From Clostridia bacterium (GTDB taxonomy: Bacteria; Bacillota; Clostridia; Christensenellales; Borkfalkiaceae): 36,562 bases of DNA. The notes under the pieces are model-generated. The model saw only the letters and a program-made list of their open reading frames with translations. It had not been told where the DNA came from and did not search any database. The translations under genes and the position numbers were made by a program. This document shows, in pieces, positions 1 through 36,562 of the stretch (positions within the stretch are counted from its first letter, which is position 1; the number at the start of each line of letters is the position of its first letter). The stretch covers positions 1-36,562 of the forward strand of contig JAGHJP010000060.1 in the NCBI GenBank assembly GCA_017886575.1, written 5' to 3'.

Positions 1-525
1 ATCGGCGCGGGCGTGCCCAATTTGCAGCTCGACAATTCCATCGGCATCATGAAGGCGTATTCCTCCTGCGTGGGTGAGGGGCCCTTTGTCTGCGAATATT
101 TCGGCGAAAAGGCGGAGCGGCTCCGTGCGTTGGGCGGCGAATACGGGGCGGCGACGGGCAGACCCAGAAGGGTGGGGCCCTTCGACGTGCTCGCCTCCCG
201 CTACGGCATCCGCTGCCAGGGCGCGCGCGAGATCGCGCTGACCAAGCTGGACGTTCTGTCCGATTACGAAGAGATCGAGATCTGCACGGGCTACGAGCTG
301 AACGGCAAACGGCTGACGGAGTTCCCGTTCACCGACGTGCTCTCCGACTGCAAACCCGTGTTCGAAACGGTCAAGGGCTGGCACTGCGACATTTCCAAAT
401 GCCGCAAGAAAGAAGAGCTGCCCGAAGAGGCGCGCGATTACATCGCCTACATCGAGCGGGCGTGCGGCTGCTACATCAAGTACGTGTCCGTCGGCGCCGA
501 GCGCGAAGCGTATATCGTCATGTAA
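1..525 (+). CDS. purA: Adenylosuccinate synthetase, C-terminal part (5' end outside window)
   Basis: This is the last 174 residues of adenylosuccinate synthetase, which joins IMP and aspartate using GTP in the first committed step to AMP. The frame is open from base 1 (I-G-A-G-V-P-N), so the gene begins before the window; full-length family members have about 425-430 residues. Recognisable family blocks are the GEYGAATGRPRRVGPFD segment (the conserved GEYGTTTGRPRRCGW region that contributes to nucleotide and substrate binding) and the ALTKLDVLS block that follows it. The start at base 13 that a gene caller might choose (GTG) is internal. It is followed after 69 bases by dapF on the same strand, with no obvious terminator. 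Identity is very secure; only its length is unknown. Confidence 0.96.
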   Translation: MGAGVPNLQLDNSIGIMKAYSSCVGEGPFVCEYFGEKAERLRALGGEYGAATGRPRRVGPFDVLASRYGIRCQGAREIALTKLDVLSDYEEIEICTGYELNGKRLTEFPFTDVLSDCKPVFETVKGWHCDISKCRKKEELPEEARDYIAYIERACGCYIKYVSVGAEREAYIVM

Positions 526-594
526 CGCTTTCCGCCGCGGGCCGTCCGCCTGCGCCGGGAAACCTATTTTTTCCGCATCCGCATATACTGTGTT

Positions 595-1440
595 ATGCGG
601 AAAAAATTTTATAAAATGCACGGCACGGGCAACGACTATATCTTTTTCGACTGTATGGGGCGGGGCGTTCCCCACCCGCAGGCTCTGGCGCGGAAGTTGA
701 GCGACAGGCACTTCTCTGTCGGCGGCGACGGCGTCATTCTCATCGAAAAGAGCCGCATGGCGGACGCAAAGATGCGCATTTTCAACGCCGACGGCAGCGA
801 GGGAAAGATGTGCGGCAACGGCATCCGCTGCGTCGCCAAATATCTCTATGACAGCGGTCGCGTCCGCCGCAAGGAGATGAACGTGGAAACGCTCTCAGGC
901 GTCCGGCGGCTGACCGTGTATACGGGCGGGGATGGCGCCGTCTGCCGCGTCCGCGCGGACATGGGCAGGGCAAACCTGTCACCCGCCGCCGTGCCCGTTC
1001 TCCTGGAAGGGGAGCGCGCCGTCGGCCGCCCCGTCGAAATCGGCGGAAAGGAATACCGCGTCACCTGCGTCTGCATGGGCAATCCCCACTGCGTCGTGTT
1101 CGGCGCGCCGCCCGAGCCGTTCGGGGAAACGGGCAGGGCGTTCGAACACAGCCCGCTCTTTCCCGAGGGGGTCAACGCCGAATTCGTGCGCGTGTGCGGC
1201 AGAAACCGCCTGCGGGTGCGCGTTTGGGAGCGCGGCAGCGGCGAAACGCTCTCCTGCGGCACGGGCGCCTGCGCTTCCGCCGTCGCGGCGGTCGAAAACG
1301 GGCTTTGCGATTTCGGGCGCGACATCGCGGTGCGGCTGAAGGGGGGAGACCTGACCGTATGTTACACGTCCGAAGGGGTATATCTCACGGGCGGCGCCGC
1401 GCTGGCGTTCGTCGGCACGGCGGATATATCGGATATATAA
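595..1440 (+). CDS. dapF: Diaminopimelate epimerase
   Basis: Converts LL- to meso-diaminopimelate, the last step before lysine and the cross-linking residue of the cell wall. The protein has 281 residues, normal for the family, and opens with the typical [11 protein letters not shown] block. The two catalytic cysteines are visible: Cys73 in MCGNGIRC and Cys221 in SCGTGACAS. The start at 595 fits the family N-terminus, but there is no Shine-Dalgarno sequence before it. Instead a TATACT hexamer lies at 584-589, so transcription from it would begin almost on the ATG (see findings). The dapL-type aminotransferase 1.8 kb downstream supplies its substrate, so the two genes make up the final two steps of the aminotransferase route. 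pyrG follows after 56 bases. Confidence 0.96.
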
Positions 1441-1496
1441 AGAGAGAAAAAACAAGAACAAGCATAAAAAATTTTTTACGGAGAGGAAAATCGAGT

Positions 1497-3113
1497 ATGA
1501 CAAAGTACATTTTTGTTACGGGCGGCGTCGTGTCCGGCCTGGGCAAGGGCATCACGGCGGCGTCGCTGGGCAGGCTCTTGAAGATGCGCGGGTATAAGGT
1601 GGCTTCGCAGAAGCTCGATCCGTACATCAACATCGACCCCGGCACGATGAGCCCCTTCCAGCACGGGGAGGTCTTCGTCACCGACGACGGCGCGGAGACC
1701 GACCTCGACCTCGGGCACTACGAGCGGTTCATCGACGAGGATCTGAACAAGTACTCCAACCTGACCACGGGCAAAGTGTACTGGAACGTGCTCAACAAGG
1801 AGCGCAACGGCGAATATCTCGGGCAGACCGTGCAGGTCATCCCGCACGTCACCAACGAGATCAAGGCGTTCATCTATGAGGTCGGCAAAACCACGGGCGC
1901 GGATATCGTCATCACGGAGATCGGCGGCACGACGGGCGACATCGAAAGCCAGCCCTTCATCGAAGCCATCCGCCAGGTCGCCCGCGAGGTCGGCAGGGAA
2001 AACTGCTGCTTTATCCACGTCACCCTCGTTCCCTACATTTCGGGTTCGGACGAGTTCAAGTCCAAGCCCACTCAGCATTCCGTCAAGGAATTGCAGGGCA
2101 TGGGCATCGCGCCCGACATCATCATTGCCCGCGTGGACGCACCCATGCCGCAATATGTCAAGGACAAGATCGCCATGTTCTGCAACGTGGAACCGCGTTG
2201 CTGCATCGAAAACCTCACCGTTCCCGTGCTCTACGAGGCGCCCCTCATGCTCGAAAAGAGCAAATTTTCGCAGATCGTCTGCGACATTCTGCACCTGAAG
2301 TCCAAGCCCATCGACCTGAGCGCCTGGCAGGCGCTCATCGACCGCATTCATGCCCGCAACAAGACGGTCAAGATCGCCCTCTGCGGCAAATACGTGCAGC
2401 TCCACGACGCCTATCTCTCCGTCGCCGAGGCGCTCGCGCATGCGGGGTACGAGAACGGCGCCAAGGTGGACATCTCTTGGGTGGACACCGAAAAATTGAC
2501 GCCCGAAAACGTGGAAGAAACACTGCGGGACATGGACGGCATCATCATGCCGGGCGGCTTCGGCGGCCGCGGCATCGAAGGCATGGTCCTTGCCTGCCGC
2601 TACGCGCGCGAGCACAACATTCCCTATTTCGGCATCTGCCTCGGCATGCAGATCGCTGTCATCGAATACGCGCGCGACGTCTTGGGTTACGCCGACGCCA
2701 ATTCCTCCGAATTCGACATTCTGAGCACGCACAAGGTCATCGACCTCATGCCCGATCAGTACGGCGTCAAAATGGGCGGTACCATGCGTCTGGGGGCGTA
2801 CCCCTGCAAGGTCATCGGCGCCATCATGAAGCGCGCCTACGGCACGGACACGATCTCCGAGCGGCACCGCCACCGCTTCGAGTTCAACAACGAATACCGC
2901 GACGAACTCGAAAAAGCGGGCATGGTCATCGCGGGCACGTCGCCCGACGGGTCGCTCTGCGAGGCGGTGGAAGTCCCCGCCAACGACTTCTTCATCGGCG
3001 TGCAGTTCCACCCCGAGTTCAAGTCCCGCCCGGACAACGCCCATCCCATCTTCCGCGAGTTCATCGCCGCGGCGGTCAAAAAGATGCGGGAGCGCAAGGC
3101 GGCAAAGAAATAA
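1497..3113 (+). CDS. pyrG: CTP synthase
   Basis: Makes CTP from UTP, ATP and glutamine. The protein has 538 residues, the usual family length. The N-terminal synthetase domain begins with [21 protein letters not shown], carrying the nucleotide-binding loop. The C-terminal class I glutamine amidotransferase domain has nucleophile Cys381 in GICLGMQ, and His505 and Glu507 in FHPEF. I chose ATG 1497 because it has a GGAGAGG ribosome site upstream and matches the family N-terminus; the open frame continues far upstream inside dapF, but that part is out-of-frame shadow. It probably shares a transcript with dapF. A gap of 105 bases containing one copy of the GGGCATGC-type motif separates it from the next gene. 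Confidence 0.97.
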
Positions 3114-3152
3114 GGCTGCCCGGAAAGTAGATAAAAGAGAGCGAAAAAATAC

Positions 3153-3172
3153 CGTTCGCCGCGGGCATGCTC
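3153..3172. repeat. Dispersed CGTT-N6-GGGCATGCCC motif, variant copy
   Basis: In the pyrG-dapL gap the bases CGTT are followed after six bases by GGGCATGCTC, one mismatch from the 10-base palindrome found in other gaps of this window. It is the same spacing as at 12430, 6140 and 35108. Its function is unknown. Confidence 0.45.
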
Positions 3173-3218
3173 CTGGCGGGCCGAGCGGAAACCAAAGGAA
3201 ATAAGGTCATAGAATCGT

Positions 3219-4406
3219 ATGAAACTGAACACCAATTATTGCAATCTTTCGGAGAGTTATCTCTTCTCCACCATCGCCCATAAGGTCAGCGAATATCAGG
3301 CGGCGCATCCCGATCAGAAGATCCTGCGCCTGGGCATCGGCGACGTCACGCTGCCGCTTGCGCCCGCGGTCATCGCCGCCATGCACGAAGCCGTGGACGA
3401 AATGTCCGAAAAGGAGACCTTCCGCGGCTACGGTCCCGAACAGGGCTATGATTTTCTGCGCGGGAGCATCCAGGGCTATTATGCCCGCCGCGGCATTTCC
3501 CTCGATCTGAGCGAGATCTTCGTCTCCGACGGCGCAAAGTCCGACTGCGGCAACATTCTCGACATCTTCGCGCAGGACAACGTCGTCTTGGTGCCCGACC
3601 CCGTCTATCCCGTCTATGTCGATACCAACGTCATGGCGGGCAGGAAGATCCTGTACATGAACGCGACGGCGGAAAACGGGTTTTTGCCCATGCCCGACGA
3701 AAGCGTGCATGCCGACATTATCTATCTCTGTTCTCCCAACAATCCCACGGGCGCGGCATATACCGCCGCGCAGTTGCAGGCATGGGTGGACTATGCGCAC
3801 AAAAACAACGCCGTCATTCTCTATGACGCGGCATATGAAAGTTTTGCCGCCGAAGGGGCCGCGCGCAGCATTTACGAAGCAGAGGGGGCAAAGGATTGCG
3901 CCATCGAACTCTGTTCGTTCTCCAAGACGGCGGGGTTCACGGGTACCCGCTGCGGCTACACCGTCGTGCCGCAGGCGCTCGTCTTTGACGGCATGAGCTG
4001 CAATAAATTCTGGCTCCGCCGCCAGACGACCAAATTCAACGGCGTTTCCTACATTGTCCAGCGCGGCGCGGCGGCGGTGTTCACCGAGGAGGGGGAAAAA
4101 CAGATCCGCGCCAACATCGACTTTTACCGCAACAACGCCAAGATCGTTTCGGACACGCTGGACCGGTTGGGCATCTTCTACACGGGCGGCAAAAATTCGC
4201 CCTATATCTGGCTGCAATGCCCGAATCATATGAAGAGCTGGGACTTCTTCGATCTGCTGTTGAACGAAGTGCAGGTGGTCGGCACGCCGGGCAGCGGTTT
4301 CGGCAGGAACGGCGAGGGGTTCTTCCGCCTCACGGCGTTCGGCAGCGAGGAAACTACGCGCGAGGCTTGCGCCCGCATCGAAAAACTGCTCGGGGCGGGC
4401 AAATAA
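3219..4406 (+). CDS. dapL: LL-diaminopimelate aminotransferase
   Basis: A PLP-dependent class I/II aminotransferase of 395 residues that converts tetrahydrodipicolinate directly to LL-diaminopimelate, bypassing the acylated intermediates of the DapD/DapE route. The NLSESYLF opening, the RLGIGDVTLPL segment, the substrate loop SPNNPTG, the YDAAYESF block and the PLP-binding Lys236 in SFSKTAGFTGTRCGY match the DapL subfamily rather than plain aspartate aminotransferases. Start ATG 3219 has a purine-rich AAGGAAATAAGG stretch upstream. Together with dapF nearby, it points to meso-diaminopimelate peptidoglycan made through the aminotransferase pathway. A GC-rich hairpin follows the stop codon before malQ. 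Confidence 0.93.
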   Translation: MKLNTNYCNLSESYLFSTIAHKVSEYQAAHPDQKILRLGIGDVTLPLAPAVIAAMHEAVDEMSEKETFRGYGPEQGYDFLRGSIQGYYARRGISLDLSEIFVSDGAKSDCGNILDIFAQDNVVLVPDPVYPVYVDTNVMAGRKILYMNATAENGFLPMPDESVHADIIYLCSPNNPTGAAYTAAQLQAWVDYAHKNNAVILYDAAYESFAAEGAARSIYEAEGAKDCAIELCSFSKTAGFTGTRCGYTVVPQALVFDGMSCNKFWLRRQTTKFNGVSYIVQRGAAAVFTEEGEKQIRANIDFYRNNAKIVSDTLDRLGIFYTGGKNSPYIWLQCPNHMKSWDFFDLLLNEVQVVGTPGSGFGRNGEGFFRLTAFGSEETTREACARIEKLLGAGK

Positions 4407-4426
4407 AAAGTTACGGCATTCAATCG

Positions 4427-4448
4427 GCGCGGCGCGTTTGCGCCGCGC
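4427..4448. other. GC-rich hairpin between dapL and malQ
   Basis: A perfect nine-base stem (GCGCGGCGC and GCGCCGCGC) closes a GTTT loop between the dapL stop and the malQ start. No T-run follows, so it is not a standard terminator; it may be an RNA stability element or a weak attenuator. Confidence 0.5.
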
Positions 4449-4496
4449 ATACGTTATAACGAGAGAAAAGTTATCGAGAGGGAGAAGAAGAGAACC

Positions 4497-6020
4497 ATGG
4501 ATAAGAATTTTCGTCCCGTCAACGCGCCCGGCGCGCGTTCGGCGGGCGTGCTGCTGCATATTTCCTCCCTGCCCGGGCGGTACGGCATCGGGTCGCTGGG
4601 CAGAGAGGCGTATGCCTTCGTCGATTTTTTGCGGGAGGCGGGTGTAAGGTATTGGCAGGTCCTGCCCCTGGCGCAGACGGGCTTCGGCGACTCGCCCTAT
4701 CAGTCCGTTTCCTGCAACTCGGGCAATCCCTATTTCATCGATCCCGAAACGCTCTTTTCCCGCGGGCTCTTGACGGAGAACGAATTAAAGCAGGCATCCA
4801 TGCCCAAAAAATCGGTGGATTACGCAAAACTCTATCACAAGCGTTATCCGCTTTTGAGAAAGGCGTTTTCCCGCTTCGACAAGACGGACGCCGCCTTCTG
4901 CGCATTCGTGGAACAGGGGGAGTTTCGCGCCTATGCCGAGTTCATGACCGTCAAAAAGAAGTTCGGCGGCAGAAGTTTTGCCGAATGGGACGAAAAATTC
5001 AAATTCAACGACCGCAAAACGGTGGAGGGATACATTGCCGGAAATCGGGAGGAATACCTCTTCTGGCAATGGCTGCAATTTGAATTTTTTCGCGAGTGGC
5101 ATGCCCTCAAAGACTATGCCAACGCGCGGGGCGTTTATCTCATCGGCGATATCCCTCTGTACGTGGCGTACGACAGCGCGGACGTCTGGAGCCGCCCTGA
5201 ACTCTTCAAACTGGACAAAAACCGCGCCATGACCGAAGTGGCGGGCTGCCCGCCAGATTATTTTTCCGCCGAAGGGCAGCTTTGGGGCAACCCGCTCTAC
5301 GATTGGGAAAGACAGAGGAAGGACGGCTACGCCTGGTGGGTGGACCGCCTGGCGTCGGCGCTGGACACCTTCGACGTGGTGCGCGTCGATCATTTCCGCG
5401 GGCTGGACCGCTATTACGCCATTCCCGCGGGCAACAAGAACGCCGTCGTCGGCCGTTGGTGCGACGGGCCGAAAAATGCGCTCTTCAAAGCGGCAAAAAA
5501 GCGGTTCGGCGCGCTCAGCGTCATTGCCGAAGACCTCGGCGTGATGGACGACGGGGTGCGGAAACTCCTGAAAGACACGGGTTTCCCCGGCATGAAGATC
5601 CTGCTCTTCGCCTTCGAGGGGGGAGAGAACGACTATCTGCCCAAAAACATCAGGCACAACAGCGTCTGTTATACGGGCACGCACGACAACGACACGGCGG
5701 TCGGGTACCTCAAACGACAGAATCCCGCCTTTCTGAAATTCGTCCGAAAGAATATCCGCGCCGCACTGGAAAGCCGCGGGCTTTCCCATTCGCTGCGCGG
5801 TTATAAAAACATTGCGGACGCCCTGCTGCACCTGCTCTTCGAGTGCGATGCCTGTCTGTCCGTCGTGCCTGTGCAGGATTTGCTCTTCCTCGACAACGCG
5901 GCGCGCATGAACACGCCCTCCACCAACGAGGTCAACTGGCGGTTCCGCTTGAAAGCGCTGCCTTCCGCTGCGGATGCGGCAAGGCTGCACGCATTTTTGG
6001 AACGCTATCACAGACTGTGA
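4497..6020 (+). CDS. malQ: 4-alpha-glucanotransferase (amylomaltase, GH77)
   Basis: Transfers alpha-1,4-glucan segments between maltodextrins, serving glycogen and maltodextrin turnover in the cytoplasm. The protein has 507 residues, normal for the compact bacterial GH77 enzymes. It opens with AGVLLHISSLPGRYGIGSLG, and shows the QVLPLAQTGFGDSPYQS block, the nucleophile aspartate in DVVRVDHFRGLDRY, the general acid glutamate in VIAEDLGVMDD and the aspartate in GTHDNDTAVGY. The ribosome site is the purine-rich GAGAGGGAGAAGAAGAG stretch before ATG 4497. The gene ends against a strong bidirectional terminator that it shares with the facing P-type ATPase. Confidence 0.96.
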   Translation: MDKNFRPVNAPGARSAGVLLHISSLPGRYGIGSLGREAYAFVDFLREAGVRYWQVLPLAQTGFGDSPYQSVSCNSGNPYFIDPETLFSRGLLTENELKQASMPKKSVDYAKLYHKRYPLLRKAFSRFDKTDAAFCAFVEQGEFRAYAEFMTVKKKFGGRSFAEWDEKFKFNDRKTVEGYIAGNREEYLFWQWLQFEFFREWHALKDYANARGVYLIGDIPLYVAYDSADVWSRPELFKLDKNRAMTEVAGCPPDYFSAEGQLWGNPLYDWERQRKDGYAWWVDRLASALDTFDVVRVDHFRGLDRYYAIPAGNKNAVVGRWCDGPKNALFKAAKKRFGALSVIAEDLGVMDDGVRKLLKDTGFPGMKILLFAFEGGENDYLPKNIRHNSVCYTGTHDNDTAVGYLKRQNPAFLKFVRKNIRAALESRGLSHSLRGYKNIADALLHLLFECDACLSVVPVQDLLFLDNAARMNTPSTNEVNWRFRLKALPSAADAARLHAFLERYHRL

Positions 6021-6084
6021 TTTTCCCGTCCGGGAAGGGAGAGAGGAAACGCGTCAAAGATCGCAATTTCATGAAAAACAGAGA

Positions 6085-6115
6085 GCGCCCCGTGGCAAAA
6101 AATGCCGCGGGGCGC
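6085..6115. terminator. Bidirectional terminator between malQ and the P-type ATPase
   Basis: A 13-base stem (GCGCCCCGTGGCA against TGCCGCGGGGCGC, one G-U pair) with an A-rich loop. T-rich sequence follows at 6125-6139 on + and a TTTTT run follows at 6076-6080 on -, so it can serve both converging genes. Confidence 0.75.
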
Positions 6116-6139
6116 CATGCGTTATCTTTTTCTTTTTTT

Positions 6140-6159
6140 CGTTATTTTCGGGCATGCCG
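6140..6159. repeat. Dispersed CGTT-N6-GGGCATGCC motif in a convergent gap
   Basis: CGTT, six bases, then GGGCATGCCG, nine of ten bases of the palindrome GGGCATGCCC. It lies between two converging genes, just after the shared terminator hairpin. Copies occur in the other convergent gaps (see findings). Confidence 0.5.
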
Positions 6160-6167
6160 CCCGTCTT

Positions 6168-8795
6168 TCATGTAGTGTGTCTTTTTTTATAGAAAAGGGC
6201 GATCGCCTTGTATATCTCCATGACCACGATGGGGACGAGGCAGAACCCGAGCGCGATGAGATAGCCGTACCAGGGCAGGTACGCCATGCCGAACACGGTC
6301 ACGACGCCGGGGGTGAAGATCAAGAAGGCGATGAGCGCCGCGGAGAGGAGGGCGACCAGGTTGAGCGTGCGGTTGCCGAAGGGACCCGTGACGAACAGCG
6401 ATTTGTCCGAACGCATGTTATAGGCATGCAGGGTCTTGGCGAAAGCGAGGATCAAAAACGCCATCGTCCTGCCTCCTTCCACGCTGCCGCCCGTCATCCA
6501 CTTGCCGAGGACATACCCGCCCAGCGTCAGTGCGGCGAACATGCACCCCTGCAACACGATCTCCAAGCCGTATCCGCGGGCGAACAGTCCTTCGCTTTTG
6601 GGCTTCGGCTTGCGGTCCATGATGTCAGGCTCGCTCTTTTCCAGACCGAGCGCGACGGCGGGCAGGGAGTCGGTGATGAGGTTGATCCAAAGGAGCTGAA
6701 TGGAGGAGAAGGGGGATTCCTGCCAGAGGATCATGGCGAGGAATACGGTGATGATCTCGCTGATGTTGGTGCCCAGCAGGAAACCGACGACCTTTTTGAT
6801 GTTGGCGTAGATGCTCCGCCCTTCCTTCACGGCGTCCACGATGGTGGCAAAGTTGTCGTCCGAAAGGGTCATGTCTGCCGCGCCCTTGGCGACGTCCGTG
6901 CCCGTGATGCCCATGGCGCAGCCGATGTCGGCGGCTTTCAGGGCGGGCGCGTCGTTCACGCCGTCCCCCGTCATCGCCACCACTTCGCCTTTCTTCTGCC
7001 ACGCCTTGACGATGCGTATCTTATTCTCGGGCGAAACGCGGGCGTAGACGGCGATGTTGCGCACTTCTTTGTCCAGTTCTTCGTCCGTCATACTGTCGAG
7101 TTCGGCGCCCGTCACGGCGCGGTCGCCGTCCTGCAAAATGCCCAACTCCCGCGCGATGGCGGAGGCGGTCACGATGTGATCGCCCGTGATCATGACGGGC
7201 TTGATGCCCGCGCGGCGGCAGACGGCCACCGCTTCCTTGGCTTCGGGGCGGGGCGGGTCGATCATGCCCACCAGTCCCATAAAGGTCAGCCCGCTTTCCA
7301 GCGCCTCGGAAGTCGGTTCGGCGGGGATCTCGTCGATGACCTTGCAGCCGATGGCAAGCACGCGCAGGGCGGAGGCACTCATCTCTTCGTTCACCGCCTT
7401 TGCCCGTTCGATGCCGCCCGCCACGCACCGCGACGCCATGATGTCGAACGCGCCCTTGACGATGACCACGTTTTTTCCGTCGATGCGGTTGACCGTCGTC
7501 ATCAGTTTGCGGTCGGAGTCGAAGGGCAGTTCGGCAAGGCGGGGGTACTTTCCGTTGAGTTCGCTCTTGGGGGAGCCTGCCTGCTGCGCCGCCAGCACGA
7601 TGGCGGTCTCCGTGGGGTCGCCGATGTGCACTGTCTTACCGTTCTCGAACCGCACGGCGCCGTCGCAGCAGAGCGCGGCGTAGTCCAAAAGTTTTCTTTC
7701 CTTTTCGTCGTAATCGCCGTTGCAGTCGGAGACTTTTCCGCCGTCGGCATAGATCTTCACCAGCGTCATGCGGTTCTGCGTGAGCGTGCCCGTCTTATCC
7801 GAACAGATGACCGAGGCGCTGCCCAGCGTCTCTACGGCGGGCAGGCGGCGGATGACGGCGTTCTTTTTGACCATGCGCGTGACGCCCAAAGACAGCACGA
7901 TGGTGACGATGGCGGGCAGCCCTTCGGGGATGGCGGCGACCGCCAGGGATACCGCCGTCATGAACATCTCCATCACGTTCTGTTTGGCGATGATGCCGAT
8001 GACGAAGATGACGGCGCACGCCGCCAGCATGACGATGCCTAAAATTTTGCCGAGGTCGGCAAGTTTCTGCTGCAAGGGGGTCTTGGACTCCTTTTCGCCC
8101 GAAAGAAGTCCGGCGATCTTGCCCATTTCGGTGCGCATGCCCGTGCCCGTGACCACGGCGGTCGCCGTGCCGTAGGTGACCGAGCAGCCCGAAAACACCA
8201 TGTTGCCGCGGTCGCCCACGGGCGCGTTTTTGGCGATCTCCGCCTCGGCGTTCTTTTCGGCGGGGACCGATTCGCCCGTCAGGGCGGACTCCTCGCTCTT
8301 TAAGTTGACACTTTTGAGAAGGCGCGCGTCGGCGGGCACGAAATCGCCCGCCTCCAGGTGAATGATGTCGCCGGGGACGAGTGCGGCGGAGGGGACGATC
8401 TTTTCTTCGCCGTCCCGCAACACGCGCGCGTGCGGCGCGGACATATTCTTCAAGGCGTCCAGCGCCTTTTCGGCCTTGCTCTCCTGCAGCATGCCCATGA
8501 TCGCGTTGAGCACGACGATGAACACGATCAGGGCGGGCTCGATGAATTCCATGGGTTCGCCCTCCACGCAGGCGACGGCGAAAGAGACGACCGCGGCGAC
8601 GAGCAGAATGATGATCATGACGTCCTTGAACTGCTCCAAAAACCGCTGCGCCATGCTCTTTTTCTTTCTCTCGCGCATCCGGTTCTCGCCGCATTCGGCG
8701 CGGCGGCGGGAAACCTCCTCTTCGGTCAGCCCGCGCGCAGGGTCGGTCTTGAGTTCGCGCAAGATCACCTCGCGCGTCCGGCAATGGTCGTTCAT
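6168..8795 (-). CDS. Calcium-type P-type ATPase (P2A-like cation exporter)
   Basis: An 875-residue membrane pump that uses ATP to move divalent cations out of the cytoplasm. The parts appear in order: an N-terminal cation-ATPase domain, the actuator loop TGES at 173-176, the membrane helix with the PEGLP ion-site word at 290-294, the phosphorylated Asp333 in CSDKTGTLTQN, and the hinge TGDGVNDAPALKAADIGCAMG. A C-terminal set of membrane helices follows. PEGLP and the overall plan match SERCA/PMR1-type calcium pumps rather than heavy-metal P1B pumps, since no CPC motif is present. The leader carries a probable yybP-ykoY riboswitch, a class that senses manganese and often precedes such ATPases, so manganese export is as likely as calcium export. 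Start ATG 8795 has an AAAGGAG ribosome site. Confidence 0.94.
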   Translation of the reverse strand: MNDHCRTREVILRELKTDPARGLTEEEVSRRRAECGENRMRERKKKSMAQRFLEQFKDVMIIILLVAAVVSFAVACVEGEPMEFIEPALIVFIVVLNAIMGMLQESKAEKALDALKNMSAPHARVLRDGEEKIVPSAALVPGDIIHLEAGDFVPADARLLKSVNLKSEESALTGESVPAEKNAEAEIAKNAPVGDRGNMVFSGCSVTYGTATAVVTGTGMRTEMGKIAGLLSGEKESKTPLQQKLADLGKILGIVMLAACAVIFVIGIIAKQNVMEMFMTAVSLAVAAIPEGLPAIVTIVLSLGVTRMVKKNAVIRRLPAVETLGSASVICSDKTGTLTQNRMTLVKIYADGGKVSDCNGDYDEKERKLLDYAALCCDGAVRFENGKTVHIGDPTETAIVLAAQQAGSPKSELNGKYPRLAELPFDSDRKLMTTVNRIDGKNVVIVKGAFDIMASRCVAGGIERAKAVNEEMSASALRVLAIGCKVIDEIPAEPTSEALESGLTFMGLVGMIDPPRPEAKEAVAVCRRAGIKPVMITGDHIVTASAIARELGILQDGDRAVTGAELDSMTDEELDKEVRNIAVYARVSPENKIRIVKAWQKKGEVVAMTGDGVNDAPALKAADIGCAMGITGTDVAKGAADMTLSDDNFATIVDAVKEGRSIYANIKKVVGFLLGTNISEIITVFLAMILWQESPFSSIQLLWINLITDSLPAVALGLEKSEPDIMDRKPKPKSEGLFARGYGLEIVLQGCMFAALTLGGYVLGKWMTGGSVEGGRTMAFLILAFAKTLHAYNMRSDKSLFVTGPFGNRTLNLVALLSAALIAFLIFTPGVVTVFGMAYLPWYGYLIALGFCLVPIVVMEIYKAIALFYKKRHTT

Positions 8796-8815
8796 TTTTT
8801 CATGCTCCTTTCGTA

Positions 8816-8854
8816 TAAAAATAAAAAGACTTCCGGCTTGTGACCGAAAGTCTT
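8816..8854 (-). terminator. Riboswitch-associated intrinsic terminator before the ATPase
   Basis: On the minus strand an 11-base stem (AAGACTTTCGG with CCGGAAGTCTT, one mismatch) is followed by a T-rich run, ending about 20 bases before the ATPase start. It lies after the aptamer-like element, as expected of the expression platform of a transcriptional riboswitch. Confidence 0.8.
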
Positions 8855-8859
8855 GTCAT

Positions 8860-8950
8860 TCCGCGAATCAAATCGGCGAAACCGATGAAAACACCGAAAA
8901 CCATCGTTCGGGTGCTGTTGCCTTCATCGTCAGGACTACTCCCTTTCTGT
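8860..8950 (-). promoter_or_regulatory. Probable yybP-ykoY (manganese) riboswitch aptamer
   Basis: Read on the minus strand, the transcript would start with the conserved yybP-ykoY block AAAGGGAGTAG (8939-8949), followed by TCCTGACGATGAAGG and the second conserved segment GGCAACAGC. Paired regions and an intrinsic terminator then follow before a P-type cation ATPase. I recognise the class from the GGGAGTAG and AACAGC elements and their order. In known members Mn2+ binding disrupts the terminator and turns the gene on. The 3' boundary is approximate. A covariance-model search (Rfam RF00080) would settle it. Confidence 0.75.
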
Positions 8951-8957
8951 ATGCAAC

Positions 8958-8986
8958 AGTATAAATCAATCTTCCGGCTTTGTCAA
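8958..8986 (-). promoter_or_regulatory. SigA-type promoter of the riboswitch-ATPase transcript
   Basis: On the minus strand, TTGACA (8981-8986), a 17-base spacer and TATACT (8958-8963). Transcription would begin about 8951, right at the start of the aptamer-like element. Confidence 0.85.
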
Positions 8987-9037
8987 GGATTTTCACCGAT
9001 ATATTTTCACTCTCTTTCAAATTTTCATGCGGGAAGC

Positions 9038-9096
9038 GGAAAAAGAGGGGATCTTTTTGCCCGCCGGGCAAGTTCGCTTGGTTTTCCCTCTTTTCC
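9038..9096. terminator. Probable terminator region downstream of radA
   Basis: Long inverted repeat GGAAAAAGAGGG (9038-9049) and CCCTCTTTTCC (9086-9096) enclosing a smaller TTGCCC-GGC-GGGCAA hairpin. It lies just past the radA stop on the minus strand; T-rich stretches are within the arms rather than cleanly after them, so the call is tentative. Confidence 0.45.
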
Positions 9097-9114
9097 GTTC
9101 CGCGCGGACATGGG

Positions 9115-10476
9115 TCATATCAATTTGAGCATTTGGTTGACGTAGGATACGCCGACGAGTTCTATTTTTCCCTTGTATTTTTCACAGGCGGAAAGATTTT
9201 TTTTGGGCAGGATGACGCGGCGGAAGCCCATTTTGACGCATTCGTTGACCCGCTTGTCGGCAAAGGACACTCCCCGCACTTCGCCCGTCAGCCCGACTTC
9301 GCCGAAGAGGGCGGTGTATTTGTCCACGGGCTTGCCCGCGGCGCCGCTCGCCAGCGCGGCGCATATGGCGAGGTCCACAGACGGTTCCCCGAGCTTCATG
9401 CCGCCCATGGCGTTGCAGTATACGTCGGCGTTGAAGAAGGGCACGCCGCACCGCTTTTCCAGCACCGCCAGAAGGACGACGAGTTTGTTGTAGTCCACCC
9501 CCAGGGACATGCGCCGCGGCAGACCGTAGGCGGTCTTTGCCACCAGGCACTGCACCTCGACCATCATGCAGCGGTTGCCCGTTTCGGAGGGGGTGACGGC
9601 GCTCCCCGCCGCCTCGCCGCGCGATTCCGAGAGGAAGAGTCCCGCGTAATCGGCGACGCCCTGCACGCCCGTTTCGCTCATCTCGAACACGCCCACTTCC
9701 TGCACCGAGCCGAAGCGGTTTTTGACCGCGCGCAGGATCTTGAAATTCTCCTGCCCTTCGCCCTCGAAATAGAGCACGGTGTCCATGATGTGTTCCAGCA
9801 CCTTCGGCCCCGCCAGCGCGCCCTCCTTGGTGACGTGCCCGATGATGAAGAAGGTGATGCCGCGGCTCTTGGCAAGCCGCATCAGGGCGGTGGCGCACTC
9901 GCGGACCTGTCCCACGCTCCCCGCGCTCGAGTTGAGCGTTTCGGTGTATACCGCCTGAATGGAATCGATGACGACGAACTTGCTCTCCCCGATATTCTCG
10001 ACGATGTTTTCCAGGCACGTTTCGTTGAGCAGGTACATTTGCGCGCCCGCCACGCCCAGCCGCTCGCAGCGGAGTTTTACCTGCGCGCAACTCTCCTCGG
10101 CGGAGACGTAAAGCACCTTGTGGGCGGCGGACAGGTTGGCGGCGATCCGGGTCAGAAGGGTGCTCTTGCCCACGCCGGGGTCGCCCCCGACGAGTATGAG
10201 CGAGGCGGGCACGATGCCGCCCCCGAGCACGTTGTCGAACTCGGCGATGCCGCTTTTCACGCGGGTCAGCCGCTCGCGCTCCACGGCGGCGAGGGGAACG
10301 GCTTTTCCGCCGCCGAAGCGGGGCTTGGAAACCCCGCTTTTCCCGGGCATGGGCGGGGCGGGAACGGGCTCCTCCGCAAAGGTATTGAATTTTTCACAGG
10401 CGGGGCATTTTCCCAGCCAGCGCGGGCTGACGTAGCCGCACGCGCCGCAGACGTATTGCGTCGTCGCTTTTGCCAT
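9115..10476 (-). CDS. radA: DNA repair protein RadA
   Basis: A RecA-related ATPase that promotes branch migration and recombination intermediate processing. The 453 residues are the normal full length. In order: a four-cysteine zinc finger (Cys10, Cys13, Cys24, Cys27), the Walker A loop GGDPGVGKST at 97-106, the Walker B stretch FVVIDSIQ, the RadA signature KNRFG, and a C-terminal Lon-protease-like domain. ATG 10476 has a GGAAGGAG ribosome site a few bases before it. It lies only 30 bases after the TraX-like gene, so the two are probably cotranscribed from the promoter at 11280-11308. Confidence 0.97.
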   Translation of the reverse strand: MAKATTQYVCGACGYVSPRWLGKCPACEKFNTFAEEPVPAPPMPGKSGVSKPRFGGGKAVPLAAVERERLTRVKSGIAEFDNVLGGGIVPASLILVGGDPGVGKSTLLTRIAANLSAAHKVLYVSAEESCAQVKLRCERLGVAGAQMYLLNETCLENIVENIGESKFVVIDSIQAVYTETLNSSAGSVGQVRECATALMRLAKSRGITFFIIGHVTKEGALAGPKVLEHIMDTVLYFEGEGQENFKILRAVKNRFGSVQEVGVFEMSETGVQGVADYAGLFLSESRGEAAGSAVTPSETGNRCMMVEVQCLVAKTAYGLPRRMSLGVDYNKLVVLLAVLEKRCGVPFFNADVYCNAMGGMKLGEPSVDLAICAALASGAAGKPVDKYTALFGEVGLTGEVRGVSFADKRVNECVKMGFRRVILPKKNLSACEKYKGKIELVGVSYVNQMLKLI

Positions 10477-10506
10477 GGCGTTCTCCTTCCGGCCGTTTCC
10501 GGCGGG

Positions 10507-11247
10507 TCATAAAATCATTGCCAGCCCCTGCAACAGGGCGAGATGGAGGGGATAGAATATGTAAAAGAAGTATTTCATGCGCCATTTTCCCCGCCGTCCG
10601 TTGTAGAAGAGCAGGGGGAGCAGGGCGAAAAAGGCGTAGTATTCCAAAGCGCCCAGATCGGTCCCGAGGGGGAGCAGGGCGATGCCGACGGCGAGGCAGG
10701 CAAGTTTGACGTACAGGTTGTCCAATTTCCCCAAAACCGCGGGCACGGGTATGTCCTTGAAGTCGAACAGGGCGGGAAAAACGGGCAGCAGACAGCCCAC
10801 GAATCCGTAATCGATGACGAATATCTCGTTGAGGATATACGTCCCCGCGACCGTACAAACGAAAAGCAGGCAGGAGAGGACCTTGACGGAGACCGGGCAT
10901 GCCCCGTCGGCAAGCTTCTTTTTGCAGAACTGCAGGGCGTAGATCATGAGCACGGCGAGGGAAAAGGTGACGAGCACGCTCATGGTCAGGTTGCCGTCGT
11001 CGAAGAAGAAATAGACGACCTGGCAGAGGAGCGCCACGGCGAAGAGCACGGTGAAATGCAGCGCCTTGTCGCGCGTGTAGCGGCAGCCTTCCGCCAGCAT
11101 GTAGGCGAACAGGGGAAAGGACACCCTGCCGATGATGCGCAGGATGATGAGGTCGGGGAAGAGGAAAAATCCCACGTGGTCGACGACCATGAGGATGGCC
11201 GCGAGAATTTTAACGGCGTTGCCGCTTAAAAAGCCGATGTTTTTCAT
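10507..11247 (-). CDS. TraX-family membrane protein
   Basis: A 246-residue polytopic membrane protein. The N-terminal sequence SGNAVKILAAILMVVDHVGFF with its conserved lysine and DH pair, followed by IGRVSFPLFAYMLAEG, is the mark of the TraX family (first known as the F-pilin acetylase, but widespread in Bacillota chromosomes where the substrate is unknown). About eight hydrophobic segments are seen. I chose ATG 11247 rather than the longer frame start at 11289, because a TTGACA-N17-TATACT promoter at 11280-11308 would start transcription near 11273, downstream of that first ATG. radA follows after 30 bases. No plasmid-transfer genes are nearby, so a conjugation role is unlikely. Confidence 0.85.
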   Translation of the reverse strand: MKNIGFLSGNAVKILAAILMVVDHVGFFLFPDLIILRIIGRVSFPLFAYMLAEGCRYTRDKALHFTVLFAVALLCQVVYFFFDDGNLTMSVLVTFSLAVLMIYALQFCKKKLADGACPVSVKVLSCLLFVCTVAGTYILNEIFVIDYGFVGCLLPVFPALFDFKDIPVPAVLGKLDNLYVKLACLAVGIALLPLGTDLGALEYYAFFALLPLLFYNGRRGKWRMKYFFYIFYPLHLALLQGLAMIL

Positions 11248-11279
11248 GCAGTATGCCCCGTTTCGCGTCATTCCCGTAC

Positions 11280-11308
11280 AGTATACCACAAGCCGCGGCC
11301 GCTGTCAA
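11280..11308 (-). promoter_or_regulatory. SigA-type promoter for the traX-like gene and radA
   Basis: Minus strand TTGACA (11303-11308), 17-base spacer, TATACT (11280-11285). It decides the TraX-like start codon, leaving a leader of about 26 bases. Confidence 0.85.
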
Positions 11309-11402
11309 CCGGGCGCGGCCCCCGCACGGGGCGGAAAAGGGAAAAAGGAGGCGCCTTCCGCAAAAAAATCGACAAAAAGAACGGCATTTTGAATTAATTT
11401 TA

Positions 11403-11431
11403 TTGACAATCGGCACGGATGGCGTTATAAT
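11403..11431 (+). promoter_or_regulatory. SigA-type promoter for the glycerophosphodiesterase
   Basis: TTGACA (11403-11408), 17-base spacer, TATAAT (11426-11431), both perfect hexamers. The leader to the ATG at 11516 is about 78 bases. Confidence 0.9.
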
Positions 11432-11515
11432 ACACAATGAGAACTTTTTTCGCGGCGGCGTATATACATCCGATAAAGACGGAGCGCAGGACAGGCGGAA
11501 GCCCGGCGGAGAACT

Positions 11516-12343
11516 ATGAGAAGGTTAGATCATTCGTTTTTGAAAAAAATTCCCATCGCACATCGTGGTTATCACACGAGCGGGATACCGGAAAATTCCC
11601 TGCTTTCCGCGGAGAACGCCATCCGGCACGGGTATGCCATCGAGCTCGACATCCGCGTCACCCGCGACGGGCAGATCATCGTCTTTCACGACGAATACGC
11701 CAAGCGCTGCCTGGGGCTGGAAGGCCGCATCGGACAGTATACGTACGATCAGATCAAGGACATCGATCTTTTGGGCTTCAAGGGGGTACATGTCCCGCTC
11801 TTCTCGGAGTTCCTGGCATACGTCAACGGTAGGGTCCCGCTGCTCATCGAGTTGAAAGCGTGCTTCGGCGCCAAGCATTTCGTGGACAACGTCGTGAAGA
11901 TGCTCCGCGCCTATCACGGGGAATTCGCCATTCAGACGTTCAACCCCTTCGACCTCATCAAGCTCAAAAAGATCGCGCCCGAGATCATCCGCGGGCAGCT
12001 CATCACCAAGGACCTGAGCGAAATGCCCCGCGAAAACATCCGCGACCGCCTCGGCTATTTCATCGTCTGGCTGTTCGGCTTCACGCGCTTCAATTGGTTT
12101 TCCGATCCCGATTTTTATAACATCGACATCCGTTGCTACGGCAAGTATCAGAAGCGGTACGCCATCCGCAACGTGCTCACCTTCGTGGTGACCAACGAGG
12201 AAGAATACGACCGCGCCATGCGCTGTACGGACAACGTCGTGTTCGAGAACATGATCATCGAAATGCCCGGCAGCGGCGCGGGCGCGGGGACGAACGGGGA
12301 AAGCATAGACGTTTACGGCGGCGCGATATACGAATCCGCCTGA
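11516..12343 (+). CDS. Glycerophosphodiester phosphodiesterase family protein
   Basis: A 275-residue enzyme of the GDPD family, which hydrolyses glycerophosphodiesters to glycerol-3-phosphate and an alcohol. The N-terminal block IAHRGYHTSGIPENS carries catalytic His16; the metal ligands Glu43 and Asp45 are in AIELDIRVT and the second catalytic histidine is His58 in VFHDEY. There is no signal peptide or membrane segment at the N-terminus, so it acts in the cytoplasm on phospholipid-derived or teichoic-acid-derived diesters. It is a single-gene unit with its own promoter and a shared terminator at 12363-12406. The ribosome site (GGAG, four bases before ATG) is unusually close. Confidence 0.9.
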   Translation: MRRLDHSFLKKIPIAHRGYHTSGIPENSLLSAENAIRHGYAIELDIRVTRDGQIIVFHDEYAKRCLGLEGRIGQYTYDQIKDIDLLGFKGVHVPLFSEFLAYVNGRVPLLIELKACFGAKHFVDNVVKMLRAYHGEFAIQTFNPFDLIKLKKIAPEIIRGQLITKDLSEMPRENIRDRLGYFIVWLFGFTRFNWFSDPDFYNIDIRCYGKYQKRYAIRNVLTFVVTNEEEYDRAMRCTDNVVFENMIIEMPGSGAGAGTNGESIDVYGGAIYESA

Positions 12344-12362
12344 GCGCATTCACGAAAAAATA

Positions 12363-12406
12363 AAACCGCAGGGTAAGATAAATCGAGCGGACCCCGCGGT
12401 TTTTTT
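12363..12406. terminator. Bidirectional terminator between the GDPD gene and glf
   Basis: Arms AAACCGC (12363-12369) and GCGGTTT (12396-12402), extended by GGG/CCC, with a TTTTTTT run on + and a TTTTATTTTTT run on -. It suits both converging genes. Confidence 0.75.
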
Positions 12407-12429
12407 CATGCAAAAATTTTTTCTTTTCC

Positions 12430-12449
12430 CGTTCGGTGCGGGCATGCCC
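12430..12449. repeat. Dispersed CGTT-N6-GGGCATGCCC motif in a convergent gap
   Basis: CGTT, six bases, then the exact palindrome GGGCATGCCC (12440-12449), in the gap between the converging GDPD and glf genes, beyond the terminator. One of three exact intergenic copies. Confidence 0.55.
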
Positions 12450-12494
12450 CCGATAAAACAGGGGTATACTGTAAAAAGGGCGGGGGAGAGACGG

Positions 12495-13595
12495 TCAGCG
12501 CAGCTCCCTGTCCGCCGCGGCGAGTGCTTCGCGGATGACGTTGTGCATGTCGTAATATTTGTATTGCCCGAGTCTGCCGCCGAACAGGACATGCCCGTCC
12601 CCGTCCGCCAATTCCTTGTATTGCAGGTAGAGTTTTCCGTTCTTCTCGTCGTTGACGGGGTAATAGGGCTCGTCGCCCGGCTTCCAGGCGGAGGAATATT
12701 CCCGCGAAATGACCGTCTTGGGCTGGTTTCCGAACTCGAAGTGCTTGTGCTCGATGATGCGCGTGAAGGGCGTCTCGGCGTCGGTGTAGTTGATGACGGC
12801 GTTGCCCTGGAAGTTGTCGGTGTCCAGGACTTCGGTCTCGAAGCGCACGCTCCTGTATTCCAGCGCGCCGAAGCGGTAATCGTAGAAGCGGTCGATCGCG
12901 CCCGTATAGACGACTTTTTCCGCGCAGGAAAGATAGCCGTCTCTGTCGCCGAAGAAATCGGTGCTCAGCCTGACTTCGCTCCCTTCGAGCATCTTCTCGA
13001 CGATGGCGGTATAGCCGCCGACGGGAATGCCCTGGTAGCGGTCGTTGAAGTAGTTGTTGTCGAAGATGAACCGCACGGGCAGGCGTTTGATGATGAACGG
13101 GGGTAATTCCGTGCATGCCCTGCCCCATTGCTTGCTCGTATACCCCTTGACCAGTTTTTCGTAGATGGTTTTGCCGACCAGGTTGATCGCCTGTTCTTCG
13201 AGGTTGGAAGGGTTTTCGACGAACGCCTCCCGCCGCTCCTCTTCGATACGCGCTTTCGCCTCGGCGGGGGTGAACACGTCCGGCCATATCTTGGTGAAAG
13301 TGTTCATGTTGAAGGGCAGGTTATAGCACTCGTTTTTATACCGCGCCACGGGCTGGTTGACGTAGTTGTTGAATTCGGCGAACCGGTTGATATAGTCCCA
13401 GATCTCTTTGTCGGAGGTATGGAAGATGTGCGCGCCGTAGCGGTGGACGTTGATGCCCTCCACCTTTTCGGTGTAGATATTGCCCGCGACGTGCCCGCGT
13501 TTCTCGATGACGAGGCATTTTTTGCCGCGCTTGGCCGCCTCGTGGGCGAACACCGCCCCGTACAGTCCCGCGCCGACGATGAGATAATCGTACAT
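12495..13595 (-). CDS. glf: UDP-galactopyranose mutase
   Basis: A 366-residue FAD enzyme that interconverts UDP-galactopyranose and UDP-galactofuranose, the donor for galactofuranose in surface glycans. The N-terminal dinucleotide fold is YDYLIVGAGLYGAVFAHEA; the typical block NVHRYGAHIFHTSDKEIWDYI follows, as do the VGKTIYEKLVKGYTSKQWG region and the C-terminal FGGRLGQYKYYDMHNVI block with its FAD-contacting residues. The start at 13595 fits the family, and a TATAAT promoter lies just upstream. It is a one-gene unit here; a family 2 glycosyltransferase and a GtrA-like protein 3-4 kb away are possible partners, but no clear galactofuranosyltransferase is seen. Confidence 0.97.
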   Translation of the reverse strand: MYDYLIVGAGLYGAVFAHEAAKRGKKCLVIEKRGHVAGNIYTEKVEGINVHRYGAHIFHTSDKEIWDYINRFAEFNNYVNQPVARYKNECYNLPFNMNTFTKIWPDVFTPAEAKARIEEERREAFVENPSNLEEQAINLVGKTIYEKLVKGYTSKQWGRACTELPPFIIKRLPVRFIFDNNYFNDRYQGIPVGGYTAIVEKMLEGSEVRLSTDFFGDRDGYLSCAEKVVYTGAIDRFYDYRFGALEYRSVRFETEVLDTDNFQGNAVINYTDAETPFTRIIEHKHFEFGNQPKTVISREYSSAWKPGDEPYYPVNDEKNGKLYLQYKELADGDGHVLFGGRLGQYKYYDMHNVIREALAAADRELR

Positions 13596-13633
13596 GCTGT
13601 TTTTCAGCCTCCTTTTGCGTTCTCTTATCTTTC

Positions 13634-13661
13634 ATTATAGCAAAAAGCGCGGACAAGTCAA
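13634..13661 (-). promoter_or_regulatory. Promoter of glf
   Basis: Minus strand TTGACT (13656-13661), 16-base spacer, TATAAT (13634-13639), about 30 bases before the glf start. Confidence 0.75.
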
Positions 13662-13714
13662 GGCATTGCGGAAAAGAAATGGAAAAAATGCAATAAAAAA
13701 TTGAAAATTGGGTA

Positions 13715-13743
13715 TTGACAGGGCGTGTATCAGATGTTATAAT
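13715..13743 (+). promoter_or_regulatory. SigA-type promoter of the beta-glucosidase
   Basis: TTGACA (13715-13720), 17-base spacer, TATAAT (13738-13743), both perfect. The leader to the GTG start at 13856 is about 105 bases and holds no recognised riboswitch. Confidence 0.9.
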
Positions 13744-13855
13744 AACATAAGAGTTAGGCGTTTCCGCCCTTTTTGCCTTTTTTGCGGAAGCACGAAAGGA
13801 CGGCGGGACACGCCGTTGTGACAAAAAAAATTTTTTATATCAGAGGTAAATTGAC

Positions 13856-16516
13856 GTGTTGAAGTATCAGGAATTGATCGACAAGATGACGCTCGAACAG
13901 AAGGCGTCTTTGACGTCGGGCAAAGACTTCTGGCAGAGCATGAATATCGACGAACTCGGTATTCCCAGCATGTTCCTGTCCGACGGCCCTCACGGCATCC
14001 GCAAGCAGGCGGCGGCCGCCGACCATCTCGGTCTGAACAAGAGCATCCCTTCCACCTGCTATCCCACCGCCGCGACCATGGCGAATACGTGGAATCCCGC
14101 CCTCGGCGAAGAGATGGCGACCTGTCTCGGCAAAGAGGCGGTCGCGCTCAAAGTCAACGTGCTCTTGGGTCCCGGCACCAACATGAAGCGCAACCCTCGC
14201 TGCGGCAGGAACTTCGAATACTTTTCGGAAGACCCCTACCTCGCGGGCAAAATGGCGGCGGCGTACATCCGCGGCATCCAGTCCAACGGCATCTCCGCCT
14301 GTGTCAAGCACTATGCCGCCAACAACCAGGAAGAGCGCCGCATGGTCATCGACACCATCGTGGACGAGCGCACCCTGCGCGAGATTTACCTCACCGCGTT
14401 CGAGATCGCGGTCAAAGAGGGCAAGACGAAGAGCATCATGTCCTCGTACAATATGATCAACGGCACACACGTCAACGAAAATAAACACCTGATGGTGGAC
14501 ATTCTCCGCAACGATTGGGGATATAAGAACGTCGTCGTCACCGACTGGGCGGGCGAAAACCTGCGCGTCCCCGGCATGCAGGCGGGCAACGAGCTCGAAA
14601 TGCCCGGCACCAACGGCGACACCAACCGCGACATCGTCCGCGCGGTCCGTAAGTATAACGAATACAAAAAGGCGGTCGAAGAGGGCAAAATGGAACAGTC
14701 CGCGCTCGACGCGGCGGTCGAAAAGGGCGAGGCCATGCCCGAAGAAGTGCTGGACGAGAACCTCGACAGGCTGCTCGAACTCATCTTCACCACCGAAGAG
14801 GTCTACAAGAACAAGGCGGAAAAGAAGAAAGATTCCGTCGAACATGCCGAGCCCACCGATTGGGCGAGCCACATGCGCGAGACCGAGCAGGAAGAGGCGG
14901 GCGGCTACACCGCCGCATCCTCCGCCGCCGACCCGCACAAGATCGTGTTCGATGAAATGAAGCACCACGACATGGCGCTGCGTGCGGCGCAGGAATCGGT
15001 CGTCCTGCTCAAAAACAAGGACAATATCCTGCCGTTGAACGGCGAGACCAAAGTGGCGGTCATCGGCGACTTCGCCAAAGCCCCCCGCTACCAGGGCGCA
15101 GGCTCCTCGGTCGTCAATCCCACCCGCCTCGACACGGCGTATGACGCCCTCGAAGAATGCGGCGTGAACGCCGTCGGCTATGCGCAGGGTTTCGACCGCT
15201 ACGGCAAGAAAAAGCCCGCGCTCGTCGAAGAGGCGTGCGCGCTCGCCCAAAAGGCAGACGTGGTTCTTTTGTACGTCGGTCTGGACGAAGTGACCGAAGC
15301 GGAGGGGCTGGACCGCGAGAACATCGAGCTGCCCGCCAACCAGGTCGAACTCATCGACGCGTTGGCAAAGACGGGCGCAAAGATCGTCGTCGTGCTCTCC
15401 TGCGGCTCCGCCGTCGAAATGAACTGGGACGAAAAGTGCGACGCCGTCGTGCACGCCTACCTCGGCGGTCAGGCGGGCGCGAAAGCCGTGCTCGACGTGG
15501 TCATGGGTGCGGTCAATCCCTCGGGTAAACTTTCGGAGAGCTATCCGCTGCACTACGAGGACTGCTCCTCCGCCAGCCACTTCCCCGGCAAACAGATCTC
15601 CGTCGAATACAGGGAGGGGCCCTTCATCGGCTACCGCTATTACGACACCGCGGGCGTGCCCGTCAAATATCCCTTCGGGTTCGGGCTCTCCTACACGACG
15701 TTCGAATATTCCGATTTGTCCGTGGGGGAAGAAGGCGTCACGTTCACGATCGCCAATACGGGCAACAGGGACGGCGCGGAAGTCGCGCAGGTCTATGTGG
15801 GCAAAAAGCAATCGGAAATTTTCCGCCCCAAGAAGGAACTCAAAGGCTTCACCAAGGTGTTTCTCAAAGCGGGCGAAAGCAAGACGGTCACCGTTCCCTT
15901 CGACGACAAGACTTTCCGCTATTACAACGTCGGCACGCTGCAGTGGGAAGAAGAGGGGGGCGAATACCAGATCTATGTCGCCGCATCCGTCGAGGACGTG
16001 CGCTTAGAGGGCGCCATCGTGCGCGAAGGCACGGGCGCGAAATCCCCTTACGACAGGGAAAAACTCGCTTCCTATTTCTCGGGCAAGGTCGCGGACGTCT
16101 CCACGGAAGAGTTCGAAGCGCTCCTATCCGCGGGCGACGAAAAGGTACATTACAAGCGTCCCAACCCCAACTACCCCTTCTATAAGAAGAACAGAATGGT
16201 CATCCATGCCAACTGCACGGTGGCGGATCTCCGCTATGCGCGCGGCTGGACGGGCAGGCTCTTTGCAGGCGCCATCACGTTCGCCATCAAATTCCTGCGC
16301 GCCGTCGGCAACCGCACGCTCGCCAATACCCTCGTCATGGGCGTGTACCACCAGCCCATGCGCGGCATGGCAAAGTTCGGGGGCTTCGGCATGTACCGGA
16401 TGAACGGCCTCATCACCATGTTCAACGGTCACTTCTTCAAGGGCCTGGGCATGTTCATCTCGGGCGACCCGCAGACCAAGGCGGAAGAGCAGGCAAAAAA
16501 GAACGCCGGCAATTAA
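13856..16516 (+). CDS. Glycoside hydrolase family 3 beta-glucosidase-like enzyme
   Basis: An 886-residue GH3 enzyme, removing terminal beta-linked sugars. The N-terminal barrel has SDGPHGIRKQ, the NPRCGRNFEYFSEDP block, the KHYAANNQE lysine-histidine pair and the nucleophile Asp230 in VVTDWAG. Then come the alpha/beta sandwich (around 390-590) and the fibronectin-like C-terminal domain seen in many GH3 enzymes (PFGFGLSYTTFEYS onward). A further 120 residues at the end, rich in Gly, Met and Phe, are an add-on of unknown role. There is no signal peptide, so it is cytoplasmic and needs imported oligosaccharides. The start is GTG (13856) with an AGAGG site upstream; a TTG directly after is the alternative. 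Its sugar product could feed the ROK kinase downstream. Confidence 0.93.
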   Translation: MLKYQELIDKMTLEQKASLTSGKDFWQSMNIDELGIPSMFLSDGPHGIRKQAAAADHLGLNKSIPSTCYPTAATMANTWNPALGEEMATCLGKEAVALKVNVLLGPGTNMKRNPRCGRNFEYFSEDPYLAGKMAAAYIRGIQSNGISACVKHYAANNQEERRMVIDTIVDERTLREIYLTAFEIAVKEGKTKSIMSSYNMINGTHVNENKHLMVDILRNDWGYKNVVVTDWAGENLRVPGMQAGNELEMPGTNGDTNRDIVRAVRKYNEYKKAVEEGKMEQSALDAAVEKGEAMPEEVLDENLDRLLELIFTTEEVYKNKAEKKKDSVEHAEPTDWASHMRETEQEEAGGYTAASSAADPHKIVFDEMKHHDMALRAAQESVVLLKNKDNILPLNGETKVAVIGDFAKAPRYQGAGSSVVNPTRLDTAYDALEECGVNAVGYAQGFDRYGKKKPALVEEACALAQKADVVLLYVGLDEVTEAEGLDRENIELPANQVELIDALAKTGAKIVVVLSCGSAVEMNWDEKCDAVVHAYLGGQAGAKAVLDVVMGAVNPSGKLSESYPLHYEDCSSASHFPGKQISVEYREGPFIGYRYYDTAGVPVKYPFGFGLSYTTFEYSDLSVGEEGVTFTIANTGNRDGAEVAQVYVGKKQSEIFRPKKELKGFTKVFLKAGESKTVTVPFDDKTFRYYNVGTLQWEEEGGEYQIYVAASVEDVRLEGAIVREGTGAKSPYDREKLASYFSGKVADVSTEEFEALLSAGDEKVHYKRPNPNYPFYKKNRMVIHANCTVADLRYARGWTGRLFAGAITFAIKFLRAVGNRTLANTLVMGVYHQPMRGMAKFGGFGMYRMNGLITMFNGHFFKGLGMFISGDPQTKAEEQAKKNAGN

Positions 16517-16613
16517 TTTGCCGTGCCGTAAGCGAAAAGAGAAACTGAAATTTTCCGTCGGTAAGTGTGGAAAATGGAATGTTATAAAATCAATATATTG
16601 GAGGTTCAGTTGA

Positions 16614-17738
16614 ATGAATGAAGAGGTAACACAAAGCGCGTCCGGCGCAGCCGCGGCGCAGGCAGAAGTCAGGGTCAAACCCCTGTCCGACAACGCTTTC
16701 CTCGCCTTTTTCCAAAAGATCTGGCGTTGGTGGCTCGGCGTATGGTACGGATTCGCGGATAAGCACCCGAAGGGTTCGAAACTGATTCAGCAGTTTGTCG
16801 TCATGTTCCTGTTCAGCAACCTGGTCACCATTTTCCAGGCGCTCATCATGATTTTTTTGCCATATGCGTTTCAGGAGATCTGGGACGTGCCGTTCGTTTG
16901 GCCCGCCGTCGCGCTGCCCTGGCAGGATGCGGCAGGCAACGCCCTGAATTACGCGATCTTTAACGAACCGGTCAAGTTCCTGCTGGGGAACGATACTTTC
17001 ATTGCTTCCACGCCCGAACAGGTACAGCAATACATGGATCTGGGTTACGAATTGCAAATGTCGGGCCTCGGCAACTTCATTGCATTCGAAATTGCCACCT
17101 TCCTCGCGCAGTGTATCAATTTCCCGCTGCAGAGAAACATCACGTTCAAATCCAAAGGCAATCCCGTCGTGCAGGGTATTTGGTATTTCATCGGCTGGAT
17201 CGCCATTTCCGTGGGCGTCAATGCCATTTGGGGCATCATGAATCCCATCATGATGTGGTGGAACTGGAATGAAGCCGTCATTGCCATCATCAAGACCGTT
17301 CTGACGGGCGGCGTTTCCGTGGTCATCTTCTTCTTCATCTTCCTCGTCATCTTCCCCGATCAGCAGAAGCTGGCGGATAAAGCGGCGAAAAAGGCGGAAG
17401 CCCTGAAAAATTCGGGCGCGGCGGCGGAAGAGATTGCGGCGGCGGAAGCCAAGGCAGTCGAACTTGCCGAAAACGCAAAACTCGAAGCCGCCCGCAAAGA
17501 GGCTCTCGTCAGCGATTCCGCGGCAAACTCCCGCGCAGTCTCTTGGGAAGCGTCCAAGAAGATGCTTGAAAAAATGAAATCGGAAGGCAAATCCGAAGAG
17601 GATATCGCGGCGCAGGAGAAGATTGTCGCCGACAAGTACAATCAGGCGCTGGAAGCGGCGGTCAAGCGCGACGAGGCGATCGCGGCGAACGAAGCGGCGA
17701 TCAGAGAGGTCGAAGCCGCCCGCGCGGCGCGTGCCTGA
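16614..17738 (+). CDS. GtrA-like membrane protein with long charged helical tail
   Basis: A 374-residue protein. Hydrophobic segments lie near 58-82, 152-172, 187-207 and 220-247. The loop NFPLQRNITF at 169-178 fits the N-F-x-x-x-R-x-x-(V/T)-F signature of the GtrA family, small membrane proteins that help move lipid-linked sugars or accompany glycosyltransferases. Compared with the usual 120-150 residues, this one has an inserted segment of about 65 residues after the first helix and a C-terminal tail of about 125 residues (250-374) that is almost all Ala, Glu and Lys and predicted helical or coiled coil. GGAGG precedes ATG 16614. A terminator at 17771-17800 separates it from the glycosyltransferase gene that follows. 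The family call rests on the motif and topology and is moderate. Confidence 0.65.
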   Translation: MNEEVTQSASGAAAAQAEVRVKPLSDNAFLAFFQKIWRWWLGVWYGFADKHPKGSKLIQQFVVMFLFSNLVTIFQALIMIFLPYAFQEIWDVPFVWPAVALPWQDAAGNALNYAIFNEPVKFLLGNDTFIASTPEQVQQYMDLGYELQMSGLGNFIAFEIATFLAQCINFPLQRNITFKSKGNPVVQGIWYFIGWIAISVGVNAIWGIMNPIMMWWNWNEAVIAIIKTVLTGGVSVVIFFFIFLVIFPDQQKLADKAAKKAEALKNSGAAAEEIAAAEAKAVELAENAKLEAARKEALVSDSAANSRAVSWEASKKMLEKMKSEGKSEEDIAAQEKIVADKYNQALEAAVKRDEAIAANEAAIREVEAARAARA

Positions 17739-17770
17739 GCATGCAGACGTAAAAAATCAAAATAAGAGGC

Positions 17771-17800
17771 GGTCACGGCGGCGTTTGCGCCGCTGTGACC
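17771..17800 (+). terminator. Intrinsic terminator after the GtrA-like gene
   Basis: A 13-base stem (GGTCACGGCGGCG with CGCCGCTGTGACC, one G-U pair), loop TTTG, followed by the T-rich TTTGCCTTTTAT. It overlaps the first codons of the extended frame of the next gene, which supports the later start at 17840. Confidence 0.75.
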
Positions 17801-17839
17801 TTTGCCTTTTATAAAAAATACAAAGAGGAAAAGCGGATC

Positions 17840-18874
17840 ATGAAACTCATCACCTTTGCGGTGCCCAGCTATAATTCGCAGGATTACATGCGGCACTGCA
17901 TCGACACTCTTTTGACGGGCGGCGACGAGGTGGAGATCGTCATCGTCAACGACGGCTCCAAGGACGATACGGGCGCCATTGCCGACGAATATGCGGCGAA
18001 ATATCCCGACATCGTCGTTCCCGTGCACCAGGTAAACGGGGGGCACGGTTCGGGCGTCAACGCGGGCATGGATCGGGCGAAAGGGCTCTATTATAAGGTC
18101 GTCGATTCGGACGACTGGCTGGACACCGACGCCTTGAAGACCGTTCTCGGTACCATCCGTGCGCATGTGCAGGCGGGCGAAGGGGCCGATCTCTATATCT
18201 GCAATTTTGTCTACGAACATGTGTCGGACGGCACGTCCTACGTCAGTCATTACCGCAAAAAAATGCCCGTCGGCCGTTTCTTCGGCTGGGACGAGGTCAA
18301 ATCTTTCACCAAGTGGGAAATGCTGCTCATGCACTCCCTCATCTATCGCACAGAGGCGCTCCGCGCAAGCGGCATCCGCCTGCCCGAACACACCTTCTAT
18401 GTGGACAACTTGTTTTCCTATCAGCCGTTGCCCTGCATGAAGAAACTTTATTACGTCGACGTCGACCTTTACCGCTATTTTATCGGCAGAAGCGATCAGT
18501 CGGTCAACGTGGACAACATGACCAAGCGTTACGAACAGCAGATCCGTGTCATGCGGCTGATGACGGACGCCTATACTTACGACTACATCCGTTCGCAGAA
18601 GAAGGGCTTGCGCAAATACATGTTCCATGCGCTGGGCGCCATCATGATGAACACCATTTTTTTCACGGCGGGCGGCAAGGATAACAGGGAAACGCGCAAG
18701 GAAAAGCTGGACGAACTCTGGCGGCACATCAAAGAGCGGGACAAGAAATTGTATAAAAAACTTCGTTACCGTTCCCTGCCCGCCATCATCAGCTGGATGC
18801 CCTTCGGCATCCGCGGCGCGGTCTCGGCGGCGGGATATAAATTCCTCTGCAAATTCGTCAAACTCGGACAGTAA
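17840..18874 (+). CDS. Family 2 glycosyltransferase
   Basis: A 344-residue GT-A glycosyltransferase that transfers a sugar from a nucleotide donor. The N-terminal FAVPSYNSQDYMRHCIDTLL block, the VIVNDGSKDDTG donor-binding word and the metal-binding DSDDW near residue 95 define the family. There is no membrane segment strong enough to call, so it is probably a soluble or peripheral enzyme making a surface glycan. I chose ATG 17840 with GAGGAAAAG upstream; the longer start at 17795 lies inside a terminator hairpin. The ROK kinase follows after 21 bases and is probably cotranscribed. The acceptor and sugar cannot be read from the sequence. Confidence 0.9.
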   Translation: MKLITFAVPSYNSQDYMRHCIDTLLTGGDEVEIVIVNDGSKDDTGAIADEYAAKYPDIVVPVHQVNGGHGSGVNAGMDRAKGLYYKVVDSDDWLDTDALKTVLGTIRAHVQAGEGADLYICNFVYEHVSDGTSYVSHYRKKMPVGRFFGWDEVKSFTKWEMLLMHSLIYRTEALRASGIRLPEHTFYVDNLFSYQPLPCMKKLYYVDVDLYRYFIGRSDQSVNVDNMTKRYEQQIRVMRLMTDAYTYDYIRSQKKGLRKYMFHALGAIMMNTIFFTAGGKDNRETRKEKLDELWRHIKERDKKLYKKLRYRSLPAIISWMPFGIRGAVSAAGYKFLCKFVKLGQ

Positions 18875-18895
18875 ATCAACCATAGGAGAGAAGTT

Positions 18896-19837
18896 ATGAA
18901 AACATATATCGGTTTCGACATCGGCGGCACATTCGTCAAGGGCGGCATCGTCGAGGAGAACGGTAAACTGCTGGTATTCGACAGCATTCCCACGGACACG
19001 AAAAACATCGTCAGCGACCTTGCGGGGTTCACCAACAAACTCATCGACAAGGCGGGGCTGTCGCGCGACAAGATCGCGGGCATCGGCCTGGGCATCCCGG
19101 GCATGATCGACTCGGAAAACGGCGTGGTCACGTTTGCGGGCAACCTCGATTGGAAGAATTTTGCCATCGGCTATGAACTCAGCGCAGTGACGGGCTATGT
19201 CGTCAAGATCACCAACGACGCCAACGCGGCGGCGCTCGGCGAGGCCCGCTTCGGCGCGGGCAAGGAATACACCGACAGCATTTTGGTCACCCTCGGCACG
19301 GGCGTGGGCGGCGGCATTGTCATCGACGGCAAACTGTTCTCGGGCAGGCATTCCCAGGGCGGCGAGATCGGGCACATGGTCATCGAGCGCGGGGGATTGA
19401 AATGCACCTGCGGCCGCCGCGGCTGTTTCGAGGTCTATTCTTCGGCGACCGCGCTCATCCGCGACACCAAGCGCGCCATGATCGAGAACGTCGATTCGGA
19501 GATGTGGCAGGACTATACGCCCGACACGGTGGACGGGCTGACGGCGTTTTCGCACGCCAAGACCGACCGCACGGCGGCGAAGATCATCGAGAATTACGAA
19601 AATAACCTCGTCTGCGGCCTGGTCAACCTTGCCAACATTTTCCGCCCCGACGTCATCATGCTGGGCGGCGGCATTGCCAACCAGGGCGAAAACCTCACCA
19701 AACCCGTGCAAAAGAAGTTTGACAGCGAGCTCTTCGCCCACGGTCTGGGCGTGGCGGTGCCCATCGTCAAGGCGTCCCTCGGCAACAAGGCGGGCGTCAT
19801 GGGCGCGGCGGCTTACGCCATGGACGAGATCAAGTAA
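18896..19837 (+). CDS. ROK-family sugar kinase (glucokinase-like)
   Basis: A 313-residue kinase of the ROK group. It opens with the ATP-binding loop YIGFDIGGTFVKGGIV, contains the substrate block GLGIPGMIDSENG, the NDANAAALGEARFGAG segment, the GTGVGGGIVIDGKLFSG loop, and the zinc-binding CTCGRRGCFE signature. The lack of an N-terminal DNA-binding domain means it is a kinase, not a ROK repressor. The most likely substrate is glucose or a related hexose, which would fit the GH3 beta-glucosidase 2.4 kb upstream. AGGAGAG precedes ATG 18896. A strong terminator at 19929-19957 ends the unit. Confidence 0.93.
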   Translation: MKTYIGFDIGGTFVKGGIVEENGKLLVFDSIPTDTKNIVSDLAGFTNKLIDKAGLSRDKIAGIGLGIPGMIDSENGVVTFAGNLDWKNFAIGYELSAVTGYVVKITNDANAAALGEARFGAGKEYTDSILVTLGTGVGGGIVIDGKLFSGRHSQGGEIGHMVIERGGLKCTCGRRGCFEVYSSATALIRDTKRAMIENVDSEMWQDYTPDTVDGLTAFSHAKTDRTAAKIIENYENNLVCGLVNLANIFRPDVIMLGGGIANQGENLTKPVQKKFDSELFAHGLGVAVPIVKASLGNKAGVMGAAAYAMDEIK

Positions 19838-19928
19838 CTTTTCCCGCACCGTTGCGGGGCAGAACAGCGGCCTCATTTTTTGTGGAACGACGGGAAGACC
19901 GGACGAGATGATGAATGGGGCGGCGCGG

Positions 19929-19961
19929 GGCGCGGCGGATAAACGATCCGCCGCGCCTTTT
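19929..19961 (+). terminator. Intrinsic terminator after the ROK kinase
   Basis: A perfect 12-base stem (GGCGCGGCGGAT with ATCCGCCGCGCC) around AAACG, followed by TTTTCTC. It lies about 90 bases past the ROK stop codon. Confidence 0.8.
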
Positions 19962-19975
19962 CTCATCCTTTTTCC

Positions 19976-19995
19976 CATTCGTTGCGGGCATGCCC
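19976..19995. repeat. Dispersed GGGCATGCCC motif in a convergent gap
   Basis: CATT (in place of CGTT), six bases, then the exact palindrome GGGCATGCCC at 19986-19995. It lies between the facing terminators of two converging genes. Confidence 0.55.
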
Positions 19996-20096
19996 GTTCG
20001 TTTTCGGGCAGGCGCCGTTTCCGTCGTGTTTTGTCCTTTTCCGCTCCGAAGCTCGTCCCCCTCCCCGCGATGTGCCGCGGGGGGGACAGCATATTT

Positions 20097-20134
20097 TTTA
20101 TAAAAAAACGGGTCCGAACAAAGTCCGGATCCGT
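20097..20134 (-). terminator. Intrinsic terminator after ferritin
   Basis: Minus strand stem ACGGATCCG with CGGACCCGT (one mismatch), followed by TTTTTTTATAAAAAA. It lies about 90 bases past the ferritin stop. Confidence 0.75.
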
Positions 20135-20220
20135 TTTCAAGCGTTTCGGCAGAGATGCCAGCGCGGCACGCCGCGCGGGCGAAAAAGCGCCTTTCGGACA
20201 GGCGAATGCTGCAACTGTCC

Positions 20221-20739
20221 TTACATGGCGGGCGCGTTGGCGGAAGGGGTGTAGACGCGGGCGGCAAGTTCCTGGTTGAGGGCGTACAGTCCCTTGGCGT
20301 CGTAGCCGAACATCTTCATCTTTTTGATGAGGTCCTCGGCGTTCTTTTCCTCTTCGCCCTGCTCCTTGATGAACCAATCCAAAAATTGCATTGTCTTGAA
20401 ATCCCTCAGGTCGAACGCGGCGGCGTAAATGGCATTGAGGAGGGAGGTGACGTACTGTTCGTGTTCCAGCCCCGCGTTGAGCGGATCGATGGCGGCGGCG
20501 AACGTCTTGTCGGGCTTTGCGACGGCGCCGAAGGTCACGCGCACGCCGTTGTCGATGAGGTAACGGCGCATCATCATGGCATGGTCGCGCTCCTCCTGCG
20601 CCTGCACTTCATACCAATGGGCAAATCCGTCCAGCCCTTCGTCTGCATAATAGTTGGCGAAATCCAGGTAGAGGTATGCCGAGTAAAATTCCTTGTTCAC
20701 CTGTTCGTTCAGAAGATTTGCGATTTTTTTGTCTAACAT
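20221..20739 (-). CDS. ftnA: Ferritin (non-haem, FtnA-like)
   Basis: A 172-residue iron-storage subunit that oxidises Fe2+ and stores it as mineral in a 24-subunit shell. Ferroxidase residues are visible: Glu17 in NEQVNKEFYSAYLYLD, and Glu50 and His53 in EVQAQEERDHAM; further acidic ligands lie in the LEHEQYVT and WFIKEQGEEEK segments. The absence of a haem-binding methionine context and the overall plan fit bacterial ferritin, not bacterioferritin or Dps. ATG 20739 has GGAGG six bases upstream; the longer frame to 20790 is not needed. The gene is divergent from the haemolysin III gene, with its own TATAAT promoter. Confidence 0.96.
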   Translation of the reverse strand: MLDKKIANLLNEQVNKEFYSAYLYLDFANYYADEGLDGFAHWYEVQAQEERDHAMMMRRYLIDNGVRVTFGAVAKPDKTFAAAIDPLNAGLEHEQYVTSLLNAIYAAAFDLRDFKTMQFLDWFIKEQGEEEKNAEDLIKKMKMFGYDAKGLYALNQELAARVYTPSANAPAM

Positions 20740-20778
20740 AAAAAACCTCCGTAAAGTTAAATTTTTCTTGTCACCGAT

Positions 20779-20807
20779 ATTATAGTACATGCGTTCCCGA
20801 AAATCAA
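20779..20807 (-). promoter_or_regulatory. Promoter of ferritin
   Basis: Minus strand TTGATT (20802-20807), 17-base spacer, TATAAT (20779-20784), about 40 bases before the start codon. Confidence 0.7.
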
Positions 20808-20879
20808 ACGAATGCGCGGCGTTGGGGAAAATATTTTCCCTTTTTGTCCGGATGCCCGTCTTTTCGGCGTCCTTTCTGC

Positions 20880-20902
20880 AAACTCTACCCGCAGTAGAGT
20901 TT
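20880..20902. repeat. Perfect inverted repeat AAACTCTAC-N5-GTAGAGTTT
   Basis: Nine-base arms around CCGCA, followed on + by AGTTTTTCTTTG. It could be an operator in the ferritin-haemolysin III spacer or a weak terminator. No known iron-regulator consensus was matched. Confidence 0.6.
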
Positions 20903-21310
20903 AGTTTTTCTTTGTAGAGCGCGTTTTTACCCCGATAGAAATTTTCTCGGAAACAGGAGAGGGGAAAAATACATCGGTAGGTAGTAAAATCCGCCGCGGC
21001 GGTCTATAATAATAGGCGTAAGGGGCGGAAGGCCGCGCAGGCGGCTCCGCCGCAGGGAAGGCAGACTTGCGAGAAGGCGGTCGTTGCCCGCGGCAAGCGT
21101 GCGATCCCTGCCCCCTGACCCTTCGGCGCCGACCGCTGCGCGGCGGCCTTGCGAAAGCGCCGCAAAGACGGGCGTTGCAAGGGTGATCGGGGGAAGAAAG
21201 GGGAACGCGGGAATATAATAAAAGGGAAAGCCCGACGGGGCGCCGCCGAAAGCGGCGGGAACAAGAACCGATCAAGATAAAACAAAGAACAAAACAGGAG
21301 GTAAAGTCAT

Positions 21311-22021
21311 ATGAGAGAAAAAACCATGGGCGGCATGCCCGCCCGCGACATCGGAATCAGGGAGTCAAAAGCGGCAAGGCAGCCGGTGTACACCAAGGGG
21401 GAGGAACTGTTCAACGCCGTTTCGCACATCGTGGGCGCGGGGCTGGGCGTGCTCTTCTGCATCGCGTCCTTCCTCGTCGCGTCGCGCGATCCGTCCGTCA
21501 ACAAGTACGTCGCGGCGGGCATATATTCCTTCACGGTCATCGCGCTGTACACGATGAGCGCGCTCTATCACTTTCTGCCCCAGGGCACGGCGAAGCGCAT
21601 CTTCCGCATCTTTGACCATTGCTCCATTTTCCTGCTGATCGCGGGTTGCTACACGCCCTTCTGCCTCGTCGCCTTCTGGTCGCTGCCCGTCGGCAAGATC
21701 ATCTTTGCGGTGGAATGGGGGCTCGCTCTCCTCGGCATCACCTTCAACGCCATCAACATGGAGTGGAAGGCGGTCAAGGTGATCAGCCACATCAGTTACG
21801 TCGTCATGGGCTGGATGATCGTATTCATTCTGCCGATCTTCCTGGACAGCGTTTCTCTGGCGTGTTTCCTGTGGCTGCTGGCGGGCGGCGTGTTCTATAC
21901 AGTGGGCATCGTCTTTTACGCTCTCGGCCGCAAAAAGAGTTACATGCACTGCATTTGGCACGTCTTTGTCCTGCTCGGCAGCGTCTTTCAGTTCGTAAGC
22001 ATCATTTTGTTGCTGCTGTGA
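21311..22021 (+). CDS. Haemolysin III / PAQR-family membrane protein
   Basis: A 236-residue protein with seven membrane helices. The family words are all present: EELFNAVSHIVG after the first loop, SALYHF, the DHCSIFLLIAGCYTPF block and YMHCIWHVFVLLGS near the end; the conserved His and Asp residues form the zinc site of this hydrolase-like fold. Bacterial members are called haemolysin III, but the true role is unclear and lipid or membrane homeostasis is suspected. AGGAGG lies nine bases before ATG 21311. The gene ends at a strong terminator (22056-22088). The N-terminal 25 residues are longer than usual for the family; no later start has a better ribosome site. Confidence 0.93.
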   Translation: MREKTMGGMPARDIGIRESKAARQPVYTKGEELFNAVSHIVGAGLGVLFCIASFLVASRDPSVNKYVAAGIYSFTVIALYTMSALYHFLPQGTAKRIFRIFDHCSIFLLIAGCYTPFCLVAFWSLPVGKIIFAVEWGLALLGITFNAINMEWKAVKVISHISYVVMGWMIVFILPIFLDSVSLACFLWLLAGGVFYTVGIVFYALGRKKSYMHCIWHVFVLLGSVFQFVSIILLLL

Positions 22022-22055
22022 CGTGAGAACGCGTTTCTCAAAAAAATGACAAAAC

Positions 22056-22088
22056 AAACCCCCGACGTTGACTGACGTCGGGGGTTTT
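22056..22088 (+). terminator. Strong intrinsic terminator after haemolysin III
   Basis: A 13-base stem (AAACCCCCGACGT with ACGTCGGGGGTTT) around TGACTG, ending in TTTT. The A-rich left side lets it work on the other strand as well. Confidence 0.9.
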
Positions 22089-22327
22089 GCGTCCTGTCGG
22101 ATGGGGGTAGTATTTCCGCTCTGCGTCCGAGGCGAAGGAAGGGGAATTTGCGTGCCGTCTTTGCGAAAAGGGGGGTATGTATAAAACCTTTCCGCGCGCC
22201 GGAATGCCGCGTTTCCCGTCCGCATCGCGTCAGGCGTTCAGAGCGCCGCGCCCGCCATAGGCCCGGGGCGGTCGATCGGAACGGCAACAAATAGGGGAGA
22301 GTGTCAGCTCTCTTCCGTGTCCGTGCG

Positions 22328-22337
22328 GGGCATGCCC
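22328..22337. repeat. Dispersed GGGCATGCCC motif in a convergent gap
   Basis: Exact palindrome, preceded by GTGTCCGTGCG, which resembles the TTCGTTGCG upstream half of the other copies with one extra G. Confidence 0.5.
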
Positions 22338-22460
22338 GCGTTCGGCTTGTTTCAGCCGATGCAACTTACCGTCATGCCGCTGCCGCCGGGGGTAACCGAC
22401 GGGCGGCCGTTTATTTTTTCCAACACCCTTCTTTCTTGCCTCGGGGGTCCGCGCCGTCGC

Positions 22461-22557
22461 CGCAAATCGGGGTAATTTTTCTTTGCGTGCGCCCGTGTCC
22501 GCGTACCGCGCTCTTCCGTCCGTACATCGCGCAAAACGGGATAGTTATTTTTTGCGC
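22461..22557. repeat. Two related interrupted palindromes
   Basis: CGCAAA (22461-22466) pairs with TTTGCG (22482-22487), and GCGCAAAA (22529-22536) pairs with TTTTGCGC (22550-22557). The insides also resemble each other (CGGGGTAATTTTT and CGGGATAGTTATT). They may be two copies of a small repeat or protein-binding site. Confidence 0.45.
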
Positions 22558-22649
22558 TCTGCCGTTCGGCCCGCCGTAATCGTCCGGACAGCCGGTGCAG
22601 GACCTCATCTTTTCACGGGGTAGTGTAAGGTCGAAGTGTCTTTATATCT

Positions 22650-23798
22650 TCACGCTTCGTCTACGTCGAGGGATATTTCGACGCCCGCCCGCGTGAAGTG
22701 CAGAATGTTATTCGCATATCCTCCGCCCGCCGTAGTGTGTCCGCTCAGATGCAGGAACGCCCATTCGGTCGGCGTGTCGGGGTCCGTCTCGGGCATCAGC
22801 GCGCCGAGGGTGTAGTCGTGATTTGCCACATAGTCAAAGGTCACGGTCACAGTGCCGCGTTCGATGTCGGCGGCAGCAAATTCGATGCGGACGCCTTCGC
22901 TCAGGCGCACGATCTTGTAATTATCGTCCGCAATGCCCTCCACGGTGTATTGCAGTCCGTCCCAATCCATGCCCTGGCAGAGTATGCCGTCATAGAAATC
23001 GAGGATCTGAACGGCGAACGTGTCGTGATCGTTCTCCACCGCGGAAAAATCGAACTCGATCGTTTCCTCCCAGGTCGTGACCTCGAACTCTTCCGCCTTG
23101 ACCACTTCTATTCTCTTGACGATCGTGGCGTTTTTCGAGGATACGCTGTTGTCCTGGATGTGCAGGGTGATGTAGGCGACGCCTTCGTTCGCTTTGGTCA
23201 CGTCTATGTCAACGCTGCCCGAATCGATGAACGTGCCGTCGCCGCTGAAAGAAAGCGCCAAGGCGTCGTCGGGAATGACCGATTGATCGGAAGAGGCGAC
23301 GTATGTACGGCTCGAAGCGGCGGGACTTTGCACGGTCTCGTCAAATTCGAACCGCAGGGGTACTTCGTAGCCGCCCGCCACGGGCACGATCTGGTCGGGG
23401 ACTTTTGTTTCCCACGAAAGGAAATCGTCCGAAAGCGTTTCGCTGTACGTTCCCAGGGTCACCTGCACGGTCACGTTCTCTGCGCCCATCGTCCAGGTGA
23501 AGGTGTTTTTGTTCGTCTGCGTCCCTTCTTCTCCGTTGAACGTCAGCGTTTCGAGATATTTTTCCGGGTCGGTGATCTCCACGGTGACCGTCACCGTTTC
23601 GCCCTCTTTCGCCCCGTATTTATCGGGGGTAATTTCCGCGCCCGCCACCGGCGTCACGGTCACGATGTACGTTTCGCCGCCGCTGCTCGCGGGCGGCGTG
23701 TCGTCGGTGCAGGCTGCCGCAAACAGCCCGAACGCAACGCATGTCGCCGCGGCAAGGACTGCCGCAAACGCCCGTCTGATTTTTCTGTGAAAGCCCAT
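22650..23798 (-). CDS. Secreted lipoprotein with a repeat-type beta domain, function unknown
   Basis: A 382-residue protein with a lipoprotein signal: positive start MGFHRKIRRA, a hydrophobic stretch, then lipobox FAAAC with Cys30, so it is anchored to the outer face of the membrane. After a short linker, the segment IVTVTPVAGAEITPDKYGAKEGETVTVTVEI with a following LTFNG and a TWTM pair near 95 looks like the bacterial repeat domain of the InlB-B/Flg_new type found in Bacillota surface proteins. The remaining 280 residues are beta-rich and unrecognised. I chose ATG 23798 because GGAGG lies eight bases upstream; the longer frame start at 23894 sits at the transcription start of the promoter 23895-23923 and has no ribosome site. 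It is a single-gene unit next to the regulator and fibre locus. Confidence 0.8.
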   Translation of the reverse strand: MGFHRKIRRAFAAVLAAATCVAFGLFAAACTDDTPPASSGGETYIVTVTPVAGAEITPDKYGAKEGETVTVTVEITDPEKYLETLTFNGEEGTQTNKNTFTWTMGAENVTVQVTLGTYSETLSDDFLSWETKVPDQIVPVAGGYEVPLRFEFDETVQSPAASSRTYVASSDQSVIPDDALALSFSGDGTFIDSGSVDIDVTKANEGVAYITLHIQDNSVSSKNATIVKRIEVVKAEEFEVTTWEETIEFDFSAVENDHDTFAVQILDFYDGILCQGMDWDGLQYTVEGIADDNYKIVRLSEGVRIEFAAADIERGTVTVTFDYVANHDYTLGALMPETDPDTPTEWAFLHLSGHTTAGGGYANNILHFTRAGVEISLDVDEA

Positions 23799-24127
23799 CG
23801 GGGATGCCTCCGAAAGCGTACAGCAGATTTGCGCCCGCGAAGGGGAGCGCCGCTCCTCTTCTTGCGGGGGTCGCTCTGTCCGCTTTCCGATCATAGTATA
23901 CTATATTTTCCCTCTTTTGTCAATGGTTTGAAAGAAAATTTCTTAAAACGAAATTTTATAACGGTTTTGTGCCTCTTTCCGTTTTGTTGCAGTGCGGCCG
24001 AAGAGGGGGCAAAACACCAAGCCCATGTCCGCGGCAAACGGGCAAAGGAGAAGAGCGTGCGCAGAGAGAAAGAAGTCAAACAAAAAGGGGCGAAACCGCG
24101 GGCATGGATAATCTTTTTTTGTTCTTC
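23799..24127. other. Gap between the lipoprotein and the XRE regulator
   Basis: These 329 bases hold the lipoprotein leader and promoter, an AAAATTTC/GAAATTTT inverted repeat (23935-23957) and a half-type copy of the dispersed motif (GGGCATGGAT, 24100-24109). No coding region was found. Confidence 0.6.
23895..23923 (-). promoter_or_regulatory. SigA-type promoter of the lipoprotein gene
   Basis: Minus strand TTGACA (23918-23923), 17-base spacer, TATACT (23895-23900). The leader to ATG 23798 is about 90 bases. Confidence 0.85.
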
Positions 24128-24448
24128 TTACGATTTGCCGGAGGACGCCATGGTATTGACGATGTTTTCCACGGCTTCCTGCAACGGCGGCGGGAGTTTT
24201 TTGTAGTTCTCGAAAAATTCTTTCTCCCGCGGCGTCAGAGGTACGGTGTTCTCTTCTTCCGTAAAGAATTGGGCGAGCGTAATGCCCAGCGTGTTGCAGA
24301 TGATCTCCAGGTTGCGGATGGAGGGAACGGTCCCGCGGGAAAAAGTGTTCGCCAGCGTCGATTGGTTCAGTCCGGAAAGTTCTGCCAGCCTGTAAACGCT
24401 CATGTTCCGTTCCAAACGCAGTTTGTTCAGTTTTTCTATCACGTCCAT
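24128..24448 (-). CDS. XRE-family transcriptional regulator, SinR-like in size and context
   Basis: A 106-residue regulator. Residues 6-60 form a helix-turn-helix domain (LRLERNMSVYRLAELSGL then NQSTLANTFSRG as recognition region, and PSIRNLEIICNTLGITLAQFF). The last 40 residues (LTPREKEFFENYKKL, then LQEAVENIVNTMA) form a short helical tail typical of small clostridial XRE proteins. Start ATG 24448 has GAAAGGCGG upstream. It is divergent from the SipW/TasA-type locus and its promoter region overlaps that of the locus. In Bacillus subtilis the XRE protein SinR (111 residues) represses tapA-sipW-tasA, so a similar role is inferred here from size and position, not from close sequence similarity. 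Confidence 0.88.
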   Translation of the reverse strand: MDVIEKLNKLRLERNMSVYRLAELSGLNQSTLANTFSRGTVPSIRNLEIICNTLGITLAQFFTEEENTVPLTPREKEFFENYKKLPPPLQEAVENIVNTMASSGKS

Positions 24449-24478
24449 ATTGTTCAGCCGCCTTTCTTTTTTATTTTA

Positions 24479-24541
24479 CTATAAAAAAAATTATAGAATA
24501 AAGTATATTTGAGTTGACATTATAGTTAAATTATGCTATAA
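24479..24541. promoter_or_regulatory. Mirrored CTATAA/TTATAG words over the divergent promoter (candidate operators)
   Basis: CTATAA-N6-TTATAG at 24479-24496 overlaps a TATAAT on the minus strand (24490-24495) that could be the -10 box of the regulator gene. TTATAG-N10-CTATAA at 24520-24541 overlaps the spacer and -10 box of the locus promoter. A repressor binding both would control both genes. Confidence 0.5.
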
Positions 24542-24542
24542 T
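24514..24542 (+). promoter_or_regulatory. SigA-type promoter of the SipW/TasA-like locus
   Basis: TTGACA (24514-24519), 17-base spacer, TATAAT (24537-24542), both perfect. It predicts a leader of about 260 bases before the first gene, starting just before three tandem repeats. Confidence 0.9.
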
Positions 24543-24551
24543 ATAACCAAT

Positions 24552-24602
24552 GGAAAGGTATAATTTCCGGAAAGGTATAATTTCCGGAAAGGTATAATTT
24601 CT
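24552..24602. repeat. Three tandem 17-bp palindromic repeats
   Basis: Units 24552-24568, 24569-24585 and 24586-24602: the first two are identical, the third differs in its last base. Each unit is GGAAA, seven bases (GGTATAA), TTTCC, so it is an interrupted palindrome in itself. They begin about three bases past the expected transcription start. They may be operator sites or an RNA feature; each also contains TATAAT. Confidence 0.85.
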
Positions 24603-24809
24603 CGTTAAACTTAGTTGCTTATCGGGAAATTTTTGCGTTTTATGCGGAAAATCTGTCATGAAAACGGCGCTTCGCGCATAGAATGAAACGGGACAAGCCG
24701 TGCCGACCGTAAACGGGCGCGGAATGCGGTGAAATTCGGAAGAATTTTACCGCTTTGCGCGCCCGTCGGTCGGGTCCGCAAATCCGAGAAAAAGGGGTAC
24801 AATACACTC
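24603..24809 (+). promoter_or_regulatory. Long leader of the fibre-like locus with a strong hairpin
   Basis: The leader contains a long hairpin at 24713-24766: outer arms ACGGGCGCG and CGCGCCCGT, a small internal loop, and a 12-base inner stem (GCGGTGAAATTC with GAATTTTACCGC, one G-U pair) around GGAA. No T-run follows, so it is not a terminator. It matches no riboswitch known to me. Confidence 0.6.
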
Positions 24810-25505
24810 ATGAAAAGACAAAAAACCAAGGGCGAGATCGCGTGGATCGCGGTCATGGTCACGCTGACCGTCCTGTTCCTTCCCGTACTCATCGTCAACG
24901 TCGTGCTCATCGTCAAGGGCAGCGTCGAGCCCGACGTCCCGCCCTCCGTGTTCGGAATCGCGCCGCTGGCGGTCACGTCCGGCTCCATGGCCGGCGAAGC
25001 CGAGGACAGTTTCGACACGGGCGCGCTCATCTTCGTGAAACTCTTGGACGAAGAGGAGAAGAACGAACTGCAGGAGGGCGACGTGGTCACCTTCCGCCAT
25101 CAGGACATTTACGTCACCCACCGCATCGTGCTCGTTGAGTATGACGGGGCGGGGCAGATCCGCTCGGTCATCACGCAGGGCGACGCCAACAACATCACCG
25201 ACGGCGCAATTCCCCTCGAAAACGTCGTGGGGCAATGCGTCGGGCATGTCGCGGGACTCGGCGGGTTCGCCATGTTTTTGCAGACCCCCGCGGGTATTCT
25301 CGTGTTCGTCGGCGTGCCCGTCGTCGCGTTCATCGCCATAGACATTCTCCGCATCGCGCTCTACAACCGCAAGGTGCGCCGGGAAGAACTTGCCGCCGGC
25401 GGCGAGGGCGATCTCGAACGGGAATTGCGGGACAAGGAGGAAGAGCTTGCCCGCTTGCGCGCCCTCGTGGCGGAGCAGGGAAAGGACGAAACGGAAGAGC
25501 AGTAG
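24810..25505 (+). CDS. sipW: SipW-type (ER-type) signal peptidase I, first copy
   Basis: A 231-residue membrane peptidase that cleaves signal peptides of TasA-type surface proteins. A membrane helix at about 11-34 is followed by the catalytic block TSGSM (Ser59), the YVTHR block with His104 in place of the lysine used by ordinary bacterial SPase I, and TQGDANN with Asp125. This Ser-His plan is that of the ER/SipW class. A second membrane segment lies at about 150-180, then a 45-residue charged tail with a coiled-coil look (RELRDKEEELARLRALV). There is an insertion of about 20 acidic residues after the serine block. I chose ATG 24810 (AAGGGG upstream); the GTG at 24729 would sit inside the leader hairpin. 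Confidence 0.9.
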   Translation: MKRQKTKGEIAWIAVMVTLTVLFLPVLIVNVVLIVKGSVEPDVPPSVFGIAPLAVTSGSMAGEAEDSFDTGALIFVKLLDEEEKNELQEGDVVTFRHQDIYVTHRIVLVEYDGAGQIRSVITQGDANNITDGAIPLENVVGQCVGHVAGLGGFAMFLQTPAGILVFVGVPVVAFIAIDILRIALYNRKVRREELAAGGEGDLERELRDKEEELARLRALVAEQGKDETEEQ

Positions 25506-25544
25506 CGCTCTTTCGGGGCGCGCTTTGTTCCCCGTTCAAAAGTT

Positions 25545-25581
25545 GTAAACGCGGCGGTTTGCCACACGCCTGCCGCTTTAC
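25545..25581. other. Inverted repeat between sipW copy 1 and the TasA-like gene
   Basis: GTAAACGCGGC pairs with GCCGCTTTAC (one bulged C) around 16 bases. TTGCCA (25559-25564) and CATAAT (25581-25586) with 16 bases between could form a second promoter for the TasA-like gene. It may let the subunit be made in different amounts from the peptidase. Confidence 0.4.
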
Positions 25582-25620
25582 ATAATAAAATAAATTTCAT
25601 TTTAATAGGAGAATGAAAAA

Positions 25621-26280
25621 ATGACAAAGAAAAAGGGTATTGCATCCAAGTTATTCCTCGTGCTGGTCGCCCTCACCCTGCTCAGCTGCTGCTTCCTCGG
25701 CACGACGTTCGCCCGTTACACCAGCGGCGGCACGGGCAGCGCCACCACGGGCGTTGCGCTGTGGAAAATCGACGTGACAGATGGGATCGCCACCGGTGAG
25801 CATACCGTTGACTTCGGTAAACTGTCTCCGTCCGATGAGGCTTGGTCCTCGTTCAGCGATAAGAGAACGAATGAAACGGGCGCTGTGGTACTTGCAACGA
25901 TCGTAAATAGAGGCGAAGTTTCGGCGGATGTCACGATCGATGTCGGTGAAGCGGTGATCAGCGGCACGGCGTCTTATGGCAGCGGCATTACCGAAGAAAA
26001 TGCTTCTACCGGTACGGCGGCGGCAAGCGAGGCGCAGGTGAAAAATCTGTTTTCGATCGCAATTACCGTGATGGATGCAGGCGGCTCGCCGGTCGAGGCA
26101 AATGAGGGCGTTTATACGCTTGCGCCCGGAGCTACGTTGAGCATTCGCGGCAATGTGACCTGGACGTCGACCGATGATTGGGGTCAGCAGGTTTCGGATG
26201 CGATCGATACCTGGGTAGGTCAGAATATGACGAGCGTTTCGTACAGCGTTTCCTACACCGCCGTCCAGGCAAGCGAATAG
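25621..26280 (+). CDS. TasA/camelysin-like secreted fibre subunit
   Basis: A 219-residue secreted protein. The N-terminal signal runs from KKKGIASK through a hydrophobic stretch to GTTFARYTSGG; the A-R-Y at 31-33 after the hydrophobic core is the mark of SipW-dependent signal peptides (TasA, camelysin). The mature part is beta-rich, Thr/Ser/Gly-rich and lacks cysteines, with the V-N-R-G-x-V-S-A-D-V and PGATLSIRGNVTW stretches that fit the jellyroll of this family. It has no sortase signal, so it would stay attached by assembly into fibres or through partners. AGGAG precedes ATG 25621. It lies 115 bases after sipW copy 1 and is the best candidate for the major subunit. Its middle part is lower in G+C than its neighbours. 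The family call is from the signal and size; sequence similarity to TasA itself is weak. Confidence 0.75.
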   Translation: MTKKKGIASKLFLVLVALTLLSCCFLGTTFARYTSGGTGSATTGVALWKIDVTDGIATGEHTVDFGKLSPSDEAWSSFSDKRTNETGAVVLATIVNRGEVSADVTIDVGEAVISGTASYGSGITEENASTGTAAASEAQVKNLFSIAITVMDAGGSPVEANEGVYTLAPGATLSIRGNVTWTSTDDWGQQVSDAIDTWVGQNMTSVSYSVSYTAVQASE

Positions 26281-26588
26281 CCCGCGGCTTAACGGCGCGC
26301 GGGAACAGACATGATGTACATAGCCGGAAGGGCGCCCGTCCCGAATGTGTGGCGGCAGGGCGGCACGGCATCCGGCGTCGGGGCGAGTTTTCGCCCCCGC
26401 ATTCGTCCGCCGCGCAGGGCGTCGCGTACAGCGGCGCTTTGCGCGGCATGAGGCGGATGTATCTTTTAAGGGAAAATTTGAGAAAAAGTAAACATGCAAT
26501 TTTTTGTCCGCAAGGAAAAATTGCCCGTGGCGGCGTTTGCGCCGCAAGCAGTAAAATTCCGAAAGTAACGGAAGGATGAGAAAGAACC
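26281..26588 (+). other. Gap between the TasA-like gene and the anchor-like gene
   Basis: These 308 bases hold a CCCGCG/CGCGGG inverted repeat just past the stop (26281-26303), a GGGGCGA-GTTTT-CGCCCC hairpin near 26379-26397, and an eight-base CAATTTTT/AAAAATTG inverted repeat (26494-26520) followed by GGCGGCG-TTT-GCGCCGC. None has a proper T-run. They may slow or process the transcript after the subunit gene. No coding region was found. Confidence 0.5.
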
Positions 26589-27767
26589 ATGGATAAAACA
26601 GACAGGAACAAACAACCGAATCAATCGGGGAACAAAGAGGAAAACACCGCCGTTCTTTCTTCCCTTCCGAAGGACATAAGCGCGGGCGGCAGTGCGCCCG
26701 TGTCCGTCGGGACGAACGGTCCCGTTTCCATCGGCGTCGACGTCTCCACGGGCGCCGTCACCGTCGGCGTGCAGGAGGGCGGCATTCCGTCCCCCGCGCC
26801 CGCGCCCCGTCCCGCGATATATTCTCCCGCGCCCGCGCCTGCGCCTGTCGTCGCGCCGGCACGACCCGCGGCACCCGTGCCCGCGGCAAAGCCCGCTTCC
26901 GTGGCATCCATGCCCGCGGGGAATGCGGCGCGGAAAACCATCCCGCAGGCGGTCTCTTCCGCGCCCGCCGCGCCGCAAAAAGTGACGGCGATCGACGTAA
27001 AGCCGCCCGTGCGCGGCAAGGTGGTCGACCGCAAGGGCAAGCGGGTGGGCGCCATCCGCGGCGGCGAACTCTTTGACCGCAAGGGCACGTACCGCGGCGT
27101 GTTCCGCAAGGAAAAGACCAACGTCTTTTTGTACCGCAATGAACGCCGCGCGGCGTACATAGACAAAAACGACAACATTTTAACGCCTTCGGGGCAATAT
27201 GTGGGCACCATACGGCGCTTCCGCTGGCTGCCCGTCCTGCTCGCCCTGCTCTTTCTGGCGCTTGCCACGGTGACGTCGGCGACGCTGGCGGCGTATTACA
27301 TTTCCTTTTCCGGCCGCTATGCTCCCGTGCTCTTCATGACGGACGAAAGCGGCGAGAATTGGCAGGACACCGAAAACCTGGACGTGTTCTTCAACGAACG
27401 TTTCGGCGATTCGGTCATCGCCCCGGGCATGGACGGCTCCTATTACTTCACTTTGGAAAATCAAAGCCCCGACACGGTGGAGTTTGCTCTCGCCTTCCGC
27501 GAGGACAACGCCTACGGCATCGGCCTCGTCTACCGCCTGTGGCGGGACGGTTCGCTTCTCGGCGGGGGCGGCTGGCTCTCCGCAGCGGATCTCGGCGTGG
27601 AAGATATGACCGTCGAAGGGGAGTCCTCCACGGTGTTCCGCCTGGAATGGTATTGGCGGGACAACGACGCGCTGGATACCGCCGCGGGCGAGAACGGCGC
27701 GCAGTATACATTGCACATCGACTTTTCCGGCTCGGTTGCCCGTCATCAGAGCGAAACGGCGGCGTAA
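26589..27767 (+). CDS. Membrane-spanning protein with cytoplasmic beta-hairpin region and TasA-like outer domain
   Basis: A 392-residue protein of unrecognised family. Residues 1-135 are low-complexity, rich in Ala, Pro, Val and Gly. Residues 142-208 hold repeated short units of the form G-x-V-x-D-x-x-G-x-x-V/Y-G (VVDRKGKRVGAIRGG, LFDRKGTYRGVFRK, YIDKNDNILTPSGQYVGTI), which look like beta-hairpins of a cytoplasmic domain. A single membrane helix lies at 213-235, ending TLAAYYISFSGRY. The outer part (240-380) has VIAPGMDGSYYFTLENQSPDTVEF and LVYRLWRDG, like the beta-sandwich of TasA-family proteins in other Clostridia. With no normal signal peptide it is inside-to-outside and would anchor or sense the fibre. 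It is placed between the subunit and the second signal peptidase gene, 33 bases upstream of the latter. Confidence 0.6.
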   Translation: MDKTDRNKQPNQSGNKEENTAVLSSLPKDISAGGSAPVSVGTNGPVSIGVDVSTGAVTVGVQEGGIPSPAPAPRPAIYSPAPAPAPVVAPARPAAPVPAAKPASVASMPAGNAARKTIPQAVSSAPAAPQKVTAIDVKPPVRGKVVDRKGKRVGAIRGGELFDRKGTYRGVFRKEKTNVFLYRNERRAAYIDKNDNILTPSGQYVGTIRRFRWLPVLLALLFLALATVTSATLAAYYISFSGRYAPVLFMTDESGENWQDTENLDVFFNERFGDSVIAPGMDGSYYFTLENQSPDTVEFALAFREDNAYGIGLVYRLWRDGSLLGGGGWLSAADLGVEDMTVEGESSTVFRLEWYWRDNDALDTAAGENGAQYTLHIDFSGSVARHQSETAA

Positions 27768-27800
27768 CGCCCGTTGCGGCAGAGAGGAGGGCAATAGGGT

Positions 27801-28364
27801 ATGCGCAAGGCGTTACACATTTTACGGATCGTCGTCAAAGTGCTGTTGGGCTTGGTCATGGGGCTGCTGCTCGTGTATAACGTGTGGTCGCTCGTGTCCC
27901 GTCTGGCGTTCGGCAACGACCGTCCCGCCCTGTTCGGGTATACGGGCGCGGTGGTCGTTTCGGGCAGCATGGAGCCCGTCATTTCGGTCAACGATTTCAT
28001 CGTCGTGCACGCGGAGGAGAACTACGCCGTCGACGACGTCATCATGTTTTACGACGATACGCGCGGGGAGTACGTCACCCACCGCATCATTCTTGCCGCC
28101 GACGGGTACTATACCACGCAGGGCGACGCCAATAACGCGCCCGACCCGTTCAGCGTGCCGCAAAGCGCGGTCGTGGGCAAAGTGGTGTGGGTGATGGAAG
28201 GCTTCGGCGCGGCGGTGCGGTTCGTGCAGAGCCCCGCGGGCTTCTTTGCCGTCATCGGCGCGGGCATCCTTGTCTGGCTGGGCATGGATGTCATCTCCGG
28301 ACTGCAGGCAAGAGCAAAAAGGGACGGAGCGGAGAGCGCCGTCGAAGGGGATGAGAAAAAATGA
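27801..28364 (+). CDS. SipW-type (ER-type) signal peptidase I, second copy
   Basis: A 187-residue membrane peptidase of the same Ser-His class as the first copy: a membrane helix at about 10-33, then VVVSGSMEPVI with Ser56, YVTHRII with His94, and TQGDANN with Asp109. A second membrane segment lies at about 146-166 and the tail is short. It lacks the acidic insertion and coiled tail of the first copy and keeps the classical SGSMEP word. A GGAGGG site precedes ATG 27801. Its last four bases ATGA also begin the next gene, so translation is coupled. Two copies in one locus suggest different clients for each. Confidence 0.9.
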   Translation: MRKALHILRIVVKVLLGLVMGLLLVYNVWSLVSRLAFGNDRPALFGYTGAVVVSGSMEPVISVNDFIVVHAEENYAVDDVIMFYDDTRGEYVTHRIILAADGYYTTQGDANNAPDPFSVPQSAVVGKVVWVMEGFGAAVRFVQSPAGFFAVIGAGILVWLGMDVISGLQARAKRDGAESAVEGDEKK

Positions 28365-29923
28365 AAGAGAAAAAGCAACGGGCGGAAAGGAAAAAATTAA
28401 AGCAAATTCCCGTCGTATCCTACCTTTGCTGGCTCCTCGCCATGAGCGTCCTGTTCACCGGCGTGACTTTTTCGCGCTATACTTCTCGGGTCAGCGGGGA
28501 CATCGCCACGGGCATCACGCCCTTTGTCGCCTCGTACACTCTCGACGACTTTTCTTCCACCGACTTCGTCAACATGGACTATTGGACGCCCGTCGAAGGG
28601 GCGGAAGGCGAAGAAAACCAGACCAGCGCTGGCAGGACGGCGCGTACCGTTCGCATCACCGTCAACAATTATAACACAGAGGACGTCGGCGCAAACGGGC
28701 TCCCTTCCCGTTACAGTGCGGTCGATCTGCAGGCCTCCGTCCGCCTGCGTCTCCCCTCCGAGTTGGCGGATAACCTCGTCCTGCAGGTGCGCGAGGTCGT
28801 AGCGGAAAACAATACCGTCGACCGCGTGCCCGTCACCTCGCAGTACATTCTCGGAAATTTCATCTATCAACTCAACGGCGGGGGTGGCACGGAATACACT
28901 TATGCGACCGACGGAAACGGCGGCCGCGTGTACCGCACGCAGGCGTCCGTGACTCTTGACACGCGGGATTTCACCGATTATTCGGCGCTGGCGGGCTCTC
29001 CCGACGAAACGCTGACCGTCACGGGCACGATTGATGAAAACGGCGGCACGGTCGTGGCGCGGGAACAGACGTCGGAAGGCGCGGAGAGTAACGTCATCTC
29101 CGTCACGGCGTCGCGGGAAACGGTCAACTATGCCGTCGGCTTCCGCCGCGGCGTCACCGCAAACGACTTCCAATCGCAGCTCTTCCTCGATTTGCAGAAA
29201 GAGATGCTGTTCTATACCATCGACATCACGCTCCCCGAACTCTATCTCGCGACAGCGAACGGGCCGCAGAGCCGCACTTTTGAACTCTTCTTCACCCTCG
29301 CCGAGCGCGTGGACTATGCCGCCATCGAGTGGCAGGATGAGTGGAACGCCTATCTCGCGGGGCCCTCGGCGGCGGAAAACGCGACCGTCGACGACGCAAA
29401 GATCCTCGGCTATCACTTCGACGCCGACGCCGGGACATACGCATATGCAGACGGCATCATGACCGACCGGTCAGATGAAACCGTGGTGCGCATCACCAAT
29501 ACATACGATTATGCGACGAATGCAAGCGTCCTTTCCTTTCAGCATATCGAACCCATCGACACGGACGCGGCGGTCTATGCCCACCCCGCTGAACACATAT
29601 ACGCCCATTCGGGCGGCGCATTGACCGAGGTGACGGGGGATACGCTGACGGGGCTGCTCAAAGGAGATTTGAAGAATTTGACTGCCCTGTTTTCGGGCGA
29701 TTATTACGGCTTGTGCAACAATTTGGCGGACACGCCGGAAGAGGAGCGGTACTATATTTCTTTCAACGGCCTTTCGCCCGATCCCCTCGACGGCGGTGAA
29801 AACGTTATCTATTCGCTTCACGAATCGCTCAGCCGCAAATACCAGACGCAGCTCACCGTGCTCTTCGTGCAGAGGTCCGAAGTCGCGGGCATGGGTACTT
29901 CCGCGGAAGGAGGCGCCGCATGA
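28361..29923 (+). CDS. Large secreted protein with SipW-type signal, function unknown
   Basis: A 520-residue protein. A positive start (MKEKKQRAERKKLKQ), a hydrophobic stretch at 17-37 and GVTFSRYTSRVSGDIATG give a signal very like that of the TasA-like subunit (S-R-Y at 38-40). The mature part is acidic and rich in Thr, Asp and Asn, predicted mostly beta; I see no known catalytic motif, cell-wall anchor or repeats. The first 80 mature residues (DIATGITPFVASYTL) resemble the start of TasA-family proteins. It starts within the stop codon of the second signal peptidase (ATGA) and ends within the start of the beta-helix gene (ATGA), so the three genes are tightly coupled. A role as minor or tip subunit is an inference. 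Confidence 0.65.
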   Translation: MKEKKQRAERKKLKQIPVVSYLCWLLAMSVLFTGVTFSRYTSRVSGDIATGITPFVASYTLDDFSSTDFVNMDYWTPVEGAEGEENQTSAGRTARTVRITVNNYNTEDVGANGLPSRYSAVDLQASVRLRLPSELADNLVLQVREVVAENNTVDRVPVTSQYILGNFIYQLNGGGGTEYTYATDGNGGRVYRTQASVTLDTRDFTDYSALAGSPDETLTVTGTIDENGGTVVAREQTSEGAESNVISVTASRETVNYAVGFRRGVTANDFQSQLFLDLQKEMLFYTIDITLPELYLATANGPQSRTFELFFTLAERVDYAAIEWQDEWNAYLAGPSAAENATVDDAKILGYHFDADAGTYAYADGIMTDRSDETVVRITNTYDYATNASVLSFQHIEPIDTDAAVYAHPAEHIYAHSGGALTEVTGDTLTGLLKGDLKNLTALFSGDYYGLCNNLADTPEEERYYISFNGLSPDPLDGGENVIYSLHESLSRKYQTQLTVLFVQRSEVAGMGTSAEGGAA

Positions 29924-32900
29924 ACGAACAGAAGAAGAGAATTGCCGTCAGCGTCCTTTTGGGCCTGCTCATCGTCACCCTGATGAGCTTTTCCCTCACG
30001 GCGGCGCGATACTCCGCCGAGAAGGAATCGGACAGCAGATATGACGGCGAATTGGTCTATACCGTGTCGGACAACGTGGTCATCACCACGGTGGACGAAT
30101 TTTTCAACGCCATCGAAAACGGTTACACGAACATCCAGATCTCCGACGATATCGACAACCCGCTCATCATCACGGGCAGCCCGCCCGACGTCAATTCCGA
30201 CCTGACCATCGACCTCAACGGCAATGAATTGCAGCGCAACGACCGCGAGCCCGTGCTCAACGTCACCGAGGGCGTCCGCCTCACCATCATCGACTCCAAA
30301 GGGGGCGGCGGCTTTTATAACCCCGTCGGCAGCGTGTTCAACGTTGACGGCGGCACCATCACCGTCGCAGCGGGACTCTTTGAAAGCGGCCCCCGCAACG
30401 GCGAAAAACTGCCGGGCGGCAGCGCGCAGCATGCCTCGGAATATGCCTCGCCCTCGGGAAACAGCTGGACGACGCCCGCGGGCGCAAGCATTTCGCAGTC
30501 CGGTTCCTTCACGGTCTATGACGGAACGGGGAGCGGCAATACCTATGTGCCGAGCCCGACCGCGGTCTCCATGCCCGTCATCGTCCCCGCTGTCACGGAC
30601 AGCGGCACGACGGCGGACGGGGAAACGTACGTCACCGTCAACGGCAACATGTATTTCGACGAAGGCAGCAATCCGTCTTTCGGCGGCACTTACGTCGTTT
30701 CCGACACCTATCTCTATTTCACCATCGACGACAACAACAACATCACAAACAACGCCTACGCCAACACGGGCACCAGCGCAGACTTTTATTATAGTTATTA
30801 CATGACTTTCAACGGGAACGTCGGCGAACACGGCGCATATGAATATGCCGGTCCCGCGGAACCGGCGGAGGGGAACTTCGCCCGCGTCACCGTGTACGGC
30901 TATAACGGCGTAAAGGCAACGTCTGTCGAAGTGGCAAATAGCGACCCGTTCTCCGCCATCCGCCTGCAGGGCGGCAATCTGTATGCGCGCGGCGGCGATT
31001 ACGTTTCTTATTTCGGGGAAGAAGATACATTTTCGGTATATGCCACGGGCGGCTTCATGTCCATCTCTCAGGGCAGTACGTTCGAGGCGCACGGCCGCGG
31101 GGTCTGTATCGACCTGTCCTATGCGGATGCGATTTCGCATGGCTTGCAGGAAGACGCCGACTTATACGTCAGCGGCGGCCGTTTCTATTCGCAGGGCGGC
31201 GACATCGTTCACCTCACGAACGGCTTCATGCAGGTCAACGGCGGCTCGTTCACCAAGAACGCCGCGGACGAATCGGCGTCCGACAACGGCGCCGCCATCC
31301 ACATCGAAGGCGGCAGGCTCAACGTGCAGGGCGCAAGCGCGGATCCGGAAGGCGCCATTTCGTTCTCCCTCTCCGGTTCCAATGTAACGGGCGTCCGCTC
31401 GGCATCGGGCGGGAGCACAGCAGGGGGCGCTGCAGCTGGCACGGTCACCCTTTCCAACGTCAATTTCACCTTCAACGGCGGTGTGGGCGGCGGCAGCGGT
31501 TATAGCAACAATTACGGGCTGAACGTTGCGGGCGGCACGGTCGAAACCGAAAATTGCTCCGTCTATCTCGCCGATTCGAACAGTTTCGGCATTTACACGA
31601 ACGGCGGCGTCGTTTCTTGCAGCGGCATGACGACCATCAACGTGCTCGGCGCCACGTCCTCGGGCATTCTTGCCTACGGCGGCAGCGTGACCATTTCGGG
31701 CACATATACCTCCACGGTCGGCATCGGCGGTACGAATACTCTTTCCAGCACTGCCATCAGTTCGGAAGGCGGCTCCGTCACGCTGAACGGCATGTCCACG
31801 ATCACGACTGACGGGCTGGGCATCACTTCGCGCGGCAGCGGTACGATCACCGTGAACGGCACGCTCGATTTGACTTCCAACCACGGCACCGCCATCTATA
31901 TGTCCGGCGGCTCGCTGACTACGGCGGCAAATTCGACGGTCGACATTATAAGTACCATTTCCGACGAGTATAGTTGGGTGACAGGTTCTACCGTTTCCAA
32001 CATCTATAACGGCGTGTACATTCAGGGCGGCTCTCTGACCGCGAACGGCACGTTCAACGTCACCCACGAGGGCGAGGCGAATGATACGAGCTATCAACAT
32101 TATGACGATTTGGTTGTGAGAAGCTATGCCGTGCGCGTGGAGGGGACGACTTCGACGACCGTCGCATTAACAAAGGGAACGATTAAAAATACAGTCGGCG
32201 GCGGCGTGTATGTAAGCGGTACGGAAAACGTCAATGTGTACCTCGGCGGCTGGATGTTAAACGGCGAGAGGCAATGGGAAAGGACGGATTCCGTGGAAAT
32301 GGCGGTTATAACCGAGGGTAAGGGCACGAGCGAAGAATATTATGCCCATAACGACGGTACTCCGACGTCAAGTGAAGATGCATGGAACTTCAAAAAGAAC
32401 GAGAGCGGGGGGCATGCCATTGAAATCGTCGGCGGCACCGTGCACATCAACGGCGGCGATTACAGCGCGGCAATGGGCAACGGTATTCTGGTCAGCAACG
32501 GTACTGCGTATATTTATGACGGCGACTTTGTCGGGGCTGATTCATACGAAGCCAATACTGATGGAGACCTGGCGGGCGCGGCGGCGTCGTATGGATTCAA
32601 GATGTACGGCGGCACGGCGTACATAACGGGCGGAACGTTTGGGAATACCGGTCAATCGGGTAGCGGTGCATTCATTACCGCTTCAAGCAGTAACAGTGCA
32701 ACGGCTGAAATTTCAAATGCGACGTTTGATGTCGGCGGTACGACCGGTTTTTCCGTACACCGAAACGCAACGGTAACCTTCAAAGGTAATTCTAACACTG
32801 TGCGGGGCGTTTCAACGGGACTTGCAATTGAAGATGTTTCTTATGGTGCCGGTGACGGCAGTCAGACGGGTTCGTCCGTGACCATTGAGGGCGGTACTTT

Positions 32901-33351
32901 TGCGGGGACCAACAGCACGGGAGAAAACGATAATACAAACGGTATCTATTATGGCGAGGGCAGTTCTTCCTTGACGATCACCGGCGGTACGTTTACGGGT
33001 GCTACTCGTTCGGGGTTGTATATCGCAGTCAATCCGGGCAGCAACATTCGGCTTTCGGGCGGGACGTTCACGGGAAATGATTATCAGATAACTGACACGT
33101 ATAGAAATTCTTTATTTGGCAGTTCTCGAACATACTACGGGAATGGAGGTGCAATCAGCACACCGGTTGGTAGGAGTTATAATTGGAGGGGCTATTATGA
33201 ATTTAGCGGATTAGCAGTGCGATTCACATCAATTCTTAATGGAGCCCATGCTTATGTAGATGGAGACTCTGGTCGGCAAGTAGATGAAGGGACGGGAGAT
33301 GGATACATTGCCAATACCGTTTCTCAACATAGAAGTGTAACTATTTGGTAA
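29920..33351 (+). CDS. Giant secreted right-handed beta-helix protein with SipW-type signal
   Basis: A 1143-residue protein. The N-terminal signal (hydrophobic at 8-28, then LTAARYSAEK with A-R-Y at 29-31) matches the SipW-dependent type seen in the two secreted proteins upstream. After an N-terminal cap with VDEFFNAIENGYTNIQISDDI and LTIDLNGNEL (as in pectate-lyase-like helices), the rest consists of many short turns of the form G-G-x-(V/L)-x-(V/I)-x-G-x-(F/S/T), such as GGSVTLNGMST, GGTVHINGGDYS and GGTAYITGGTF. These are typical of parallel beta-helix adhesins and enzymes. No catalytic residues of a pectate lyase could be assigned, so an adhesin or scaffold is more likely. No anchor or sorting motif is seen. 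Base composition falls sharply along the gene (see findings). A strong terminator follows. Confidence 0.8.
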   Translation: MNEQKKRIAVSVLLGLLIVTLMSFSLTAARYSAEKESDSRYDGELVYTVSDNVVITTVDEFFNAIENGYTNIQISDDIDNPLIITGSPPDVNSDLTIDLNGNELQRNDREPVLNVTEGVRLTIIDSKGGGGFYNPVGSVFNVDGGTITVAAGLFESGPRNGEKLPGGSAQHASEYASPSGNSWTTPAGASISQSGSFTVYDGTGSGNTYVPSPTAVSMPVIVPAVTDSGTTADGETYVTVNGNMYFDEGSNPSFGGTYVVSDTYLYFTIDDNNNITNNAYANTGTSADFYYSYYMTFNGNVGEHGAYEYAGPAEPAEGNFARVTVYGYNGVKATSVEVANSDPFSAIRLQGGNLYARGGDYVSYFGEEDTFSVYATGGFMSISQGSTFEAHGRGVCIDLSYADAISHGLQEDADLYVSGGRFYSQGGDIVHLTNGFMQVNGGSFTKNAADESASDNGAAIHIEGGRLNVQGASADPEGAISFSLSGSNVTGVRSASGGSTAGGAAAGTVTLSNVNFTFNGGVGGGSGYSNNYGLNVAGGTVETENCSVYLADSNSFGIYTNGGVVSCSGMTTINVLGATSSGILAYGGSVTISGTYTSTVGIGGTNTLSSTAISSEGGSVTLNGMSTITTDGLGITSRGSGTITVNGTLDLTSNHGTAIYMSGGSLTTAANSTVDIISTISDEYSWVTGSTVSNIYNGVYIQGGSLTANGTFNVTHEGEANDTSYQHYDDLVVRSYAVRVEGTTSTTVALTKGTIKNTVGGGVYVSGTENVNVYLGGWMLNGERQWERTDSVEMAVITEGKGTSEEYYAHNDGTPTSSEDAWNFKKNESGGHAIEIVGGTVHINGGDYSAAMGNGILVSNGTAYIYDGDFVGADSYEANTDGDLAGAAASYGFKMYGGTAYITGGTFGNTGQSGSGAFITASSSNSATAEISNATFDVGGTTGFSVHRNATVTFKGNSNTVRGVSTGLAIEDVSYGAGDGSQTGSSVTIEGGTFAGTNSTGENDNTNGIYYGEGSSSLTITGGTFTGATRSGLYIAVNPGSNIRLSGGTFTGNDYQITDTYRNSLFGSSRTYYGNGGAISTPVGRSYNWRGYYEFSGLAVRFTSILNGAHAYVDGDSGRQVDEGTGDGYIANTVSQHRSVTIW

Positions 33352-33371
33352 GAATAACATTTCTCCCTTTT

Positions 33372-33409
33372 CCCCGCGCGGCGCGAAAGCGACGCGCGGG
33401 GATTTTTTT
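33372..33409 (+). terminator. Intrinsic terminator ending the fibre-like locus
   Basis: CCCCGCGCG (33372-33380) pairs with CGCGCGGGG (33393-33401), followed by ATTTTTTT. It is the first good terminator seen since the start of the locus, which supports one long transcript. Confidence 0.85.
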
Positions 33410-33431
33410 ACCCGAAAGGCAAAAAGGGGAC

Positions 33432-33451
33432 AGGCATGCCCGCATAACGGA
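33432..33451. repeat. Dispersed palindrome, inverted copy
   Basis: On the minus strand GCGGGCATGCCT, preceded by TCCGTTATGC; nine of ten palindrome bases match. It lies between the beta-helix gene and the DUF308-like gene. Confidence 0.45.
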
Positions 33452-33557
33452 CGGGCAGGGGGGCATATCTTAATAGAGAGCCGCGCGGCAAAAGGCGCTC
33501 TTCCCGCCGTGCGGGAGAAAAAAGAACGGGCGGAAAACCCGCCCGCGGAGGTGTGTT

Positions 33558-34037
33558 ATGAAATCTTCCGAAAAAGCCGTCTGCGGCGTGCTCACCGTCC
33601 TGCTCGGCGTGCTGTTCATCGCCCTGCAGGGGGACGTGGTGTCCGTCGCCATGACCCTTTTGGGCGCGGCGCTCATCGTGTGGGGCGTGCTCGACCTCTT
33701 CGAACGTCGCTTCGAGCCGTCCCTCATCAAGATCGTCGCGGGCGCGGTCATCGTGCTCTTCGGCTGGCTCATCGTCGGCGCGGTTCTCTACATCCTGGCG
33801 GCGGCGCTCCTCGCCCTCGGCGCGTATTTTTTGTACGTCCGCCTGAAAAACAGAAGCTGCTGCGCTTCGCTGCCCGATCTGCTGCTTTACTGCGCCCCGC
33901 CCGTCGTCTGCATGCTCGCCGCCTTCATTCTGTTCTTCAACCAAGGCTGCGCCGCGGCGTGGGTGTTCATCGTGTCGGGCGTGTTCATCGTGACGGAGGG
34001 GGGCTTGCTCCTGTGGGAAGCCTTTCGCAAAAATTGA
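33558..34037 (+). CDS. DUF308-like small membrane protein
   Basis: A 159-residue protein made almost entirely of membrane helices in pairs (about five or six), with the VLTVLLGVLFIALQGD, LLGAALIVWGVLDLF and VAGAVIVLFGWLIVGAVLYI repeats common to the DUF308/HdeD-like family. The function of the family is unknown outside the acid-resistance HdeD case. A GGAGG site lies seven bases before ATG 33558, just after a GGGCGG-CCGCCC hairpin (33529-33544). The next gene follows after 45 bases on the same strand. Confidence 0.75.
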   Translation: MKSSEKAVCGVLTVLLGVLFIALQGDVVSVAMTLLGAALIVWGVLDLFERRFEPSLIKIVAGAVIVLFGWLIVGAVLYILAAALLALGAYFLYVRLKNRSCCASLPDLLLYCAPPVVCMLAAFILFFNQGCAAAWVFIVSGVFIVTEGGLLLWEAFRKN

Positions 34038-34082
34038 AAAAAGGGGGAACGTTTTGCGCCGCGTTGCGCATAGCATGAAAGT

Positions 34083-34475
34083 ATGGATCGCAAGAATATG
34101 GAAACGGGATATTGTCAGCTCAAGCAAAAGGAAGTCGTCAACGTCAAGGACGGCAAAAAACTCGGCAGGGTGTGCGACGTGGTGTTCACCTTCCCCGAGG
34201 GCAAAACGCTCGGCGTCGTCGTGCCCGGCGGCAGGGGCTTTTTCCGCCCCAACCTGTTCATTCCGCTCGGGGACATTATCAAGATCGGTGAGGACGCCGT
34301 GCTGGTGGAAGTGCGCTCCGCCCCTAAGGAACCCCCGCGCGGACGCGGGCGGGGCGGGTACTGCACGGACGACGGGCCTTCCCGCGGGGGAAACGTTTTC
34401 CCGCCGCCCTATCCGCCCCGCGACCCCTGTTCGCCCTGTTCTCCGCCCCGCTCTTCCTTCGGCGACGACGAATGA
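34083..34475 (+). CDS. YlmC/YmxH-type PRC-barrel protein
   Basis: A 130-residue protein. Residues 10-80 are a PRC-barrel: LKQKEVVNVKDGKKLGRVCDVVFTFPEGK, then LGVVVPGGRGFFRPNLFIPLGDIIKIGEDAVLVEV, which matches the YlmC/YmxH family found in spore-forming Bacillota and linked to sporulation. The remaining 50 residues are a low-complexity tail rich in Pro, Gly, Arg and Cys that the normal family lacks. The ribosome site is weak for ATG 34083; ATG 34098 is the alternative. The gene ends at a shared hairpin terminator at 34480-34510. Confidence 0.8.
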   Translation: MDRKNMETGYCQLKQKEVVNVKDGKKLGRVCDVVFTFPEGKTLGVVVPGGRGFFRPNLFIPLGDIIKIGEDAVLVEVRSAPKEPPRGRGRGGYCTDDGPSRGGNVFPPPYPPRDPCSPCSPPRSSFGDDE

Positions 34476-34479
34476 ATTT

Positions 34480-34510
34480 GCCCCGCCCGTTTTGCAAAAA
34501 CGGGCGGGGC
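34480..34510. terminator. Bidirectional terminator between converging genes
   Basis: A 14-base stem (GCCCCGCCCGTTTT with AAAACGGGCGGGGC) around GCA. The hairpin is very stable in both directions, although the T-run is part of the stem. Its right arm overlaps a variant of the dispersed motif (GGGCATGTCC, 34507-34516). Confidence 0.75.
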
Positions 34511-34520
34511 ATGTCCGTGT

Positions 34521-35246
34521 TCAAGGCCTCTTTTCGGGCATGAATTTCCAATACCGCACGGGCATGTAGCCGCGCATCTGCTTTTCCCGCCGCCGCTCGG
34601 GAATGTCGATGGCGGCATAGTAATCCCGCCACAGCTGCTCGAACGCTTCCTGGTCGGCGGAGAGGGAAATTTCGCCCTTGCCGAGGGGCACGACCGCCGT
34701 TTCCCTGCCGTTGTACAAGCCCGCCTTTTCCCGCCCGACGTCGTGAATGACGAAGGGAAGGCGCGCAAAGCGTGCCTTAAAGTGGGGTAGAAGGTATTCG
34801 GTAATGTCGTTATCGGGCGAATAAGGGGCGTACAGCACGCCGCCCGCCGTCTCCGTGAAGCGCAGAAAGCCCGTCATGTCGTGCGTTTCCCGCCGCACCC
34901 TGCGCACCACGTCCAGGGCTTCCGCCACGGCGGGTTCGGCGTGCATTTGCCGCACGGGCGCGCGGCGGCGCACCAGCAGGCGGACGTACAAAAACGCCTT
35001 CTGCCCCCGCGCGGGGTCGCCGCTGCGCAATATCGCGTCTATCTCCCCGCGGGCACGGCGGTCGTATTCCGCGACCTTATGCAGAACGCGCATCGCCTTG
35101 TTTTCGTCGTTTGTTACGGGCATGCCCCCGTCGCCCAAGCGCAGTTGCACGTTTTCGCAGGTCACATATGCCTCTTTGTCGGCATAGGCGTGGAACACGG
35201 CGGTGTAGAACCCTTCCTCCGTGCCGTCGTACAGGTAGTAGTGCAT
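34521..35246 (-). CDS. TIGR03915-type DNA repair-associated protein
   Basis: A 241-residue protein of the family always found beside the radical SAM protein of the next entry and proposed to act with it in DNA modification or repair. The opening HYYLYDGTEEGFYTAVFHAY, the FLYVRLLVRRRAPVRQM segment and the HDMTGFLRFTETAGGVLYAPYSPDNDIT block (with LLPHFKARF after it) are typical. The C-terminal WRDYYAAIDIPERRREKQMRGYMPVRYWKFMPE also fits. I chose ATG 35246, one base overlapping the TGA of the upstream gene (TGATG), which means coupled translation; GTG 35249 adds one residue. The biochemical activity is not established in the literature I know. Confidence 0.88.
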   Translation of the reverse strand: MHYYLYDGTEEGFYTAVFHAYADKEAYVTCENVQLRLGDGGMPVTNDENKAMRVLHKVAEYDRRARGEIDAILRSGDPARGQKAFLYVRLLVRRRAPVRQMHAEPAVAEALDVVRRVRRETHDMTGFLRFTETAGGVLYAPYSPDNDITEYLLPHFKARFARLPFVIHDVGREKAGLYNGRETAVVPLGKGEISLSADQEAFEQLWRDYYAAIDIPERRREKQMRGYMPVRYWKFMPEKRP

Positions 35247-36496
35247 CACAGTTCCCCCGTCAGCGAAGTCAGCGCCGTTTCGGGCGAGGAAAAGAGGGAA
35301 AGCTGTTCGGCGTTTTCCGCCGCGCCCTGCAAAGCCAGGCTCCGTTTTACCTGCCGCGGCGTTTCAAAGCCGTAGAATTTGCCGCTGCAGGTGATAAAGT
35401 GCTTTGCCCGTTTCAGGACCACCCGCATGCGCGCGAGGTCCTCGTATCGCAGCGAGGCATACCGCCGCGCTTCCAGAATGCGCTTCGCGCCGCGCATGCC
35501 GATGCCCGGCACTCGCAGCAGCAGTTCGGCGGGGCAGGTGTTCACTTCCACGGGGAAGAGGTGCATATTTCTGAGCGCCCAGGCGCATTTGGGGTCGTAT
35601 TCAAACGGCAGGTTTTCCCCTTCGGAAAGCAGTTCGTCGGCGGTAAAGCCGTAAAACCGCAGCAGCCAATCTGCCTGGTACAGCCGGTGTTCGCGCAGCG
35701 CGCCCGCGGGCTTGTCGGGCAGCAGGCTGTCGTGCACCACGGGCATGTAGCCAGAATAATACACCCGTTTCAGCCCCGCCTTGTCGTACAGCGCCTGCGC
35801 CAGATGCAGTATCTTCCCGTCCGTTTCGGGCGACGCGCCCACGATGAGTTGCGTGGTCTGCCCCGCGGGCAGTATGTTCCGTTTTCCCTTTTCCATGGCG
35901 GTCATCTTCTTGTACTCGGTCAGTTCGCGCATGGGCAAAAGCAGGCTCTTTTTGCTCTTTTGGGGCGCCAGCAGGCGCAGGCTTTGTTCGGAGGGGAGTT
36001 CTATGTTGTAGCTCATGCGGTCGGCATATTTTGCCCCCTCGCGCACCAGGGCGGCGTCGGCGTGGGGAATGCCCTTCAAATGGATGTACCCGTTGAATCT
36101 GTACACCGTCCGCAGGAGTTTTACGGCGCGCACCATCTCTTCCATGGTCTTGTCCGGCGATACGTGCACGGCGGAGGAGAGGAACAGCCCTTCAATGTAG
36201 TTGCGCTTATAGAACGCCACGGTCAGCTCGCATATCTCTTCCGCCGTCGCGCTCGCCCGCGGCAGGTCGTTCGAAACGCGGTTCACGCAGTAGCGGCAGT
36301 CGAAAATGCAGTCGTTGCTCATTAAAATTTTCAGCAGGGACACGCACCGCCCGTCGGGGGTAAACGAGTGGCATATCCCCGCCGGCGCGGCGTTTCCCAG
36401 CCCGCCCGCGTTCTTCCGCCCCGACCCCGACGAGGAGCACGACACGTCGTACTTCGCCCCCGCCGCCAGAATTTTCAGTTTCTCCGCGTCCATCAT
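35246..36496 (-). CDS. TIGR03916-type radical SAM DNA modification/repair protein
   Basis: A 416-residue enzyme. The radical SAM iron-sulfur cluster ligands Cys63, Cys67 and Cys70 are in SNDCIFDCRYC, followed by the GLFLSSAV block and a barrel typical of the family. Residues about 325-350 (AELLLRVPGIGMRGAKRILEARR) form a helix-hairpin-helix DNA-binding motif. Near the end the word QLSLF at 398-402 fits the classical sliding-clamp-binding consensus. ATG 36496 is followed directly by another ATG (36493); GAGAAAGAAGAG upstream serves either. It is cotranscribed with the partner gene downstream. The role in DNA repair is proposed by the family name; no substrate is known to me. Confidence 0.9.
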   Translation of the reverse strand: MMDAEKLKILAAGAKYDVSCSSSGSGRKNAGGLGNAAPAGICHSFTPDGRCVSLLKILMSNDCIFDCRYCVNRVSNDLPRASATAEEICELTVAFYKRNYIEGLFLSSAVHVSPDKTMEEMVRAVKLLRTVYRFNGYIHLKGIPHADAALVREGAKYADRMSYNIELPSEQSLRLLAPQKSKKSLLLPMRELTEYKKMTAMEKGKRNILPAGQTTQLIVGASPETDGKILHLAQALYDKAGLKRVYYSGYMPVVHDSLLPDKPAGALREHRLYQADWLLRFYGFTADELLSEGENLPFEYDPKCAWALRNMHLFPVEVNTCPAELLLRVPGIGMRGAKRILEARRYASLRYEDLARMRVVLKRAKHFITCSGKFYGFETPRQVKRSLALQGAAENAEQLSLFSSPETALTSLTGEL

Positions 36497-36562
36497 CTCT
36501 TTCTTCTCCGAACGTATGTTTGCATATCACTTTCCATTAAACCCAAACGGCGAAAAAAGTCA

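Follow-up and report, generated by a model that had tools for sequence, protein, structure and literature searches.

A six-gene SipW/TasA-type locus of gut Clostridia that probably encodes a surface protein fibre

The SipW systems described in the literature for Bacillus and Clostridium perfringens have one peptidase each. In tapA-sipW-tasA of Bacillus subtilis, a SipW-type peptidase is paired with a subunit of beta-sandwich fold and donor-type N-terminus (PMC9674648, PMC10151520), a pairing that is predicted for the locus described here as well; in TasA of B. subtilis, the donor strand is the mature N-terminus (PMC9674648). The Bacillus cereus region sipW-tasA/capP/calY resembles the present locus in bringing together several TasA-type proteins and one assembly factor independently of sortase, and differs, in the part of its description available to us, in having one peptidase and in the absence of a TM anchor and a giant end protein (PMC13082335). 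C. perfringens sipW-bsaABCRSD, compared by its description, is likewise a clostridial SipW operon for a filamentous polymer and accessory secreted proteins, with one peptidase and a two-component regulator in the operon (PMC7395162).

The present locus lies in a 36,562-nucleotide stretch of DNA (hereafter the window) from a member of the Borkfalkiaceae, whose assembly comprises 1.53 Mb in 61 contigs and is 92% complete. It departs from the B. subtilis system by a second peptidase, by a TasA-like protein that is anchored in the membrane, by its 520-aa and giant end proteins, and by its regulator, which is not SinR. TapA is missing: its model TIGR04087 matched none of the window proteins and only one of 13 TasA-like relatives, weakly (E 0.001). 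The camelysin/Peptidase_M73 family PF12389 was matched neither in the organism's own genome nor in 38 TasA-like relatives. Judged from the open-licence literature, this six-gene kit is apparently undescribed, and an earlier description elsewhere is possible.

Layout and conservation of the locus

All seven genes named in a preliminary description of this DNA were confirmed as open reading frames of the window, in the same places and order (a slash marks the predicted end of the signal peptide):

24128..24448, minus strand: divergent XRE (Cro/C1-type HTH) regulator; Pfam HTH_26 (E 5e-9) and HTH_3
24810..25505, plus strand: SipA, SipW/ER-type signal peptidase I; TIGR02228 69.6 bits; motifs TSGSM, VTHRI, QGDAN
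25621..26280, plus strand: predicted TasA-like fibre subunit; AlphaFold pLDDT 87.9; signal end TTFA/RYTSGG, motif in 38 relatives
26589..27767, plus strand: membrane anchor, 392 aa; one TM helix at about residues 212-235, TasA-like outer domain
27801..28364, plus strand: SipB, second SipW/ER-type signal peptidase I; TIGR02228 72.7 bits; motifs VSGSM, VTHRI, QGDAN
28361..29923, plus strand: 520-aa secreted all-beta protein; FS/RYTS; AlphaFold pLDDT 88.7, pTM 0.84
29920..33351, plus strand: 1143-aa secreted GG-repeat end protein; AA/RYSAEK; proposed fibre tip or adhesin

The ATGA overlaps noted earlier for the last three genes were read in the DNA at 28361 and 29920, so that the 520-aa gene overlaps both of its neighbours by four bases. 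For SipA, the ATG at 24810 behind AAAAAGGGG was picked from this ribosome-binding site as a more likely start than that of the longest open reading frame at 24729. Both peptidases exceed the TIGR02228 cut-off of 51.85 bits and carry the Ser-His-Asp motifs (SGSM, THR, GDxN), whereas their scores with the SipW model (70 bits for SipA, 69 for SipB) fall under that model's own cut-off of 190. Most peptidase homologues likewise hold THR, GDxN and the serine motif, as SGSM or as a variant outside the strict pattern. The own genome encodes two TIGR02228 peptidases over the cut-off, both at the locus, and a single TasA-like gene, also at the locus. On these features, SipA and SipB are classed as dedicated SipW-type (ER-type, Ser-His-Asp) signal peptidases.

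Their presumed substrates carry a SipW-type cleavage region (TFA/xY-like), cleavage itself being predicted. The (A/S)-R-Y seen after the signal stretch of the three secreted proteins recurs in all three families (32-38 relatives each) as A, S or G before the cut, followed by R or K and then Y or F, so the motif is not due to chance. As for a sortase route, neither LPXTG nor a C-terminal hydrophobic tail occurs in the sequences of the locus's secreted proteins. Pfam and NCBIfam gave no useful match for the TasA-like, anchor, 520-aa and 1143-aa proteins, profile searches against PDB sequences found no relative, and the proteins tried had no match in plasmid and phage collections.

Conservation of the gene order in related genomes had been set beforehand as a test of the preliminary description. 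Order and strand are kept in 37 of the 38 non-redundant loci that hold all six genes, and the exception is attributed to an over-extended ORF start. Genomes with the same cluster include Candidatus Scatosoma, Gallimonas, Coproplasma and Borkfalkia, and L105-L108, four of the collected six-gene loci, lie in genomes of other families within this taxonomic order. An anchor profile run over 398 genomes of the family matched 70, of which 49 at E <1e-80. The locus is more widely conserved than the preliminary description could know. Stop-start overlaps are frequent across loci at the anchor-SipB junction and at that between the 520-aa and 1143-aa genes. Pairwise distance matrices correlate (r 0.43-0.74, reached by none of 500 permutations) for five genes, the end protein being left out because some of its pairs share no columns; this is what a jointly inherited unit would be expected to give, though shared species history also contributes.

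Outside this core, a broader anchor profile (A7), run against 398 genomes from across the phylum, matched 8. Distant Firmicutes show a reduced order of SipW, TasA, anchor, SipW, small subunit and end protein. In L139, these are a SipW of 211 aa, a TasA-like protein of 267, an anchor of 436, a SipW of 175, a small subunit of 181 and an end protein of 1364; L138 has a SipW of 247, a TasA-like protein of 208, an anchor of 449 and a SipW of 171, then proteins of 194 and 299. The upstream peptidase of L137 is absent within the fetched stretch, and L103, L110 and L044 are additional two-peptidase forms. A search of the class around the L139 genome found no second case, which makes the spread outside the core sporadic. 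In another family of the order (L111, L112, L114), the homologue of the end protein stands, together with a secreted RY/KY protein, on the opposite side of TasA-anchor-SipW, an arrangement that reads as a rearranged version of the locus. The organism and its relatives are nearly all represented by metagenome assemblies, and a fibre is here predicted from sequence.

The XRE gene lies outside the conserved unit: at a threshold of 60 bits it neighbours the six genes in 6 of 37 loci, and at 30 bits in about 12. Its protein matched no SinR model and reached E 0.014 with SlrR. SinR-like control was accordingly not borne out. Beside the XRE gene, positions 22650-23894 (minus strand) hold a gene for what is likely a secreted lipoprotein (LFAAACTDD), which has a weak InlB-B-repeat-like match, and the locus is followed at 33558-34475 by a DUF308-like membrane protein and a YlmC/YmxH-type PRC-barrel protein. 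The tasA-anchor gap (26281-26588) is long and holds strong hairpins, GGGGCGAGTTTTCGCCCC and one more before TCTTTTAA. Terminator-like hairpins occur in this gap in 9 of 36 loci vs 3 of 32 for the sipA-tasA gap. By analogy with C. perfringens bsaA, they are perhaps an attenuator; a terminator after tasA acting as a C. perfringens-like stoichiometry switch was dropped, 9 of 36 loci being too patchy.

The TasA-like subunit and the membrane anchor

Archaeal bundling pili and the threads of Sulfolobus are donor-strand filaments, and to our knowledge neither has a comparable six-gene operon. For the AlphaFold model of the mature TasA-like protein, the top nine rows of VIA-align included 7ueg, the bundling pilus of Pyrobaculum (Z 6.7, 132 residues aligned); FimG (Z 6.4); 7pnb, the thread of Sulfolobus (Z 5.9); and 8aur, the fibre of TasA (Z 5.9, 150 residues aligned). 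For the archaeal filaments, the likeness is one of predicted fold, none being shown in sequence. Foldseek gave weak matches (E 1e-3 or worse). The finding of four kinds of donor-strand filament among the fold neighbours is suggestive, every Z lying below 8, a range that a common beta-sandwich alone can reach. In the model, the first 18 residues lie outside the sheets and the first ten have low confidence, yet the mature N-terminus is the sixth most conserved of 169 segments. A conserved segment of low confidence that stays outside the sheets of the monomer is what would be expected of a donor strand.

The anchor has a single TM helix and no second one, with an inner N-terminal part of about 210 aa, and the charge pattern places the N-terminus inside in 67 of 76 homologues. 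Within the inner part, window positions 26982-27200 encode a weak PRC-barrel/beta-flower-like stretch, which may act in the cytoplasm as a sensor or as a site for a partner. Homology of the outer domain was assessed with mature-only profiles and reversed sequences as a control, the best of which gave E 0.26. Against the TasA-like subunits of distant loci (L103, L139, L137, L140, L138), the anchor outer-domain profile reached E 2e-11 to 9e-8, and against other SipW-type secreted proteins E 2e-16; the mature-only profile of the window's TasA-like protein was weaker against the same distant subunits (4e-5, 2e-4). In hhalign, the outer domain aligned with the small adaptors over 129 columns (probability 94, E 1.4e-7). 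These profile comparisons show the outer domain to be homologous to TasA-type subunits, which bears out the preliminary description of this protein. In L138 and L139, a Pro-rich linker separates the TM helix from the TasA-like domain, and L139 has a carboxypeptidase-regulatory-like domain there as well; such segments are what a wall-crossing anchor would need. In the window anchor, the TasA-like domain and the TM helix adjoin, with no spacer that could span the wall. SipB is encoded immediately downstream of the anchor in related loci, reduced forms included.

The 520-aa protein and the end protein

The model of the 520-aa protein is all-beta, and its two terminal parts pack against each other. 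Foldseek and VIA found integrin-type beta-sandwiches alone (Z 6.3 or less), which align these N- and C-terminal parts jointly around a large insert; the likeness was not taken as evidence of homology. In hhalign, the protein was weakly similar to TasA (E 0.0024) and to the small TasA-like adaptors that occupy the same place in distant loci (E 3.9e-4, probability 36). The latter link lost its significance on mature sequences with reversed controls (best E 0.014). A first profile had joined the TasA-like and 520-aa proteins through their shared signal peptide, so the two were not kept as one family and separate profiles were used. A TasA-like fold is at most weakly indicated. The link to these proteins draws mainly on the place of the gene, the type of signal and the likeness of a C-terminal strand. 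We propose that the 520-aa protein is an adaptor with a large insert.

The 1143-aa protein has 26 aligned relatives with 30-48% identity to it, and neither a Pfam match nor a PDB sequence match was found. Its GG-rich repeat layout has weak periodicity, and a beta-helix-like architecture, in this protein as in its core family, is a tentative reading of these repeats. Elsewhere the end protein at this same last position is built differently, with Ig-like repeats for L139, both GLUG and Listeria-Bacteroides (Flg_new) repeats for L110 and DUF285 for L103, and many end proteins exceed 1000 aa. An unchanging chassis whose repeat-built end protein is exchanged would fit a tip or adhesin, and the adhesin-like position of the large end protein is supported. 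Two loci (L028, 7032-10634; L032, 2449-6603) have their genes for the 520-aa protein, the end protein or both broken into two or three frames, which may reflect assembly error, decay or phase variation. L037 has a second match to the end-protein profile (440 bits) at 14896-18726, upstream of the six genes and running off the stretch.

Proposed fibre and alternative readings

The earlier reading is supported in part, namely for a SipW-processed TasA-type fibre locus of conserved order, and the six-gene kit probably builds a thin surface protein fibre. The locus is best called a variant form of the SipW/TasA fibre kind, outside PF12389. We favour, at a probability of roughly 0.6, a sortase-independent, TasA-type surface fibre that uses donor strands and consists of anchor, shaft and adaptor plus a large end protein for binding. 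The cleavage, donor-strand pairing, order of parts and adhesion that we infer would proceed as follows: (i) SipA and SipB cut the A/RY-type signal peptides of the TasA-like, 520-aa and 1143-aa proteins; (ii) each cut would expose an N-terminal segment serving as donor strand for the next subunit; (iii) the membrane protein would stay unreleased, display its TasA-like domain at the surface and tether the fibre to the cell; (iv) TasA-like subunits would form the shaft, which the 520-aa protein would join to the large end protein as the binding part.

The strongest competitor, which we consider unlikely though worth serious attention, is a biofilm matrix as in Bacillus or C. perfringens, in which TasA-like fibres are released without a tip and the 520- and 1143-aa proteins are TapA- or CapP-like matrix or chaperone parts. 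The BsaA polymers of C. perfringens are indeed mainly extracellular, with BsaB and BsaC merely reinforcing the pellicle (PMC7395162), and CapP of B. cereus drives the assembly of TasA-CalY filaments (PMC13082335). However, a single-pass anchored TasA-like protein stands beside its own peptidase in nearly every locus, which argues for a cell-bound fibre, and the end protein is a large repeat protein that is exchanged from lineage to lineage. The missing wall-spanning spacer in the window anchor and the size of many end proteins would also suit a display device that forms no polymer, the membrane and TasA-like proteins making a short scaffold that holds a large repeat protein, enzyme or binder, at the membrane. 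We regard this as improbable, since mere display would not need a separate TasA-like gene with filament subunits among its fold neighbours. Least credible is a general SipW secretion island whose products share the A/RY signal and a neighbourhood and form no joint structure. Parts up- and downstream do vary outside the core family, but dozens of species keep the six genes in one order and on one strand, often with stop-start overlaps, and even in reduced forms the anchor and SipB genes remain neighbours.

For the favoured cell-bound fibre, chaperone-usher pili (Fim/Pap) offer a working likeness in their anchor, shaft, adaptor and tip and in donor-strand exchange. The locus is not a member of that class: it has no outer membrane, chaperone or usher, and relies on SipW-type processing. 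More tentatively, and at somewhat less than even odds, it may be a Gram-positive counterpart, a cell-anchored donor-strand fibre with two dedicated SipW peptidases, a fixed chassis (anchor, shaft, adaptor) and an exchangeable tip, present in gut Clostridia and sporadically in the phylum. If this is true, TasA-type fibres would not be confined to released matrix material; they could also make up an entire pilus-like machine, furnished with an anchor, an adaptor and a tip that can be swapped, and such a machine would sit in gut bacteria known mostly from metagenomes. Protein families that match nothing in Pfam would gain testable roles, and the reason for two peptidases at one locus would become a direct question for a cleavage assay.
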